Assembly (NCBI GenBank): GCA_016124795.1
Contig: WGNB01000019.1
Coordinates: forward strand, 1 to 64,000
Length of the DNA: 64,000 bases
From: Rhodopseudomonas sp.
Lineage (GTDB): Bacteria; Pseudomonadota; Alphaproteobacteria; Rhizobiales; Xanthobacteraceae
Direction: 5' to 3'
A program made the translations under genes and the position numbers. The notes beneath the pieces were generated by a model. The model made no database searches. It was given only the letters and a program-made list of their open reading frames with translations, and was not told the DNA's origin. Below, piece by piece: positions 1 to 64,000 of this stretch; the stretch's first letter is position 1, and every line of letters begins with the position of its first letter.

Positions 1-50
1 CGGCTTGGACCGCCGATGAGGTTGTTGCGTCGCATCTCCGACACCCTCAT
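1..50 (-). CDS. Start of a leftward gene, cut by the window edge
   Basis: An ATG at 50-48 on the minus strand opens a reading frame (M-R-V-S-E-M-R-R-N-N...) that runs off the window. A purine-rich GGGGAG lies about ten bases before it. A second in-frame ATG lies five codons in. The frame is supported mainly by the well-formed leftward promoter at 123-151, which would give a leader of roughly 65 bases. Only 16 codons are visible, so no family can be assigned. The operator-like palindrome in the promoter suggests the gene may be a regulator or a regulated enzyme; that is inference. Confidence 0.4.
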   Translation of the reverse strand, partial: MRVSEMRRNNLIGGPS

Positions 51-122
51 CGGCCACCGCTCCCCGCCCCGCGTCTGACGACGCTGATCAAACGCCCCTC
101 GGTAACGGGACGGGATGACGTG

Positions 123-151
123 CTTATAGTCCTAATTAGGAATGTTGTCAA
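123..151 (-). promoter_or_regulatory. Sigma-70-type promoter with a palindromic operator in its spacer
   Basis: On the minus strand TTGACA (151-146) is separated by exactly 17 bases from TATAAG (128-123). The spacer contains the perfect 12-base palindrome TCCTAATTAGGA at 130-141. A repressor bound there would block polymerase. The promoter faces the partial gene at the left edge of the window. Confidence 0.65.
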
Positions 152-187
152 GAGGTCTTTGCGGGGCCGCGCGTAGCCTCACCAGCC

Positions 188-285
188 GTCATTCCGGGGC
201 GCGCTGAAAGCGCGAACCCGGAATCCAGAGGCGCGTGAGGGCGCGTCTGGATTCCGGGTTCTGGCTTCGCCAGCCCCGGAATGAC
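188..285. repeat. Palindromic intergenic repeat, copy 1
   Basis: The outer arms GTCATTCCGGGG and CCCCGGAATGAC can pair. Between them are inner hairpins: GCGCGC...GCGCG, and a longer stem in which CCGGAATCCAG pairs with CTGGATTCCGG. The result is a branched, cruciform-like structure of about 98 bases. Copy 2 lies 82 bases downstream with the same plan. Elements of this kind are common between genes in Bradyrhizobiaceae genomes. Confidence 0.75.
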
Positions 286-367
286 GACGATTGAAGTGTG
301 CGGTTACGGCCTTGCCGCGCCACGTCTTACCCTCTCCCTATGGGAGAGGTGAAGAACGGCCACCGCC

Positions 368-466
368 GTCATTCCGGACGCCGCGATAGCGGCGATCCGG
401 AATCCGGAAGATGCGTGAGGGCGCGTCCGGATTCCGGGTTCGCGCTTGCAGCGCGCCCCGGAATGA
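368..466. repeat. Palindromic intergenic repeat, copy 2
   Basis: Same architecture as copy 1: GTCATTCCGG at the left, CCGGAATGAC at the right, and the same central segment GCGTGAGGGCGCGT flanked by complementary CCGGAATCCGG and CCGGATTCCGG arms. Loop sequences differ between the two copies while stem pairing is kept, which suggests selection on structure or a shared mobile origin. Confidence 0.75.
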
Positions 467-658
467 CCGCGGTCGGACAAAGCGCGCAACACGCTCCGTT
501 CGCTACGCTCCGTTCGCTCCCGCGGGAGCGGGGACCCGGTCCTTTACCAACAAGGACGACCGGCCGATCCCGGCCACGTCGAGACGCCCCGGCGTATTTC
601 GCCTTGTTTGCGCCTTCAAAACGGTTACACCTTTTGCCGACAACAACGGTGGCCCTCG

Positions 659-1264
659 ATGCGAATGATCGCCGCGCTGGCAATGGCTTTGGGAATCCTG
701 ACCGCGACGCTGCCTGCTCATGCGGAATGCGAGTGGGGCAGTCGTGTCACGTGCCCCGGCACCGATGTGTCCCCATATCAGACGTTCTTCGGACCGGCGG
801 CGCCCGACCGCTCGCAATGGAGCCAGTCGCCCGGCGGGCAAAGCGCGGTGGTGAGCGGCCGCCAGCCGGTTTCAATGGTGATGAAGCTGAACCCGCTCTG
901 GTGGTTCGGCAACGACAACGAGCAGACCGTCGATCAGGCGCCCTGGTACATGCCGGGCGCGCCGCAGCCGGTGCGCTGGCTGGCCTGGCAATTCCGCAAT
1001 CCGTTCCAGAACTTCCGCAGCTATGTGGTCGGCGTGCAGGATCAGAACTACCGGGTCACCGGTCGCGCGCCGGTGACGACGGTGCAGCGGAACGATCTGT
1101 CGCCGCCCGAGGATGGCTGGCAATGGTCGGTGATCAACACGCCGATCCCGCTGCCTTTCGTCAGCTATAGCGACAAGCATGTGGTCTGGTATGCCGGCTG
1201 GCAGCCGTCCGGTTTCTTCGGCTTCAAGTTCAATCTGTCGGGCAAAGGCGTTCAGGTGTGGTGA
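659..1264 (+). CDS. Secreted protein of unknown function
   Basis: About 201 residues. The frame can be opened further upstream at a TTG, but the ATG at 659 (or the one at 665) directly starts a signal peptide: M-R-M, a hydrophobic stretch of alanine, leucine and isoleucine, and a likely cleavage site after A-H-A near residue 22. The mature part begins with two closely spaced cysteines that could form a disulfide. It is rich in tryptophan, proline and glutamine, with repeated W-Q/W-F motifs, as in a beta-rich periplasmic protein. I recognise no family. It is followed on the same strand by two further small secreted proteins. Confidence 0.7.
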   Translation: MRMIAALAMALGILTATLPAHAECEWGSRVTCPGTDVSPYQTFFGPAAPDRSQWSQSPGGQSAVVSGRQPVSMVMKLNPLWWFGNDNEQTVDQAPWYMPGAPQPVRWLAWQFRNPFQNFRSYVVGVQDQNYRVTGRAPVTTVQRNDLSPPEDGWQWSVINTPIPLPFVSYSDKHVVWYAGWQPSGFFGFKFNLSGKGVQVW

Positions 1265-1468
1265 CGGCGCGCGACGCGCTGTCGCCGGTGGCCACGGGTT
1301 TGGCTCCGGCCGCGGACCGTCGCGATGCAGGTCGCCGTCTCGTCGCCTGACCTCGATCCGCCGCTAAAGCGCCGGACGCTTGCCGGCGGGCCGGTCACAA
1401 CCGGATTGTAAAGCCGACCGTCACAATCTAACATTGCGGTTAAAGCCGCGGCGCGGGAGGCATACGCC

Positions 1469-1765
1469 ATGCGTGGAGTGACGACGACGCTTTGCGTCGG
1501 GCTGACGCTTGTCGGCGCACTTGGTCTCGCCACCGGCGTCAATGCAAAACCGGCCAAGCCGGGGCTGGTCGGACGAACGCTAATGTTCTTCGACGGCCGC
1601 CATATTCCCTATTACATCACCTATCAGGCCGATGGCGCCTGTCAGGCCCGGTCGGATCGCGGCACCGCGTCCGGCTGCCGCTGGTATCTCGAAGGCGGCA
1701 AGGTCTGTCATCAATATCTGAACCGGACCTGGGTTCAGACGATGGATTGCCGACCGATCCGATAG
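1469..1765 (+). CDS. Small secreted cysteine-containing protein
   Basis: A 98-residue protein. The N-terminus (M-R-G-V-T-T-T, then a leucine/glycine/alanine core) is a signal peptide, probably cleaved after V-N-A near residue 26. The mature part is about 70 residues and has four cysteines (in CQARS, GCRWY, KVCHQ and MDCRP), enough for two disulfides. The G-x-x-C-R-W-Y-L stretch, followed by C-H-Q-Y-L-N-R-T-W, resembles small periplasmic proteins of unknown function that are widespread in Rhizobiales. GGGAGG lies about ten bases before the ATG. The next secreted protein follows after 24 bases, so they are probably co-transcribed. Confidence 0.75.
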   Translation: MRGVTTTLCVGLTLVGALGLATGVNAKPAKPGLVGRTLMFFDGRHIPYYITYQADGACQARSDRGTASGCRWYLEGGKVCHQYLNRTWVQTMDCRPIR

Positions 1766-1789
1766 CCTCCGAACGACGGGAAAACAGCG

Positions 1790-2050
1790 ATGCAGCAGGT
1801 GAAGAAGCTCGGAACGATCGTGGTGGCCGTTCTGGTAATGGTCATTCTGGTGATGGCCACGGGGCAGGCGCCGGCCCGGGCCGACTCCTGTTCGGCCCGC
1901 GCCGCCATCTGCAATAACGTCTGCTATCATCGCAGCGGCGATTCCGCGAAGCGATGCTTCCGCTACTGCAAGGACGAAAAGCGCGCCTGTCTGCACACCG
2001 GTGTGTTTCGCACCACCGGCGGCAATTACTCGGGGCTGGATCGCCGCTGA
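1790..2050 (+). CDS. Small secreted cysteine-rich protein
   Basis: An 86-residue protein with a basic N-terminus (M-Q-Q-V-K-K), a valine/isoleucine/methionine-rich signal segment at about residues 8-24 and a cleavage site near A-R-A. The mature part of about 55 residues holds six cysteines (C-S-A, I-C-N-N-V-C, R-C-F-R-Y-C, A-C-L), paired in C-x3-C arrays that are typical of a disulfide-stapled helical hairpin. No family is recognised. It lies 24 bases after the preceding secreted protein on the same strand and may form an operon with it. A GAACCGC-type hairpin (2173-2196) downstream could end the transcript, though it has no T-run. Confidence 0.65.
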   Translation: MQQVKKLGTIVVAVLVMVILVMATGQAPARADSCSARAAICNNVCYHRSGDSAKRCFRYCKDEKRACLHTGVFRTTGGNYSGLDRR

Positions 2051-2203
2051 TCGGTTTGCACCGATCGCGTCCGCGACGCTTCGCCAGGATTCTCAAAGCT
2101 TCGCTATGTCCGCGCGCAACACATTTTGCGCGATGGCGCGTTCGTGTGCCATCGCCGGTGGTGCGATGATGGGCGGTTCGTCCGCCGCCGAACCGCGCCG
2201 TGG

Positions 2204-2239
2204 TTAAGGGCGATTAACGCCTTAAAGGGCGAAGTTTAA
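2204..2239 (+). promoter_or_regulatory. Direct repeats upstream of the chemotaxis receptor gene
   Basis: TTAAGGGCGA (2204-2213) recurs 18 bases later as TTAAAGGGCGA (2222-2232). Each is followed by another TTAA (2214-2217 and 2236-2239). The spacing between TTAA pairs (6 and 10) does not match the CtrA consensus TTAA-N7-TTAA, so the binding protein is unknown. The repeats lie about 95-130 bases before the receptor start. Confidence 0.35.
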
Positions 2240-2332
2240 TCGAATTTATGGAGTTCGCGGTTATAGCCACCGGCGCATGCGCGGGGGGCTGCGCATCTTC
2301 CTTATCATGTCGGGCAATCAGGAGAATTTCAG

Positions 2333-3961
2333 GTGTTCAAGTTCAGTATTCGCGCGCGGCTGTATGGCGTGGTGGCGCTGTTCGCGTTGGGAATGATTGG
2401 CCTGACAACGATTTTGGTTCATTCCGAGACCGACGCGGTGTTGACGCGCCGGCACCAGGAATTGCAGGAGCTCAGCAACGTCGCGACCAGCCTGATCGAA
2501 ATGCAATACGCCCGGGTCAAGAAGGGTGAGATCACCGAGGCCGAAGGCAAGGCCCGCGCGCTCGCGGGAGTTTCCAGCCTGCGCTACCACGGCGACAATT
2601 ATTTCTGGATCAACGATCTGACGCCGACGATGGTCATGCACCCGGTGCGGGCCGATCTGAACGGCAAGGATCTGTCCGGCATCAAGGACCCCAATGGCAA
2701 GGCGATCTTCGTCGCCTTCGCCGACATGGCGCGCGCCAAGGGCAGCGGCTTCGTCGATTACATGTGGCCGAAGCCGGGTTCGACCGCGCCGGTCGAGAAG
2801 TTGTCCTACGTTTCCCTGTTCAAGCCGTGGGGCTGGGTGATCGGCACCGGCGTCTACAATGACGACCTGACCGCCGATCGCAACAGTGCCTTGATCGCGG
2901 GCGGGTTGACCGGTCTCGTTGTCCTTCTCGTGGTCGGAATGGCTTCGGCGCTCGTGATCCGCGATATCGTCAAGCGCATGGCGTCGTTGCGGGCGGCGAT
3001 GCTGGAATTGGCCAAAGGCAATTTCGCGGTGTCCCTCAACGGTCTTGAGCGCGGCGACGAACTCGGCGAAATTTCAAAGGCGGCCGAGATGGTTATTCGC
3101 GAGGTCGGCCTGACGATCGGCGGCATTCAGGTCGCATCCAGCGAAATCGCCAATGCCTCGGCCGACATTTCCGGCAGCGCCAGCGATCTGTCGCAGCGCA
3201 CCGAGGAACAGGCCGCCGGGCTCGAAGAGACGTCGGCGTCGATGGAGCAGATGAGCGCCACGGTCAAACGCAACGCGGAAAATGCGGGCGAAGCGGCCGC
3301 GCTGGTCGGCGAAACCCAGAAGATCGCGCTGCGGGGCGGCGAGGTCGTCTCCGCGACGGTGACCGCGATGGCCAAGATCCAGGAATCGGCGAGCCGGATG
3401 GAAAACATCATCAGCGTGATCGACGAGATTGCGCGTCAGACCAACCTGCTGGCGCTCAACGCCGCGGTGGAGTCCGCGCGCGCCGGCGAAGCCGGTCGCG
3501 GTTTCGCGGTGGTGGCTACCGAAGTGCGCAGCCTGGCGCAGCGTTCGTCGCAGGCGGCGAAAGACATTCATGGCCTGATCACCAATAGCGTGACGCAGGT
3601 CAAGGATGGCGTCGATCTGGTCGGCCGGGCCGGCGTGGCGCTCGATGAAATCGTCGCCTCGATCGACAGGGTCAATGGCGTCGTCGCCGATATCGCCAAC
3701 GCCAGCCGCGAGCAATCGGCCGGCATCGATCAGATCAACAAGGCGTTGATGATGATGGACGAGGCCACGCAACAAAACTCGGCGCTGGTCGAGGAAAATG
3801 CCGCCACCGCCAAGACGCTGGAAATTCAGGCGAAGGCGATGGACGAACGTGGCGCGTTCTTCCAGTTGCGCGCCGATGCCGCCGGCGTCACCGATGCGCG
3901 TCCGGCCGTCGCGGCAGGCAGCGCTCCGGCGGTGAAGGCCCGCCGCGCCATGGCGGCTTGA
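2333..3961 (+). CDS. Methyl-accepting chemotaxis protein with a Cache sensor domain
   Basis: A 542-residue transmembrane chemoreceptor. A first membrane helix (about 8-28) is followed by a periplasmic single Cache domain (about 35-185; note N-Y-F-W-I-N-D and [10 protein letters not shown], hallmarks of sCache_2). A second helix (about 190-210), a HAMP linker (to about 260) and the MCP signalling domain follow. The hairpin tip reads [16 protein letters not shown], the CheA/CheW contact region. GTG is the start, with AGGAGA upstream. The ligand is probably a small organic acid, as is common for this sensor class; that is inference. A strong terminator follows and no other chemotaxis gene is nearby, so it is an orphan receptor. 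Confidence 0.93.
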
Positions 3962-3994
3962 GCGCAGACATCGCGACAACCGCATTTATGCGAA

Positions 3995-4027
3995 TGAGCG
4001 CCTGCCGGAGCAGGCGCTCATTTTTTT
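3995..4027 (+). terminator. Rho-independent terminator after the chemoreceptor gene
   Basis: A perfect 11-bp stem, TGAGCGCCTGC (3995-4005) with GCAGGCGCTCA (4010-4020), has a CGGA loop and is followed directly by seven T. It lies 34 bases after the receptor stop codon, between convergent genes. Confidence 0.93.
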
Positions 4028-4047
4028 ATCCGTAACAGGCCGCGCGT

Positions 4048-6408
4048 TTACGCCGCCTTCTTCGCCTTGGCCGCCTCGATCGCCTGCCAGATCTTCGAGG
4101 CCGTCATCGGCATTTCCATCTCGCGGATGCCGAATTCGGACAGGGCGTCGAACACCGCGTTGACGACGGCGGGCAGTCCGCCCGAGGTGCCGGCTTCGCC
4201 GCAGCCCTTGGCGCCGATCGGGTTGCTCTTGGTCGGGATCGGCCGGTTGGCGACTTCGATCGACGGCGCGTCGTGCGCGTGCGGCATGGCGTAGTCCATG
4301 AACGAGCCGGTGACCAACTGGCCGCCGGCGTCATAGACCGCGCCTTCCATCAGCGCCTGGCCGAGGCCCTGCATGATGCCGCCCTGCACCTGGCCCTCGA
4401 CCAGCATCGGGTTGAGCACGGTGCCGAAGTCGTTGATCGACAGGTACTTCACGACGCGGGTGAGGCCCGTGTCGGGCTCGATCTCGCATTCGACGACATG
4501 CACGCCGTTCGGATAAGTGCCGGGGATCGCCTCGGTGACATGGGTGACGTCGAGCGTCGTCGGCATTCCTTCGGGCAGGGCGATGCCGGAGCGAACCTTC
4601 GCCGCCAGCTCCATGATGCCGATGGCGCGGTCGGTGCCGGCGATGGTGAAGCGGCCGGCGGCGAACTCGATATCGCCGGCGGCGGCCTCCAGCACATGGG
4701 CGGAGAGCTGCTTGCCGATGTCGATCACCTTGTCGGAGGCTTGCGCCACCGCGGTGCCGCTCGTCATCGCCGAGCGCGAGCCGCCGGTGCCGCCGCCGGT
4801 CACCAGCTGGTCGCTGTCGCCCTGCAACAGCTTGATCTTGTCGAAGGGAATGCCGAGCTTGTCGGCCAGCACCTGGGCGAAAGCCGAGGCGTGACCCTGA
4901 CCGTAGTCGAGCGTGCCGGTGATGATGGTGACGGTGCCGTCGTCGTTGAAACGGATGCCGCCCATCTCGGTGGTCATCGCCGCGGTGGTCTCGACGAAGC
5001 AGGCGACGCCCAGGCCGCGCAGCTTGCCCTCGCGCTTGCTAGCGCGGCGGCGGGCGGCAAAGCCCTTCACGTCGGCGCGGTCGAGCGCCTCCTTGAACAG
5101 GCCGGGGAAGTCGCCGCAGTCATAGGTGGTGCCGGCCGGCGTCTTGAACGGCATCTCCTTGGCCTTGATGAAATTGCGCTTGCGCAATTCGAAGCGGTCG
5201 ATGCCGAGCTGCTGGGCGGCGTAATCCATCGTGCGTTCGATCGACAGCGCGCCTTCCGGGCGGCCGGCGCCGCGATAGGCCGAGACCAGCGTGGTGTTGG
5301 AGAACACGCATTGCGTCGAGACCTCGAGCAACGGCGTCTTGTACATGCTGATGATGTTCTTGGTGACGTTGACGGTCGGCAAGAGCGGGCCGAAGGCGGC
5401 GCAGTAGCCGCCGAGATTGCCGTAGCCGGTCAGGCGCATCGCCTGGATCAGGCCGTCCTTGTCGAAGGCGGTCTCGACCGTCATGTCGAAGTCGCGGCCG
5501 TGGTGGTCGGACATGAAGCTGCCGGACCGGTCGTCGGTCCACTTCACCGGCCGGCCGAGCAGCTTGGCGGCGTGCAGGATGCAGACATATTCCGGATAGA
5601 CCGCGGCCTTCATGCCGAACGAGCCGCCGACATTGCCGGTCAGCACGCGCACCTTGTCGGGCGTCGTGCCGAGAATGTCGCGCAGCATGTTCTTCAGACC
5701 GAACACGCCCTGGCTGCACGAGTGCAGCGTCCACTTGTCGTCGGCGGTGGTGAATTCGCCGATCGCCGAGCGCGGCTCCATCGCGGCGACGATCAGGCGC
5801 TGGTTGACGAGCGGCATCGACACGACATGGGCGGCCTGCTTGAAAGCCTCGGCGACCTTGGCGCTGTCGCCATACTGATAGTCGAGCGCGATATTGCCGG
5901 GCACGTCATCGTAAAGCTGCGGCGCGCCGGGCTTGGCGGCCTCGCGCGCCGAGGTGACGGCGGGCAAGGGCTCGATGTCGAGCGCCACCGCCTCGGCGGC
6001 GTCGCGGGCCTGGGCGATGGTCTTGGCGACGACGCAGGCGACGGGATCGCCGACGAAGCGCACCTTGTCGGTCGGCAGCGCCGGGCGCGGGGTATATTTG
6101 ATCGGCGAGCCGTCGCGGCTCTTCAAGGGCAGGTTGCATTTCAGCCCGCCATAGCCGGCGAGATCGGCGCCGGTGAGCACCGCCAGCACGCCCGGCATCG
6201 CCTTGGCGGCTTCGGTATCGATCGAGCGGATAATGCCGTGCGGCTCGGACGAGCGCACCATGGCGGCATAGACCTGATTCGGCAGGTTGATATCGTCGGT
6301 GTAACGGCCTTCGCCGCGCACCAAAGTCGGGTCTTCCTTGCGCAGAACCGGCTGGCCAACGCCAAATTTGGTCTGCGAAAGGGCCGTTTCGGTGGTTTGA
6401 TCGTCCAT
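4048..6408 (-). CDS. Xanthine dehydrogenase-family molybdopterin-binding subunit (CoxL-like)
   Basis: A 786-residue large subunit of a molybdenum hydroxylase, which carries the molybdopterin-cytosine-dinucleotide cofactor and oxidises its substrate with water. The N-terminal hammerhead domain begins G-x-P-V-L-R-K-E-D-P-x-L-V-R-G-x-G-R-Y. The Mo-binding part shows G-G-S-F-G-M-K near 261-267, A-Y-R-G-A-G-R-P-E near 377-385, and the catalytic-glutamate motif K-G-C-G-E-A-G near 730. True carbon monoxide dehydrogenases carry A-Y-R-C-S-F-R at that loop, so this is not a CO dehydrogenase. The substrate is unknown; aldehydes or N-heterocycles are typical. No FAD subunit or 2Fe-2S subunit lies next to it, which is odd because these enzymes normally act as a three-part complex. 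Confidence 0.9.
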   Translation of the reverse strand: MDDQTTETALSQTKFGVGQPVLRKEDPTLVRGEGRYTDDINLPNQVYAAMVRSSEPHGIIRSIDTEAAKAMPGVLAVLTGADLAGYGGLKCNLPLKSRDGSPIKYTPRPALPTDKVRFVGDPVACVVAKTIAQARDAAEAVALDIEPLPAVTSAREAAKPGAPQLYDDVPGNIALDYQYGDSAKVAEAFKQAAHVVSMPLVNQRLIVAAMEPRSAIGEFTTADDKWTLHSCSQGVFGLKNMLRDILGTTPDKVRVLTGNVGGSFGMKAAVYPEYVCILHAAKLLGRPVKWTDDRSGSFMSDHHGRDFDMTVETAFDKDGLIQAMRLTGYGNLGGYCAAFGPLLPTVNVTKNIISMYKTPLLEVSTQCVFSNTTLVSAYRGAGRPEGALSIERTMDYAAQQLGIDRFELRKRNFIKAKEMPFKTPAGTTYDCGDFPGLFKEALDRADVKGFAARRRASKREGKLRGLGVACFVETTAAMTTEMGGIRFNDDGTVTIITGTLDYGQGHASAFAQVLADKLGIPFDKIKLLQGDSDQLVTGGGTGGSRSAMTSGTAVAQASDKVIDIGKQLSAHVLEAAAGDIEFAAGRFTIAGTDRAIGIMELAAKVRSGIALPEGMPTTLDVTHVTEAIPGTYPNGVHVVECEIEPDTGLTRVVKYLSINDFGTVLNPMLVEGQVQGGIMQGLGQALMEGAVYDAGGQLVTGSFMDYAMPHAHDAPSIEVANRPIPTKSNPIGAKGCGEAGTSGGLPAVVNAVFDALSEFGIREMEMPMTASKIWQAIEAAKAKKAA

Positions 6409-6596
6409 ATCGGGGATTTACCGCTGTCGTTTGAGGGGTGTGGTTCAGATAGTGCAGGCGGGGGCTCGCCACAACAATAGCTTTCGGGCGCGAGGGTTGC
6501 GTGACGCACGGGCGCTGTTACACTTTTGGCAACAAGGGAACATTGCCTTCGCCGGGGGGCCTGGGAGGCCGACGGCGCGGGCCGCGAGGTTGAATT

Positions 6597-7775
6597 ATGA
6601 CGAGCGGCGAGGCCGGGGACGACCCAGGCCTCGACCCCGCTGTCGATCGGGCGCCGGTGGAGCGGGTCCGGTGGGGTCGGCGGTCGCCTGGACGGCGCGA
6701 AACGGAGTTCGGCCTCGATCGTGGTGGCCCGACTTACGCCGCGCTCGATCTTGGCACCAATAATTGCCGTCTGCTGGTGGCGCGTCCGGCCGGCGACGGC
6801 TTTCGGGTGGTCGATGCATTTTCACGCATCGTCCGGCTGGGTGAAGGCGTGTCCGGCTCCGGCCGGCTGAGCGACGCCGCGATCGGTCGCGCCCTTGAGG
6901 CGCTGGAAATCTGCCGCAACAAGATGCGCAACCGCGGCGTCACCCGCGCCCGGCTGATCGCGACCGAGGCCTGCCGCGCCGCCGTCAACGGCCTGGAATT
7001 CCGCGATCTGGTCGCCGAGCGGCTCGGCCTGTCGCTCGAGGTCATCGACCGCGAGACCGAGGCGGAATTGGCCGCCACCAGTTGCACGCCGCTGATCGAT
7101 CCGCAGGCCGAAGGCGTTGTGTTGTTCGACATCGGCGGCGGCTCATCCGAACTGGTGCGGCTCGACCGTTCGCCGGACTGCCGGCGCGGTCCGCCGCTGC
7201 CGTCGATCCGCGGCTGGATTTCGCTGCCGCTCGGCGTTGTGACACTGGCCGAACGGCATGGCGGCCTCGACGTCAGCCGCGCCACTTTCGAGCGCATGGT
7301 CGCCGAGGTGACGGCGCTGATCGAACCTTTTGCGCAGCGATATGGCGCCGACGACTTGCACGGCGTCCATATGCTCGGTACGTCGGGGACCGTCACCACC
7401 ATTGCCGGCGTCTATCTCGATCTCAAACGCTACGACCGCAACCGCATTGACGGTTGCTGGATGGGCGTTTCCGAAGTCGACGCCGTGCTCGAACGGCTTT
7501 TGACCATGAGTTATGCCGACCGCGTTGCTTCGCCCTGCATTGGCGCCGACCGCGCCGATCTGGTGCTGGCCGGCTGCGCCATTCTCGAGGCGATCCGGCG
7601 CGCCTTCCCCTGTCCGCGTCTGCGCGTCGCCGACCGAGGCTTACGCGAAGGCATGCTGGTGCAGATGATGCGCGAGGACGGCGCCTGGGGCGATCTGCCG
7701 GCCGGCGGCAATGGCGCGTCGGACGGGCACGTCAACGGCGTCCTGAACGGCGGCAGTCAGGCGGCGATCTCTTGA
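6597..7775 (+). CDS. Ppx/GppA family exopolyphosphatase or pppGpp phosphatase
   Basis: A 392-residue protein of the ASKHA fold that hydrolyses polyphosphate or the stringent-response nucleotide pppGpp. The core starts at about residue 46 with [12 protein letters not shown] (phosphate-1 loop). The second nucleotide-binding signature F-D-I-G-G-G-S-S-E is near 178, and G-T-S-G-T-V-T-T is near 262. The first 45 residues are basic and arginine/glycine-rich and lie outside the family core. GAGG before the ATG supports this start. Its stop codon overlaps the start of rlmE, so the two are translationally coupled. Ppx-rlmE pairing is common in Rhizobiales. Choosing between Ppx and GppA is not possible from sequence. 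Confidence 0.88.
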
Positions 7776-8476
7776 CCACGCGCAGCAAGTCCAGCGGCTC
7801 GCGCGACCTCAAGGTCCGGGTCAAGACCGGCAAGGGCCGCAAGCTGTCATCCAAGCTCTGGCTGGAACGCCAGCTCAACGATCCTTATGTCGCGCGCGCC
7901 AAGCGCGAGGGCATGCGCTCGCGCGCCGCTTTCAAGCTGATGGAAATCGATGACAAGGCGCGCTTCCTCAAGAAAGGTTTGCGCGTCGTCGATCTCGGCG
8001 CGGCGCCGGGCGGCTGGGCGCAGGTCGCGGCCAAGCGGGTGCAGTCGCCGGGTCAGGGCCGCGTCGTCGGCATCGACCTGCTCGACATCGAGCCTTTGAC
8101 CGGCGTCGATTTCGTGCAACTTGATTTTCTCGATCCGAGCGCGCCCGACAAACTCAAGGCGATGCTCGGCGGGCCGGCCGATGTCGTCTTGTCGGATATG
8201 GCGGCCAATGCCACCGGCCACCGCCGCACCGATCACATCAAGATCGTTGCGCTGGTCGAGGCGGCGGCCGAATTCGCCGGCGAAGTGCTGGCGCCGGGCG
8301 GAACCTTTCTCGCCAAGGTGATTCAGGGCGGCACCGAGGGCACGCTGCTGACCTTGCTCAAGCGCGACTTCGCGTCCGTCAAGCACGTCAAGCCGCTGGC
8401 GAGCCGCGCCGACTCCGCCGAACTTTATTTGCTCGCGACCGGCTTTCGCGGCGGTGGTAACGCGGACAGGTCCTGA
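7772..8476 (+). CDS. rlmE: 23S rRNA 2'-O-ribose uridine-2552 methyltransferase
   Basis: RlmE (FtsJ/RrmJ) methylates U2552 in the A-loop of 23S rRNA late in 50S assembly. The open frame extends far upstream, but homology starts at the TTG at 7772, which overlaps the TGA of the preceding gene (TTGA). This gives 234 residues, near the usual length plus a basic N-terminal tail ([15 protein letters not shown]). The SAM-binding motif [11 protein letters not shown] is followed by [12 protein letters not shown] and F-L-A-K-V-I-Q-G, which supply the catalytic Lys and Asp of the K-D-K-E tetrad. The non-ATG start probably sets low, coupled expression. Confidence 0.93.
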
Positions 8477-8524
8477 GAACGGGACAGCTATTTCAGTTCA
8501 GTCATCGAGGTTCAGCCATTGCCG

Positions 8525-9208
8525 TCAGGCATAGGCGACCCAGCCCCTGAAGCTCAGTCCCGCGTAAAATAACGTGACGTCGGAGAATCCGGCGTCGCGA
8601 AGCAATGCCTCGTCGTCTGCGGGTGATACGATCGAAAGCCTGGTCCGCATCGCGTCGACTGCACTTTGCAGTCGGGCGGCATCGGTCGTCGGCCATTCGG
8701 GGTAGGCCACATGGCGCGCCAGCCAGTGTGATCGTTCGGGTTCGTTTTGCGCAAAGCTGATATGGGCAACGACGAAAGGCGCGCCGCCGCGCAACCGACG
8801 ATGAATTTCGCGCAACGTCGTCAGCCGCCGTTCGCGTGGAATGAAGTGGAAGGTCAGCAGGCAGGTGGCCGCATCGAATGGGCCGTTCGGCGCGACTTCA
8901 ATATCGCCTTTGTGTAACCTTACCCGGTTGCGATAGGCGGCGGTGATCGTTTCGGCAAGTCGCAGCATATCGCTCGAAGGGTCGACGCCGTCGAACTGCC
9001 AGCCCCTTTGCGCTTCGGCCAGCGCCTTTAGTTCCAAGCCGCCGCCGGCGCCGAGAACAAGCACACGGCCGTCCGGCGGCGTGCGTTCGGCAAGCAGCAT
9101 TTCGGTCATGCGATGGAGGCTCGAAAAGCCGGGAACCTGGCGTGGCGGGCCCGCGAGATAGGCGTTGACAGCGTCGCCGGCAAAGGCGTTTTGAATCTCA
9201 GGAGGCAT
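8525..9208 (-). CDS. SAM-dependent class I methyltransferase
   Basis: About 227 residues from the ATG at 9208 (M-P-P-E-I-Q-N-A-F). Longer versions of this frame run through the neighbouring regulator gene out of phase and are not real. The glycine-rich SAM motif V-L-V-L-G-A-G-G-G-L-E is near residue 58, with acidic D-G-V-D-P-S-S-D about 20 residues later and F-D-A-A-T-C-L-L-T-F-H-F in motif IV/V position, as in UbiE/COQ5-like enzymes. The substrate is unknown. It overlaps the last 11 bases of the upstream Rrf2 regulator gene, so it is very probably controlled by it. The C-terminal D-A-G-F-S-D-V-T-L-F-Y-A-G-L-S-F-R-G-W resembles tellurite/biotin-type small methyltransferases. Confidence 0.85.
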   Translation of the reverse strand: MPPEIQNAFAGDAVNAYLAGPPRQVPGFSSLHRMTEMLLAERTPPDGRVLVLGAGGGLELKALAEAQRGWQFDGVDPSSDMLRLAETITAAYRNRVRLHKGDIEVAPNGPFDAATCLLTFHFIPRERRLTTLREIHRRLRGGAPFVVAHISFAQNEPERSHWLARHVAYPEWPTTDAARLQSAVDAMRTRLSIVSPADDEALLRDAGFSDVTLFYAGLSFRGWVAYA

Positions 9209-9662
9209 GGGCGTTATCCAGCTTGAGCGCCGTCTTGCGCCGCAGATTGCGCGAGCGGATATCGCTGTCGAGCTCGGCGAGGGTGACATCGGCAAAGCGA
9301 GCCACGAGCAATTGCTCGGCTTCGCGCGCCGTCTCGTCAAGTCTGGCATTGACCGCTTGTTCGATAAGGCATTCCGGGTTTGCTGAACGGTTGCCGAAAG
9401 CGAGCAGAGCCGGACTGCCCAGCGCCAAATAGATATCGCGCAACGTGATTTGCGCGAGATCGCGGGCCAGCGTCCAGCCACCGCCATGACCTTTGAGCGA
9501 GTGCACGTAACCGTGCTGGCGTAACCCGGCCATCATCCGGCGCACGACCACCGGGTTTGTCCGGAGCGACTTGGCCAGCACTTCCGAAGTGACAGGGCCG
9601 TCCTCATGCGCCATGTGCAAGAGAACGTGCAGCACGCTCGATAGTCGATTATCGCCACTCAT
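9198..9662 (-). CDS. Rrf2 family transcriptional regulator
   Basis: A 154-residue winged-helix repressor. The helix-turn-helix spans about residues 20-50 (V-T-S-E-V-L-A-K-S-L-R-T-N-P-V-V-V-R-R), followed by the wing G-H-G-G-G-W-T-L-A-R. It has a single cysteine (P-E-C-L-I-E), whereas iron-sulfur Rrf2 proteins such as IscR and NsrR use three, so it is unlikely to hold a cluster in that way. Its gene appears to start directly at the transcription start (see the promoter entry) and to be autoregulated. It is translationally coupled to the downstream methyltransferase by an 11-base overlap. The signal it senses is unknown. Confidence 0.9.
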   Translation of the reverse strand: MSGDNRLSSVLHVLLHMAHEDGPVTSEVLAKSLRTNPVVVRRMMAGLRQHGYVHSLKGHGGGWTLARDLAQITLRDIYLALGSPALLAFGNRSANPECLIEQAVNARLDETAREAEQLLVARFADVTLAELDSDIRSRNLRRKTALKLDNAHAS

Positions 9663-9669
9663 GTAACTT

Positions 9670-9698
9670 TATCTATTACGTAAGCATCCAAGCGTCAA
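9670..9698 (-). promoter_or_regulatory. Promoter for a leaderless rrf2-type transcript with palindromic operator
   Basis: On the minus strand TTGACG (9698-9693) lies 17 bases before TAGATA (9675-9670). The ATG of the regulator begins only seven bases after the -10 box, so transcription should start at or within a base or two of the A of ATG and give a leaderless mRNA. No ribosome binding site is present. The 8-base palindrome TTACGTAA (9676-9683) abuts the -10 box inside the spacer and is a good candidate for autorepression. Confidence 0.6.
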
Positions 9699-9789
9699 GT
9701 CGCTCTGGCTATGGTGCTGGCTCATAGCGGTGGTCTCCGGATTGGCGCAGCCGTGCGCATCCGGCCTCAGCGGTGGCTGGGCTTTAAGG

Positions 9790-12177
9790 TCAGCGCCAGA
9801 TGTCGGAGAAGGTCGCGCCACGGCGGCCTTCGGTGCGCTGGCGGCGTTCCAGATATTCGAAATAAGCGCGCCGTTGTTCGGAAGGGCTCATCGCCTCGAA
9901 GCGGGCTTGCTCCTGCCGGGCGGCGCGCTGCTGCGCCTCGCGGCGCGACCGTTCGTGGCGTTCGCTGTCACGCTTGCCGCCGGTGCGTGTCGCCTCGCGC
10001 GGTTGCGGGTCCGGTGGCGGCGACGGCTTGGCCGTCGGCAGCGGGATCGCGATCGTCGGTCGTAACGGCGTCTCGATGGCCGGCGTTGTCGCGATCGATG
10101 CGATGGCGGTTTCGGCGGCGGGCGGGCTGGACACGGTTGCGGCGATCGCCGGCTTTGGTTCGGCGTCGGCTGCCGGTTGCGCCTTCGCCGCGATCGGCGC
10201 GTCGGGCTTGATGGCGGTCTTCGCACCCGCCGTCTTCGTGCTGGCCGTCTTGGCGCTGGCCGTTACCTCGGGCTTGGCGGAGTCGGACTTTGCCTCCGCC
10301 TTTGCGTCCGGTTTGGCGCCGGACTTTGCCGTCGTTGCGGTGGCCGGAATGTTGACAACGGCGACCGCGGTTTGCCGCTCGATGTTCAGTCTGGCCTGTT
10401 CGGCGGCTTGCCGGGCTTGCTGCAAAGCCTTTTGTCGCGAGGCTTCCTTCTCGGCCTTTTGCAAGGCTTCCTGTTGCGCGGCCAGTTGGGCCTTCTGCTG
10501 CGCTTCGCGTTCGGCGGCGCGCTGCGCTTCCTGTTGCGCCTTCTGCCGCGCCTGTTCGGCTTGGGCCTCGGCCTCTGCCTTCGCTGCGGCTTCGGCGGCG
10601 GCCTTGGCCGCCATTTCCGCAGCGATCTGCGCGGTGGCCTTGTCCAGCGCCTGACGGGCCGGCGTCAAGTCGCGATCATGATTGAGTGCCGAGCGATAAT
10701 CGGCGATGGCGCGATCGCGTTCGTCGCGCGCGGTGAAAATCCGGCCGCGCCGATAATAAGCCAGCGCGTTGTCGGGATCGGATGCAATCGCGGCATTGAG
10801 ATCGGTCACGGCCTTGTCGTTGTCGCCGTCGGCTTCGTAAAGCGCGGCGCGGGCGAGGTAGGGCGCGGCCCTGGCGTCATTCAATGCGATGGCGCGTTCG
10901 AAATCGGCGAGCGCGCCGGCCTTGTCGCGATTGGCCCGATGGACCTGACCGCGCGCGGTCAGCAGCAAGGCCAGGGTCTTGGGTGTCTCGTCGTTGCCGG
11001 TCTTGTTGCCGGCTTCGTCGTTCGCGCTATCGAAGGCCGCGATCGCCTTGTCGAGATCGGGCAACGCCTGGGCGGTCTTGTTCTGCCGCGCATAGGCCAT
11101 GCCGCGCAGCGCGATGGCGTCGATATTATCGTCGTCGATCTTGAGCATGGCGAGCGCGTCATGCAGCGCGCCGTCATTGTCGCCGTCGGCCAGCCGGAGG
11201 TCGCCGCGCACTTTCAGCCCGTTGACGGTCCAGGACAGTTTGAGCGCACGGCCGATATCGGCATAAGCCCGCTTGCGCTCGCCTTTGTCGCGATAGGCTT
11301 GGGCGCGCAGCCGGTAGAACAGCGACGGGTTGTCGTTGAGCGCGATGGCGCGGTCGAGCGTGGCGATGGTCTTGTCGAAATCGCCTTTGCCGCGCCAGAT
11401 CGCGGCCTGCGCGCGCAGCGCGGCGCTGTCGCGGGGGTCGAGCCTGACGGCGGCTTCGGCATCGCGCAGCGCGCCGTCGAGGTCGCCGCCGGCCTGGCGC
11501 GCCTTGGCCCGCAACAGATAATTGGCCGTGCTCGGGTCGAGCCGGACCGCGCTGTCGAAATCGGTATTGGCGTTCGCATAGTCGCGCCGTTGCAAATAAA
11601 GCTGGCCGCGCCCGCTATAGGCCGCGGCGTGTTGCGGCCGCAGTTCGATGGCTTTCTTGTAGTCGGCGAGAGCGCCGTCGAAAAAGCCGAGGTCGCGGCG
11701 CACGGTGGCGCGGTTGACGTAAGGCGACGCTTGTTGCGGATCGAGGCTGATGGTCTTGTCGTAGTCGGCCAGCGCCTGACCGTAGCTGCCACGGGCATAC
11801 CAGGCGTTGCCACGATTCTGATAGGCCGGCGCGAAGTCCGGCGCGAGTTCGATGGCGCGGTTGAGATCGCCGATGGCGTGCGGGATGTCGCCGCGATCGA
11901 GATAGGCCAGCCCCCGCATCGCATAGGCGACGCCGAGCGCCGTGCCGTGCAGCCGGCTGGAATTCATCAGGTTGCTGCAAGCGGCGGCGCGTTCGCTGGC
12001 CATCGTCGCGGTCTGGGTCGCGCAGAGTTCCGCGTCGTCGCGGCGCTGGGCTTGCGCCGCGAGCGGCCAGACGAGCGTGCAGGCGTATAGAACGCCAACC
12101 GTTGCGCCGGCCGATGCCAGGCGTTGGGCAAGCGTCGATGGCCGGGCCGGGGGCAAGACAGGTTTCAAAAGCCGCAT
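9790..12177 (-). CDS. Large tetratricopeptide-repeat protein with signal segment and coiled-coil tail
   Basis: About 795 residues if the ATG at 12177 (M-R-L-L-K-P) is used; an upstream ATG adds 14 residues. A hydrophobic segment near residues 25-44, ending A-A-Q-A-Q, suggests export or a membrane anchor. Residues about 70-500 hold roughly a dozen TPR units of the A-Y-x-x-R-G-x-A-Y/A-I-x-D-L-x-x-A-I-x-L-x-P type, a scaffold for protein binding. Residues about 500-590 are an alanine/glutamine/glutamate/lysine-rich coiled coil. A low-complexity Ala-Lys-Pro region follows, and the last 80 residues are very basic (E-R-H-E-R-S-R-R-E-A-Q-Q-R). The function is unknown; TPR proteins of this size often organise periplasmic or envelope complexes. 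Confidence 0.85.
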   Translation of the reverse strand: MRLLKPVLPPARPSTLAQRLASAGATVGVLYACTLVWPLAAQAQRRDDAELCATQTATMASERAAACSNLMNSSRLHGTALGVAYAMRGLAYLDRGDIPHAIGDLNRAIELAPDFAPAYQNRGNAWYARGSYGQALADYDKTISLDPQQASPYVNRATVRRDLGFFDGALADYKKAIELRPQHAAAYSGRGQLYLQRRDYANANTDFDSAVRLDPSTANYLLRAKARQAGGDLDGALRDAEAAVRLDPRDSAALRAQAAIWRGKGDFDKTIATLDRAIALNDNPSLFYRLRAQAYRDKGERKRAYADIGRALKLSWTVNGLKVRGDLRLADGDNDGALHDALAMLKIDDDNIDAIALRGMAYARQNKTAQALPDLDKAIAAFDSANDEAGNKTGNDETPKTLALLLTARGQVHRANRDKAGALADFERAIALNDARAAPYLARAALYEADGDNDKAVTDLNAAIASDPDNALAYYRRGRIFTARDERDRAIADYRSALNHDRDLTPARQALDKATAQIAAEMAAKAAAEAAAKAEAEAQAEQARQKAQQEAQRAAEREAQQKAQLAAQQEALQKAEKEASRQKALQQARQAAEQARLNIERQTAVAVVNIPATATTAKSGAKPDAKAEAKSDSAKPEVTASAKTASTKTAGAKTAIKPDAPIAAKAQPAADAEPKPAIAATVSSPPAAETAIASIATTPAIETPLRPTIAIPLPTAKPSPPPDPQPREATRTGGKRDSERHERSRREAQQRAARQEQARFEAMSPSEQRRAYFEYLERRQRTEGRRGATFSDIWR

Positions 12178-12308
12178 CCCTCTATCGTCGCGGGCTTTGA
12201 GAAATATTGGGTAAACCAAAGGCTTGTCCAGACGAGACGCGGTCCGGCGGCGGCCATAAAGGTGAATTGGTTAGTGGCCGCGGCGATGGCGGCGGCTGCG
12301 GCGTGCGA

Positions 12309-13736
12309 TCAGGGCGTGGCGTCCGGCGGCGTTCGGTCGGTCGAGCGCACGGGGGCCGGTCGGCCGGACAATTCGGCGCCGGCATCGGTCGGCAGGCGGG
12401 CGAAAATCGCGATCGACAGCGCCGAAATGCCGGCGACCGCCAGAAACGCCGGCGCGAAATCGCTGGCCAGGATCTCGGCGTGGCCGTGGAACCTCGCCGA
12501 CAGATCGACCGCCAGCGCGCCGAGGGCGACCCCGGCCGAGATCGACAATTGCTGACCGACGCTGACCAGCGCGGTGGCGCGGCTGACCCGGGCCTGTTCG
12601 ACCTCGGCATAGGCGATGGTGTTGATCGACGTGAATTGCAGCGAGCGGAAAAAGCCGCCGATCAGCAGCAGCGCGAACATCGCCGCCGCCGGCGTCGCCG
12701 CGGTGAAGGCGGCGCAGATCGCCAGGAAGCCGGCGCTGATGACGGCGTTGGTCATCAGGATGGTGCGGAAGCCGAAGCGCTTGAGCAATGTCGCCGCCGC
12801 CACCTTCATACCCATCGCGCCGGCCGCCGAACCGAAGGTGATCATGCCGGAGGCAAAGGGCGTCATGCCGAAGCCGACCTGCAACATCAGCGGCAGCAGG
12901 AACGGCAGCGCGCCGATGCCGAGCCGGAAGGTGAAGCCGCCGAGCACGCTGGCGCGGAAGGTCGGCAGCCGGAACAGCGTCAGGTCCAGCGCCGGCGCCG
13001 GCGTGCGGCGGGCGTGGATCAGGTAGGCGGCGATGAAGATCGCGCCGCCGGCGACCAGCGCGGCGACCACCGTCCAGGGCAGGAAATTCAGGCCGAGCAC
13101 CGACAGGCCGAAGGCGAGCCCGGCGATGCCGAGCCCGGCATAGATCATGCCGGCGACGTCGAATGGCTCGTGCTTTTCGGCGCGGACGTCCTCGATGTAG
13201 CGGGTCGCCAGCACGATGCCGGCGATGCCGATCGGCACGTTGATCAGGAAGATCCAGTGCCAGGTGGCGTAGGTCGTAATGAAGCCGCCGACTGGCGGGC
13301 CGATCACCGGGCCGATCAGCGCCGGCGTCGTCACCCAGGCCATGGCGCTGACCAGTTCGCGTTTGCTGATCGTGCGCACCAGCACCATGCGGCCGACCGG
13401 TGTCATCATCGCGCCACCCATGCCCTGCAGGATGCGGGCGAAGACGAAATCGGTCAGCGAACTCGACAGCGCGCAGGCGATCGAGCCGATGACGAAAACG
13501 CCGATGGCGGCGCGGAACACGGTGCGGGCGCCGAAGCGGTCGGCGGTCCAGCCCGAGGCCGGGATGAAGATCGCCAGCGACAGCAGATAGGACGTAACGG
13601 CGAGCTTGAGCGCCAGCGGATTGGTACCGATATCGCGGGCGATCGCCGGCAGCGAGGTGGCGATCACCGTCGAATCCATGTTTTCCATGAACAGGGCGAC
13701 CGCGACGATCAGCGGCACAATGCGGTCACGGCGCAT
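12309..13736 (-). CDS. MFS drug-efflux transporter, DHA2 (EmrB/QacA) type
   Basis: A 475-residue inner-membrane proton antiporter with about 14 predicted helices. Helix 1 carries the DHA2-type M-E-N-M-D-S-T-V-I-A-T-S-L-P motif. Motif A follows as G-W-T-A-D-R-F-G-A-R-T-V, and the antiporter motif C is seen in P-A-L-I-G-P-V-I-G-P-P-V-G-G-F. H-W-I-F-L-I-N-V-P-I-G is also typical of this family. No membrane-fusion protein is adjacent, so it probably works alone at the inner membrane. The substrate cannot be predicted. It is divergent from guaB and has no adjacent regulator. Confidence 0.9.
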   Translation of the reverse strand: MRRDRIVPLIVAVALFMENMDSTVIATSLPAIARDIGTNPLALKLAVTSYLLSLAIFIPASGWTADRFGARTVFRAAIGVFVIGSIACALSSSLTDFVFARILQGMGGAMMTPVGRMVLVRTISKRELVSAMAWVTTPALIGPVIGPPVGGFITTYATWHWIFLINVPIGIAGIVLATRYIEDVRAEKHEPFDVAGMIYAGLGIAGLAFGLSVLGLNFLPWTVVAALVAGGAIFIAAYLIHARRTPAPALDLTLFRLPTFRASVLGGFTFRLGIGALPFLLPLMLQVGFGMTPFASGMITFGSAAGAMGMKVAAATLLKRFGFRTILMTNAVISAGFLAICAAFTAATPAAAMFALLLIGGFFRSLQFTSINTIAYAEVEQARVSRATALVSVGQQLSISAGVALGALAVDLSARFHGHAEILASDFAPAFLAVAGISALSIAIFARLPTDAGAELSGRPAPVRSTDRTPPDATP

Positions 13737-13909
13737 GAAAACGGCGCATATTCAGTTGAACCCGGCGGCGGAACAGGCGAGAGGCAGACGCGGAATGGTG
13801 TCCGGCTTCCTTGAAGCCCAAAGCGGTGGCGGAAGGAAGACGAGATTGGCTGTGGGCGTCATATCAGCCATCCGACAAGTCGCTAGGAATCGCCGGCGGC
13901 CCATGCTAA

Positions 13910-15520
<1,611 letters not shown>

Positions 15521-15550
15521 TAACGATACTTGTGATATGCCAAGGTACGA

Positions 15551-15610
15551 TGTTCCGGCGGGCCTATCGGATGGACTTGTTAATTCGGTCCGCTGTGTGC
15601 CGCCGGAACA
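15551..15610 (+). other. Long perfect inverted repeat just downstream of guaB
   Basis: TGTTCCGGCGG (15551-15561) pairs perfectly with CCGCCGGAACA (15600-15610). The 38 bases between them can form a second small stem (GGAC with GTCC). There is no T-tract after it, so it is not an ordinary rho-independent terminator. It could be a 3' stabilising structure, a Rho-associated barrier or part of a small RNA. Confidence 0.45.
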
Positions 15611-15707
15611 CGCAAGCCGGCCGTTGCGAAAGCAATTATTTGACTGCAATGAATCGCTTTGAATTACGCATTGTTTAATTAATTCGCCCGAGAATTGCAT
15701 GTGACCG

Positions 15708-16649
15708 TTGTGGTTGACACCGGTCTTGTCGGCAATCGAACGGGTGGTAACCGTGGGCGAAATCAGCGCGGTCTTGCAGCAAACCCGGTTCCGGCCCGAA
15801 TTGGTCGAGCCGCCGCCGGATGGCGAGGAAGCCGGTGCGGTGGTTCAATCCTGGACCGGCGAAAAAGTGCGCGATCTGATCCGCGCACCCGATCTGATGC
15901 GGCGTTACGACCGCTGGATGACGCTGGTCAAATACAAGATGCCGCGTCTCAACGAAGTGCTTGGTTCCGATCAGGCGACCGAGTTGAACGACGCGATGCT
16001 GCTGTATCGCGTGCCCGGCGATTTCGCTTTCGTTCATCACGGCGCCGCCGCGGTCAAGCTGATTGGTACCAATCTGACCGGGACCTTGCTGTCGGCGCGG
16101 TCCAATGCCATCGCGCGCGGCGTCGCCAAGGTTTACACTAAAAGCATCGCCGTGGCGGAGCCGTTCTACATCCGGCATATCGCGTCTGTAGCGTCCAACG
16201 CGCACTTCTTCTCCGAGCAGATCGTACTGCCGATAGCGGCCGACGAGCGTCGCGAAGTCGAGTTCGTGCTGATTTTCAGCGCGCCGCTCGACGACAAGAC
16301 GGAAGTGCTGACCGCGATTTTCGAACGGTCGCAGATCGGCATGATCGCGGCGACTTCGAGTCACGACGAAAACGGCAAGTTGCAGAACGGCCGGATCCTG
16401 ATGATCAATTCGGTGGCGCGCAAGATCATGAAGCTGCCGGATGCGGTGGGGTCGTTGCAGACCGTGCGCGATCTCGGGCCGTGGTTCCGCGACGGCGCGC
16501 TATGGACCAAGACGGAAGTGGTCACACAGGACAAGCTGACGCATATTCACTTTCACGAACGCGGCTCGGGCAAGAAATACCGGGTGACGATCGAGCCGGT
16601 GCAGAACTTCGTGCTGTTCAGCATCATGGACGCTTCCGGCCTGCGATAG
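15708..16649 (+). CDS. PAS-like domain protein, probable signalling protein
   Basis: Up to 313 residues; the start is uncertain (TTG 15708, GTG 15744 or GTG 15753). Residues about 60-190 resemble the PAS_5 family: Y-D-R-W-M-T-L...P-R-L, then a core with L-L-Y-R-V-P-G-D-F-A-F-V-H-H-G-A-A-A-V-K-L-I-G-T-N-L-T-G-T. The second half (about 200-310) looks like another sensor-type alpha/beta domain, with a conserved-looking end V-T-I-E-P-V-Q-N-F-V-L-F-S-I-M-D. There is no kinase, cyclase or DNA-binding output domain. AT-rich sequence (15664-15685) precedes it and may hold the promoter. It may be a stand-alone sensor; the function is unknown. Confidence 0.7.
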   Translation: MWLTPVLSAIERVVTVGEISAVLQQTRFRPELVEPPPDGEEAGAVVQSWTGEKVRDLIRAPDLMRRYDRWMTLVKYKMPRLNEVLGSDQATELNDAMLLYRVPGDFAFVHHGAAAVKLIGTNLTGTLLSARSNAIARGVAKVYTKSIAVAEPFYIRHIASVASNAHFFSEQIVLPIAADERREVEFVLIFSAPLDDKTEVLTAIFERSQIGMIAATSSHDENGKLQNGRILMINSVARKIMKLPDAVGSLQTVRDLGPWFRDGALWTKTEVVTQDKLTHIHFHERGSGKKYRVTIEPVQNFVLFSIMDASGLR

Positions 16650-16702
16650 CAGGCCGTGTCGTCTTGTCATGACGGTTCGCCGCGCGTTGCCGGTCGGCGC
16701 GG

Positions 16703-17644
16703 TCAGGGCTTGTCCAGAAACGCCTTGATCTTGGCCACCGTCTGCGCTGGCTGTTCTTCCATGATCCAGTGGCCGGAATTGGCGATAATGCCGCCTTCGA
16801 CATTCGAGCCGACCTCACGCATGACAGTGGCCTGCATGTCGCCGAAGGAGTGATCGGCGCCGAGCGCCAGGATCGGCATCGTCAGTTTGCCCTTGGCCTG
16901 AAACGCCTTGTTGTCGGCGGCGTCCTTGGTGTTGAAGGTGGCGAACTGTTCGAAGGCATAATGCATATTGCCGGGCCGGGCGTAGAGCCGCGCGTAATGC
17001 CGGCGGGTCGCCTCGTCGATGGCCTTCGGATTGGCCGACAATTCGTTATAGAAGCGATCGAGATAGATGCGCTCGCGGCCCTTCACCAGGCGGTCGACGT
17101 CGGGTCCGCGGAAATTGAAGTGCCACAACAGCGGGTTTTTGAGGATCTCCTCCCACGGACCGATGCCGGGCAGCGGCGCGTCGATGACAATCCATTTGGT
17201 GATGCGCGCCGGATATTGCGCGGCCAGCGCATAGCCGACCATGTCGCCGATGTCGTGGGTGACGAGAGCGGCCTTGTCGACCTTGAGCGCGTCCATCACC
17301 TTGGCGATGTCCTGGCCTTGCGTCTTCTTGTCGTAACCGGACTTCGGCTGCGACGACAGACCCATGCCGCGCAGGTCGGGCACGATGACGGTGTGGTCCT
17401 TGTAAAGCGCCCGGGCGGCCGGCGCCCACATGTCACCGGTATCGCCGAAGCCGTGCAGCAGGACGACCGCCGGCCCCTTGCCGCCGACCCGCACGTAGAG
17501 CGTCGCGTCGCCGGTCTTGATCCGCTGGATATGGAAGCCGCGCGGGAAGTGCTCGATCCGGGCGGCGGCGGGGCGCGCCGTGACGGTGGCCAGAATGGCG
17601 ACGGCGCAAAGCGCCAGCGAGAATAGCCAAAGCGCGCGCCGCAT
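16703..17644 (-). CDS. Exported alpha/beta hydrolase, epoxide hydrolase/dehalogenase type
   Basis: 313 residues from the ATG at 17644, which has GGGGAGA before it and starts a signal peptide (M-R-R-A-L-W-L-F-S-L-A-L-C-A-V, cleaved near A-A-A); upstream in-frame extension is not supported. The fold is clear: oxyanion motif L-L-H-G-F-G-D, V-P-D-L-R-G-M-G, and nucleophile elbow V-T-H-D-I-G-D. The elbow residue is aspartate rather than serine, as in epoxide hydrolases and haloalkane or fluoroacetate dehalogenases. The catalytic histidine is in N-S-G-H-W-I-M-E-E-Q. A periplasmic location would be less usual for this class. The substrate is not predictable. Confidence 0.88.
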   Translation of the reverse strand: MRRALWLFSLALCAVAILATVTARPAAARIEHFPRGFHIQRIKTGDATLYVRVGGKGPAVVLLHGFGDTGDMWAPAARALYKDHTVIVPDLRGMGLSSQPKSGYDKKTQGQDIAKVMDALKVDKAALVTHDIGDMVGYALAAQYPARITKWIVIDAPLPGIGPWEEILKNPLLWHFNFRGPDVDRLVKGRERIYLDRFYNELSANPKAIDEATRRHYARLYARPGNMHYAFEQFATFNTKDAADNKAFQAKGKLTMPILALGADHSFGDMQATVMREVGSNVEGGIIANSGHWIMEEQPAQTVAKIKAFLDKP

Positions 17645-17880
17645 GATCGTCTCCCCCTGAATCCTGATCTGCCGCGACGGTAGCAGATTGCCTCGGTACC
17701 GCGAAAGCGTTGCAGCCGCCGGCGGTCTCATCAGTTCGGAGGGATGCCGGCCTCTATCGCCTTGCATATGGCCGGCGCACGTCCTAACGCAGGGGCCCCG
17801 CTGGCGGCGAAAGACGTTTGCCGGCGAACTCATCCGCGAACCCGGCCGTGCGTGCCGGCCGCCGCCATCGGGTCACTGAC

Positions 17881-18306
17881 ATGTCGATCAAACTGGTGCT
17901 TTTGCCGCTGTTCGTCGAGGTTGTCCTGACCTTCGCGCTGATGATGTGGATGGGGTTGTCGCGGGTCGGCGCGCTCAAGCGCGGCGAGGCCAAGCTGGCC
18001 AATATCGCGCTTGGCCAGCCGAACTGGCCGGTAAAGGTGCAGCAGATCGTTAACGCCTATGCCAACCAGTTCCAGTTGCCGGTGCTGTTCTATGTCCTGA
18101 CCGTGCTGGCGATCATCACCCGTCACGCCGATATCCTGTTCGTGGTCCTGGCCTGGGTCTTTGTCGTCTCGCGGCTGGTGCACGCCTATATCCATACCGG
18201 CAGCAACAATGTCCGGTACCGCTTCAACGCGTTTCTGATCGGCGCGATCGTTCTCCTGGCGATGTGGATCATATTCGCCGTCGATATTCTGTTGGGCCTG
18301 CCATGA
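17881..18306 (+). CDS. MAPEG family membrane protein
   Basis: 141 residues from the ATG at 17881, with four predicted transmembrane helices. The pattern fits the MAPEG family (membrane-associated proteins in eicosanoid and glutathione metabolism): a first helix ending near R-x-G-A-L-K-R-G-E, the N-x-x-E/Q-F-P-like stretch A-N-Q-F-Q-L-P-V-L-F-Y, and S-R-L-V-H-A-Y-I-H-T-G-S-N-N-V-R-Y-R. Bacterial members are of unknown or glutathione-linked function. The TGA stop overlaps the rsmB ATG (ATGA), so the two genes are translationally coupled. Confidence 0.88.
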   Translation: MSIKLVLLPLFVEVVLTFALMMWMGLSRVGALKRGEAKLANIALGQPNWPVKVQQIVNAYANQFQLPVLFYVLTVLAIITRHADILFVVLAWVFVVSRLVHAYIHTGSNNVRYRFNAFLIGAIVLLAMWIIFAVDILLGLP

Positions 18307-19604
18307 CTCCTGCCGCCAGACTTGCCGCCGCCATCGAAGTGTTCGAGGCGCTGGAAACCGAACGTCGCCCCGCCGGCGACGCGCTGAAAGCCTGGGGAGT
18401 GGCGCATCGCTTCGCCGGTTCCGGCGACCGCGCCGGCATTGCCGGGCTGGTTTACGATGCGTTGCGCCGCCGGGCGTCGAGCGCCTTCCTGATGGGTGCC
18501 GAGACGCCGCGCGCGATTCTCATCGGCATGCTCAAGCGCGAACGCGGTCTCGATACCGATGCGATCGCCCGGCTGGCCGACGGTTCGACCTATGGCCCGG
18601 CGGCGCTGACTGACGGCGAACGCAAGGCGCTGGACGCCGCCGCGATGACCGGCGCGCCGGCCTATGTTGCCGGCGATTATCCGGAATGGCTCGATCCGCA
18701 TTTCGCCAAGGTATTTGGCGAAGATCGCGCCGAGGAGGGCGCGGCGCTGGCCTCGCGCGCGCCGGTCGATCTGCGCGTCAACATGCTGACCGCCGACCGT
18801 GAGCGGGTCGCCGCCATGCTGTCGGACCTCAAGCCGGAGCCGACGCGCTGGTCGCCCTGGGGTTTGCGGGTTCATCTGGCCGCCGACGCCAAGAGCCCGG
18901 CGATTCATGCCGAGCCGGCCTTCCTGAAAGGTCTGGTTGAAGTCCAGGACGAGGGGTCGCAACTGGCGGCGCTGCTGTCGGGCGCGCAACCGGGCGAGCA
19001 GGTCGTCGACCTCTGCGCCGGAGCCGGCGGCAAGACGCTGGCGCTGGCGGCGCTGATGCAGAACAAGGGGCAGGTCTTCGCCACCGACGACGACAAGCGC
19101 CGGCTGGCGCCGATCCATGACCGGCTGGCGCGGTCGGGCGCGCGCAATGTTCAGGTCCGCACCCCGAAATCGATCCATGACGAGATCGACGACCTCAAGG
19201 GCCGCATGGACATGGCGCTGATCGACGCGCCCTGCACCGGCACCGGTTCGTGGCGGCGCAATCCGGACGCCAAATGGCGGATGCGGCCGGGTGCGCTGGA
19301 ACAGCGGGTCAAGGAGCAGGCCGAGATTCTCGACCGTGCCGTTTCGCTGATCAAGCCGTCGGGCCGCATCGTTTACATCACCTGTTCGGTGCTCGACGAG
19401 GAAAACGGCGCGCAGGTGCGGGGCTTTGTCGCCCGGCATCCGGACTTTGCCGTCGCGCCGCCGGCTGAAGTAATCGCGGCGCTTGGCGACCGGGCCGGGG
19501 CCTTCGGCAAGGCGGCGCGGCTGTCGGCGGACGGCATTCTGATGACGCCGCGCACTACCGATACCGACGGCTTTTTCGTCACCATGCTCCGCCGCGCCGG
19601 CTGA
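18303..19604 (+). CDS. rsmB: RsmB-type 16S rRNA cytosine-C5 methyltransferase
   Basis: 433 residues. An N-terminal NusB-like helical domain (about 1-130) is followed by the NOL1/NOP2/Sun methyltransferase domain. The SAM motif is V-V-D-L-C-A-G-A-G-G-K-T-L. The two catalytic cysteine motifs are present: D-A-P-C-T-G-T-G-S-W-R-R-N-P-D (motif IV, TG-type) and Y-I-T-C-S-V-L-D-E-E-N (motif VI). RsmB makes m5C967 in 16S rRNA. The assignment to that exact position is by family, and related RNA targets are possible. The ATG overlaps the stop of the MAPEG gene. Together with guaB and guaA this order is familiar in Bradyrhizobiaceae. Confidence 0.87.
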   Translation: MTPAARLAAAIEVFEALETERRPAGDALKAWGVAHRFAGSGDRAGIAGLVYDALRRRASSAFLMGAETPRAILIGMLKRERGLDTDAIARLADGSTYGPAALTDGERKALDAAAMTGAPAYVAGDYPEWLDPHFAKVFGEDRAEEGAALASRAPVDLRVNMLTADRERVAAMLSDLKPEPTRWSPWGLRVHLAADAKSPAIHAEPAFLKGLVEVQDEGSQLAALLSGAQPGEQVVDLCAGAGGKTLALAALMQNKGQVFATDDDKRRLAPIHDRLARSGARNVQVRTPKSIHDEIDDLKGRMDMALIDAPCTGTGSWRRNPDAKWRMRPGALEQRVKEQAEILDRAVSLIKPSGRIVYITCSVLDEENGAQVRGFVARHPDFAVAPPAEVIAALGDRAGAFGKAARLSADGILMTPRTTDTDGFFVTMLRRAG

Positions 19605-19825
19605 TCGGCCCGACCGCCGGTCCATCGCACCGGCGGCGCGGACGGTGGCTGTTAGTTCGTAATATTTCCTATGTCACATCGGGGTTCCGGCGCTGCGCCG
19701 CGGGCGTCGTCCGATGGCTTGGGGGTATTAACGCGCCGATTACTCGATTTCCTCGATTGCGCCGCAATCCCGGCCAAAAAACCTCGCGATGATTTCGTGA
19801 CTGGTGGCAATGTCCGGAGGCGGCA

Positions 19826-21010
19826 TTGACGAGTCGGCGGGGGATGAACGTGAATTTGACGGCCAGGCGCGAGCCACTGTTTCATGACGAATTCGACGAC
19901 GACATGTCGTCGGGCCGGCACGGCGGCACCTATCCGAGCGGCGCGTCGCTGCCGCAGGGCGGCAGCTCGGCCTCCGGCCTGACCCGCCTGGTCGCGACCG
20001 TGCAGATCGCCGGTTCGCTGCTGGCGGTGCCGTTGGGGCTTGCCTCCGGCTATTCGATCTACCGCGCCAATTTTTCGCCGGAGACGACCTGCCAGACCCT
20101 GCGCACCAATATCATCGGCATGCTCGACAAGAGCGTCGACCCGACCACCCGGCGGATGCTGGTGCGGCGCGACGTCGAATCCTTCGAGCGCAATTGCGGC
20201 TCGGTCGACCCGGACGCGCACGCCGCCTTCAAGACGCTGCTGGCTGCCCCGACGCTGGCCGGCGCGCCGCCTTTGCCGAAGGTGCGGATCATCTCCGAGA
20301 CGCCCGGCGCGGCGCAGAAGCCGGTCGCCCGCGCCGAGGCGAAAGCCGAGGTGAAAGCCGACGCAAAGCCCGTCGCGAAGGCGGAGATCAAAACCGATAA
20401 CAAGACGGTGGCCCGCTCCGACATCAAGGCGGACACCAAAGTCGCGACCAAGGTGGTGGCCAAGGACCCGCCGAAAGAGCCGGTCAAGACCGCTGCCAAG
20501 GACGAGATCGCCGCGACGCTGAACGCCGAAAGCCGCGCCGACAGCGCCGCCGACCCGGAAGCGGCCGCGCGGGCCGCCGCCGCGGCGGATACCCGGTGGC
20601 TCGCCGCCGTCCGTCAGGCGCTGGTGGCGCATGACCCCGAACTGGCGCGCGGGCCGGCGACCTTGCAGAAGGCCAGTATCGAGCCGGCGCGGCTGGCCCC
20701 GGTGAGCCGGCCGGAGGGCGCCGAGGCCAACCGTGCGCCGCGGGTGATCCTGCAACCGGCCTGGAACGTGGCCTCGCCGCCGGTGGTGCCGCCGACCGCG
20801 CCGGAACCGCAGGCGCGCGCGCCGCAGAACCAGGCCGCCGTTTCCGACCACCCGGTGCCGCCGGCGCCGATCCCGGTGATCGCGCCGCTGCCGATCGCGC
20901 CGCAGGCGGCGAACCCGGAAGCGGGCCGTGAATCGAACGGCTCGCGCCTGACCAGCTGGATCGGCCAGCTTCCTTTGGTCGGCCATGTGATCGAGCCGCG
21001 CGGCAACTAG
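19826..21010 (+). CDS. Membrane-anchored protein with a lysine/alanine-rich low-complexity linker
   Basis: Up to 394 residues; a TTG with GGAGG upstream (19826) or the ATG at 19844 may be the start. A short cytosolic N-terminus leads to one membrane helix near residues 55-78 (L-V-A-T-V-Q-I-A-G-S-L-L-A-V-P-L-G-L). A small folded part with two cysteines (E-T-T-C-Q-T-L-R and E-R-N-C-G-S-V) follows. Then come about 60 residues of K/A/D/E repeats with a roughly six-residue period (A-K-A-E-V-K-A-D-A-K), a proline-rich stretch, and a C-terminal S-W-I-G-Q-L-P-L-V-G-H-V-I. I know no function. Such linkers span periplasm or disordered cytoplasmic space. Confidence 0.75.
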   Translation: MTSRRGMNVNLTARREPLFHDEFDDDMSSGRHGGTYPSGASLPQGGSSASGLTRLVATVQIAGSLLAVPLGLASGYSIYRANFSPETTCQTLRTNIIGMLDKSVDPTTRRMLVRRDVESFERNCGSVDPDAHAAFKTLLAAPTLAGAPPLPKVRIISETPGAAQKPVARAEAKAEVKADAKPVAKAEIKTDNKTVARSDIKADTKVATKVVAKDPPKEPVKTAAKDEIAATLNAESRADSAADPEAAARAAAAADTRWLAAVRQALVAHDPELARGPATLQKASIEPARLAPVSRPEGAEANRAPRVILQPAWNVASPPVVPPTAPEPQARAPQNQAAVSDHPVPPAPIPVIAPLPIAPQAANPEAGRESNGSRLTSWIGQLPLVGHVIEPRGN

Positions 21011-21127
21011 ACCGGCCACCGCCGCGGCGGTGCCGGTCGCGCGGCCGGCTTTGAAACCTCGCCCGAATATCGGTGAATGCGCGGCGTCGCCTGTTGCGGC
21101 GCGGCGCGCAGTCGCTTATTTCAAGGC

Positions 21128-22729
21128 ATGACCGCATCCCCAAACGCTACCGCCACGGCCTTCGATCCGAGCCATCTGCCGGATCATGACAAGATTCTGA
21201 TTGTCGATTTCGGTTCGCAAGTCACCCAACTGATCGCGCGCCGCGTGCGCGAGGAAAAGGTCTACTCGGAGATCGTGCCGTTCCAGAAAGCCGAAGAGGC
21301 TTTCCGGGCGATGAAGCCGAAAGCGGTGATCCTGTCCGGCGGACCGGCGTCGGTGCTCGACGCCCATGCGCCGCTGGCGCCGAAAGCGATCTTCGATGCC
21401 GGCGTGCCGGTGCTCGGCATCTGCTACGGCGAACAGGCGATGGCGCATCAGCTCGGCGGCAAGGTCGAGGCCGGCCATCATCGCGAGTTCGGCCGCGCCG
21501 AGGTCGAGGTCATCGCCGACAGTCCGATCTTCGAGGGCGTCTGGGAGAAGGGCGGCAAATATCCGGTCTGGATGAGCCACGGCGACCGCGTCACCGAATT
21601 GCCGCCGGGCTTTCGCGTGCTAGGCCAGGCGCCGGGTTCGCCGATCTCGATCATCGGCGACGACGCCCGCAAGTTCTACGCCACGCAATTTCATCTTGAA
21701 GTGATGCATACGCCGCAGGGCGCGCAGCTCCTGCGCAACTTCGTGCGCAACATCGCCGGGCTGACCGGCGACTGGACGATGCGCGCCTTCAAGGAAGAAG
21801 CGATCGAGAAGATCCGCAAGCAGGTTGGCAAGGCCAAGGTGATCTGCGGCTTGTCCGGCGGCGTCGATAGCGCGGTGGCGGCGGTGCTGATCCACGAAGC
21901 GATCGGCGATCAACTGACCTGCGTGCTGGTCGACCATGGTCTGATGCGGCTGGCCGAAGCCGAGCGGGTCGTGACCATGTTCCGCGACAGCTACAATATC
22001 CCGCTGGTCCACGTCGATGCGTCCGACACCTTCATCGGCGCGCTGGAAGGCGTCGACGATCCCGAACAGAAGCGCAAGATCATCGGCAAACTGTTCATCG
22101 ACGTGTTCGACGCCGAAGCCAAGAAGATTGGCGGCGCGGAGTTCCTGGCGCAGGGCACGCTCTATCCCGACGTGATCGAGAGCGTGTCGTTCACCGGCGG
22201 GCCGTCGGTGACGATCAAGTCGCACCACAATGTCGGCGGGCTGCCCGACTTCATGAAGATGAAGCTGGTCGAGCCGCTGCGCGAATTGTTCAAGGACGAG
22301 GTGCGCGCGCTCGGCCGCGAACTCGGCCTGCCGGAAAGCTTCGTCGGCCGGCATCCGTTTCCGGGGCCGGGGCTGGCGATCCGCTGCCCGGGCGGCATCA
22401 CCCGCGACAAGCTCAAGATCCTGCAACTGGCCGACGAGATCTATATCGAGGAAATCCGCCGCTGCGGTCTTTACGACGACATCTGGCAGGCCTTCGCGGT
22501 GCTGCTGCCGGTCAAGACCGTCGGCGTCATGGGCGACGGGCGCACGTATGAATACGTCGTCGGCTTGCGCGCGGTGACCTCGGTCGACGGCATGACCGCC
22601 GACTTCTATCCCTTCGACATGAAGTTTCTCGGCATGGTCGCCACCCGCATCATCAACGAGGTCAAGGGCGTCAACCGCGTCGTTTATGACGTGACGTCGA
22701 AGCCGCCGGGGACGATTGAGTGGGAGTGA
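21128..22729 (+). CDS. guaA: GMP synthase (glutamine-hydrolysing)
   Basis: GuaA aminates XMP to GMP using glutamine and ATP. The ATG at 21128 gives 533 residues. The class I glutamine amidotransferase domain (about 22-210) has the nucleophile in V-L-G-I-C-Y-G-E-Q (Cys99) and the His189/Glu191 pair in F-H-L-E-V. The ATP pyrophosphatase P-loop S-G-G-V-D-S lies at 243-248, and the C-terminal dimerisation domain ends [11 protein letters not shown]. The last 87 bases are repeated at 23625-23711, which marks this gene's 3' end as an integration site for an element now mostly lost. The gene itself is intact. Confidence 0.98.
22643..22729 (+). repeat. guaA 3' end, left copy of an att-like direct repeat
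   Basis: Last 28 codons plus stop of guaA. It aligns without gaps to 23625-23711, with 77 of 87 bases identical by my reading. The ten differences are eight synonymous third-codon changes and two bases of the stop codon (TGA against TAG). Confidence 0.85.
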
Positions 22730-22732
22730 GAA

Positions 22733-23380
22733 TTACGACTTCTCGCAGTGGCATGCAGGTTCGGTGAAATAACTTAAAATGAATCCTGTAACCGCGAGAA
22801 CTAGGCCAACTGTTGCTATAGTCCCTTGTCGGGGCCAATCGAGGGCTCGCAACAGTTTATGAAGCAAATTCAAAATTATAATCATGACCAAAATCGAAAT
22901 CGACAGAGATACGAATCCAAAGATCGTAGTGATCGCCATAAATAAAGCAGTGCCAATTGCGGAAGTCGCATTGAAACCAATATGAATTTGTAGCGGGTCT
23001 GTTAGGTCGTGCGCGATGCTGGCGATGTAGAAAAGTAATAAGGCAACTGTGTCGAATGGGTCGGTTGCAACAAGTCCGGCCGCTTCACCAACGTACGCTA
23101 GTCCGTACAGAATTATGAAGCTTAAAGCAAATGCGATGGGCGAAGCTGCAACACTCGCCACTGCAGTTGTTGCCTGGAACGCTGATTTAATTTCAGCCGG
23201 CAAGAAAAATAATGCAATTCCTCGAATGGGTTTGAAAAACCCGAACTTCGATATTGCGTAGCCAAGAATCAACCGTGCTTTATCAACGGCATCTTCCATA
23301 TATCTCGATAAACCGAAATAATCTGTGAATGCAAGAATCAGCCCTGCAAATTCGATGATATTTGCAAATTTGCTCAGCAT
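22733..23380 (-). CDS. AT-rich orphan multi-pass membrane protein
   Basis: A 215-residue protein with about four or five hydrophobic helices (around 8-22, 40-60, 75-100, 108-130, 145-175 and 185-208) and a C-terminus with a C-x-C pair (P-A-C-H-C-E-K-S). Codon use and base composition differ sharply from the neighbours, with many A- and T-ending codons, which points to horizontal acquisition. No family is recognised. It ends three bases after the guaA stop on the opposite strand. A 13-base palindrome, ACGCAT-T-ATGCGT (23389-23401), sits nine bases before its ATG and may be its operator. It could be a membrane effector, an immunity protein or simply island cargo. Confidence 0.65.
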   Translation of the reverse strand: MLSKFANIIEFAGLILAFTDYFGLSRYMEDAVDKARLILGYAISKFGFFKPIRGIALFFLPAEIKSAFQATTAVASVAASPIAFALSFIILYGLAYVGEAAGLVATDPFDTVALLLFYIASIAHDLTDPLQIHIGFNATSAIGTALFMAITTIFGFVSLSISILVMIIILNLLHKLLRALDWPRQGTIATVGLVLAVTGFILSYFTEPACHCEKS

Positions 23381-23474
23381 GGCATGTTACGCATTATGCG
23401 TTGGCAGAGTATCCGTTGAATACTTTTCTGCGGGGAGGAGTGAGACTCTCCGTTTCAAATGAAAGTAACAAACT

Positions 23475-23594
23475 TTACCCCACCTTCGCCACCTTGTCGC
23501 GTGTCTTCGTGTCGAAATCTTTCGCGTCGTGCCGCTCGTGCAGCTGAATCGCCGGCTCGCCATTGATGCGGTTGACCATGCGGTCGCGCTCCAC
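23475..23594 (-). pseudogene. Truncated C-terminus of a YghU-like glutathione transferase
   Basis: Read on the minus strand, 39 codons ending in TAA encode M-V-N-R-I-N-G-E-P-A-I-Q-L-H-E-R-H-D-A-K and onward to D-K-V-A-K-V-G. By my alignment 28 of 39 residues match the C-terminus of the intact YghU encoded at 31113-31991. There is no start codon context, and homology ends abruptly at the 5' side, 30 bases from the second guaA-end copy. This is the tail of a lost paralogue, presumably cut by insertion or deletion. Another reading frame across the same bases is open but has no resemblance to a protein. Confidence 0.8.
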
Positions 23595-23624
23595 TGTCGA
23601 AAATGAAAACACACATTTGCCACG

Positions 23625-23711
23625 ACGCGTATCATCAATGAGGTGAAGGGCGTCAACCGCGTGGTCTATGACGTGACGTCAAAGCCGCCGGGGACGATCG
23701 AGTGGGAGTAG
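23625..23711 (+). repeat. Displaced guaA 3' end, right copy of the att-like repeat
   Basis: It encodes the same final 28 residues as guaA (from T-R-I-I-N-E-V-K to G-T-I-E-W-E) and then TAG. Differences from the live copy are all synonymous, so this sequence evolved as part of a working guaA before being separated. It is probably the original chromosomal 3' end, displaced when an element supplied a new one. The upstream codon differs (an extra Thr), showing that homology starts exactly here. Confidence 0.85.
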
Positions 23712-23827
23712 AGGCGGAGAAAAGCCCGGGTAGGTACAGACGCGGACAGGATAGCGAAGGCTAATCCATTGCTCGCCTTCGATAGTCCCTGAAAGGTCCC
23801 TGGACCGATATCGGCAGCAGAGCGGCG

Positions 23828-24781
23828 TTAGCGCGGGACCGTCGACAGTAATGCGCGAGTCTCGGCAACGACGCGGTCCTGGAATTTCGGATCGCGCACG
23901 AGCGCGGAGCCTTGCATCGGCCGGCCACGCTCGTCGAAGTAGACGCCGGTTTGACCGGATGGATCGATCAGAATTTTAGAAATCACGCGCGCCGCCCGGC
24001 TCGGGGTGCTCAAGATCTTCACGAAGGGTATGAGCAGCGGTACGAGGAGCGGAATGATGTATGCCTGCAGAAAGCGCACGGAGGCGCCGACATCGCTGCC
24101 GCCGAGACCGGTGGTCGGATTGAACCCCGGCTCAACCGCATTGAACGACAGCCGTGGAGTCTCGCGGGCGAACGCCATCGCCGCGGCAAGGATACACTGC
24201 TTGGATGTGGCATAGGCGTCGAAGCCCGGTTTCGCGGAGCCGCCAGGTTTCCACTCGCCGCGTGCGCTGGCCTCCGCCGAGATATAGCGGCCACCGCGAA
24301 ACCCCGCAGACACGGCAGGCTTTCGCTCGGGATCTTCTACCGCGGAGGCGACAAAGAGGACGTGAGCGCCATCGGCAAGATGCGGCGCGAGCGCCTCGGT
24401 CAGTGCGAAGGGGCCGAGGTGATTTGTCGCGAACGTCATGTCCCAGCCCAGAGCGTTCTTGGCCGGGCGCATCTGCATGATGCCAGCGTTGTTGAGCAAC
24501 CCGGCAATCGGGAGATGGAGCGCGACAATCTCCGCGGCCGCCCGCCGCACGCTCGCAAGATCCGACAGGTCGCACACGACCGACACGGCGTGCTGGCCTT
24601 TTTGCTCGACCGTCTTTTGCACCTCGCGGAGCTTTTCGCGGTCGCGGCCGACCAGCACGACCGCCCCGTGCTTGGCCAATTCGAAGGCCGTCCGGCGGCC
24701 GATCCCGGAGGTCGGTCCGGTGATGACGTAGGCCTTGTTATGGGCCGGGTTTCGCAGAGACGAGTGCGTCGCCATCGACAT
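23828..24781 (-). CDS. Short-chain dehydrogenase/reductase
   Basis: A 317-residue Rossmann-fold NAD(P)-dependent oxidoreductase. The cofactor motif T-G-P-T-S-G-I-G lies near 21-28, with V-G-R-D-R-E following the second strand (the arginine favours NADP). Further motifs are L-N-N-A-G-I-M, and the active-site Y-A-T-S-K with an upstream serine in V-A-S-A-V-E. The length and insert (G-E-W-K-P-G-G) resemble retinol-dehydrogenase-like SDRs rather than the classical 250-residue type. It is divergent from an AraC-type regulator 170 bases away, a frequent pairing in which the regulator controls the SDR. The substrate is unknown. Confidence 0.9.
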   Translation of the reverse strand: MSMATHSSLRNPAHNKAYVITGPTSGIGRRTAFELAKHGAVVLVGRDREKLREVQKTVEQKGQHAVSVVCDLSDLASVRRAAAEIVALHLPIAGLLNNAGIMQMRPAKNALGWDMTFATNHLGPFALTEALAPHLADGAHVLFVASAVEDPERKPAVSAGFRGGRYISAEASARGEWKPGGSAKPGFDAYATSKQCILAAAMAFARETPRLSFNAVEPGFNPTTGLGGSDVGASVRFLQAYIIPLLVPLLIPFVKILSTPSRAARVISKILIDPSGQTGVYFDERGRPMQGSALVRDPKFQDRVVAETRALLSTVPR

Positions 24782-24815
24782 GATGCCCTCTCAATCCGGA
24801 CGCTACCCGCGACGT

Positions 24816-24868
24816 CATTCCGCTGTGCGCTGATCGACTATGGTGGCCGAAGGCCGGAAAGCGGAATG
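24816..24868. promoter_or_regulatory. Inverted repeat in the SDR/AraC divergent promoter region
   Basis: CATTCCGCT (24816-24824) and AGCGGAATG (24860-24868) are a perfect 9-bp inverted repeat 35 bases apart, lying between the divergent SDR and AraC genes. It may be a two-site operator allowing looping, or a decayed palindromic repeat of the kind at 188-466, which shares CATTCCG/CGGAATG. Confidence 0.4.
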
Positions 24869-24951
24869 GCGGAATTCGCCCGTTTCTTGCCTATTCCTGC
24901 TTCACGGGACTATCCTCGCCGGTGATTTCAACCTGAATGGAAAGGGCCGGC

Positions 24952-25872
24952 ATGCCCGATCAATTGGCGGAAGCGCTCCTGCGCTATACGGATCGCCGGC
25001 CCGGCGAGAGCCTGTTCATGACGGCCATCGACGGGTTGGCCATCATGCGAGCGGATCATCCGAAGCCGCCGAGCCACATGATCTTCAAGCCGGCCATGTG
25101 TATCGTGGCGCAAGGCGCAAAATGGGCGACGTTCGGCGACAACCGACTTGAGTACACCGCAGGGCAGGCGCTCGTGATCGGCGTCGAGACGCCGTCGATC
25201 GGCCGGGTGGTTGAAGCGAGCCCTGGGGAGCCGTGTCTTGTCCTCGCGTTCGAATTGGATCTTGCGATCATGCGGAGCGTCGCGGAGGGACTGGACACGC
25301 CGCCAATAGCCAGCGGGGAGCCCGGCCGCGGCGTCTTCGTGACGGATTTTCAAGGCCCGCTGGCCGACTGCGCGCTGCGCCTGGTCCGGCTGCTCGATAC
25401 GCCCAAGGCGATTCCAACGCTCCACCCGATCATTATGCGGGAGATTTGCTATTGGCTTCTGACCGGCCCTCATGGCGGAGATGTCGCCAGACTGACTCTG
25501 GCAAACGGGCCGTCGTGGCGCGTGATCAGCGCGATGCACAGCTTGCGAAATCGCTTTAAAGAAGCTGTTCGGGTCGCCGAACTGGCCGCGGTCGCCCAGA
25601 TGAGCCCCTCCGCCTTCCATCGTCAGTTCAAGGCGCTGACGTCGCTGACGCCGCTGCAATATCAAAAGCAGCTCCGCCTGCTGGAGGCGCGCCGCCTTAT
25701 GATCTCGCGTGCGTTCAACGTCGAGGCCGCTGCCTTCGAGGTCGGCTACGAAAGTGCCTCGCAGTTCAGTCGAGAATACACCCGCATGTTTGGCGCGCCG
25801 CCCAAGCGGGACATCAAGCACTTGCAGACGCTCTTTCACGCCGACGAGGCGATGACGCGAGACGCTGCTTAG
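24952..25872 (+). CDS. AraC family transcriptional regulator
   Basis: 306 residues from the ATG at 24952, which has AAGGG before it; an ATG five codons upstream is possible. The N-terminal AraC_N domain (about 15-170) shows I-F-K-P-A-M-C-I-V-A-Q-G-A-K and Y-x-A-G-Q-A-L-V-I-G-V-E-T-P, typical of regulators that sit beside SDR or alkene/aldehyde genes. The C-terminal domain has the two helix-turn-helix motifs: V-A-E-L-A-A-V-A-Q-M-S-P-S-A-F-H-R-Q-F, and E-V-G-Y-E-S-A-S-Q-F-S-R-E-Y. It is divergent from the SDR gene and probably activates it. The inducer is unknown. Confidence 0.92.
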   Translation: MPDQLAEALLRYTDRRPGESLFMTAIDGLAIMRADHPKPPSHMIFKPAMCIVAQGAKWATFGDNRLEYTAGQALVIGVETPSIGRVVEASPGEPCLVLAFELDLAIMRSVAEGLDTPPIASGEPGRGVFVTDFQGPLADCALRLVRLLDTPKAIPTLHPIIMREICYWLLTGPHGGDVARLTLANGPSWRVISAMHSLRNRFKEAVRVAELAAVAQMSPSAFHRQFKALTSLTPLQYQKQLRLLEARRLMISRAFNVEAAAFEVGYESASQFSREYTRMFGAPPKRDIKHLQTLFHADEAMTRDAA

Positions 25873-26172
25873 TGGGGCGCCTTGGGTGATGGCGGCATTT
25901 TTGCAGGCGAGTACGTGATGTCTTGTCGCTGCGAATTCTGTAAATCGACCGATCGGTATCGATCGTCGCGGGAACCCAGCAAATCGTGGCGCGTCGGAAC
26001 GCACGTTTGAAATCAAGAGCCTGAATTTCGGACGGACCGCCGCGACGGTACTTGACGCAGCGCCGAAAAGCTTTAGTCGTTAGATCAGCGCGTTGCCATG
26101 GCCAAAACAATCGAGTGGTAGTGGAGGGGAGCGGATCGTTGGGGTTCGTTCTAAAAAAGGTGGATAAAAACC
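25873..26172. other. Intergenic spacer, possible island boundary
   Basis: No gene is evident in these 300 bases. They contain a short match to the guaA terminus at 26107-26124 and, near 25948-25965, a GATCG-rich stretch with GACCGATCGG. Base composition becomes AT-richer toward 26150, leading into the HNH gene. Confidence 0.5.
26107..26124 (+). repeat. Possible third, short guaA-end-like sequence
   Basis: The 18 bases starting ACAATCGAGTGG match the last bases of the displaced guaA end (ACGATCGAGTGG and onward) at 15 of 18 positions, in the same orientation. It is too short to exclude chance, but it lies just before the composition shift at the HNH gene, where a second attachment scar would be expected. 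Confidence 0.3.
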
Positions 26173-27072
26173 ATGGCGTTCGGGGTCTTTATCCATCGTT
26201 CGGATTCGATTTACGATGATAGTCCTGCTGAACGCTATCAGTTTCCCAGTCAATACCTAGGCCGCGTTAGAGCCTGCATCGGTGATTGGATTATTTATTA
26301 CGAGCCGACGAAAGTCGTCGGCTCGCGCGGTTATTTTGCTGTGGCCAAGATTCAGCAAGTGATTTCGGATCCGAAAGCTCCTGACATGCATTTGGCATTG
26401 GTCGAGCCCGGGAGTTATCTCGATTTCCCCAATCCTGTCCCATTTAATGATTCTGCTGGGCCGGTTGAACGCGGCGTTTTGAATGAAAGTGGGCGGCTGT
26501 CGGGCCGTGCTCAGTCTGCCGTCCGGCCGATTTCTCCAGACGATTTCAGGCGTATTGTCGAGCTTGGTCTTGACGAAGATACGCAGTTGCTGCCGCGTGT
26601 CGGCAATTTACTGACGCCATCCGGATTTCAGGAAGACCATGCGCCCTTTCAATACGATGAGCAGCGGAATCGGACGAATTTCACCGTATCGAGGATTGTG
26701 CGGGATCGTGTTTTCCGGCGTGTCGTGTTGCGTGCCTACGAGCAACGTTGTGCGGTCACTGGTCTAAGCTTTATTAACGGTGGCGGTCGTGCGGAGGTCG
26801 CTGCGGCTCACATTCGTCCGGTCGAGGCGAGCGGTCCGGATATTGTGAATAACGGAATTGCGTTATCCGGCACAGCGCATTGGATGTTTGATCGTGGACT
26901 TATAAGCCTGTCGGATGATCTTGAAATACTTATCTCTCGGCATGCGAATGACCAAGATGGCATACGAGCGTTTGTTAACAAGTCCGGGCGTGCAATTCCG
27001 CCGGCGCGGGCCTCAGATCGGCCGCACCCACATTTCTTGAATTGGCATCGTGAGAATTGCTTTAAACAATAA
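26173..27072 (+). CDS. HNH endonuclease with an N-terminal PUA/EVE-like domain, probable restriction enzyme
   Basis: A 299-residue protein. The C-terminal HNH_2-type nuclease (about 190-245) shows R-C-A-V-T-G, the catalytic A-A-A-H-I (His213), N-N-G-I-A-L and A-H-W-M-F-D-R-G (His236), a beta-beta-alpha metal finger. The N-terminal half (about 1-90) has P-S-Q-Y-L, then G-D-W-I-I-Y-Y-E-P and Y-F-A-V-A-K-I-Q-Q-V, resembling PUA/EVE/SRA-type domains that read modified bases. That layout fits modification-dependent (type IV) restriction; this is inference from architecture. AT-richer codon use than the surroundings suggests transfer. AGGTGG precedes the ATG. A perfect hairpin interrupts the coding sequence at 26301-26325 without breaking the frame. 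No methyltransferase is adjacent. Confidence 0.82.
   Translation: MAFGVFIHRSDSIYDDSPAERYQFPSQYLGRVRACIGDWIIYYEPTKVVGSRGYFAVAKIQQVISDPKAPDMHLALVEPGSYLDFPNPVPFNDSAGPVERGVLNESGRLSGRAQSAVRPISPDDFRRIVELGLDEDTQLLPRVGNLLTPSGFQEDHAPFQYDEQRNRTNFTVSRIVRDRVFRRVVLRAYEQRCAVTGLSFINGGGRAEVAAAHIRPVEASGPDIVNNGIALSGTAHWMFDRGLISLSDDLEILISRHANDQDGIRAFVNKSGRAIPPARASDRPHPHFLNWHRENCFKQ
26301..26325. repeat. Perfect GC-rich hairpin inside the HNH gene
   Basis: CGAGCCGACGA, a three-base AAG loop and TCGTCGGCTCG form a perfect 11-bp stem within coding sequence (about codons 43-51). The flanks are AT-rich (TTATTTATTA before it), so it stands out. It may be an in-frame palindromic insertion or an mRNA structure that tunes translation. 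Confidence 0.6.
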
Positions 27073-27305
27073 GTTCGATGATGTCGGCCCCATGGCGTTC
27101 TTGCATCTGTGGTCTGCGCGCTAGATCGTTCTGTCTGGCTGAATTGCGTTTGATTTTGCGGGCGCGGCTGACCGTCGGGTGCGCGAGCAGTGTGTTGGCT
27201 TAGGTCATGTGGCGAAATGACGAAGCGCAATTCGTCCGGTCGTGGCCCGCGCGGTGAAAAGCTGTATTCTTGAGCGTGACCGCGTTTCGATCGACAACAT
27301 AATGC

Positions 27306-27311
27306 TATAAT
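27306..27311 (+). promoter_or_regulatory. Candidate -10 box for the heme-binding beta-barrel gene
   Basis: A perfect TATAAT, rare in this GC-rich sequence, lies 37 bases before the preferred start codon. No good -35 is present at 16-18 bases upstream (closest is GCGTTT), so it may be activator-dependent. Confidence 0.35.
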
Positions 27312-27348
27312 GGTTGGCCGGTTATCGAATGGGAACGAGGTTTGCAAA

Positions 27349-28008
27349 ATGAAAATGCCGGCTTTTCCGGATGATATTTTCACCGAACCGTCCGACGTCG
27401 ATCCCGATACGCTGGCCAATCTCGGGCCGTTGCGGCGGCTGGCCGGCAGTTGGGAAGCGCGCACCGGCGTCGATGTCAACCCGAAGGCCGGTGGACCCGA
27501 ACGCCGTGTCTATATCGAGCGCATCGATCTTGAGCCGATCGATCCGCAGGCCAACGGGCCGCAACTGTTCTACGGCCTGCGCTACCACATCCATATCAAC
27601 ACCGAGGAAGAGGACATCACCTTCCACGACCAGGTCGGCTATTGGCTGTGGGAGCCGGCGACCGGGCTGGTGCTGCAAACCCTTGCGATCCCGCGCGGCC
27701 AGATCGCGATCGCGTCCGGGCAGGCGACGCCGGACGCGGACCGGCTGGTGCTGACCGCGACGCGCGGCCAGACCGAGTACGGCATCTGTTCGACGGCGTT
27801 TCTCGAATACGCCTTTCGCACCGACAGCTATCGCATCGAGATCGAGTTCAACGCCGACGGGTCGTGGAGCTATGTCACCGACACGGTGTTGACCGTGCAT
27901 GGCCGGCCGGAGCCCTTCACCCATCGCGATCGGAACCGGCTCTCGAAGATCGCCGAACCGGAGCCCAATCCGCTGGTCAAGCGGCTGGCAGCCAAGCAGG
28001 GTAAGTAG
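27349..28008 (+). CDS. Heme-binding beta-barrel (FABP/THAP4-like) family protein
   Basis: 219 residues from the ATG at 27349, with GAGG about ten bases upstream; a start 39 bases earlier is less likely. The pattern L-G-P-L-R-R-L-A-G-S-W-E-A opens the lipocalin-like barrel. H-D-Q-V-G-Y-W-L-W-E-P-A-T-G, I-P-R-G-Q-I-A-I-A-S-G and a C-terminal F-T-H-R-D-R-N-R-L are typical of bacterial proteins annotated as heme-binding beta-barrel (nitrobindin/THAP4-like) domains. The central G-L-R-Y-H-I-H-I carries candidate heme-facing histidines. The cytoplasmic role is unresolved: NO, heme or small hydrophobic ligand binding. It is convergent with the beta-propeller gene. Confidence 0.8.
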   Translation: MKMPAFPDDIFTEPSDVDPDTLANLGPLRRLAGSWEARTGVDVNPKAGGPERRVYIERIDLEPIDPQANGPQLFYGLRYHIHINTEEEDITFHDQVGYWLWEPATGLVLQTLAIPRGQIAIASGQATPDADRLVLTATRGQTEYGICSTAFLEYAFRTDSYRIEIEFNADGSWSYVTDTVLTVHGRPEPFTHRDRNRLSKIAEPEPNPLVKRLAAKQGK

Positions 28009-28050
28009 TGCCGCGTCCGTAACCCGCCGGCAGCGCCGACGCAGCCGGCG

Positions 28051-28677
28051 TCAGGCCGGCCGCCGCACCGCGCGCACCTTGCCGGAAGTGCCGCCGCCGC
28101 AGAAGAACGTGTCGCGGCCGTTCGATTCCAGTCCGGACACGATCATCGATGGCGGCATGTCGATCTGCTCCAGGACCTCGCCGGTTCTGGCGTCGACGTG
28201 GCGCAATTCGCTTCGATCGGCTTCCCAGGTGCCGTGCCAGAGTTCGTCGCCGAGCCAGGTGACGCCGGTGACGAAGCGGTTCGACTCGAGGGTGCGAATG
28301 ATCGCGCCGGTCTCCGGATCGACCTGATGAATCTTGCGGTTGCGATGCTGGCCGACCCACAGCGAGCCTTCCGCCCAGGCCATGCCGGCGGCGCCGCCTT
28401 CCGGTGTCGGGATGGTCGCGACGACATCGCCGGTTTGCGGATCGACCTTCTGAATGCGGTCGCCGAAGATCTGAAACAGATAGCGGCCATCGAAGGCGGT
28501 GCCGGCTTGAGCGCGGACGTCGAGCTTGCGCACGGTTTCGCCGCTGTCGGGATCGACGGCATTGAGGGTGTCGCCGGTGGCGATCCAGATATGGGCGCCA
28601 TCGAAGCTGACTCCGTGAACCGTCGTCACATCCGGGAAGGCGTATTCGCGGACGATGGCTGCGGAGGTTTGTTTCAT
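28051..28677 (-). CDS. Small beta-propeller protein, glutamine-cyclotransferase/YncE-like repeats
   Basis: 208 residues from the ATG at 28677, which has AGGA before it. Four to five repeats of the form L/V-x-x-V-D-P-x-T/S-G-E/D-x-V follow (A-V-D-P-D-S-G-E, K-V-D-P-Q-T-G-D, Q-V-D-P-E-T-G-A, H-V-D-A-R-T-G-E), each preceded by W/Y-x-hydrophobic strands (I-W-I-A-T-G, L-W-V-G-Q, L-W-H-G-T). This is the blade signature of YVTN/glutamine-cyclotransferase propellers, but with fewer blades than a full ring. There is no signal peptide, so it is cytosolic. It lies 36 bases after the HTH regulator gene, probably in one operon. Confidence 0.8.
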   Translation of the reverse strand: MKQTSAAIVREYAFPDVTTVHGVSFDGAHIWIATGDTLNAVDPDSGETVRKLDVRAQAGTAFDGRYLFQIFGDRIQKVDPQTGDVVATIPTPEGGAAGMAWAEGSLWVGQHRNRKIHQVDPETGAIIRTLESNRFVTGVTWLGDELWHGTWEADRSELRHVDARTGEVLEQIDMPPSMIVSGLESNGRDTFFCGGGTSGKVRAVRRPA

Positions 28678-28713
28678 CGCGGCATCCTTTGTTGATTGCA
28701 TGATACAGCCAAC

Positions 28714-29934
28714 CTAGCCATCCGACATCGCGGCCGGGAGTAACAAGCTTGTCGGGAAACCCGGCACCGGCGGTGCCATCCAGCGGCGCGCCCGGCCTTG
28801 GCCAAGGGCCCGCACCTTGTCGGCCGCCGCCAGTTCGTCGAGCGCGCGTTGCACGGTGCGGCTGCTCGTGCCGAGCGCCAGCGCCAGCGCTGAACTCGAC
28901 CAGGCTTCGCCGTCGCCGAGCAGCGCCAGTACGGTGGCGTGGGCTTCGTCGGTCGGCGGGGCGAGCACGGCGACGTCGCGACCGCGGCGCGGCACCAGCG
29001 CGAAACCGTCCTTGGTCGCGTCGATGCCGCAGATCGCAACAAGCGCCTTGCGCAGCCGGCCGATTTCGACGCGCAGCCGGGCGCGATGCGATTCATCGGC
29101 GTGTCGGGCGCGAAACGCGCGCGCGAGCAATGTGGCGCGCGGCGCGTCGCCGGGCCAGGCTTCCGCCATGGCGCGGGCGAGCGCGAACAGCACCGGCCGC
29201 GTGTCGAGCGCGATGACGCGGCCGGACTGGCAAACCGCACGGCGGCAGGCATCGATCACCAGCGTCTTCGATGCCAGCAGGGATTCAACCTCGTCCAGCT
29301 GAAGCACGCGCTCGGCCTGTTGCGCGATCAGCCGCGCCGCCGGCCGGTCGAGGGTTTGCGCCGCCTGAGCGACTTCGGCGATCAGCGCAGGGATATGCGC
29401 CTGCCGCGCGGCTTCGGCGGCTTGCGTCAGTGCGGCGCGTGCCGCCTCGATCTTCAGCTGTCGCATGGCGATGCCGGCGATCGTCAGTTCAAGGCCGGCG
29501 CGCGAGGCCGGCAGCAACGGCGCCGGATCGAACCCGGTCAGCAAACGGTCGGCATCGTCGAGCCTGCCGATCAGCAGAAGGCGGCGGATCGCAAGATATC
29601 GGGCGTGCGCCGCGTTGGCGCGGTCGCCATGTTTCTCAAGCGCGGCTTGCGCCGTCTCCAAGGCCTTGACCGGCCAATTCAGATCGCGCGAGACTAGCGC
29701 GATCTCGGCTTCGGCAACGACGCAGCGCGCGCGGGCGGCTTGTTCGCGTGGTCCGAAGGCGCGGGCGGCGCGGCGCAACAAGGTCTTGGCGCGGGGAAGA
29801 TCGCCAAGTTGCGCCATCGCGATGCCGCGCAGCGCCAGCGCCGGCGGATCGTCGCGCACGGCGATGAAGTTGAGGGCATGCAGCGGATCGCCCATCGCCA
29901 GGGCGCGGCTGGCGGCGTTGATCAGCGAGTCCAT
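28714..29934 (-). CDS. Transcriptional regulator with helical-repeat N-terminus and winged-helix C-terminus
   Basis: 406 residues from the ATG at 29934; an upstream start adds 16 residues. The first 230 residues are alanine-rich helices resembling TPR units (A-L-A-L-R-G-I-A-M-A-Q-L-G-D-L-P-R-A). Residues about 250-350 carry a winged-helix region (L-D-T-R-P-V-L-F-A-L-A-R-A-M, then R-A-R-L-R-V-E-I-G-R-L-R-K-A-L), as in OmpR/SARP-like DNA-binding domains. A second HTH follows near 370 (T-S-S-R-T-V-Q-R-A-L-D-E-L). This family frequently neighbours DUF899 and propeller genes, as here. It is divergent from the DUF899 gene (145 bases), which it probably regulates. Confidence 0.78.
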   Translation of the reverse strand: MDSLINAASRALAMGDPLHALNFIAVRDDPPALALRGIAMAQLGDLPRAKTLLRRAARAFGPREQAARARCVVAEAEIALVSRDLNWPVKALETAQAALEKHGDRANAAHARYLAIRRLLLIGRLDDADRLLTGFDPAPLLPASRAGLELTIAGIAMRQLKIEAARAALTQAAEAARQAHIPALIAEVAQAAQTLDRPAARLIAQQAERVLQLDEVESLLASKTLVIDACRRAVCQSGRVIALDTRPVLFALARAMAEAWPGDAPRATLLARAFRARHADESHRARLRVEIGRLRKALVAICGIDATKDGFALVPRRGRDVAVLAPPTDEAHATVLALLGDGEAWSSSALALALGTSSRTVQRALDELAAADKVRALGQGRARRWMAPPVPGFPTSLLLPAAMSDG

Positions 29935-30078
29935 CGCAGTTCCCGCTTCGACAATCCCGACACAGTTGTCACTCCCGGCCATTGCTGCGCCGGCCGTAAA
30001 TCTATCGCACCGGCAACGTCCGACAAGCCGTCGCGGACAAGTCTTCGGCTTTGCGGACCATCAAAGGAGAGACAGGCC

Positions 30079-30879
30079 ATGACACATGCGATTGGAACAC
30101 GCGACATCTGGCTGGACGCGCGGCTCGATCTGCTCGCCGCCGAAAAGGACCTGACGCGGCGCAGCGACGAGGTGGCGCGTCTGCGTCAGCGTTTGCCCTG
30201 GGTTCGCGTCGATAAAACCTACACCTTCGAGACCGAAGACGGCGGCAAGACGCTGAAGGACCTGTTCGGCGGCCGTTCGCAATTGATGGTCTATCACTTC
30301 ATGTTTGGCCCCGATTACAAGGCCGGCTGCGCGTCCTGCTCGGCGATCGCCGACAGCTTCAATGGCGTCGTCGTTCACCTCCAGAATCACGACGTCGCTT
30401 TTTCGGCGGTGTCGCGCGCACCGGCGGCGAAGTTGCAGGCGTTCAAGCAGCGCATGGGCTGGACGTTTCCCTGGGCGTCCTCGCAGAGCGGCGACTTCAA
30501 CTACGACTTCAACGTCTCCTTCACCGAGGAGCAGCAGCGCCGCGGCACGATCGAATATAATTACGCGCGTGGCGGCCATGCGATGGACGCGGCCGACGGC
30601 TCGTCGATGGCGGCGAATACGACGGCGCCGGTGATGCCGGAGGTCGTCCTCCAGAACGCGGCGATGGCCGGCGCCGATCCGGTGGCTTATGTGCGCGAGC
30701 GGCCGGGCATGAGCGCTTTCGTGCTCGAGGACGGCGTCGTCTATCACACGTATTCGACCTACGCGCGCGGGCTCGACGGCTTGTGGGGCATGTATCAGTG
30801 GCTCGATCGCGCACCGAAAGGGCGCAATGAGGAGGCGGGCGTCTGGTGGCGTCATCACGACCGTTACGACCGTGGCTGA
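30079..30879 (+). CDS. DUF899 family thioredoxin-like protein
   Basis: 266 residues from the ATG at 30079, with AGGAGA eight bases upstream; the open frame extends far 5' but only this start fits. The family hallmarks are W-x-x-A-R-x-x-L-L-x-x-E-K at the N-terminus, V-Y-H-F-M-F-G-P-D-Y, and the C-A-S-C redox motif (Cys84/Cys87), then F-S-x-V-S-R-A-P, typical of a thioredoxin fold. The C-terminus ends in D-R-A-P-K-G-R-N-E and W-W-R-H-H-D-R-Y. It is probably a cytosolic thiol oxidoreductase; no reaction has been fixed for the family. The next small membrane protein gene overlaps its 3' end. Confidence 0.9.
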   Translation: MTHAIGTRDIWLDARLDLLAAEKDLTRRSDEVARLRQRLPWVRVDKTYTFETEDGGKTLKDLFGGRSQLMVYHFMFGPDYKAGCASCSAIADSFNGVVVHLQNHDVAFSAVSRAPAAKLQAFKQRMGWTFPWASSQSGDFNYDFNVSFTEEQQRRGTIEYNYARGGHAMDAADGSSMAANTTAPVMPEVVLQNAAMAGADPVAYVRERPGMSAFVLEDGVVYHTYSTYARGLDGLWGMYQWLDRAPKGRNEEAGVWWRHHDRYDRG

Positions 30880-31111
30880 GGGCGCGGTCGCCGATCGTGT
30901 GCTGGCGGCGAGCCGGGTCTGGCTCGGCCTTGCCGCCACGCCGACATTCGCCGCGATGGCCTTCGTCAGCAGCGGTCATGGCGATGCCATGGCCAACGGG
31001 CTCTGCGCGATGGGAAGCGGCGGAACGCCCATGAGCGGGATGGTGACGATGTACCTGCTCATGGGCCTGTTCCATGTGCCGCCCTGGCTCAGGCTGATCG
31101 GCGGCGCTTAG
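30827..31111 (+). CDS. Small membrane protein overlapping the DUF899 gene
   Basis: 94 residues, with an ATG inside the last 53 bases of the DUF899 gene in another frame. Two hydrophobic segments are visible: about 27-48 (A-A-S-R-V-W-L-G-L-A-A-T-P-T-F-A-A-M-A-F) and about 70-92 (S-G-M-V-T-M-Y-L-L-M-G-L-F-H-V-P-P-W-L). The G-L-C-A-M-G...P-M-S-G-M-V core resembles small membrane proteins that often follow DUF899 genes. The long overlap implies translational coupling, or else a later start. It ends two bases before the convergent yghU stop. It may anchor or regulate the redox protein; that is inference. Confidence 0.65.
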   Translation: MRRRASGGVITTVTTVAEGAVADRVLAASRVWLGLAATPTFAAMAFVSSGHGDAMANGLCAMGSGGTPMSGMVTMYLLMGLFHVPPWLRLIGGA

Positions 31112-31112
31112 C

Positions 31113-31991
31113 TCAAGCGGGCGTCGCGACTTTGTCCTGCGTCTTGGTGTCGAAGTCGGACGCGTCGTGACGCTCGTGCAACTGGCTCGCCGGATCGCCC
31201 GAGACGCGGTTGACCATGCGGCCGCGCTTGACCGCCGGCCGCGCCAGCAACTGGTCGGTCCAGCGTTGCACGTTCTTGTAGTCCTGCACGCTTAGGAAGG
31301 TGGCGGAGTCGCCATAGAGCCAGCCTTTCACCAAGCCGCCGTACCAGGGCAGGATGGCGATGTCGGCAATCGTGTAGTCCTTGCCGGCGATGAACTCATG
31401 GTCGGCCAGTTGCCGGTCGAGCACGTCGAGCTGGCGCTTGACCTCCATCGAGAAGCGGTCGATCGGATATTCCTGCTTGGTCGGTGCGTAGGCGTAGAAA
31501 TGGCCGAAGCCGCCGCCGAGATAGGGCGCAGAGCCCATCTGCCAGAACAGCCAGGAGAAGCATTCGGCGCGCGCCGCCGGATCGGTCGGCAACAGGGCGC
31601 CGAATTTCTCGGCGAGGTAAGTCAGGATCGCGCCGGATTCGAATACCCGGATCGGCTTTGCGCCGCTGCGGTCCATCAGCGCCGGAATCTTCGAATTGGG
31701 ATTGACCGACACGAAGCCCGAACCGAACTGGTCGCCGTCGCCGATCTTGATCAGCCAGGCGTCATATTCCGCGCCCTTGTGGCCGAGCGCGAGCAATTCC
31801 TCGAGCATGATGGTGACTTTTTGCCCGTTGGGCGTCGCCAGAGAATAAAGTTGCAGCGGATGCTTGCCGACTGGCAATTCCTTCTCATGGGTCGGCCCGG
31901 CGATCGGCCGGTTGATGCTGGCGAACTTGCCGCCGTTTTCCTTGTTCCAGGTCCATACCTTGGGCGGCGTGTAATTGGGCGTGTCGCTCAT
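31113..31991 (-). CDS. yghU: Glutathione-dependent disulfide-bond oxidoreductase
   Basis: A 292-residue cytosolic glutathione transferase-like enzyme of the YghU/Nu class, which reduces disulfides and peroxides using two glutathiones. The family N-terminal extension (Y-x-P-P-K-V-W-T-W) precedes the thioredoxin domain with A-T-P-N-G-Q-K-V-T-I-M-L-E-E. The cis-proline region N-P-N-S-K-I-P-A-L and F-E-S-G-A-I-L-T-Y-L-A follow. The helical domain contains D-Y-T-I-A-D-I-A-I-L-P-W, and the tail L-H-E-R-H-D-A-S-D-F-D wraps the partner subunit. The length matches the family. A truncated relative of its C-terminus lies at 23475-23594. Confidence 0.95.
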   Translation of the reverse strand: MSDTPNYTPPKVWTWNKENGGKFASINRPIAGPTHEKELPVGKHPLQLYSLATPNGQKVTIMLEELLALGHKGAEYDAWLIKIGDGDQFGSGFVSVNPNSKIPALMDRSGAKPIRVFESGAILTYLAEKFGALLPTDPAARAECFSWLFWQMGSAPYLGGGFGHFYAYAPTKQEYPIDRFSMEVKRQLDVLDRQLADHEFIAGKDYTIADIAILPWYGGLVKGWLYGDSATFLSVQDYKNVQRWTDQLLARPAVKRGRMVNRVSGDPASQLHERHDASDFDTKTQDKVATPA

Positions 31992-32246
31992 TCGCTATCT
32001 CCTGTTCGCCGCCATCGGCTGTCGCGGTGTGACGGTCCTGTCCAGACAAGGTCCGGCATAAATAAGCGCGCCTTGGCAAAAGGCCATGCTTGGCTTTGCA
32101 TAAGGGGCGTGAATTTCCAGGGCCGCCGATTTCATCATCGGCAATTCAGGCGCGCGCCGGCGATGCGGCGCATCGCGTCGATTGTCAAAGCTGATTGCCA
32201 ACGGTAATGTTGCGCGTATGGGTTGTGTAGCAAATTGGGGGGATCA

Positions 32247-33044
32247 ATGCAGTCTTTTCCGCTCCGTCTTGGCGCGTCGGTTGCCGCGCTTATCGTTGTC
32301 TCGGTGACGCAGGCGGCGTTCGCGCAAACCGCGGATACTCCGCTGGGCAAGGTCTGCCAGCGGCGCGGCATCTATTTAAAGCCGCATCATTTCGAATCGT
32401 TGCAGGGCAAGCCGTTCAAGTTCGACGTCGAAACCTGTCTCGACGGTACGGCGTGGTCGAAGCTGTTCAACTTCCATCTCCAGTTCGATACCAAACTCGC
32501 CAATCTGCAAAAGAGCGTCGATGCTTTCATCAACACGGTGACCGACACCTGCGAGAACCGCTCGTCCCAGGTTAAGGTGACCTCGGTTAACGTCTTTACG
32601 CGGCCGGCGGTTGGTTCGCAGCAGCCGGTATTTGCGACCATCGGCGCCGACGCCTGGCAATGCAGTTTTCCGTACATCCATGCCGACCTGAAGATCGACC
32701 TGCATCTGGCGCTTAATACCCAGAATCTCAGGGCGATTGCCTATCCAACGCATGTAATGGTTCGGCCGAAAAACACCGTTAAGGATCGTTTCTTCGTGGG
32801 TTGGTTCCACGATAGAATTCTTAACGAAACAACGCAGCAGGTGCAGCAGCTGATCGACCAATACAAGGATACGCTTGCTGAAAACAGCAACAAGATCGAC
32901 CTGTTCAAGCCGGTGGTGAAGAAGCTGACTGTCAAAACCAGGGATGACGTGGTGGCCGCCGATCTGGTGCTCGACGCCCGTCTGCCGGAGAAAGTGGTCG
33001 AGGATCACTCCGTGGTCTGGATCGATTATCTCAAGCTCAAATAG
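32247..33044 (+). CDS. Secreted protein of unknown function
   Basis: 265 residues from the ATG at 32247, which follows a run of six G as ribosome binding site. A signal peptide (L-G-A-S-V-A-A-L-I-V-V-S-V) is cleaved near A-F-A. Mature cysteines occur in K-V-C-Q-R-R, E-T-C-L-D, D-T-C-E-N and W-Q-C-S-F. The sequence between is mixed alpha/beta, with a well-defined L-Q-F-D-T-K-L-A-N-L and a C-terminal V-V-W-I-D-Y-L-K-L. No family was recognised. It has no close co-directional neighbours and is convergent with the peptide-deformylase-like gene. Confidence 0.78.
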   Translation: MQSFPLRLGASVAALIVVSVTQAAFAQTADTPLGKVCQRRGIYLKPHHFESLQGKPFKFDVETCLDGTAWSKLFNFHLQFDTKLANLQKSVDAFINTVTDTCENRSSQVKVTSVNVFTRPAVGSQQPVFATIGADAWQCSFPYIHADLKIDLHLALNTQNLRAIAYPTHVMVRPKNTVKDRFFVGWFHDRILNETTQQVQQLIDQYKDTLAENSNKIDLFKPVVKKLTVKTRDDVVAADLVLDARLPEKVVEDHSVVWIDYLKLK

Positions 33045-33060
33045 GCCGGCGCCTTTAACC

Positions 33061-33558
33061 TCAGCCGCGCGACAGTTTGGCGAAGCGCTTGATCAGGCGC
33101 TCGCGCTTGAGGCGCGATAGCCGCTGCAGCCAGAACAGGCCGTCGAGCTGGTCGATCTCGTGCTGATGGCAGACGGCGCGCAGACCTTGTGCCTCTTCGG
33201 TCCGGGGCTGGCCTTCGAGGTCGCGATAGCTGACGCGGACGCTGGCGTGACGCTGGATATTGTCGTTGACGCCCGGCATCGAGACGCTGCCTTCCGCGTG
33301 TTCGATCATCTCGGGCGAGGCCCAGACGATCTCCGGGTTGACATAGCTGCGCGGGCCGTCGTCCGGGCCGAGGTCGAGCACGACCAGACGCAGCGGCACG
33401 CCGATATGCGGCGCGGTGATGCCGATGCCCGGTGCCGCGTGCAGCGTCTCCAGGAGGTCGGCTGCCAGATTGCGCAAGGCGCCGTCGAAGGCCGTGACCG
33501 GCTGTGCCGGCATCGACAGGCGCGGGTCGGGGTAACGAACGATCGGGCGGACGGTCAT
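33061..33558 (-). CDS. Peptide-deformylase-like protein lacking metal ligands
   Basis: 165 residues from the ATG at 33558, with the deformylase fold: I-V-R-Y-P-D-P-R-L at the N-terminus, G-I-G-I-T-A-P-H-I-G for motif 1, E-G-S-V-S-M-P-G for motif 2 and H-Q-H-E-I-D-Q-L-D-G for motif 3. Active enzymes have G-x-G-x-A-A-x-Q, E-G-C-L-S and H-E-x-D-H. Here the metal-binding Cys is Ser91, the second metal His is Gln137 and the motif-1 Gln is His51. His133 and Glu134 remain. It is therefore probably not a normal deformylase. Deformylase-like proteins with altered motifs occur in other alphaproteobacteria. The housekeeping def must lie elsewhere. Confidence 0.85.
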   Translation of the reverse strand: MTVRPIVRYPDPRLSMPAQPVTAFDGALRNLAADLLETLHAAPGIGITAPHIGVPLRLVVLDLGPDDGPRSYVNPEIVWASPEMIEHAEGSVSMPGVNDNIQRHASVRVSYRDLEGQPRTEEAQGLRAVCHQHEIDQLDGLFWLQRLSRLKRERLIKRFAKLSRG

Positions 33559-33569
33559 GATCGGTGGTG

Positions 33570-33617
33570 GCCAATAGGAAATACAAAGGCGGAGGACGCC
33601 TGACAGCGTCCTCCGCC
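33570..33617 (-). terminator. Rho-independent terminator of the 2OG oxygenase gene
   Basis: A perfect 12-bp stem, GGCGGAGGACGC with GCGTCCTCCGCC (33588-33599 and 33606-33617), has a six-base loop. On the minus strand it is followed by the T-rich TTTGTATTTCC. It lies 24 bases after the oxygenase stop codon and before the deformylase-like gene, separating the two. Confidence 0.88.
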
Positions 33618-33641
33618 CGGTAACCGATAGCCCGTTATGGC

Positions 33642-34649
33642 TCAGCCGGCAAAGTTGGCGGCGATGCGTTGCTGCAAGTAGTCGTGCGCGGTGATCGGAT
33701 CGTACTTCTTGCCCGGGCCCTGGATAATCGCATCCTTGTTGGCCTGGCAGAAGAACGGCAGCGAGTAACGCGGACCCAGATATTCGTCGGAGCGCGGCAT
33801 CCGCACCCGGTGCAGCGTCGACAACAGCTTGTCGTCGCTCCAGCGCCGCAACATGTCGCCGATGTTGCAGGTGATGACGCCGGGCAAGGGTTCGACGTCG
33901 GTCCATTCCAACTCGCTCGCGCCGGCTTCCTTGCCGGGGCACAGTTGCAGGCCGCCCTGGCCGGTTTTCTGATGCAATAGCGTCAGGCAGTCGAAGTCGG
34001 TGTGGGCGCCGGCGCGCCAGCCGGTGAAGTCCTCCGGCTTGGCGTTGACCATCGGCAGATAATGCAGAAGCCGCAGCGTGCTCTGGTATTCCGGCGACAG
34101 CGGGTCGTGGCATTCGGTGAAGAAGTCCGGCGCGAAGCCGAGCTTGAGCGCGAAGCAGGACAGCACCTTCATGCCGACCGCCCAGTTGGCGCGTTCGAAG
34201 GCCAGCATCGTGGCCTTGAAGCCGGGCAGATCGGAGCCGTTAGGCCAGAGCTTGGCCATGCGGGGCAGGGTTATCTGGTAGGATTCCTTGTTGTCGGCGG
34301 TGCCGGTCGAGGGCCGCACCTGGGCCTTGTATTCCCAGCCGGCATTGGTGCCGCCGAGCAGCGGCATCTTGGCCTTGGCGTCGTGCGGCAGATCGAAGAA
34401 GCGCGCCGTCATGTCGAAGGCGTCGTCGACTTGCGCTTGCGGGATGCCGTGATTGACCAGTTGGAAGAAACCGATCTCGGTCGAGGCGTTCCACAACTGG
34501 TCGGCGATCTCGGCCTTGCGGGCCTCGAAATTGCTCAGGTCGATGCGCGGTACGTGACGGTCCTTGAGACCGCCGATACCGCCGAAACCGGCTTCCTGAT
34601 TGAGTTCGGCCAGGCCATAGGCGGCTTTGGTCGGAGTCTGGATTGTCAT
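33642..34649 (-). CDS. 2-oxoglutarate/Fe(II)-dependent oxygenase, isopenicillin N synthase-like
   Basis: 335 residues from the ATG at 34649 (GGAGA upstream); a start four codons earlier is possible. The N-terminal DIOX_N part (V-P-R-I-D-L-S-N-F, then I-G-F-F-Q-L-V-N-H-G-I) is followed by the catalytic double-stranded beta-helix. The iron ligands are H-T-D (in A-G-A-H-T-D-F-D) and the distal His in S-T-L-H-R-V. The oxoglutarate anchor R-x-S is R-Y-S in G-P-R-Y-S-L-P-F-F. This class hydroxylates or cyclises small molecules, but the substrate is unknown. It is monocistronic, closed by its own terminator. Confidence 0.92.
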   Translation of the reverse strand: MTIQTPTKAAYGLAELNQEAGFGGIGGLKDRHVPRIDLSNFEARKAEIADQLWNASTEIGFFQLVNHGIPQAQVDDAFDMTARFFDLPHDAKAKMPLLGGTNAGWEYKAQVRPSTGTADNKESYQITLPRMAKLWPNGSDLPGFKATMLAFERANWAVGMKVLSCFALKLGFAPDFFTECHDPLSPEYQSTLRLLHYLPMVNAKPEDFTGWRAGAHTDFDCLTLLHQKTGQGGLQLCPGKEAGASELEWTDVEPLPGVITCNIGDMLRRWSDDKLLSTLHRVRMPRSDEYLGPRYSLPFFCQANKDAIIQGPGKKYDPITAHDYLQQRIAANFAG

Positions 34650-34969
34650 GGGTGTCTCCATCGGGTGTCGCGGCCAAGGCCGCTGATGTGAGGAGCAATG
34701 ACCGACGCCGCATGGCGTTGACTGCTTCTACTCCCGGAAAACCGCGCGGCGCGGAACCGCCGTCGCGGCAGGACGCAACCGGCGCAACGGACCGCGGTCC
34801 GGTCGAGCCGGTGGGCAACAGGCAAAGAGGGGATGGCTGAGAGAAACAAAGCGCCGGCTCCGGAACGAGATGTTCGAACTTTGCCGAGCAATGCCCCGGG
34901 ACTTTAACCCTGGCCGCTTCTACTCAGGGACAAATAAACAAATCGTCCCAAAACTGGCAAGCGGATAAA
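34650..34969. other. Intergenic region without recognisable genes
   Basis: These 320 bases carry the upstream region of the oxygenase gene. Short open frames exist on both strands but none has a ribosome binding site, plausible composition or similarity. AT-richer sequence near 34920-34970 (ACAAATAAACAAATC) may belong to a promoter. Confidence 0.5.
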
Positions 34970-35362
34970 TTAGGCATGGCCGGTTGAAAAGCGCGGCAAC
35001 GGCATGGCGGCAGTTATTAAGTGGTAGGCCCGTCCGGCCGAGGCGTCGTTGACGATGCCTGCGAGATATTGCGATGGACGGTTGCGGGGCGGGCAAGGCA
35101 TATCGGCGACCCAGGCCGTTTTGATCTCGAGGTCCGCGACCTCGGCGGCATAGGCTTCCATCAATGTTCGCTGAATGTGGTTGGCGATGATCGCTGTCGG
35201 CCTATCGGCGGCAACGTGATGAAGGTCGTTGCCGAACTTGCCGTCGAGCGTCCAGTCAAGCTTGGCCAGACGATGCAAACGATCGCCGGTCGCCCGGTGG
35301 GCCGCAAGGCTGACGACGATGGCCGGCACAGGGGCTTCCCGGACCGCGATCATCAACGGCAT
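34970..35362 (-). CDS. Hypothetical protein
   Basis: 130 residues; both strands are open here. The minus-strand frame is preferred because it looks like a soluble protein, with a strand-like start (P-A-I-V-V-S-L-A-A), an aspartate/histidine-rich stretch (F-G-N-D-L-H-H-V-A-A-D-R) and a helical middle (I-I-A-N-H-I-Q-R-T-L-M-E-A-Y-A-A-E-V). The plus-strand frame is arginine/glycine-rich in the way antisense frames are. No family or ribosome binding site is recognised, and the call is tentative. Confidence 0.4.
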   Translation of the reverse strand: MPLMIAVREAPVPAIVVSLAAHRATGDRLHRLAKLDWTLDGKFGNDLHHVAADRPTAIIANHIQRTLMEAYAAEVADLEIKTAWVADMPCPPRNRPSQYLAGIVNDASAGRAYHLITAAMPLPRFSTGHA

Positions 35363-35510
35363 CCGTCCCGGTTATCGCCGCGGATGCCTTAATCTGCGGA
35401 TGCCTTGATCTAAAGCGAGCGTATGGCGTCTATTCGATCTTGGGTCCTTGTTCGGTTGTGTCCTCCGGCTTTCGCGAATGGCGGTGAACCGGGCCGGCAA
35501 ACCTGATGCT

Positions 35511-36059
35511 TCAAGCCAGCGGCAGCGCGGCGCGGGTTTGCGTCAGGATTTCATCGGATAGCGCCGGGTCGTCGACGATGCGGGCGAGCACCATCGCCCC
35601 GACCATCGCCGACCAGGTGACGATCGCGGCGCGGCGTTTGTCCTGCGCGCTGTCGCCTTCGGCCGCCGCCGTGAAGCGGTCGAGTTGCCGGCGGGTCGAT
35701 TGCGTCATGACCTGGCGCAGTTCGGGCGAGCCGCGCGCTGCTTCGGTGCCGACCGCCGAAAACATGCAGCAATCGTCACGATTATCGCGGTGTTCGGCGC
35801 TGAGGTAACTGTCGGCATAGGCCGCTATCCAGGCTGATGATGGTGCAGCGGCGGACGGCGTCAGCGCGGTGCCGACCGCCTCGGCCACCAACGCCTCCTT
35901 GGATGGGAAGTAACCGTAGAAGGCGCCATGGGTGAGACCGGCGGCCTTCATGATTTCGGCGACCGTGACGGCGTCGAAGCCGCGCTCGCGAAACAGCCGG
36001 CCGGCGGCGTCGAGAATGTGCGCCCGGTGCTCCGCTACCTTTTCCTTGCTGACTTTCAC
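35511..36059 (-). CDS. TetR family transcriptional repressor
   Basis: 182 residues starting at GTG 36059 (K-V-S-K-E-K-V-A-E-H-R), with GGAGAGG upstream; the frame extends further but through the promoter. The HTH T-V-A-E-I-M-K-A-A-G-L-T-H-G-A-F-Y-G-Y-F lies near residues 31-50. The ligand domain has W-I-A-A-Y-A-D-S-Y-L-S and D-D-C-C-M-F-S-A-V-G-T-E, as in the TetR_C group related to NemR/AcrR-type regulators of electrophile responses. It is divergent from an SDR gene 93 bases away, which it probably represses along with itself through the repeats at 36107-36142. Confidence 0.92.
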   Translation of the reverse strand: MKVSKEKVAEHRAHILDAAGRLFRERGFDAVTVAEIMKAAGLTHGAFYGYFPSKEALVAEAVGTALTPSAAAPSSAWIAAYADSYLSAEHRDNRDDCCMFSAVGTEAARGSPELRQVMTQSTRRQLDRFTAAAEGDSAQDKRRAAIVTWSAMVGAMVLARIVDDPALSDEILTQTRAALPLA

Positions 36060-36092
36060 TTTGTTTCCTCTCCGGCTCTGTCCTCGGTTGAC

Positions 36093-36121
36093 AGTATACA
36101 GGATATATATCATGAATACAA
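36093..36121 (-). promoter_or_regulatory. Promoter of the tetR-type gene
   Basis: On the minus strand TTGTAT (36121-36116) is followed after exactly 17 bases by TATACT (36098-36093), giving a leader of about 28 bases to the GTG. The first operator-like repeat lies within the spacer. On the plus strand TTGACA (36088-36093) could serve the divergent SDR gene, but no good -10 follows. Confidence 0.6.
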
Positions 36122-36142
36122 ACATTACGAATATCATGAATA
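36107..36142. promoter_or_regulatory. Paired 12-base operator-like repeats between tetR and SDR genes
   Basis: ATATCATGAATA occurs at 36107-36118 and again, identically, at 36131-36142, exactly 24 bases apart, so both copies face the same side of the helix. Each contains the palindromic core TCATGA. They cover the tetR promoter spacer and the region just upstream of the SDR ribosome binding site. Confidence 0.6.
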
Positions 36143-36152
36143 GGAGACTGTC

Positions 36153-36971
36153 ATGACACAGACCCAAGAAAATGCTCGCCAACAGACCCAAATCCGCCCC
36201 GCCGTCCTGATTACCGGCGCTTCGTCCGGTATCGGTGCGACCTATGCCGAACGCTTCGCCCGCCGTGGCCACGATTTGGTGCTAGTCGCCCGTGACCGGG
36301 AGCGGATGGAACAGCTGGCGCAGCGTCTGCGCCGCGAGACCGGCGTTGCCGTTGGTGTCCTGCGCGCCGACCTGACCGACAGCGCCGACCTGGCGGTCGT
36401 CGAAAAGCGGCTGCGCGACGACGGGCGGATCGGCATCCTCGTCAACAATGCCGGCATGGCCGCGCCGGGCGGTTTCGCCGATCCGGATCTCGACGCGGTC
36501 GACCGGTTGATCCGCCTTAATGTGCTGGCGGTGACACGGCTCTCGGGCGCCGTGGTGCCGCGGTTTTTGAAGCAGGGCGAGGGTGCGATCATCAACATCG
36601 CCTCGGTGCTCGGCGTCGCGCCGGAGATTTCGCTGGGAGCTTATGCGGCGACCAAGGCCTTCGTTCTGAGCTTTTCGCAAAGCCTGCAAATCGAGCTTGG
36701 CGACAAGGGTCTTTACGTGCAGGCGGTGCTGCCGGCGGCGACGCGCACCGAAATCTGGGAGCGTTCCGGTCGCGACGTCAACCAGTTGCAGGGCGTGATG
36801 GATGTCGGCGACATGGTCGACGCCGCGCTGGTCGGCTTCGACCGCCGCGAGCCGGTCACCATTCCGCCGCTGCCGGACGCCGGGCAGTGGGAAGCCTTCG
36901 ACGCCGCGCGCAAGGCGATGCTGCCGAATTTCTTCAACGGCCAGCCGGCGGCGCGTTATCGCGCCGCCTAG
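36153..36971 (+). CDS. Short-chain dehydrogenase/reductase
   Basis: 272 residues from ATG 36153, with AGGAG upstream. The classical SDR motifs are present: T-G-A-S-S-G-I-G near 21-28, A-R-D-R-E-R after strand 2 (NADP preference), D-L-T-D, V-N-N-A-G-M-A, a serine in N-I-A-S-V-L, and Y-A-A-T-K as the catalytic pair. Members of this cluster often act on small carbonyl compounds. It is divergent from the TetR repressor, so it is probably induced by the compound the repressor senses. The C-terminal F-N-G-Q-P-A-A-R-Y is family-typical. Confidence 0.93.
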   Translation: MTQTQENARQQTQIRPAVLITGASSGIGATYAERFARRGHDLVLVARDRERMEQLAQRLRRETGVAVGVLRADLTDSADLAVVEKRLRDDGRIGILVNNAGMAAPGGFADPDLDAVDRLIRLNVLAVTRLSGAVVPRFLKQGEGAIINIASVLGVAPEISLGAYAATKAFVLSFSQSLQIELGDKGLYVQAVLPAATRTEIWERSGRDVNQLQGVMDVGDMVDAALVGFDRREPVTIPPLPDAGQWEAFDAARKAMLPNFFNGQPAARYRAA

Positions 36972-37051
36972 TGCGAAACCATGTGGATGGCGGCCGGGCC
37001 GGTAACGGTTCGGCCGTCCATTGCGCTAAGCTGTTCGATCAGGAGGCGCGC

Positions 37052-37402
37052 ATGGCCATTACGATTTACGGCATCAAGAACTGCGACACGATGAAGAAGG
37101 CGCGGACCTGGCTCGACAAGGCCGGCGTCGATTACGCCTTCCACGATTACAAGACCGCCGGCATCGATAAGGATCGTCTGGAGAAATGGACCAAGAAGGC
37201 CGGCTGGGAGAGCGTGATCAATCGCGCCGGTCTCACCTTCAAGAAGCTGCCGGACCAGGACAAGGAAAACCTGACCGAGGCCAAGGCGATCAAGCTGATG
37301 CTGGCGCAGCCGTCGATGATCAAGCGGCCGGTACTGGAACTGCCCGGCGGCAAACTGTTGGTCGGTTTCAAGCCGGAAGCGTATCAAGCGGCGCTCGGCT
37401 AG
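37052..37402 (+). CDS. ArsC/Spx family reductase-like protein (YffB-like)
   Basis: 116 residues from ATG 37052, with AGGAGG nine bases upstream. The start I-T-I-Y-G-I-K-N-C-D-T-M-K-K-A-R-T-W-L is the hallmark of the thioredoxin-fold ArsC/Spx family. The single redox cysteine is followed by D-T-M instead of a second cysteine, as in YffB-type proteins that are thought to be glutathione-dependent thiol reductases rather than arsenate reductases. The end G-G-K-L-L-V-G-F-K-P-E-A-Y is conserved. No ars genes are near. It lies 80 bases after the SDR on the same strand and is likely independent. Confidence 0.9.
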   Translation: MAITIYGIKNCDTMKKARTWLDKAGVDYAFHDYKTAGIDKDRLEKWTKKAGWESVINRAGLTFKKLPDQDKENLTEAKAIKLMLAQPSMIKRPVLELPGGKLLVGFKPEAYQAALG

Positions 37403-37456
37403 CGCCGATACGCGGTGCCGTTCATTCGCGCGGTAGCCAATGAATGGGGTGCGGCC

Positions 37457-38041
37457 TTATTTCCTGCCGGCGTCCTCGACGCTGGCCTTGCCGATGGCGC
37501 GCAACAGATTGGGCATGTCGGATTGCGCCGCCTGCCGGATCATGAATTGCGGTACCGGAAAGCCGGGTGCGATCAAGGCATCGTAGGACAGCCGGGTGCC
37601 GTTGGCGTAAGGTTCCAGCTTCCATTGGCCCTGGCTGATCCGCATGTCGCCGCTGATGCGTTTGAAGGTCAGCAGCCGGCCGGGCTCGAAGGTATTGCGC
37701 ACCAGCATGCGCAGCTTCGGCATCAGCAGCGCCCATTTGATGACGTTCTCGCGGACGTCCCATTTGCCGGCCGGGTCGCGATCGACGATACGGCAGCTTT
37801 CCAGATTGGGCAGGATCTCCGGCATCCGGGCGCAGTCGGTCAGCACGTTCCAGACGACCAGCGGCGCGGCCGGTATATCTATCGAGGCGACGATATGGGC
37901 GGCCTTGGCCTTGTCGTCGGTATTGACCTGCACGACGGGATCGCCGACGGCGGCGCTGGCTGCGGCGACCGTCGACGTTCCGGCAATGGCGACCGCGAGA
38001 AGGCCGGCCAGGCCGACAAGTATATTCATGCGAAAAGGCAT
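37457..38041 (-). CDS. Exported SRPBCC (START-like) family protein
   Basis: 194 residues. A signal peptide (M-N-I-L-V-G-L-A-G-L-L-A-V-A-I-A-G) ends near A-A-A-S-A. The mature part is a START/polyketide-cyclase fold: A-S-I-D-I-P-A-A-P-L-V-V-W-N-V-L-T-D-C-A-R-M-P-E-I-L-P, then W-D-V-R-E-N-V and G-Q-W-K-L-E-P-Y-A-N-G-T-R-L-S-Y. The family binds lipids or hydrophobic small molecules in a deep cavity, here in the periplasm. It is divergent from dctA across 250 bases, with no evident functional link. Confidence 0.85.
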   Translation of the reverse strand: MPFRMNILVGLAGLLAVAIAGTSTVAAASAAVGDPVVQVNTDDKAKAAHIVASIDIPAAPLVVWNVLTDCARMPEILPNLESCRIVDRDPAGKWDVRENVIKWALLMPKLRMLVRNTFEPGRLLTFKRISGDMRISQGQWKLEPYANGTRLSYDALIAPGFPVPQFMIRQAAQSDMPNLLRAIGKASVEDAGRK

Positions 38042-38291
38042 GGCAGCCCCGTGAGAATCCTGACGATTCCAATGAGGCTAACGGCCCAATATGACGTTTC
38101 GAAAACATAAGCCCGCAAATACAGGGTTCCTGCGGTGGAGCAGGATTGGATATCGCCTGGCGCATCGTTCGCTGTTGGAGCTTTCGCCGTCTGCCGGCCG
38201 GGATATCCGCCGAGCGGCCAATTGACAGGTTTCATCGCCGGAGCGCAAAGACCCGCCCCACCATAGTCCGTCTCGCATAGCGGAAACGATC

Positions 38292-39626
38292 ATGACCCTT
38301 TCGAAGGCTCCGGCCGCTTCAACCGGGCGCGCCCATCAGCCCTGGTACAAAGTCCTTTATATTCAGGTACTCATCGCCATTCTGCTCGGCGTTCTGGTGG
38401 GGCATTATTTCCCCGGCACCGGCAAGGCGCTCAAGCCGCTCGGCGACGCCTTCATCGCCTTGATCAAGATGATGATCGCGCCGATCATCTTCTGCACCGT
38501 GGTGCATGGCATCTCGTCGATGGGCGATCTGCGGCGGGTCGGCCGCGTCGGCATCAAGACCCTGATCTATTTCGAAGTCGTGTCGACGCTGGCGCTGGCC
38601 ATCGGGCTGCTCGTCGGCGAGCTGCTGCAACCGGGCGCCGGCTTCAATATCGATCCGGCTTCGTTCGACATGAAGTCGGTGGCGAGCTACGTCACGCGCG
38701 CCAAGGATGACGGCATCGTCGCGCATTTGATGGCGATCATTCCGACCAGCTATTTCGATGCGCTGGCCAAGGGCGATCTGCTTCAGGTGTTGCTGGTCTC
38801 GATCCTGTCGGGCTTTGCCATTGCCGGTCTCGGCGAACGCGGCAAGCCGATCGCCGATGTGATCGACAAGGCGGCGTTGATATTCTTCGGCATCATTCGC
38901 ATGGTGGTGCGCGTCGCACCGATCGGCGCCTTCGGCGCCATGGCCTTTACCATCGGCGCTTACGGCATCGGCTCGCTGACGCGGCTGGTGGCTTTGATCG
39001 GCACCTTCTATCTGACCAGCGTGCTGTTCGTACTGATCGTGCTCGGGGCGATCGCGCGTCTGTCGGGTTTCTCGATCGTGCGTTTCATCGGCTATATCAA
39101 GGATGAACTGCTGATCGTGCTCGGTACGTCGTCGTCGGAAACCGTGCTGCCGCAGTTGATCCAGAAGATGGAGCATCTCGGCGCGTCGCGGCCGGTGGTC
39201 GGTCTGGTCATTCCGACCGGCTATTCCTTCAACCTCGACGGTACCAATATCTACATGACGCTCGCCACGCTGTTCCTGGCGCAGGCGACCAATACGCACC
39301 TGACAATCTGGCAGGAACTCGGCATTCTCGGCATCGCGATGATTACGTCGAAGGGCGCTTCCGGCGTGACCGGCGCCGGCTTCGTCACGCTGGCGGCGAC
39401 GCTGGCCATCGTGCCGGATATTCCGATCGGTTCGCTGGCCTTGCTGCTCGGCATCGACAAGTTCATGAGCGAATGCCGGGCGCTGACCAACCTCGTCGGC
39501 AACGGCGTGGCCTGCATCGTCATCAGCCGTTCGGAAGGCGAACTCGACAAGGAAGCGCTGCATCACACCATGGCGCATCCGATCAGCGAGGGCGAAGCGC
39601 TGGAGCCCGGCGCGGCCGGCGCCTGA
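38292..39626 (+). CDS. dctA: C4-dicarboxylate transporter, DctA type
   Basis: A 444-residue sodium or proton:dicarboxylate symporter (DAACS family) importing succinate, fumarate and malate. The N-terminus [18 protein letters not shown] matches DctA. The substrate motifs are S-S-S-E-T-V-L-P (hairpin 1) and [14 protein letters not shown] (TM7). [17 protein letters not shown] (hairpin 2) and the TM8 residues [14 protein letters not shown] follow. In rhizobia dctA is controlled by DctBD and sigma-54. No dctBD is here, and I see no TGGCAC-N5-TTGC box in the 250-base upstream gap. A terminator follows at once. Confidence 0.95.
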
Positions 39627-39655
39627 CGCGAACGTTTCCGGACTTGTGATCATAT

Positions 39656-39692
39656 AGCCCCCGGCGCGTGTTGCGTGCCGGGGGCTTTTTTT
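39656..39692 (+). terminator. Rho-independent terminator after dctA
   Basis: AGCCCCCGGC (39656-39665) pairs with GCCGGGGGCT (39677-39686) around an 11-base loop, followed by a run of seven T (39686-39692). It lies 30 bases after the dctA stop. Confidence 0.93.
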
Positions 39693-39723
39693 ATGAAGTC
39701 TTTGGATGACCGCGCCTTGCGGG

Positions 39724-40548
39724 TCAGACCGGCATCGCCAGCACCGGGCAGGGCGCCTGGCGGATGACCCGCTCGGTGGTCGAGCCGCGTAACGCATCGA
39801 GGAAGCCGTGCCGGCCGGCGGTCGGCATCGCGATCAGGTCGGGTTGCCAGTCGATGGCCTCGTTGATGATGCCGTCGACCGGATCGCCGCTGACCACCGC
39901 CACCGGCACCGGCAGGTGCGGCTTGGCGTGGTGCTGCAATTGTGGCGCATCGCGCCCGACATGGAACAGCCGTTCCTCGACCTGCGGGCCGACCAGCAAG
40001 TGGGCAAAGCGCATGATCGCACCGACGGCGGCGGCCGGCTTCGGGTCACGGTCGACCGGAATCAGCAGACGCTTGAGGTGGATTTCGCCGCGCAGCGGAT
40101 CGACGAAGCCGCGCGCGCCGTTCGGCACGAACAAGGTCGCGGTCTTGGACTCGCGGGCGATCGCTTCGGCGACTGAGCCTTGTAGCCAGCGGGCGGTGCC
40201 GTCGCGGCCCTGGGTGGCGAGCACGATCAGGTCGGCGGGATGTTCGTCGAGATATTGCAGAATGCCGTCGATGGCCGATTGCGGCGCCAGTTCGATCTTG
40301 GCGATTGCGACGCCAAGCCGCTCCGCGACCGCCGCTTCCGGCTCCTGTTCGTTGATCAGGCCCCAATTGGCGAGCGCCATGCGGACATGCGGGAAGGTTG
40401 CCCAATCGCGGGTATCGGCGGTGTCGGCGACGTGTAGCAGCGTCAGGCTGCATTGCGCGGTGAGCGCGATGCGCAAGGCATGGACAAAAGCCTCGGCGCT
40501 GGCGTCGGAGAAATCGGTCGGATGAAGGATGGAACGGAGTTCCGACAT
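39724..40548 (-). CDS. Tandem universal stress protein
   Basis: 274 residues made of two UspA domains. Domain 1 (about 1-145) starts S-I-L-H-P-T-D-F-S-D-A-S and has L-I-V-L-A-T-Q-G-R-D-G and Q-G-S-V-A-E-A-I, the nucleotide-binding G-x-x-G...G-S pattern. Domain 2 (about 155-274) starts R-L-L-I-P-V-D-R-D-P and has D-L-I-A-M-P-T-A-G-R-H-G...R-G-S-T-T-E-R-V-I. Both halves therefore look capable of binding ATP. Such proteins act in stress survival. The gene is divergent from the Rrf2/AhpD-like operon (200 bases) and may share its control region. Confidence 0.93.
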   Translation of the reverse strand: MSELRSILHPTDFSDASAEAFVHALRIALTAQCSLTLLHVADTADTRDWATFPHVRMALANWGLINEQEPEAAVAERLGVAIAKIELAPQSAIDGILQYLDEHPADLIVLATQGRDGTARWLQGSVAEAIARESKTATLFVPNGARGFVDPLRGEIHLKRLLIPVDRDPKPAAAVGAIMRFAHLLVGPQVEERLFHVGRDAPQLQHHAKPHLPVPVAVVSGDPVDGIINEAIDWQPDLIAMPTAGRHGFLDALRGSTTERVIRQAPCPVLAMPV

Positions 40549-40668
40549 GGTCTGGCCTGTGCCCCTTTCATTGCGTCGATAATCTAGCCGGGCCCGCCGG
40601 GCCGGCCTTTGAGCAAGATCAATCGCGGGACGGGCGCGCGGCGTGAGGTCCCAAGTCCCGTGCGACGA

Positions 40669-40710
40669 TTGACAGCGACCTTAATCATGGATATAAAATA
40701 TCCATGATTA
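40669..40710 (+). promoter_or_regulatory. Near-consensus promoter overlapped by a perfect 13-bp inverted repeat
   Basis: TTGACA (40669-40674), a 17-base spacer and TATAAA (40692-40697) form an almost ideal sigma-70 promoter. TAATCATGGATAT (40682-40694) and ATATCCATGATTA (40698-40710) are perfect inverted repeats separated by AAA, covering the spacer, the -10 box and the start site. This is a textbook repressor operator, 37 bases before the Rrf2 regulator gene it presumably autoregulates. Confidence 0.88.
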
Positions 40711-40747
40711 GAAACGGACATCGCTTTCGGGCGGAGGCGGGCGCGCC

Positions 40748-41263
40748 ATGAAGCTGGGCGACGGCGTCGAGCAGGCGATTCACTGCGTTCTGCTGCTGAG
40801 CGGGCTGACGCCGACCGGCGTGTTGTCGGCGGCCGCTCTGGCGGAATTTCACGGCGTCTCGCCGAGTTATCTGTTGAAGCATTTGCAGGCGATGGCCGGA
40901 GCGGGGCTGCTCGACTCGGTGCCGGGACCGAAAGGTGGCTACAAGCTGGCGCGGCCGGCGGACAAGATCACGCTGCTCGACGTCGTCGCCGCCGTCGAAG
41001 GACCCGGGCCGGCGTTTCGCTGCGCGGAAATCCGTCAGCGCGGGCCGTCGCCGGTCGCGCCGCATTTCTTTAAGATGCCCTGCGCCGTCAATGCCGCGAT
41101 GCTCAAGGCGGAGCGCGCTTATCGCGCCGAACTCAAGAACGTCACGATCGCCGATCTTGCCGGCGGCGGCGGCACGGCGCTCGGCAAGGCGATCGCCAAC
41201 CGAACCTGCGCCTTCTTCGATCTTCACGAACGCAATCGATCCGATACCTGGCAAAAGGAGTAA
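40748..41263 (+). CDS. Rrf2 family transcriptional repressor
   Basis: 171 residues. The winged helix spans about 1-80: A-L-A-E-F-H-G-V-S-P-S-Y-L-L-K-H-L-Q-A-M, then the wing G-P-K-G-G-Y-K-L-A-R-P. The later part has cysteines in F-R-C-A-E-I-R, M-P-C-A-V-N and R-T-C-A-F-F. The first two are about 20 residues apart, unlike the tight cluster spacing of IscR, so cysteine redox sensing is a fair alternative. It lies three bases before the AhpD-like gene and downstream of its own strong operator, so it most likely represses this two-gene operon until an oxidant or electrophile inactivates it. Confidence 0.92.
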   Translation: MKLGDGVEQAIHCVLLLSGLTPTGVLSAAALAEFHGVSPSYLLKHLQAMAGAGLLDSVPGPKGGYKLARPADKITLLDVVAAVEGPGPAFRCAEIRQRGPSPVAPHFFKMPCAVNAAMLKAERAYRAELKNVTIADLAGGGGTALGKAIANRTCAFFDLHERNRSDTWQKE

Positions 41264-41266
41264 AGC

Positions 41267-41728
41267 ATGACCGCGCGTTTCGATTTCTACAGCGTCGCGC
41301 CCGAAGCGACCAAGGCGATGATCGCCCTGGAGATGCATTGCAAGAACAGCGGGCTGCCGGCGCATTTGTTTCATCTCATCAAGCTGCGCGCCTCGATCAT
41401 CAACGGTTGCGCCTTTTGCGTCGACATGCATGTCAAGGAATCGCGTGCCGACGGACTGAGCGAGCAGTGGATCAATCTGGTATCGACCTGGCACGAGGCA
41501 ACCGTCTACAGCGAAGCCGAACGCGCGGTGCTGGCTTTTACCGACTCGCTGACGCTGGTGGCGCAGACGCGGGCGCCGGATGCCGACTACGAGGCGCTGC
41601 GCCGCCATTTCTCGGAAGCCGATGTCGCCAAGATGATCATGGTGATCGGCGCCATTAACGTCTGGAACCGGATCGCGGTCGGCACCCGCAAACAGCACCC
41701 GGTCGATGCTCCGGCGGTGGCGGCCTGA
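41267..41728 (+). CDS. Carboxymuconolactone decarboxylase/AhpD-like protein
   Basis: 153 residues, starting three bases after the Rrf2 stop. The all-helical CMD fold carries the AhpD-type redox centre I-N-G-C-A-F-C-V-D-M-H, a C-x-x-C with a following histidine. F-H-L-I-K-L-R-A-S-I precedes it, and A-V-L-A-F-T-D-S-L-T follows. Proteins of this kind act as peroxidase or thiol-disulfide partners against peroxides. Pairing with an Rrf2 repressor in one operon is a recognised arrangement and suggests an inducible peroxide or electrophile defence. Confidence 0.92.
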   Translation: MTARFDFYSVAPEATKAMIALEMHCKNSGLPAHLFHLIKLRASIINGCAFCVDMHVKESRADGLSEQWINLVSTWHEATVYSEAERAVLAFTDSLTLVAQTRAPDADYEALRRHFSEADVAKMIMVIGAINVWNRIAVGTRKQHPVDAPAVAA

Positions 41729-41857
41729 GCTGGCACGGGCGGCGGTCATCGACGCGCCGCCCTGGCCGGCAAGCCCGGTCGTCATGGCCTCGGACCCCGA
41801 GGCCTGGGGCAGGGAAAAGTCTTGAAATCTGGCGGTTTCCCTGCCACATGCGGGCGC

Positions 41858-43501
41858 ATGGACCAGAGCCTTATTTCGCCCGAACCGGCCGCCGACGCGG
41901 TCGGCGCCGCCGCCGAATCGTCGCCCTTGGCCGCCGAGGTCAAACGTCGGCGGACTTTCGCGATCATCTCGCATCCCGACGCCGGTAAGACCACCCTGAC
42001 CGAAAAGCTGCTGCTGTTCGGCGGCGCGATCAATCTCGCCGGTCAGGTCAAGGCCAAGCGCGACCGCCGTTCGACCCGTTCGGACTGGATGTCGATCGAA
42101 AAGGAACGCGGCATTTCGGTGGTCACCTCGGTGATGACCTTCGATTATAACGACCAGGTGTTCAACCTGCTCGACACGCCGGGCCATGAGGACTTCTCGG
42201 AAGATACCTATCGCACGCTGACCGCCGTCGACTCGGCGGTGATGGTGATCGACGGCGCCAAAGGTATCGAGGCGCGGACCCGCAAGCTGTTCGAGGTCTG
42301 CCGGCTACGCGACATTCCGATCATCACCTTCATCAACAAGATGGATCGCGAAAGCCGCGACCCGTTTGAAATTCTCGACGAGATCGAGAAGACGCTGGCG
42401 CTCGACACCACGCCGATGACTTGGCCGATCGGCCAGGGCCGCGACTTTGCCGGCACCTATGACATCAAGCGTGGCGATATGCGGCTGATGACCGAGGACT
42501 CCAAGGACGCCAAGTCGCAGGCCCTCGATCTGCCGATGCTGGCCGCGAAGAATCCGATGCTCGATGCCGACGCAATCGCCGAGGAGTTGAAGCTGGTCAA
42601 GGAAGCCTGCCGGCCGTTTGACTTCACCGCGTTCCGTGAGGGCCATTTGACGCCGGTTTATTTCGGTTCGGCTTTGAAGAACTTCGGCGTCAAGGATCTG
42701 CTCGATGCGCTGGCCGAATTCGCGCCGTCGCCGCGTCCGCAGCAGGCCGCGACCCGCACAATCGAGCCGACCGAAAACGTCATGTCCGCTTTCGTGTTCA
42801 AGATTCAGGCCAACATGGACCCGAACCATCGCGACCGTATTGCCTTTGCCCGGCTGTGTTCGGGCAAGCTGCGCCGCGGCATGCGGGCCAAACTGGTGCG
42901 CACCGGCAAGCCGATGACGCTGTCGGCGCCGCAGTTCTTCTTCGCGCAGGACCGCTCGGTGGCGGACGAGGCTTACGCCGGCGACGTTGTCGGTATCCCC
43001 AACCACGGCACTTTGCGCATCGGCGATACCCTGACCGAAGGCGAGGAAATCAAGTTCCTCGGCGTGCCGATGTTCGCGCCGGAAATCCTGCGCCGGGTCA
43101 AGCTCGGCGATCCGATGAAGGCCAAGAAGCTGAAGGAAGCCTTGCAGCAGATGGCGGAAGAGGGTGTCGTGCAGGCGTTCCGCCCGCTCGACGGCGCGCC
43201 GGCCATGGTCGGCGTTGTCGGTCCGTTGCAACTCGACGTGTTGAAGGTGCGGCTCGACGCGGAATACGGGCTGGAGATCAGCTTCGAGACGCCGGAATTC
43301 CAGATGGCGCGCTGGATCTCCTGCGACGACGACAAGAAGCTCAACGACTTCGTGCAGTCGAATTATTCGTCCTGCGCCGAGGACCTCGACGGCGACCGGG
43401 TGTTCATGGCGCGCAACCAGTTCATCCTCGATTATACGTCCGAGCGCGCGCCGGGCATCGTCTTTAACGACATCAAGGACGTGAAGAGCAAGGCCGAGTA
43501 A
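41858..43501 (+). CDS. prfC: Peptide chain release factor 3
   Basis: A 547-residue translational GTPase that recycles RF1/RF2 from terminated ribosomes. ATG 41858 is chosen; the frame is open 36 bases upstream. The G domain shows S-H-P-D-A-G-K-T-T-L (P-loop), E-R-G-I-S-V-V-T-S-V (switch I end), D-T-P-G-H-E-D-F-S-E-D-T-Y-R (switch II) and N-K-M-D-R-E. The R-D-R-R-S-T-R-S-D-W-M motif and the E-D-T-Y-R sequence identify RF3 rather than EF-G. Domains II and III follow, ending L-D-Y-T-S-E-R-A-P-G. The ribosome binding site is weak, which suits a low-abundance factor. Confidence 0.96.
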   Translation: MDQSLISPEPAADAVGAAAESSPLAAEVKRRRTFAIISHPDAGKTTLTEKLLLFGGAINLAGQVKAKRDRRSTRSDWMSIEKERGISVVTSVMTFDYNDQVFNLLDTPGHEDFSEDTYRTLTAVDSAVMVIDGAKGIEARTRKLFEVCRLRDIPIITFINKMDRESRDPFEILDEIEKTLALDTTPMTWPIGQGRDFAGTYDIKRGDMRLMTEDSKDAKSQALDLPMLAAKNPMLDADAIAEELKLVKEACRPFDFTAFREGHLTPVYFGSALKNFGVKDLLDALAEFAPSPRPQQAATRTIEPTENVMSAFVFKIQANMDPNHRDRIAFARLCSGKLRRGMRAKLVRTGKPMTLSAPQFFFAQDRSVADEAYAGDVVGIPNHGTLRIGDTLTEGEEIKFLGVPMFAPEILRRVKLGDPMKAKKLKEALQQMAEEGVVQAFRPLDGAPAMVGVVGPLQLDVLKVRLDAEYGLEISFETPEFQMARWISCDDDKKLNDFVQSNYSSCAEDLDGDRVFMARNQFILDYTSERAPGIVFNDIKDVKSKAE

Positions 43502-43601
43502 AGGCCTTGGCTGTCATGCCCGGCGGACCGATGGATATGGGCCCGTCGTGCGCGCGTGCTTTCTTCGGTGCGCTCGATAACCAATCCGGTGTGTGAGCCA
43601 A

Positions 43602-43628
43602 TCATGGCCGGGTCGGGCCCGGCCATGA
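43602..43628. repeat. Inverted repeat between convergent genes
   Basis: TCATGGCCGGG (43602-43612) and CCCGGCCATGA (43618-43628) form a perfect 11-bp stem around TCGGG. No T-run follows on either strand. The arms resemble the CATGGCCGGG palindromic intergenic repeats of Bradyrhizobiaceae, also seen in degraded form at 52607-52695. Confidence 0.65.
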
Positions 43629-43658
43629 CGCGTTGGCGCATTTTCGCGGGCGGCGGTT

Positions 43659-44648
43659 TTAGTTCACCTTCACGTTGGCCGCCTTGATGACCGGCGCCCA
43701 GCGGGTGATTTCGCCATCGATGCGGGCGCGGAATTCTTCCGGGCTGTTGCCGACCGGCTGCATCAGCACTTTGGCGAGCTTGTCGGCGACCGCCGGCGAT
43801 TTGATGATCGCGACGACATCCTTGTTGATCGCCATGACCATCGGCTTGGGCAGGCCGCCCGGACCGATCAGTCCCATCCAGGCGTCGGCGTCGACGTCGA
43901 TGCCGCTTTCTTTCAGCGTCGGCAGGTTCGGCAGATAAGGCGAGCGCTTGGCCGTCGACACAGCCAGCGCCTTGACGTTGCCCTTGTCGGCCTGGACCAT
44001 CACCGAGATTGCCGGCAGGCAACCCATTTGCGCATCGCCGCGAATGACGGCGGTGACGGCGGCCGGCGAACCCTTGTACGGCACATGGACGATCTTGGTG
44101 CCGGACTTCAGCGCGACCGCTTCCATCGCCAATTGCGACAGCGAGCCATTGCCGATCGAGGCGAAGTTGTATTTGCCGGGGTTGGCTTTCAGCAACGTGA
44201 CCAGTTCGGCGACGCTGTTGACATTCAGCTTCGGATTGACCGCCAGCACGCTCGGCTGGGTGATGAGCTGCGTGATCGGCGCGATGTCCTTTTGCGGATC
44301 GTATGGCAGCTTGGAGAACAGCAGCGTGTTGATGGCGAGCGGGCCGCCGATCGAGATGCCGATGGTCGAACCGTCCGGCGCGGCCTTGGCGACGAAATCG
44401 GTGCCGATATTGCCGCTGGCGCCGGGCTTGTTCTCGACCAGGAAGACGCTGTCCGGATATTGCTTGCCGAGGCCGTCGGCGATCATGCGGGCGACGATGT
44501 CGGGCGTCGAGCCCGGGCCGAATGGCGCGATGATGCGCACGGTCTTCGGCGGCCAAGACGGTGTCTGCGCCTGGGCCGACGCCGGCAGGGCGATGGCCGC
44601 CAGCGCCAGCGCGGCCACGGCAAGTCGTTTCAACATCGGTTTTCGCAT
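43659..44648 (-). CDS. Bug family periplasmic solute-binding protein (TctC-like)
   Basis: 329 residues with a signal peptide (M-L-K-R-L-A-V-A-A-L-A-L-A-A-I-A, cleaved near A-Q-A). The Bug signature is present: W-P-P-K-T-V-R-I-I-A-P-F-G-P-G-S-T-P-D, V-E-N-K-P-G-A-S-G-N-I-G, and V-P-Y-K-G-S-P-A-A-V-T-A-V-I-R-G. These proteins bind carboxylates or aromatic acids for tripartite tricarboxylate transporters or for sensing. The membrane subunits TctA and TctB are absent, as is usual for stand-alone Bug proteins. It lies 57 bases after an FAD oxidoreductase gene, so the two probably form an operon that handles one carboxylated compound. Confidence 0.93.
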   Translation of the reverse strand: MRKPMLKRLAVAALALAAIALPASAQAQTPSWPPKTVRIIAPFGPGSTPDIVARMIADGLGKQYPDSVFLVENKPGASGNIGTDFVAKAAPDGSTIGISIGGPLAINTLLFSKLPYDPQKDIAPITQLITQPSVLAVNPKLNVNSVAELVTLLKANPGKYNFASIGNGSLSQLAMEAVALKSGTKIVHVPYKGSPAAVTAVIRGDAQMGCLPAISVMVQADKGNVKALAVSTAKRSPYLPNLPTLKESGIDVDADAWMGLIGPGGLPKPMVMAINKDVVAIIKSPAVADKLAKVLMQPVGNSPEEFRARIDGEITRWAPVIKAANVKVN

Positions 44649-44705
44649 CGGGCTTTCCTCACAGGTTTTTTGATTGGCAGTATTCTGGTCGATCGGCGCT
44701 TCGTC

Positions 44706-46076
44706 TCAGGCGACGTCGCGTCCGAGATAGACACCATCGCCGGCCAGCGTGTCTTGCAGCATTTGCAGCGGAATATCCGCGACCGCGCCGTTGCCGGCAA
44801 GCGAAAGATGGGCGGCGGTACCGGCGGCCTGGCCCATGACAAAGCAGCCGCCGGAAACGCGTGCGGCCGACTGGCCCTCATGGGTCATCGAGGCGCAGCG
44901 TCCGGCGACCAGGAGATTGTCGTAGACATGGCCGTCGGCGGTTTGCGGCAGCAGCATGCGATAGGGCAGGTGATTGAAGCCGCGCGAGCCGGGAATATCC
45001 GGCCAGCGCCAGATCACGTCGCCGGCGGCATGGTTCTCGATCGGCCAGCCATTGACGCCGATGGTGTCGTCGAAGCTGGCGCAATTGACGACATCGTCGG
45101 CGGTGAGTTGATAGGGGCCGACGATGCGGCGGGTTTCGCGCACGCCGAGTTGCGGCGGAATATCGACGACATAGGCATCGGCAAAGCCGGGCGCTTCACG
45201 GCGCAGATAATCGAAGAATGCCATCGCCTGACGGCGGCCTTCGATTTCGCCCTGACTCAACTCGGCGGCGTCGCTGCCGTCGACCGCGCGGCCTTGTGCG
45301 TTCTTGATCTGGGTGACGTTGACCCGCCATTCGATCGAGTGCTTCTGCGGCCGTACGATCGCGCCCTTGCGCGGAAATTTGACGCCGCGTTTCTCGGCTT
45401 CGTCCATCAGCAGCGGGATGCTGCGCCAGGCTTCGCCGGCCTTGGCCGCGTCGACGCCGTTCAGACGAAACATCATCGTCGGATAAAGTGTGTCGCCGTT
45501 GGCGTCGCCTTTTTCGAAGCGGGCGCCAGCGAAAGCGGCAAGGTCGCCGTCGCCCGAGGCGTCGACGAAGACCCGGCCGAGGATGGCGCTACGGCCGGAC
45601 TTGGTTTCGGTCAGCAACGCCTTGATGCGACGCTCGCTATCCATGACGACGCCGGTGGCAAGCGCATGAAACAGAATGTCGACCTTGTGCGACAGCAGCA
45701 GGTCGTCGGCCGCGCATTTGTAGGCGGCGGTGTCGTAGGCTTGCGCCAGGATCTTGCCGAACACCAGATGCGGCGGATTGAGGCCGCCCAGTCTGTCGAG
45801 ACGCGCGAGCAGGTCATCGGCGACGCCATGTACGACCTGCCGGATGTCGCCATGGACGTTGGCGTGCAGCCCGCAGAAATTGGTGACGCCGGCCGCCGTG
45901 CCCATGCCGCCGAGGAAGCCATAGCGTTCGATCAGCAACACGCTGCGGCCATGCTGGCCGGCGGCGGCCGCCGCCGCGAGGCCCGCCGGTCCGCCGCCGA
46001 GCACGACGACATCGTAATCGCCGGTGATCGGAGTCTGGCGCGCCGGTTCGGTGAGACTGCGTGCGGTGGTTGCCAT
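44706..46076 (-). CDS. FAD-dependent oxidoreductase (FAD_oxidored family)
   Basis: 456 residues from the ATG at 46076 (M-A-T-T-A-R-S), with AAGG upstream; the frame extends 29 codons further but without support. The dinucleotide fold reads Y-D-V-V-V-L-G-G-G-P-A-G-L-A-A-A-A-A-A, with the ribose-binding V-L-L-I-E-R-Y-G-F-L-G-G. F-V-D-A-S-G-D-G-D-L-A-A is the second FAD contact typical of this family, and L-L-V-A-G-R-C-A-S-M-T-H-E closes it. The substrate is unknown. It is upstream of a Bug protein gene and divergent from a LysR regulator, suggesting a small inducible catabolic operon. Confidence 0.9.
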   Translation of the reverse strand: MATTARSLTEPARQTPITGDYDVVVLGGGPAGLAAAAAAGQHGRSVLLIERYGFLGGMGTAAGVTNFCGLHANVHGDIRQVVHGVADDLLARLDRLGGLNPPHLVFGKILAQAYDTAAYKCAADDLLLSHKVDILFHALATGVVMDSERRIKALLTETKSGRSAILGRVFVDASGDGDLAAFAGARFEKGDANGDTLYPTMMFRLNGVDAAKAGEAWRSIPLLMDEAEKRGVKFPRKGAIVRPQKHSIEWRVNVTQIKNAQGRAVDGSDAAELSQGEIEGRRQAMAFFDYLRREAPGFADAYVVDIPPQLGVRETRRIVGPYQLTADDVVNCASFDDTIGVNGWPIENHAAGDVIWRWPDIPGSRGFNHLPYRMLLPQTADGHVYDNLLVAGRCASMTHEGQSAARVSGGCFVMGQAAGTAAHLSLAGNGAVADIPLQMLQDTLAGDGVYLGRDVA

Positions 46077-46167
46077 AAGGAGCTGCCTTGCCGTTTCCAA
46101 TGACGTGTTGTCGCCGACCATCGTCGGGAGACGGGGCCGGTTTTTCTGCACCGTAATATCCATCGAT

Positions 46168-46186
46168 CTGGGTTAGAATGAACCAG
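46168..46186. promoter_or_regulatory. Candidate LysR binding site
   Basis: CTGGGTTAGAATGAACCAG shows GGTT-N6-AACC with extended CTGG/CCAG arms and contains a T-N11-A core. It lies between the divergent FAD oxidoreductase and LysR genes, 36 bases before the LysR start. Confidence 0.5.
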
Positions 46187-46221
46187 AATAGGGTTTCAGT
46201 TCGTCCGGATCGCGTGAGATA

Positions 46222-47118
46222 ATGGATATCTATCTGAACTTTAAGGCCTTTCAGGCCGCGGCCTTGGCCGGGAGCTTTTCCGGCGCGGCCCGCGATATGG
46301 CCTTGGCGCCCTCGGTGGTCACCAAACGGGTCGGCCAGCTCGAACGGCAACTCGGCGTCCGCCTGTTCCGTCGCTCGACACGCAGCCTGACCTTGACCGA
46401 GGCCGGCGTGCGCTATCTCGACCGCTCACGGCTGCCGATCGCCGAATTCGATGACTTGATCCGTGGGCAGGCGCAGGCGCCCGGCGATCTTGAGGATTTC
46501 CTGCGCATCAAAGCGCCGACGTCGTTCACGGTGTTGCGGCTGCGCGAAGCTTTCACCGGCTTTCAGGCCGAGTTTCGCAAGATCAGGCTCGAGGTGGTGC
46601 TGCTCGATCGCATCGTCGATCCGATTGTCGAAGGCTTCGACGTATCGATCGGCGCCTATTGGCCGCAGGCCTTTGCCGGTGTGATCGAGCGGCCGCTGTG
46701 TCCCTTGCCCCGTATCCTGTGCGCGTCGCCGGATTATCTGGCCCGGCGTGGCGCGCCAAAGACACCGCGCGATCTTCTTGACCACGATTGTCTCAGCTTC
46801 ATTCCGACCGGCAATGAATGGGCCTTCGTCGGTCCGCATGGTCCGATCACAATCGCGGTGCGTCCGCGCCTGACATCGAATGACGGCCAGATGCTGACCG
46901 GGGCCGCCGCCAACGGCGCCGGCATCGCCATTGTCTCGCGTTACATGGCCGACGATCTGATCGCGTCTGGCCAACTGGTGCCGTTGCTGAGCGAGTTCGC
47001 GATAGCCGATCTCTGGATCAAGGCGGTCAGTCCGCGCCGTCGCGCCACCACGCCGGCGGTGGTGGCGCTGGTCGATTGGCTGGATCGATTCCTGGCCGCC
47101 GACAAGCGGAGGTCGTGA
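46222..47118 (+). CDS. LysR family transcriptional regulator
   Basis: 298 residues. The N-terminal winged HTH is standard: F-Q-A-A-A-L-A-G-S-F-S-G-A-A-R-D-M-A-L-A-P-S-V-V-T-K-R, then L-E-R-Q-L-G-V-R-L-F-R-R-S-T-R-S-L-T-L-T-E-A-G. The effector-binding domain (about 95-295) includes G-F-D-V-S-I-G and S-P-D-Y-L-A-R-R-G-A-P, as in the CrgA/DmlR group. It is divergent from the FAD oxidoreductase/Bug operon with a LysR-type box between, so it probably controls that operon in response to the bound carboxylate. Confidence 0.93.
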   Translation: MDIYLNFKAFQAAALAGSFSGAARDMALAPSVVTKRVGQLERQLGVRLFRRSTRSLTLTEAGVRYLDRSRLPIAEFDDLIRGQAQAPGDLEDFLRIKAPTSFTVLRLREAFTGFQAEFRKIRLEVVLLDRIVDPIVEGFDVSIGAYWPQAFAGVIERPLCPLPRILCASPDYLARRGAPKTPRDLLDHDCLSFIPTGNEWAFVGPHGPITIAVRPRLTSNDGQMLTGAAANGAGIAIVSRYMADDLIASGQLVPLLSEFAIADLWIKAVSPRRRATTPAVVALVDWLDRFLAADKRRS

Positions 47119-47246
47119 CGGTAAAGCTGTGATAAGGCGCCCGGCGTCATGCACCGGGACGGCTTGCAATGACCGCCGCCATCGCCTCTACTGCGCCGCC
47201 TCGACCGGGTCGGTCATGAAAGCGTCAACGGATCAGCGAGTTCAGC

Positions 47247-47828
47247 ATGGGCCTCGTGGTACTCATCGTCGGGTTGGTGGTCTTTCTCGGATCGCACCTG
47301 TTCATCACCCGCCGCGATGCGCGCGCCGGCGCCATCGCCCAGCTTGGCCTGAACGGTTATCGCGCGCTGTTCTCGGTGGTGTCGATTATCGGCCTGGCCT
47401 TGATCGTCTGGGGTTATAGCGAGTATCGCGCGCATGAATGGATCGCGGTGTGGACGCCGCCGGTCTTCATGCGCCACATCACCATCACCTTGATGTTGCT
47501 GGCATCGATTGTCATCGTCGCGGCCTTCATTCCGAGCCATATCAAGACGGCGCTCAAGCATCCGATGCTGGTCGCGGTCAAAACCTGGGCGCTGGCGCAT
47601 CTTTTAGTGCGCGGCGATCTCGGCTCGATTCTGCTGTTCGGATCGTTTCTTGCCTGGGGCGTGTTTGCCCGCATCGCCGCCAAACGGCGCGGCGACAACG
47701 GTCCGGGTGTCGCGCCCCGGAGCTGGCGCAACGATGTGACGGTGGTGGTGTTTGGCGTCGCGCTGTTTGTCGCGCTCGGCCTGTACTTCCACCCCTATGT
47801 GATCGGCGTGAAAGTGTTCGGACGATAG
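47247..47828 (+). CDS. NnrU family membrane protein
   Basis: 193 residues with about five transmembrane helices. The start L-V-G-L-V-V-F-L-G-S-H-L-F, the G-L-N-G-Y-R-A-L-F-S-V-V-S-I-I-G-L segment, and H-P-M-L-V-A-V-K-T-W-A-L-A-H-L-L-V-R-G-D-L are diagnostic of the NnrU family. Members are linked to nitrite/nitric oxide metabolism in some alphaproteobacteria and are related to an isomerase (15-cis-zeta-carotene isomerase) fold that holds heme between histidines. No denitrification genes are in the window, so a general heme or redox role is equally likely. Confidence 0.9.
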   Translation: MGLVVLIVGLVVFLGSHLFITRRDARAGAIAQLGLNGYRALFSVVSIIGLALIVWGYSEYRAHEWIAVWTPPVFMRHITITLMLLASIVIVAAFIPSHIKTALKHPMLVAVKTWALAHLLVRGDLGSILLFGSFLAWGVFARIAAKRRGDNGPGVAPRSWRNDVTVVVFGVALFVALGLYFHPYVIGVKVFGR

Positions 47829-47886
47829 CCGCCGACGATCGCGACCGAAGGCCCGGCTGTAACGGCCACTATTCAAGGAACGAGCC

Positions 47887-48714
47887 ATGTCGATTCAAAG
47901 CGACGTCAAGCGCCTGACCGCGCCCGATATCCGCGCCCGCAAGGGCGGTGAGCCGATCGCGATGCTCACGTCCTACCATGCGCACACGGCCAGCCTGGTC
48001 GACAAATATTGCGACGTCATTCTGGTCGGCGACTCGCTCGGCATGGTGATGCACGGTCTGGAAACCACCGTGCCGGTGACGCTCGACATGATGATCCTGC
48101 AAGGCCATGCGGTGATGCGCGGCTCGTCGCGGGCGCTGGTGGTGGTCGACATGCCGTTCGGGTCATACGAGGCCTCGAAGGAACAGGCCTTCATGAGCGC
48201 GGCGCGCATCTTGAAGGAGACCGGCTGCGGCGGCGTCAAGCTGGAAGGTGGCGCGCACATGGCCGAGACCATCCGTTTTCTCGCCGAGCGCGGCGTGCCG
48301 GTGATGGCGCATGTCGGCCTGACGCCGCAATCGATCAATACGATCGGCTCGTTCCGCGCTCAGGGGCGCGACGAGAGCGACTGGGCGCGGATCGAGCAGG
48401 ATACCGTGGCGGTGTCGGAGGCGGGTGCCTTCTCGGTGGTGATCGAGGCGGTCGCCGAGCCGCTGGCCGCGAAGCTGACCGGCATGGTGCCGATCCCGAC
48501 CATCGGTATCGGCGCCAGCGTGGCCTGCGACGGGCAGGTGCTGGTGCTTGAGGACATGCTCGGGCTGTCACCGCGGGTGCCGAAATTCGTCAAGCGTTAC
48601 GGCGATCTCGGTCCCGGCATCGAAAAGGCAGTGGCCGACTATGCCGCCGAGGTGCGCTCGCGCGCCTTTCCGGCCGCCGCTCACGTCTATCCGATGAAGG
48701 CGAAAAAGGCCTGA
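47887..48714 (+). CDS. panB: 3-methyl-2-oxobutanoate hydroxymethyltransferase
   Basis: PanB makes ketopantoate from 2-oxoisovalerate and methylene-tetrahydrofolate, the first step of pantothenate synthesis. 275 residues is a usual length. The start [19 protein letters not shown] (metal-binding Asp), D-M-P-F-G-S-Y, K-L-E-G-G, and [10 protein letters not shown] with I-G-I-G-A-S are family landmarks. AAGGA precedes the ATG. PanC and PanD are not in the window. It is closed by a strong hairpin. Confidence 0.97.
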
Positions 48715-48740
48715 TAGGGCGGTAGTCCGGCCTGTCTTCG

Positions 48741-48780
48741 GGGCGCGGCCCGCCGGGCCGCGCCCTTTGCGGTTTATTTG
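48741..48780 (+). terminator. Hairpin terminator after panB
   Basis: GGGCGCGGCCC (48741-48751) pairs perfectly with GGGCCGCGCCC (48755-48765) around GCC, followed by TTT and a loose T-rich stretch (GGTTTATTT). It lies 27 bases after the panB stop. Confidence 0.8.
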
Positions 48781-48952
48781 CCGGCTGCCTTGCGCTAAAG
48801 CCCTGAAATCTTAAACCTAGTCGGGCCAAGGCTTTGCCTTAGGCGCGCCACATGGCTAGGTTACGCCGCAATCCGCCCGAAACGACCGGATCAGGCCATT
48901 TTGGGCCCGATATGGGTCGGTCAGGGCGGTCTAACGAGGCCGGGAGCAATTC

Positions 48953-49615
48953 GTGTCCGATATTTTCAGTGAAGTCGATGAAGAAGTCCGGCGCGAACGG
49001 CTGCAACGGCTGTGGGACCGCTATTACCCGCTGATCCTGAGCGTGGCGGTGCTGATCGTGGTCGGCATCGCGGCCTGGCGCGGATACGAATACTGGATGG
49101 CGCAGAAGGCGGCCGCCGCCGGCGCCGATTTCGAAGCCGCCGTGACGCTGAGCGAAGCCGGCAAGCACGCCGAGGCGGAAAAGGCCTTCGCCAAAGTGGT
49201 GGCCGAGGCTCCCGCCGGTTACGCACTGCTCGGCCGCTTCCGCGCCGCCGCCGAACTGGCCGAAGCCACTCCCGGCAAGCCGGCCGAGGCCGTCAAAGCC
49301 TATGACGCGCTGGCGGGCGATGCGTCGCTGGGCCCGGTCTGGCAGGATCTGGCAGCGCTGCGCGCTGGCATGTTGCTGGTCGACAGCGCGACGCTGGCCG
49401 ATTTGCAGAAGCGCCTCGATCCGATCAGCGCGCCGGGCCGGGTTTATCGTCACAGCGCCCGCGAATTGCTGGCTCTGGCGGCGTGGCGTAGCCACGATCT
49501 CAAGGCCACGCAGCATTATATCGACATGATTTCCGGCGATGGCGAAACGCCGCCGGGCACGCGGCAGCGCGTCGAACTGCTGTCGGCGCTGATGGCCGCG
49601 AACGGAAAGAGCTAA
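48953..49615 (+). CDS. YfgM-like membrane-anchored TPR protein
   Basis: 220 residues starting at GTG with GGGAG upstream. The N-terminus D-E-E-V-R-R-E-R-L-Q-R-L-W-D-R-Y leads to one membrane helix (about 27-45) and a periplasmic TPR-like domain (about 55-215), the layout of the ancillary SecYEG translocon subunit/YfgM family. In this family the protein helps newly exported proteins pass from Sec to periplasmic chaperones. Upstream of der, the usual order in many proteobacteria is yfgM-bamB-der. Here a lipoprotein gene follows after four bases in bamB's place. Confidence 0.85.
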   Translation: MSDIFSEVDEEVRRERLQRLWDRYYPLILSVAVLIVVGIAAWRGYEYWMAQKAAAAGADFEAAVTLSEAGKHAEAEKAFAKVVAEAPAGYALLGRFRAAAELAEATPGKPAEAVKAYDALAGDASLGPVWQDLAALRAGMLLVDSATLADLQKRLDPISAPGRVYRHSARELLALAAWRSHDLKATQHYIDMISGDGETPPGTRQRVELLSALMAANGKS

Positions 49616-49619
49616 TTGC

Positions 49620-50234
49620 ATGAAGTCGAACCGCATGTCCTCGGCCGCGAACGGTCAGCCGGTCGAGGTCGCGCGCTTGCGCCGCAAGTCGGTGCGGGGC
49701 CGTGGGCGGCACCTCGTCGCGCTGGCCGTGCTGATCGCGATCGCGCCGGCGGTGTCCGGCTGCGCCGATTTCGACATGGACAAGCTCGACGTCTTCCATC
49801 TCAACGACAAGAAGAAGCTGCCGGGCGAACGTGTGCCGCTGTTCCCCGATGGCGTGCCGGGCGTGACCCAGGGCATTCCGGCCGAATACATGAAGGGCCG
49901 CGAGCAGGAGCAGCCCGGCGCGGCCATGCCGGTGCCGACCGTGGATAGCGCCGCGATGCCGGCGGCAACCGGTGCCGATACGGCCAAGGCCGAACCCAAG
50001 CCGGAACCGAAGCCGGCGGCCAAACCGAAGCCGAAGCGCATCGTCAAACGCAAGCCGAAGCCGAAACCCCAGCCGCCGGCCGAAGCCACCGCCGCGCCGG
50101 CAACACCGGCGGCCCAGCCTGCGCCGGCTCCCGCGGCTTGGCCGGCCCCGGCTCCGGCGCAAACCAATTCAAACGCGGCGTCGCAGCCGGCGCCGTGGCC
50201 GGCATCTCCGCCGCCGGGTACCTTTACGCGCTGA
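49620..50234 (+). CDS. Proline/lysine-rich lipoprotein
   Basis: 204 residues, four bases after the YfgM-like gene. A long basic N-terminus (about 30 residues) precedes the hydrophobic segment L-V-A-L-A-V-L-I-A-I-A-P-A-V-S-G-C, whose V-S-G-C is a lipobox. The mature protein would begin at Cys48 and be lipid-anchored. A short conserved-looking part (D-K-K-K-L-P-G-E-R-V-P-L-F-P-D-G-V-P-G-V) is followed by about 90 residues of K-P/E-P and A-P repeats ending in P-P-P-G-T-F-T-R. No BamB propeller is present. The function is unknown; its place in an envelope-biogenesis operon suggests an outer-membrane or peptidoglycan-spanning role. Confidence 0.8.
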   Translation: MKSNRMSSAANGQPVEVARLRRKSVRGRGRHLVALAVLIAIAPAVSGCADFDMDKLDVFHLNDKKKLPGERVPLFPDGVPGVTQGIPAEYMKGREQEQPGAAMPVPTVDSAAMPAATGADTAKAEPKPEPKPAAKPKPKRIVKRKPKPKPQPPAEATAAPATPAAQPAPAPAAWPAPAPAQTNSNAASQPAPWPASPPPGTFTR

Positions 50235-50387
50235 TTTCAACGACGGTGTGTCGGAATTGGGGGCTGCGGTCTGGCCTGCGGCCGGACTTATTGCCAGTGT
50301 CTTCGTTCGCGGTCGGTTATGACGGGTCGCGGCGAAGAATTTGTTTTGCGGCGCGCCGCCGTCGCGCCAAAGAATTGAGAACGATCG

Positions 50388-51752
50388 ATGAGTTTTACCG
50401 TTGCCATTGTCGGCCGGCCGAATGTCGGCAAGTCGACGCTGTTCAACCGGCTGGTCGGCCGGCGCGTCGCGCTGGTCGACGATCGGCCGGGCGTGACCCG
50501 TGACCGCCGCGAGGGCGAAGCGCGGCTCGGCGATCTCGACTTCACGGTGATCGATACCGCCGGCCTTGAAGAATCGGCGCCGGAAACCTTGTCGGGCCGG
50601 ATGCGGGCCCAGACCGAAACCGCGATCGCGCAGGCCGATGCGATCTTCTTCATGATCGACGCGCGCTCCGGGCCGATCCCTGACGACCGCGCCTTCGCCG
50701 CGCTCGTGCGCAAATCCGGCAAGCCGACGGTGCTGATCGCCAACAAGATGGAAGGCACTGCCGGCGAAGCCGGCCGGTACGACGCCTATTCGCTCGGCCT
50801 CGGCGAACCGGTGGCGCTGTCGGCGGAACACAACGAAGGTTTGCCTGATCTTTACGATGCGCTGCGCGCGGCGCTGCCGCAGCAGACCGCCGAGGCCTCG
50901 GCCAAGGCCGCCGAACCGGAAGGACCACACCCGATCCGGGTCGCGATCGTCGGCCGGCCGAACGCGGGCAAGTCGACGCTGATCAACCGGCTGCTCGGCG
51001 AAGAACGCCTGCTGACCTCGTCGGAAGCCGGCACCACCCGCGATGCGATTTCGGTCGATCTCGACTGGCACGGCCAGAAATATCGTATCCACGACACCGC
51101 CGGCCTGCGCCGCAAGTCGCGCGTCGACGAGAAGCTTGAGAAGCTGTCGGTCAGCGAGACGCTCAACGCCATCCGTTTCGCCGAAGTGGTGGTGGTGCTG
51201 CTCGACGTCGAGAACGCCTTCGAGGAGCAGGATCAGCGGATCGCCGACCTGTGCGAACAGGAAGGCCGCGCGGTCGTGATCGCGGTCAACAAATGGGACC
51301 TGAAGGAGCACACCGCCGGCGCGATCTCGCTGCTGCGCGAGCAGGCCAGCGAAAAGCTGACGCAGTTGCCGGGCGTGCCGTTGATCGCAGTGTCGGCCTT
51401 GACCGGCGAGGGGCTCGACCGCTTCATGCAGGCGATCGTCGATGCCTTCGAGGTCTGGAACAAGCGCATTTCGACCAGCGCGCTCAATCGCTGGTTCGAG
51501 CATGCGATCGAAAGCCATCCCCCGCCGGCCGTGTCCGGACGCCGGTTGCGGCTTAACTACATCACTCAGGCCAAGACCCGGCCGCCAAGCTTCGTGGTGT
51601 TCTGTACGCGCGCCGATGCGGTGCCCGACGCCTACAAGCGCTATCTGGTCAACTCATTGCGCGAGAGTTTCGAATTGCCGGGCACGCCGATCCGGCTGAC
51701 GCTGCGCGAGAAGGACAATCCGTTCAAGGGCCGCGCCAAGTTCAAGCACTGA
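50388..51752 (+). CDS. der: Ribosome assembly GTPase Der (EngA)
   Basis: 454 residues with the two tandem GTPase domains unique to Der. Domain 1 has [14 protein letters not shown] with D-T-A-G-L and N-K-M-E. Domain 2 (from about 185) has [19 protein letters not shown] and N-K-W-D. The C-terminal KH-like domain (from about 365) ends F-K-G-R-A-K-F-K-H. Der is essential for 50S maturation. It lies 150 bases after the lipoprotein gene, with an arginine-rich shadow frame but no gene between. Confidence 0.97.
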
Positions 51753-51833
51753 GCCGACGTCGCGTATCCGGTCTTGCCATCCGCGACGGCGGACGACCCG
51801 GTCATCGTACCGACGGCCAACGCGGGCGCTGGA

Positions 51834-52583
51834 TCAGGCCGGCGCGGTGAAGCTCAGGAACTTGCCGGCCAGATTATCATAGACCTTGCCGCTGTCGGCG
51901 CAGGCCGGCAGGCACAAGGGCACGATGGCGGCGGCGACCTTTTCCGGTGGCGGCAGCGTTTCCGGATCGACGCCCGGCCAGCCGGCGGTATACATCCGGG
52001 TGCGGGTCGGTCCGGGATTGAAGGCATTGACCTTGACCGCGGTGGTGGCGGTCTCGGCGGCATAGACCTGCACCAGCGTATTCAACGCGGCCTTAGCGGC
52101 GGCATAGGGGCCGGTATAGGCCTTGCCCATCCAGCTCAGGCCGGAGGTGATGAACACCGCGCGGCCGGCGGGCGACGCCTTCAACAGCGGGTCCATGGTG
52201 CGGATCAATTGCCAGTTGGCGGTGACGTTGACCGCGAAATTATTGTCGAAGTCCTTCGGCTCGACATGGCCGAGCGGCGATAGCGGCCCGAGCACGCCGG
52301 CATTGCCGATCATGACGTCGAGCCGGCCGTAGCGCTCATGCAGCGCTAGCGCAAGACGGGCGATGCCGTCCAAGTCCTTGATGTCGAGCGGCACCAGCGT
52401 GGCCGTGCCGCCGGCAGATTTGATCCGGTCGTCGAGTTCTTCCAGTCCGCCGACGGTGCGCGCGAGTGCGACGACATGGGCTCCGGCTTCGGCCAGATGC
52501 AGGGCCAAGGCCGCGCCGATGCCGCGCGAGGCGCCGGTGACCAGCGCGATTTTGTCGGAGAGGGGTTTGGAGTTCTCGGCCAT
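51834..52583 (-). CDS. Short-chain dehydrogenase/reductase next to purF
   Basis: About 249 residues from the ATG at 52583; a start four codons upstream is also possible. Motifs are T-G-A-S-R-G-I-G-A-A-L-A, G-N-A-G-V-L-G (the usual N-N-A-G reads G-N-A-G), a serine in F-I-T-S-G-L-S and Y-A-A-A-K as the catalytic pair. An SDR of this type follows purF in many Rhizobiales. Its substrate is not established. It lies downstream of purF on the same strand but is separated by a degraded palindromic repeat, so co-transcription is uncertain. Confidence 0.92.
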   Translation of the reverse strand: MAENSKPLSDKIALVTGASRGIGAALALHLAEAGAHVVALARTVGGLEELDDRIKSAGGTATLVPLDIKDLDGIARLALALHERYGRLDVMIGNAGVLGPLSPLGHVEPKDFDNNFAVNVTANWQLIRTMDPLLKASPAGRAVFITSGLSWMGKAYTGPYAAAKAALNTLVQVYAAETATTAVKVNAFNPGPTRTRMYTAGWPGVDPETLPPPEKVAAAIVPLCLPACADSGKVYDNLAGKFLSFTAPA

Positions 52584-52606
52584 TGACTTACTCATTCGTC
52601 ATGGCC

Positions 52607-52712
52607 GGGGGGATCCGGCCGTCGACGTCTTGTTCCAGATATCCGCGCAGCGTTTAAGAGACGTTGCTGCCCGGCACAAGAGCCCGGGGTGCGGGTCGGC
52701 CAAAGGCCGACC
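52607..52712. repeat. Degraded palindromic repeat plus hairpin between purF and the SDR
   Basis: GTCATGGCCGGGGG, GACGTCTTGTT and, further on, AGACGTTGCTGCCCGG and CAAGAGCCCGGGG form partly complementary arms like the CATGGCCGGG repeats of this group. Next to it GGTCGGCC-AAA-GGCCGACC (52694-52712) is a perfect 8-bp hairpin downstream of the purF stop, which could slow or end purF transcription although no T-run follows. Confidence 0.5.
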
Positions 52713-52752
52713 TCACATGTCAGCCTTGACGCACGATTGAGGAAAGCGTCGG

Positions 52753-54297
<1,545 letters not shown>

Positions 54298-54425
54298 TGC
54301 TACCGGGTTCCCAAAACAAGTGCCAAGCGGGCGCGCTTTCGATTGCTTACGCCGTCGTCAGCCACGGCGCTGTGTCGTGTATCACGCGATTCGACATCGC
54401 CCGTCAGTGCCAAACCCGTCAGCGA

Positions 54426-54992
54426 TTACCGCTGCGTCGGCCCGGCGTCGGGCGGTTCCTGTTCGTCAGACTTCGATTTCTTGAACTTGGATATGGTCTT
54501 GTCGAGGTCGTCCGGCAATAGCCCTTTCAGCCAGTCGCCGGCGCCGCGCAGCACCACCGCGCTTTTCGCACCGCCGATCCACTCCGGTTTGCGAACGGGC
54601 ACCAGCCAGTCGAAAAACGCATAGGCGACGACGACGATCAGCAAGCCGCGGGCAAGGCCAAACAGGAAGCCGAGGGTGCGGTCGAGCGCGCCGACCCGGC
54701 TGTCGAGCACCATGTCGGAGATCCGGATGGTGATGACCGAAACGATCAGCAGTACGACGAGAAACACGCCGCCGCCGGCGATCAGCGTGGTCGCGGTGTC
54801 GCCGGCATTGATGACCGATTTCACGGTCGGCTGAAGTCGGCCGGCGAAATAGACCGCGGCGATGGCGGCGATCAGCCAGGCGGCGATCGACAGGATCTCG
54901 CGCATGAAGCCGCGGATCATAGCCAGCAGGCCGGAAATCAGCATGACCACCAGCAGGAGAACGTCGAGCATTGTGAACAGGTGGGTCGGCAT
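54426..54992 (-). CDS. cvpA: CvpA family membrane protein
   Basis: About 188 residues if ATG 54992 is used; a TTG three codons earlier has GGAG too close to it. Four membrane helices are visible: L-D-V-L-L-L-V-V-M-L-I-S-G-L-L-A-M-I-R-G-F-x-R-E, then I-A-A-W-L-I-A-A-I-A-A, a third L-I-A-G-G-G-V-F-L-V-V-L-L-I, and G-F-L-F-G-L-A-R-G-L-L-I-V-V-V. The R-G-F-x-R-E and D-R-x-L-G-F-L-F-G-x-x-R-G motifs define CvpA (colicin V production). The C-terminus is charged and disordered. The cellular role is poorly understood; it is linked to envelope stress and nearly always sits before purF. Confidence 0.93.
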   Translation of the reverse strand: MPTHLFTMLDVLLLVVMLISGLLAMIRGFMREILSIAAWLIAAIAAVYFAGRLQPTVKSVINAGDTATTLIAGGGVFLVVLLIVSVITIRISDMVLDSRVGALDRTLGFLFGLARGLLIVVVAYAFFDWLVPVRKPEWIGGAKSAVVLRGAGDWLKGLLPDDLDKTISKFKKSKSDEQEPPDAGPTQR

Positions 54993-55218
54993 TTCGCTCA
55001 ACAGCTCCGCGATGTGACGTCACGCGCGCCTGACGCATCGCTGGCGCAAACGAATCCGCCATCGGCGAATCCGCAGACCAGGCCGGCTTCCGGGCAGGGC
55101 GGCATTGGCGATCTTAAGTTCTTAATTTTCAGCCCGTTTCTGTCCGCCTGACGAAACGGACACAGCGCGCGGCAGGGCCCGCGACCTGTTCAGTGTATAG
55201 CGGGGCGAGGCGGTGCCG

Positions 55219-56694
55219 TCACCCGTCTTGTCCACGGCTTTTGCCGCCCTGCGTCGGCTTTTGCCCCGCATTATGGCCGTTATTGGGGCTTGCGTTCTGG
55301 CGAGGTTTACCAAGCGCGGCGATTTCCGCGACCAGGCTGGTCAGGCCGCCGACATGGGTGGTGGCTAGCCCGCTCTTGCCGTCGCCACCCTTGCCATCAT
55401 TGGCGTCGCCACGTGCGGCTTCTGGCAGAACGGCGCGGGCAAAGCCGAGCTTGGCGGATTCCTTCAGGCGGCTCGGCGTGTGCGAGACCGGCCGGATCGC
55501 GCCCGATAGCGACACTTCGCCGAAGTAGACCGCGTCCGCCGGCAGCGGCGAATTGGCCAGCGACGACACCAGCGCTGCGGCCGCGGCGAGATCGGCCGCC
55601 GGCTCGTTGATGCGCATGCCGCCGGCGACGTTGAGATAGACGTCGTAGCCGCCGAGCTTGACGCCGCAATGCGCCTCCAGCACCGCAATGACCATCGACA
55701 GCCGGCTCGGGTCCCAGCCCACCACGGCGCGACGCGGCGTGCCGAGCGAGGTCGGCGCCACCAGTGCCTGGATCTCGACCAGCAGCGGCCGGGTCCCTTC
55801 CATGCCGGCAAAGACCGCGGTGCCGGGCGAGCCGAGGTCACGCTCGGACAGGAACAGCTCGGACGGATTGGACACTTCGCGCAGGCCCGCGCCGGTCATC
55901 TCAAACACGCCGATTTCATCGGTCGGGCCGAAGCGGTTCTTGACCGCGCGCAGGATGCGGAACTGATGCGAGCCTTCGCCCTCGAAGGACAGCACGGCGT
56001 CGACCATGTGTTCGACGACACGCGGGCCGGCGATCTGGCCGTCCTTGGTGACATGGCCGACTAGGATGATGGCCGCGCCCGAACGCTTGGCGAAACGGAT
56101 CAGCGCCTGGGCCGCGCCGCGCACCTGGCTGACGGTGCCGGGCGCGCTGTCGACCAGATCCGTCCACATCGTCTGGATCGAGTCGATCACGATCAGGCGC
56201 GGCACCTTGCCTTCCGACAAGGTGGCGATGATGTCCTCGACCGAGGTTTCGGCGGCGAGTTCGACCGGGGCGTCGGACAGCCCAAGCCGTTCGGCGCGCA
56301 GCCGGACCTGGGCTGCGGCTTCTTCGCCGGAGATGTAGACGGCGCGGTGGCCGGCCCGCGCCAGTGCGGCGGTGGCTTGAATGAGCAGGGTCGATTTGCC
56401 GATGCCCGGATCGCCGGCCATCAGCAGGATCGAGCCGCGCACGAATCCGCCGCCGGTGACGCGGTCGAGTTCGGCGAGCCCCGAGGCCAGCCGCGGCGCG
56501 TCCTTGGCCTCGCCGGTCAGCGGTTCGAGTTTGAACAGCCGGCCCTTCTGGCCCTTGCGGCCGGGACCGGCCGGACGGTCGGCGCCTTCCTCGACCATCG
56601 TGTTCCATTCGCCGCAGGCTTCGCATTTGCCTTGCCAGCGAGATGCGGCCGCGCCGCAGTTCTGGCAGATGAAGGACAGGCCGCGCCGGGACAT
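55219..56694 (-). CDS. radA: DNA repair protein RadA (Sms)
   Basis: A 491-residue hexameric branch-migration helicase acting in recombination. The N-terminal zinc finger C-Q-N-C...C-E-A-C (Cys10, 13, 24, 27) precedes the RecA-like ATPase with G-D-P-G-I-G-K-S-T-L (Walker A) and L-I-V-I-D-S-I-Q-T-M (Walker B). The RadA-specific K-N-R-F-G motif occurs in V-K-N-R-F-G-P-T-D-E-I-G. The C-terminal Lon-like domain is present. The last 60 residues are glycine/asparagine-rich and disordered (G-D-A-N-D-G-K-G-G-D-G-K), beyond the usual end. It is between cvpA and alr, its normal Rhizobiales position. Confidence 0.97.
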   Translation of the reverse strand: MSRRGLSFICQNCGAAASRWQGKCEACGEWNTMVEEGADRPAGPGRKGQKGRLFKLEPLTGEAKDAPRLASGLAELDRVTGGGFVRGSILLMAGDPGIGKSTLLIQATAALARAGHRAVYISGEEAAAQVRLRAERLGLSDAPVELAAETSVEDIIATLSEGKVPRLIVIDSIQTMWTDLVDSAPGTVSQVRGAAQALIRFAKRSGAAIILVGHVTKDGQIAGPRVVEHMVDAVLSFEGEGSHQFRILRAVKNRFGPTDEIGVFEMTGAGLREVSNPSELFLSERDLGSPGTAVFAGMEGTRPLLVEIQALVAPTSLGTPRRAVVGWDPSRLSMVIAVLEAHCGVKLGGYDVYLNVAGGMRINEPAADLAAAAALVSSLANSPLPADAVYFGEVSLSGAIRPVSHTPSRLKESAKLGFARAVLPEAARGDANDGKGGDGKSGLATTHVGGLTSLVAEIAALGKPRQNASPNNGHNAGQKPTQGGKSRGQDG

Positions 56695-56802
56695 CGAAAA
56701 CCGCCCACTGGAATCGAGTTGAAATGCTCTACGAGACGCTATCCGCGTCGTGAGAACATTACAAGAACATTATTCCGGAATAGCTGCGGGAAACGGGTTG
56801 GC

Positions 56803-57990
56803 TCAGGCGCTAAGATAGTCGCGGTGATACCGGCGTCCGAGCGCGGTCAGCAGCTCGTAACCGATGGTGCCGGCGGCCCGGGCGACGTCATCGACGGTCA
56901 GGTCGCCGCCGATCAGCGTCGCCATTTCGCCGCGCCGAACGGTGCCTTCCGGCAGATCGGTGATGTCGACGGTGATCAGGTCCATCGAAATCCGCCCGGC
57001 AATCGGGCAGCGTTTGCCGCCGACAATCGCCGCGCCGCCGGGCGCTTCGTCGCTCGAACCGGACGCCCACATGTAGCCGTCGCCATAGCCGACCGCGACC
57101 GTCGCCAGCCGGGTGGCGCGCCGCGTCGTCCAACTGGCGTTATAACCGACGGTCTCGCCGCGCTTGACCAGGCGGACCTGGGCGATGCGGGCCTTGAGTT
57201 CGACCACCGGCCGCATCGGATTGGCAAAGCCCGGAGTCGGGTTGACGCCGTAAAGCGCGACACCGGGCCGGACCACGTCGCAATGGGCGGCATCGTTGAG
57301 GAAGATGCCGGATGAATTGGCCAGCGACGACGGCACGCCGCGATAGAGCATACGGATTTCACGAAACAGCGCCATCTGGCGGGCGTTGAGTGGGTGGTCG
57401 GGCTGGTCGGCGCAGGCGAGATGGCTCATCACCAACGTGATGCCATGGTTCTCGGTGCGGATGCGCGAGGCCATTGCCGCGGCTTCCTCGGGCGTGACCC
57501 CGAGCCGGTTCATGCCGGTGTCGACATGCAGGGCCGCGCCGCCGCGCCATTGCTGGCCGGTGCAGAAGGCATCCCATTCCGACAGTTCGAGCATGCTGCC
57601 GATCACCGGCCGCGCCCGCAATTCGGCATAGACCGGCGCGGTGTCCGGCATCAGTCCGTTGAGCACGTAAATCGTGGCGTCCGGCGCGACCGGCCGCAGC
57701 CGTCGCGCTTCCGACAGGTCGGCGACAAAGAACGTCTTGCAGCCGGCGCGTGCCAGCGCCGCCGCGACCGGCTCGATGCCGCAGCCGTAGGCGTCGGCCT
57801 TCACAACGGCGGCGCATTCGGCCGGCACGCAGTGGTGCGACAATAATTGCCAGTTCGCCACCAGTGCGCCGAGATCGACCGTCAGCAGGCCGCCGGCCTC
57901 GGGCGTCGGCGGTCCGGCGGCGATGTCGGCATTCACCGGCGCGGGCGTGGGATTATTGTTTTCGGCGGTGGAGACGTTGAACTTGGCCAT
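56803..57990 (-). CDS. alr: Alanine racemase
   Basis: 395 residues. Alr interconverts L- and D-alanine for peptidoglycan using pyridoxal phosphate. The PLP lysine is Lys64 in V-V-K-A-D-A-Y-G-C-G. The second catalytic base is the tyrosine in E-T-V-G-Y-N-A-S-W. V-D-T-G-M-N-R-L-G, S-H-L-A-C-A-D, R-P-G-V-A-L-Y-G and G-R-I-S-M-D are family landmarks. The N-terminal 35 residues (rich in N, P, A, T) precede the conserved L-T-V-D-L-G-A-L-V-A-N-W and are probably a flexible extension. It is separated from dnaB by a GMC oxidoreductase gene. Confidence 0.96.
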   Translation of the reverse strand: MAKFNVSTAENNNPTPAPVNADIAAGPPTPEAGGLLTVDLGALVANWQLLSHHCVPAECAAVVKADAYGCGIEPVAAALARAGCKTFFVADLSEARRLRPVAPDATIYVLNGLMPDTAPVYAELRARPVIGSMLELSEWDAFCTGQQWRGGAALHVDTGMNRLGVTPEEAAAMASRIRTENHGITLVMSHLACADQPDHPLNARQMALFREIRMLYRGVPSSLANSSGIFLNDAAHCDVVRPGVALYGVNPTPGFANPMRPVVELKARIAQVRLVKRGETVGYNASWTTRRATRLATVAVGYGDGYMWASGSSDEAPGGAAIVGGKRCPIAGRISMDLITVDITDLPEGTVRRGEMATLIGGDLTVDDVARAAGTIGYELLTALGRRYHRDYLSA

Positions 57991-58045
57991 GATGGTTATG
58001 GTTTAGCCGGACAAGGCGCGCCCGTCCATGTAAGCGATAGTCGGT

Positions 58046-59677
58046 CTATACCGCCGCCGGTTCGGGCGGGGTGCGGTGCCGGATCATGTCGGATGCCTTG
58101 TCGGCGATCATCAGGGTCGAGGCATTGAGATTGGCCGAGATCATGCGCGGCATGATCGACGCGTCGATCACCCGCAGGGCCTCAAGGCCGTGGACGCGCA
58201 ATTGGTCGTCGACCACCGCGAGTGGATCGCTTGACGGGCCCATGCGGCAGGTGCAGCCGGGATGGAATGTCGTCTGACCGCGCTGGGTGGCCGCGGCGAG
58301 GAATTCGTCATCGCTTTGCACGCCCGGGCCCGGGAAGTCCTCGTAGTCGTAATATGGCGACAGCGGCGCGGCGGCGAGCAGACGGCGCGCCAGTTTCATA
58401 CCCGCGACCACGACGCGCTTGTCGAGTTCGTGGTCGAGATAATTGGTCTGGATCTCCGGCGGCGCGAAGGGATCGGCCGAATGGAGCCTGACATGACCGC
58501 GGCTCTCCGGTCGTTGTTGCCATGAGGCGACCGTCATGCCCGGCGCATCCTCGAGTTTGCCCTGTTCGCCTTCCTTGTAGCTGGCCGGCGTGAAGGTCAG
58601 TTGCAGGTCGGAGCTTTCCGCCGTCTCGCCGGAATGCCAGAAGCAATAAACCAGCGTCGGCGACAGCGCGAGAATGCCGCGCCGGGTCGCAGCCCATTTC
58701 AGGGCCTCGTAAGCGAGGTTGAGGCCACGGGCGCGCTCGTTGATGGTCTTGACGTTCTTGACGCGCGCGACCGAACGCGGCGCGTAATGGTCCTGCAAGC
58801 CTTCGCCGACGCCGGGCAGGGCATGTCGAACCGCGATGCCTTGCGATTGCAGCACCGCCGCCGGACCGATGCCCGACAGCTGCAACAGTTGCGGCGAGTT
58901 ATAGGCGCCGCCCGATAAAATGACTTCGCGGCGGGCGCGCACTTCGCGGTGGTCGCCGCCGCGCCCGCCGACCGCGTAAGCGACGCCGGTGGCGCGCTTG
59001 CCGTCGAACAGAATTTGCGTGGCATGGGCATGAGTGCGCACCGTGATATTGCCGCGCTTCATGGCCGGCTTCAGGAACGCGGTCGCTGCCGAGATGCGCC
59101 GGCCATTGTGAATGGTGCGCTGGGCGTAAGAAACGCCTTCCTGGGTCTTGCCGTTGTAATCGGGGTTGCGCGGAATGCCGAGGCTGATCGCGCCGTCGAT
59201 AAAGGCTTCGCACAAGGGGTCGCGCCAGTCGATATCGGTGACGGTCAGGCTGCCGTCACGGCCGCGAAAGGTTGCGTCACCGTCGCCGATCCGGCGCTCC
59301 AGCCGCATGAAATAGGGCAGCACGTCGGCATAGCCCCAGCCCCGGTTGCCATATTGCGCCCAAGTGTTGAAGTCGCTGCGCTGGCCGCGATTGTAGATAT
59401 GTCCGTTAATCGACGACGAGCCGCCGAGCGTCTTGCCACGCGGCGAGAAGATGCGGCGACCGGCGGTGCCGGGGCCGGGCTCCTGCGAATAGCACCAGTT
59501 GATCCGGCTGTCGTAGAAGGTCTTGATGAAGCCGGCCGGCAGATGAATGTAGGGATTCCAGTCGGCCGGTCCGGCCTCCAGGACGCAGACGGTGACTGTC
59601 GGGTCTTCGCTCAGGCGGTTGGCGAGCACGCTGCCGGCCGAGCCCGCGCCTATGATGACGTAGTCGAAGCTGTCCAT
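58046..59677 (-). CDS. GMC family FAD oxidoreductase (choline dehydrogenase-like)
   Basis: 543 residues. The FAD fold opens F-D-Y-V-I-I-G-A-G-S-A-G-S-V-L-A-N-R-L. GMC signature 1 is in G-K-T-L-G-G-S-S-S-I-N-G-H-I-Y-N-R-G. Signature 2 is in S-G-G-A-Y-N-S-P-Q-L-L-Q-L-S-G-I-G. The active-site histidine lies in T-T-F-H-P-G-C-T-C-R-M-G. The family oxidises alcohols to aldehydes. Without betaine genes nearby, choline is not supported as substrate; alkyl or polyethylene-glycol alcohols are equally possible. Its insertion between alr and dnaB is not the core arrangement and suggests a later acquisition, though its composition matches the neighbours. Confidence 0.93.
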   Translation of the reverse strand: MDSFDYVIIGAGSAGSVLANRLSEDPTVTVCVLEAGPADWNPYIHLPAGFIKTFYDSRINWCYSQEPGPGTAGRRIFSPRGKTLGGSSSINGHIYNRGQRSDFNTWAQYGNRGWGYADVLPYFMRLERRIGDGDATFRGRDGSLTVTDIDWRDPLCEAFIDGAISLGIPRNPDYNGKTQEGVSYAQRTIHNGRRISAATAFLKPAMKRGNITVRTHAHATQILFDGKRATGVAYAVGGRGGDHREVRARREVILSGGAYNSPQLLQLSGIGPAAVLQSQGIAVRHALPGVGEGLQDHYAPRSVARVKNVKTINERARGLNLAYEALKWAATRRGILALSPTLVYCFWHSGETAESSDLQLTFTPASYKEGEQGKLEDAPGMTVASWQQRPESRGHVRLHSADPFAPPEIQTNYLDHELDKRVVVAGMKLARRLLAAAPLSPYYDYEDFPGPGVQSDDEFLAAATQRGQTTFHPGCTCRMGPSSDPLAVVDDQLRVHGLEALRVIDASIMPRMISANLNASTLMIADKASDMIRHRTPPEPAAV

Positions 59678-59781
59678 ATTCGTTTCCGCCCGCCCGCCGG
59701 TTTGTCAGCGTGTGTTTGTCTGGACAGTAGAACGGGGCAAGGATCGGATAAAGCCCCGTCGTCGGGCACCGGTTATTGCGG

Positions 59782-61287
59782 TCAGTCGCCGATGCGTTCC
59801 GGCAGCCGGTCGGCTTCGGCCAGCGATGAGAAGCGCGTCGTCGCGCCGTCAAAGGCCAGCTGCACGGTGCCGGTCGGACCGTGGCGCTGCTTGCCGATAA
59901 TGACTTCCGCCTTGCCGTAGAATTTGTCGCTCTCGGCCATCCAGGTGGCGAACTTCTCGCGGTCGCTTTCTGACGGCTTGCGCATCAGGTGATAATATTC
60001 TTCGCGATAGACGAACATCACCACGTCGGCGTCCTGCTCGATCGAGCCCGATTCACGCAAGTCCGACAGTTGCGGATGCTTGTCCTCGCGGCTTTCGACC
60101 TGACGCGACAACTGCGACAGGGCGATTACCGGCACCTGCAATTCTTTCGCCAGCGCCTTGAGTCGCGTGGTGATCTCGGTGATTTCCTGGACGCGGTTTT
60201 CCGATGAGCGTTTGCTGGAGCCGGTGAGAAGCTGAAGGTAGTCGACCACGATCAAGTCGAGACCGCGCTGGCGCTTGAGCCGGCGTGCGCGCGCTGTCAA
60301 TTGTGCGATTGAAATGCCGCCGGTTTCGTCGACGAACAATTTCAGGTTTTGCAGCCGGATCGAATAGTCCTTGATCTTCTCGAATTCGTCGGCGCTGATG
60401 CCGCCGCGGCGGATCTGGTTCGACGGAATGCCGGTCTGTTCGGCGATGATACGGGTGGCCAGTTGCTCGGCCGACATTTCGAGCGAGAAGAAGCCGACGA
60501 CGCCGCCATTGGTGGTTTCGGTGTGGCCGTCGGCGCGCACGTCGCCCTGCCAGGCATTGGCGACGTTGAAGGCGATATTGGTGGCGAGCGCGGTCTTGCC
60601 CATGCCGGGACGGCCGGCCAGCACGATCAAGTCGGATTTCTGCAAGCCGCCCATCATGCGGTCGAGATCGTCGAGGCCGGTGGCGATGCCCGACAGCTTT
60701 CCGTCGCGCTGGTAGGCATTGGCCGCCATGTCGATGGCGGTGGTCAGCGCCTGGCCGAAGCCCTGGAAGCCGCCGTCGTAACGGCCGGTCTCGGCCAGTT
60801 CGAACAGCTTGCGCTCGGCGTCCTCGATCTGCTCGCGCGGCGCGAAATCGACCGGCGCGTCGAAGGCGGTGTTGACCATGTCCTCGCCGACGGTGATCAG
60901 GTCGCGGCGGATCGACAGGTCGTAGACGGTGCGGCCGTAGTCCTCGGCGTTGATGATGGTGGTGGCTTCGGCCGCCAGCCGCGCCAGATATTGGCTCAGC
61001 GTCATGCCGCCGATATCGACGGTGGCGTCGAGGAAGGTTTTCAGCGTGACCGGCGTGGCGACCTTGCCGGCGCGCACCAGTTCGCGGGCGAGCTGGTAGA
61101 TCTTCTGATGGATCGGCTCGAAGAAGTGCTCCGGGTTGAGAAAGTCGGAGACCCGATAGAAGGCTTCGTTATTGACCAGGATCGCGCCCAAGAGCGCCTG
61201 TTCCGCCTCGATGTTGTGCGGTGCGGTGCGGTATTGCGGGGCCGGCGGATCGACCGGCTTGCGAAGTGCTGATTCGAGTGGCGCCAT
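59782..61287 (-). CDS. dnaB: Replicative DNA helicase
   Basis: 501 residues, the hexameric helicase at the replication fork. The N-terminal primase-interacting domain (Y-R-T-A-P-H-N-I-E-A-E-Q-A-L-L-G-A-I-L) is followed by the RecA-like motor. This carries L-A-G-R-P-G-M-G-K-T-A-L (Walker A), F-F-S-L-E-M-S-A-E-Q-L, L-I-V-V-D-Y-L-Q-L-L (Walker B), I-A-L-S-Q-L-S-R-Q-V-E, and the arginine-finger region S-I-E-Q-D-A-D. There is no intein. rpsF, rpsR and rplI, which precede dnaB in many relatives, are absent here; cfa lies upstream instead. Confidence 0.97.
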   Translation of the reverse strand: MAPLESALRKPVDPPAPQYRTAPHNIEAEQALLGAILVNNEAFYRVSDFLNPEHFFEPIHQKIYQLARELVRAGKVATPVTLKTFLDATVDIGGMTLSQYLARLAAEATTIINAEDYGRTVYDLSIRRDLITVGEDMVNTAFDAPVDFAPREQIEDAERKLFELAETGRYDGGFQGFGQALTTAIDMAANAYQRDGKLSGIATGLDDLDRMMGGLQKSDLIVLAGRPGMGKTALATNIAFNVANAWQGDVRADGHTETTNGGVVGFFSLEMSAEQLATRIIAEQTGIPSNQIRRGGISADEFEKIKDYSIRLQNLKLFVDETGGISIAQLTARARRLKRQRGLDLIVVDYLQLLTGSSKRSSENRVQEITEITTRLKALAKELQVPVIALSQLSRQVESREDKHPQLSDLRESGSIEQDADVVMFVYREEYYHLMRKPSESDREKFATWMAESDKFYGKAEVIIGKQRHGPTGTVQLAFDGATTRFSSLAEADRLPERIGD

Positions 61288-61406
61288 GATGTTCCTTGTT
61301 CCGCCAATTTGACGAAACTTTGTTGGGTCATGGCTTACACTGATTTGGCCGAGGCGCGGCGGCCGGATCGTGCATGCGCACGATTTCCACAGTCCCCGCT
61401 GTCGAA

Positions 61407-61427
61407 AAAAAACGCGGCGCGTTTTTT
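61407..61427. terminator. Bidirectional terminator-like palindrome between cfa and dnaB
   Basis: AAAAAACGC (61407-61415), a GGC loop and GCGTTTTTT (61419-61427) are perfectly complementary, with T-runs on both strands. The GC core is only three pairs, so it is a modest terminator. It lies downstream of cfa on the minus strand and 120 bases before dnaB. Confidence 0.45.
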
Positions 61428-61515
61428 ACGTTGACGCTGCTTTAAATCGGCGCTCGCTGCGCGGGCTCGGTTGAAATGTCGCGGCTTTGAATTGCCGTGC
61501 GTTTGAAAAGACGAA

Positions 61516-61539
61516 GGCCGGCAGCCTTGGCCGCCGGCC
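61516..61539 (-). terminator. Candidate terminator of cfa
   Basis: Read on the minus strand, GGCCGGCGGCC and GGCTGCCGGCC form a long stem with one mismatch, followed by TTCGTCTTTTC. It starts 46 bases after the cfa stop codon. Confidence 0.6.
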
Positions 61540-61584
61540 GTTTCGGTGCGCCTTGCGTTACCGCCGCCGGTTCGAACCGACGGC

Positions 61585-62859
61585 TTATTCGCCGGCGAGA
61601 CGCAGCGGCGTCTGCCGTTTGGCCTCGGCCTCGCGCAGCCGTTTTTCCTCGGCCATGATGTAGTCGCGGGTAATCGGCACCACATCCTGCCGCTTGGTGA
61701 GCTGGATCTGGAACACCATCATGTTCTGCTCGCGGAACGACATTTCCGACGCCGCCAGATAGAACTCCCACATCCGCACGAAGCGCTGGTCGTAAATGCG
61801 TTCGACTTCCTCGCGGTGGGCGAGGAAGCGCTCGCGCCAGGCCTTCAATGTTTCGGCGTAGTGCAACCGCAGGATTTCGATATCGGTGACCAGAAGCTTG
61901 GTTTTCTCGATCCGCTTCTGCACTTCCGACAACGACGGAATATAGCCGCCGGGGAAGATGTATTTCGAGATCCACGGATTGGTGATGCCGGGGCCTTCCG
62001 AGCGGCCGATCGAATGCAGCACCATGACGCCGTCATACTTGAGCAGTTGCTCGGCCTTGCGGAAGAAGGTGTCGTAGTGGTTGACGCCGACATGTTCGAA
62101 CATGCCGACCGATACGATCCGGTCGAATTTGGCGTTGATGTCGCGATAGTCTTGCAGATTGAAACGGGCGCGCTGGCTGAGGCCCTTTTCGGCCGCCCGG
62201 GCATTGGCAATGCCATGCTGTTCCTGGCTCAGCGTCACGCCGGTCACATCGGCCTTGCCCAGTTCGGCGAGATAAAGGCCCAAGCCACCCCAGCCGCAAC
62301 CAATATCGAGCAGCCGCACTTCGCCCTGATCCGGCTTGATGGCGTCCGGTCCCAATCGCAGCTTGGCGGCGAGGTGGCGCTTCTTGGCCAGTTGAGCGTC
62401 GTCGAGCGACTGTTCGGGATATTCGAAATAGGCGCAGCTATATTGCCGGTCGGCGTCGAGAAATAACGAATAGAGCCGGCCGTCCAGATCGTAATGATGG
62501 GCGACGTTCTGGCGTGACCGCTTGCGCGGATTGAACTGGGCGAGGCGGCGATAGGTGTAGCGCAACCAGAACTGCGGCCGGGCCCAGTAGGGCACTTCGG
62601 TCTGCTGGCCGAGTGCGATCGCCAGCACGTCGGCGATGGTGCCCTGTTCGACGACGAAACTGCCGTCCATATAGGCTTCGCCAAATTTCAATTCGGGATC
62701 GAGCAGGATCGCCCACTCGGCGGCGCGCGAATTAAACCGGACCGAAACCGGCTGGCCGGTGCCGTCGCCGAAGGTTAATACCGTGCCGCGGGACGTGGTG
62801 ACCCTAAAGGTTCCGCGCCGGATAAAGGTCTTCAGTAGAAACTGAAGCAACCGGTCCAT
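61585..62859 (-). CDS. cfa: Cyclopropane-fatty-acyl-phospholipid synthase family protein
   Basis: 424 residues from the ATG at 62859 with GGAGG six bases upstream; the ATG eight codons earlier is less likely. Cfa methylates the double bond of membrane phospholipid acyl chains using SAM. The lipid-binding N-terminal domain (about 1-110) precedes Y-S-C-A-Y-F-E-Y-P-E-Q-S-L-D-D-A-Q, which carries the conserved active-site cysteine. Then come the SAM motif L-D-I-G-C-G-W-G-G-L, E-H-V-G-V-N-H-Y, and Y-I-F-P-G-G-Y-I-P-S-L-S. Four 15-base direct repeats lie just upstream. Confidence 0.93.
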   Translation of the reverse strand: MDRLLQFLLKTFIRRGTFRVTTSRGTVLTFGDGTGQPVSVRFNSRAAEWAILLDPELKFGEAYMDGSFVVEQGTIADVLAIALGQQTEVPYWARPQFWLRYTYRRLAQFNPRKRSRQNVAHHYDLDGRLYSLFLDADRQYSCAYFEYPEQSLDDAQLAKKRHLAAKLRLGPDAIKPDQGEVRLLDIGCGWGGLGLYLAELGKADVTGVTLSQEQHGIANARAAEKGLSQRARFNLQDYRDINAKFDRIVSVGMFEHVGVNHYDTFFRKAEQLLKYDGVMVLHSIGRSEGPGITNPWISKYIFPGGYIPSLSEVQKRIEKTKLLVTDIEILRLHYAETLKAWRERFLAHREEVERIYDQRFVRMWEFYLAASEMSFREQNMMVFQIQLTKRQDVVPITRDYIMAEEKRLREAEAKRQTPLRLAGE

Positions 62860-62892
62860 CGGCCGCCTCCATTTTTGTGTCAATGAGCCTGC

Positions 62893-62950
62893 GTCAAAGT
62901 CCGAGTCTTAAAGTCCGTGCGTTCAAAGTCGGTGCGTTTAAAATCCTTGC
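62893..62950. repeat. Four imperfect 15-base direct repeats upstream of cfa
   Basis: The motif AAAGTC recurs at 62896, 62910, 62925 and (as AAAATC) 62940, within units resembling AAAGTCCGTGCGTTC. Spacings are 14, 15 and 15 bases. They start 34 bases before the cfa start codon, in what should be its promoter or leader. Iteron-like regulator binding or replication slippage are both possible. Confidence 0.65.
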
Positions 62951-63435
62951 GAACACCGGGCGTTGCGCAAGGGCAGCAGGAGCTTTCAGTTCGCGGAAAA
63001 CCCGCCTGGCTCTGGCTGTTGGATTTTAAGGTCCCCGCGGGCTCTGCATGCCGTCAGCGTGTGCCGTAAAGCCGGCAAGCCTGGACGCGGTGACCGTAGC
63101 AAAGCACCTCCCTGTAACGCGGCGGGCTCGATCTCGTTCCTGCCATTATTCAACCAAACTCTGCATGGTACAGCAATGCCGCAAATTCGGGTGACTTATG
63201 CAATTTTAACGGCATTTGGTGGGTGGGCAGGCGCGATTTCGCCCGTTCGTGGGCGATAATGCCGGACTGATGCCGTGACCGAACGCCGCCGGAATAATCA
63301 AAAGTCGGGATTAAGGCAGTCGGTCACAATCTCGCGATAATGCGCTATCAAGAAGACGACTTATGCCAGTTTTGACGACGGCTATCGGGGCCGGCGCGCT
63401 TCAGGCACGGCGACCGGTCGAGAGGGTTCGAGGCA
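62951..63435. other. Intergenic region without a supported gene
   Basis: Nearly 500 bases between the divergent cfa and cytochrome genes. A 98-codon plus-strand frame (62963-63259) lacks a ribosome binding site and plausible composition. AT-richer patches occur near 63150-63220 and 63290-63350 (for example GCGATAATGC), which may contain the cytochrome promoter. I found no known riboswitch or RNA gene. Confidence 0.5.
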
Positions 63436-63987
63436 ATGACATTGATTAATCGTGGTATTTTGGCGGTCGCCGGCATTTGGGCGCTGCTTTTGACGTTTCC
63501 GGCGGCGGCGCAGGAGAATCTGGATCAGGGCAAGTCTGGTGCTCAGCTGTTCGCGTCGGATTGCGCGATCTGCCACAAAACCCCGCAGGGGTTGGGCAAG
63601 ACGTCCGGTCTCGAAGGCTTTCTGCGCGAGCACTATACGGCGAGCCGTGAATCGGCGGCGCTGATCACGAAGTACCTCGAGGACAAGGGCAGCACCGGGA
63701 CGCCGACCCCGGTCAAGACCGGTGATACTGACAAGCGTCCGGCCAAGAGCACGGCGAAGGAAAAGTCCGCCAAATCCGGCGAGTCGAAAAAGCCGGCCAA
63801 ATCCAAGGACGCTAGCGCCAAGGCAGCGAAGCCGGCCGGCGACGAGGCCAAGACAGAGAGCAAATCCGAGCCGAAGCCCAAGGCCAAAGAGGCCGAGGCG
63901 AAGTCTGAGCCGAAGCCGGACGCCAAGCCGGAAGCCAAATCCGAGGCCGAACCGACGGCCGGCGACAAGGCCGACAAGCCTAACTGA
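63436..63987 (+). CDS. Small c-type cytochrome with a long charged C-terminal tail
   Basis: 183 residues. A signal peptide (I-L-A-V-A-G-I-W-A-L-L-L-T-F) is cleaved near A-A-A-Q. A single heme c attachment motif C-A-I-C-H (Cys43, Cys46, His47) follows, in F-A-S-D-C-A-I-C-H-K-T-P-Q-G-L, with a short helical part (F-L-R-E-H-Y-T-A-S-R, then I-T-K-Y-L-E). This is a minimal class I cytochrome of about 75 residues, with no obvious methionine as sixth ligand. The remaining 95 residues are K/A/E/P/S-rich and disordered (E-K-S-A-K-S-G-E-S-K-K-P). It probably works in the periplasm as an electron carrier tethered by its tail to anionic partners. Confidence 0.82.
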   Translation: MTLINRGILAVAGIWALLLTFPAAAQENLDQGKSGAQLFASDCAICHKTPQGLGKTSGLEGFLREHYTASRESAALITKYLEDKGSTGTPTPVKTGDTDKRPAKSTAKEKSAKSGESKKPAKSKDASAKAAKPAGDEAKTESKSEPKPKAKEAEAKSEPKPDAKPEAKSEAEPTAGDKADKPN

Positions 63988-64000
63988 TTGCTGCCGGAAG

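What the first reader, a model, noticed from the sequence alone, without database searches (positions are those of the whole stretch)
22643..23711. Duplicated guaA 3' end marks a decayed integrative element
The last 87 bases of guaA are repeated at 23625-23711. Both copies encode the same 28 residues and stop; the eight codon differences are all synonymous and the stop differs (TGA/TAG). A second copy kept under protein-level selection is what site-specific integration at the guaA 3' end produces when the element supplies its own gene end. The 895 bases between are AT-rich and hold an orphan membrane gene and a truncated gene, but no integrase.
Basis: partly seen in the sequence, partly recalled or inferred. 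Interest (0 to 1): 0.75.

Follow-up and report, generated by a model that had tools for sequence, protein, structure and literature searches.

The report
Layered insertions behind the guaA gene
Two rounds of foreign DNA have been stacked behind the housekeeping gene guaA, the newer one pushing aside the gene's old last 87 bases; this is a known insertion hotspot, but the newer piece looks pasted in by recombination with a relative's chromosome rather than by the usual integrase.

Summary
The repeat is real: 22643-22729 and 23625-23711 match at 77 of 87 bases, with eight synonymous codon changes and TGA/TAG. A local duplication is unlikely: a free-drifting duplicate would give 8/8 synonymous changes with P about 0.001, and a weak 84-column tree separates the copies. 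The 'truncated gene' is the 3' end of a GST gene whose intact copy is at 31113-31991. guaA> variable cargo <GST occurs in 9 of 25 same-genus loci. The inserted unit is [guaA end - orphan ORF - GST end] joined to the displaced guaA end; G608 (same genus) and G607 show like architecture with other genes. I favour import of a congener's hotspot segment by one-sided homologous plus illegitimate recombination. The hotspot itself is site-specific: a guaA integrase follows guaA in 77 of the best 80 loci, but its crossover lies in the last ~9 bases, not at -87. The piece next door, 23712-26127 (SDR, AraC), looks like an integrase-less cassette ending in a decayed attR. Its counterpart follows guaA in G517, which stacks further units with the same end.

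The parts
21077..22729 (+). guaA (GMP synthase) open frame, functional copy
   Evidence: aligned to relatives
22643..22729 (+). guaA 3' end, copy 1 (in the functional gene); att core GAGTGGGA at 22718-22725
   Evidence: core sequence from PMC9376610 (passages)
22733..23380 (-). orphan 215-aa ORF (membrane-type by eye), the cargo of the newer unit
   Evidence: no Pfam, PADLOC or PHROGs family; no relative in the 396 other genomes of the order sample, PLSDB, GTDB contigs or IMG/VR
23475..23600 (-). 3' stub of a GST gene (up to 41 codons and stop), truncated at its 5' side
   Evidence: 81% nt identity of 23486-23590 to 31124-31228; translation
23601..23624 (.). joint between the GST stub and the displaced guaA end
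23625..23711 (+). displaced guaA 3' end (copy 2); core GAGTGGGA at 23700-23707
23712..26127 (+). older integrase-less cassette (SDR 23828-24781 minus, AraC 24937-25872 plus) ending in a decayed attR
   Evidence: 80% and 84% nt identity to two blocks of G517, L106:1527-2721 and 3475-4787, directly behind guaA; G517 has one more SDR gene between them
25888..26126 (+). conserved ~240-base right end (attR-like arm) of guaA-site units
   Evidence: profile hits in 8 loci, this one being among the four seeds; arm motif shared with the integrase left arms but decayed here
26107..26127 (+). third guaA-tail copy, decayed att core GAGTGGTA at 26113-26120
26173..27072 (+). HNH endonuclease gene that directly follows guaA in 3 relatives
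   Evidence: L035, L037, L051; Pfam HNH_2
31113..31991 (-). intact GST gene, right flank of the guaA hotspot in this genus

Best explanation
22730-23711 is the scar of a horizontal import. A stretch of a congener's guaA hotspot (guaA end, cargo ORF, and the last ~105-126 bases of the convergent GST gene) entered the cell. It recombined with the recipient through guaA homology on the left, while its ragged right end inside GST was joined illegitimately to the recipient's guaA 87 bases before its stop. The result is one complete guaA, the imported cargo, a GST stub, and the displaced old guaA end. Shown: the anatomy, the identity of both stubs, their divergence, guaA-GST synteny in part of the genus, and like architecture in G608 and G607. 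Inferred: the one-sided homologous plus illegitimate (HFIR-like) route, the donor, and which copy is native. [quoted passage not shown] an integrase acting in trans is inferred).
For: Eight of eight differences synonymous: P 0.0005-0.0013 if the displaced copy drifts freely and the main copy accepts synonymous changes only. The tree puts the copies on different sides of a supported split, 99/91. Copy 1 is 85/87 identical to G007 although that guaA differs greatly further upstream; only G000 and G007 of 391 genomes share a 32-base haplotype exactly. The GST stub sits as expected for a donor with guaA>cargo<GST, an order found in 9 of 25 same-genus loci at gaps of 1.2-11.3 kb. A direct repeat of a sequence lying further downstream ends 2-34 bases left of the displaced guaA end in 5 of 22 intervals examined (window, G608, G607 clear; G763 matches on both strands, G675 only 28 bases). 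Left borders of displaced ends vary from -58 to -323 over 22 copies in 21 loci, as illegitimate joints would. A PF00589 hit lies inside the interval in 0 of 9 genomes compared by coordinates. Precedent: displaced 3' regions by an HFIR-like process in Vibrio T6SS clusters, proposed by its authors (PMC5361080, passages).
Against: The nearest rows to copy 1 are congeners while the nearest two to copy 2 are other genera, the reverse of what the simplest version (main end foreign, displaced end native) predicts; the 87 bases carry too little signal to settle it. No donor with the cargo ORF was found, and the GST stub has no close relative (best 82%). L097, L098 and L114, and also L108 and L109, share left contexts within each group, so some joints spread as fixed units. 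Seventeen of 22 intervals showed no repeat at the joint in the ~1.8-21 kb of downstream DNA held; for three of the 22 (L090, L091, L113) I only estimated the displaced border, and L098 and L114 were not in that test.
Confidence: 0.5

Rival explanations
1. The interval is a decayed integrative element whose own recombinase crossed over at guaA -87 and supplied an 87-base replacement end.
For: guaA is a true hotspot: integrase 0-700 bp downstream of guaA in 77 of the best 80 loci and in 5 of 30 relatives' loci, all in 4 genomes of this genus; the shared haplotype with G007 is consistent with an end starting near -87; G608 has nearly the same border, -84.
Against: In 76 integrase-bearing guaA ends the element-like bases begin only at the last codon (GAA in 73 of 76 against GAG in 22 of 24 other loci; TT after the stop in 76 of 76), with no drop of third-position variation further upstream, though that set is taxonomically broader than its comparison. 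The left flank of the displaced copy is a chromosomal gene stub, in G608 a different one. No integrase match or arm motif in the interval.
Confidence: 0.15
2. A small circle carrying the joint (GST stub fused to the last 87 bases of guaA, plus cargo) integrated whole into guaA, by a single homologous crossover or by the guaA integrase acting in trans on the GAGTGGGA core inside it.
For: The unit lies between two direct GAGTGGGA cores 982 bases apart; nearest rows make copy 1 look native and copy 2 foreign; the GIsul2 integrase is reported to excise and integrate a second unit bounded by att sites (PMC9376610, passages).
Against: Still needs an earlier illegitimate event to make the joint; no arm motif in the unit; no circle seen.
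Confidence: 0.22
3. An old tandem duplication of guaA-cargo-GST in this lineage, later diversified by gene exchange.
For: The order guaA, GST stub, guaA stub, GST is exactly what a tandem duplication with ends in the two genes gives.
Against: All-synonymous divergence and separate tree positions need a second step of allele replacement; the DNA between guaA and GST differs between the two units.
Confidence: 0.1
4. Assembly artefact.
For: Draft genome in 76 contigs.
Against: The copies differ at 10 bases, the contig is 182 kb, and G608 and G607 (one contig) show like architecture.
Confidence: 0.03

Closest known systems
guaA-site integrative elements (GIsul2, PMC9376610, passages; ATE-1 and the Brucella suis IncP island, listed in a table of PMC5704250, passages)
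   Same: Same attachment gene; GIsul2 core GAGTGGGA; tyrosine integrase next to guaA in relatives
   Different: No integrase in the window; the interval in question does not end in a recognisable att arm
CIMEs, cis-mobilizable elements formed by decay and accretion (PMC5704250, passages)
   Same: The neighbour 23712-26127 has no integrase, lies at the guaA site and ends in an attR-like arm and core; in G517 such units are stacked
   Different: attL arm not seen; mobility not tested; a conserved ~240-base right end on several integrase-less units in a row
HFIR-like displacement arrays (Vibrio T6SS effector-immunity arrays, PMC5361080, passages)
   Same: One homologous anchor, illegitimate far end, displaced old sequence kept downstream
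   Different: Anchor is a housekeeping gene at an integrase hotspot; cargo is an orphan ORF
Tyrosine integrases with Arm-DNA-bind_3, Phage_int_M and Phage_integrase domains
   Same: Two guaA-adjacent integrases of relatives (L038, L040) have these domains
   Different: No such gene next to guaA in the window

Membership tests
guaA-site integrative element (interval 22730-23624) | Integrase gene or remnant | tested here: not met
   five guaA integrases give no significant match in the window (best E 0.16)
guaA-site integrative element (interval 22730-23624) | Flanking att repeats ending at the integrase crossover | tested here: inconclusive
   Two GAGTGGGA cores flank it, but the repeat extends to -87, beyond the crossover zone
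guaA-site integrative element (interval 22730-23624) | Arm-type sites (TGACGG) | tested here: not met
   none on either strand in 22730-23624
CIME (23712-26127) | No integrase or transfer genes | tested here: met
   SDR and AraC recognised, no integrase match; transfer genes not searched for by family beyond these two ORFs
CIME (23712-26127) | attR with arm and core | tested here: inconclusive
   Right-end profile and core shared with relatives, but in the window no exact TGACGG remains and the core reads GAGTGGTA
CIME (23712-26127) | attL | tested here: inconclusive
   guaA core present at copy 2, no TGACGG in 23712-23830
CIME (23712-26127) | Mobilised by a resident element | not testable with these tools
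   needs an excision assay
HFIR product | One end homologous, other end illegitimate | tested here: met
   Anatomy only: guaA homology left; GST stub joined to guaA -87 right
HFIR product | Linear incoming DNA, uptake route | not testable with these tools
   no donor or experiment

The most novel reading that the evidence does not exclude
Behind guaA in this family sits an integron-like system: arrays of small integrase-less cassettes, each closed by a conserved ~240-base recombination end carrying the guaA integrase's arm sites and the core ATCGAGTGGGAGT, added one after another at guaA by an integrase encoded elsewhere, and further traded between species as chromosome segments that leave displaced guaA ends.
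Probability: 0.22. Interest if true: 0.65.

Novelty: new member of a known kind. Interest (0 to 1): 0.42.

Why it matters
guaA is already known as an integration site; what this adds is a way to tell two layers of gene acquisition apart at one locus: short att repeats with conserved arm ends, and long displaced gene ends with stubs of the right-hand neighbour. In 30 of the 63 genomes that had two matches in a 391-genome family sample, a second guaA-end match lies on the same contig and strand within 20 kb (my reading of the list; four of the 30, G635, G229, G651 and G014, rest on matches with E above 1e-6). The locus is thus a usable natural record of how integrase-less cargo is exchanged between species.

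Tried and rejected
Donor search for the cargo ORF: nothing in the 396 other genomes of the order sample, PLSDB, GTDB contigs, IMG/VR; no family. Its structure prediction was never ready (polls up), so no fold is claimed. Nearest donor by the GST stub: best 82%, no close row in 253 genomes. A strict scan for far-end repeats of guaA in 30 relatives' loci gave only 14-base matches; it was too strict, for it missed the window's own third tail and the right ends later found in L050 and L052. The 84-column tree is weak: 26 of 41 inner branches open, bootstrap not settled. Selection on the GST stub: 7.4 synonymous and 9.4 nonsynonymous codons against orthologues, orthologue pairs 7.4 and 7.5, so no clear decay either way. 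Sequence left of the joint also matches other genomes' guaA regions in several loci; I did not count these, since shared cargo would do the same. Two notebook entries held errors: 78/87 (it is 77, corrected) and 'TGATT invariant 76/76' (recount: TGA 67, TAA 9, TT after the stop 76). In some searches only two candidates per genome were scored, so second copies may be undercounted; one search listed only its best 150 matches.

Full report
Observation. The repeat is as described: 22643-22729 and 23625-23711 share 77 of 87 bases, code for the same 28 residues, and differ at eight third positions and the stop. The 895 bases between have 46.4% GC and hold a 215-aa orphan ORF (membrane-type by eye) and a truncated gene. 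Five integrases from relatives' guaA loci give no significant match in the window.

What the truncated gene is. 23475-23600 on the minus strand is the 3' end (up to 41 codons and stop) of a glutathione S-transferase gene; its intact relative is at 31113-31991 in the same window (81% over 105 bases; GST domains). In 9 of the 25 same-genus guaA loci compared, a >70% GST match faces guaA on the opposite strand at gaps of 1.2 to 11.3 kb; in the other 16 no such GST match was seen in the DNA held, which is often short. In two complete genomes of another genus the best GST match lies far from guaA (G635, G229; coordinates). So guaA end, cargo and GST end in the window are consistent with a piece of such a locus from a congener.

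Not a local duplication. If the displaced copy drifted freely and the main copy took only synonymous changes, eight of eight changes being synonymous has P 0.0005-0.0013 depending on transition bias. The tree of 84 columns separates main and displaced copies by a supported split (99/91), but most inner branches are open. Copy 1's closest match is G007 (85/87), whose guaA is far less similar further upstream; the exact 32-base haplotype occurs in 2 of 391 genomes, the window's and G007.

The like architecture elsewhere. In G608 (same genus) guaA is followed by a 352-aa ORF, the first ~115 bases of an ArsC/Spx-like gene (name recalled, no family call answered for it), then 84 bases of guaA end with 4 synonymous and 0 nonsynonymous differences; an intact copy of that gene lies further downstream. 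In G607 a 210-base stretch repeated downstream ends 13 bases before the displaced guaA end. Of 22 intervals tested, 5 show such a direct repeat within 34 bases of the joint; two of these are weak (G763 matches on both strands; G675, 28 bases), and 17 show none. Displaced ends in 20 relatives' loci plus the window (22 copies) begin at -58 to -323 by local alignment; four more loci have shorter ones, -29 to -64. Of 63 genomes with two matches in the 391-genome sample, 30 have the second on the same contig and strand within 20 kb (my reading of the list).

The hotspot is site-specific all the same. An integrase starts ~245-320 bp after guaA in 5 of 30 relatives' loci, in four genomes of the genus; two of them were scanned and have Arm-DNA-bind_3, Phage_int_M and Phage_integrase domains. 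In GTDB contigs the search kept the best 80 of at least 489 relatives of this integrase: 77 of 80 lie 0-700 bp after a guaA end; in the other 3 the DNA begins 107-271 bp before the integrase. Across 76 such guaA ends, GAGTGGGA is present in 75, the last codon is GAA in 73 (GAG in 22 of 24 guaA loci without this integrase), the stop is TGA in 67 and TAA in 9, and TT follows in 76. Third-position variation upstream is not reduced, although the integrase set is taxonomically broader than its comparison. The crossover therefore seems to lie in the last 9 or so bases, agreeing with the 8-base core GAGTGGGA proposed for GIsul2 (PMC9376610, passages). An 87-base replaced end does not follow from this enzyme.

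The neighbour looks like the real element. From 23625 to 26139 the window matches G517 (another genus, one-contig genome) in two blocks, 80% and 84% identical, directly behind guaA; they hold the SDR and AraC genes, with one more SDR gene between them in G517. In both genomes the stretch ends in a conserved ~240-base sequence and ACAATCGAGTGG. In G517 two more such ends follow (L106: cores at 8458 and 10187); the ORFs between looked integrase-free by eye, and the guaA integrases gave no match in that locus. A profile of this end, built from the window and three G517 copies, finds six more full hits, 10 in 8 loci in all, plus one partial; 9 of the 10 end in ATCGAGTGG(G/T)AGT. In these 8 loci only L112 shows an integrase fragment, next to guaA (L133 itself was not scanned for integrase). 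The ends carry the motif TGACGG (17 copies in 9 of 10, 1.2 expected from shuffles), the motif that fills the integrase's left arm (241 copies in 77 of 77, 8.3 expected). The window's is the one end without an exact TGACGG, and its core reads GAGTGGTA. Shortly after the third guaA tail comes the HNH gene which in three relatives (G012, G035, G025) comes directly after guaA. So the likely order of events was: guaA-HNH; then the SDR-AraC cassette by site-specific insertion; then the newer unit.

Mechanism. For the newer unit the best reading is one-sided homologous recombination in guaA plus an illegitimate joint in GST, as proposed for displaced arrays in Vibrio (PMC5361080, passages); homology-facilitated illegitimate recombination is also reported during conjugation in E. 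coli, at low efficiency by its title (PMC3240628, title and start of abstract in the listing). Against it: nearest-row data lean towards copy 1 being native, which fits insertion of a circle better. I put 0.5 on the first, 0.22 on the second. Stacked decayed elements are described as CIME accretion (PMC5704250, passages).

Organism. Two contigs of genus-mates match GTDB records named Pseudolabrys sp. by length (108026 and 24673 bases), so the genus is probably Pseudolabrys. Searches for prior reports: 'Pseudolabrys' with 'guaA', 0 papers; guaA with Bradyrhizobium, genomic island and integrase, 1 paper, on Mesorhizobium (listing only); guaA with tandem, integrative and accretion, 8 papers, by title mostly streptococcal or general (listing). 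The library holds only open-licence papers.

Noticed in passing
L106 (G517:C1:6209500-6229499), 1596-10212: Tandem units after guaA without an integrase seen (SDR/SDR/AraC; GNAT/EamA-like/SDR/thioredoxin-like/TetR-like; LysR-like and others; names read by eye except SDR and AraC), each closed by the same ~240-base end and ACAATCGAGTGGGAGT.
   Followed up: partly
L062 (G028:C39) and L055 (G028:C106): One genome with two guaA-like ends on different contigs (the second 76% identical to the window's guaA protein), each followed by its own guaA integrase.
   Followed up: no
L097, L098, L114 (G448, G477, G458): Three genomes of different genera share the same left context at a displaced guaA end (local-alignment borders -113 to -136); part of it has a match soon after guaA in G054 (L060).
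   Followed up: partly
window 26173-27072: HNH endonuclease (PADLOC HNH model, E 8e-20) that directly follows guaA in three relatives; possibly a defence gene.
   Followed up: partly
L054 (G014:C234:3000-9500), second guaA-like match at C234:7825-7855: A short, weak second guaA-end-like match (31 bases, E 5e-4) 1.8 kb downstream of guaA.
   Followed up: no
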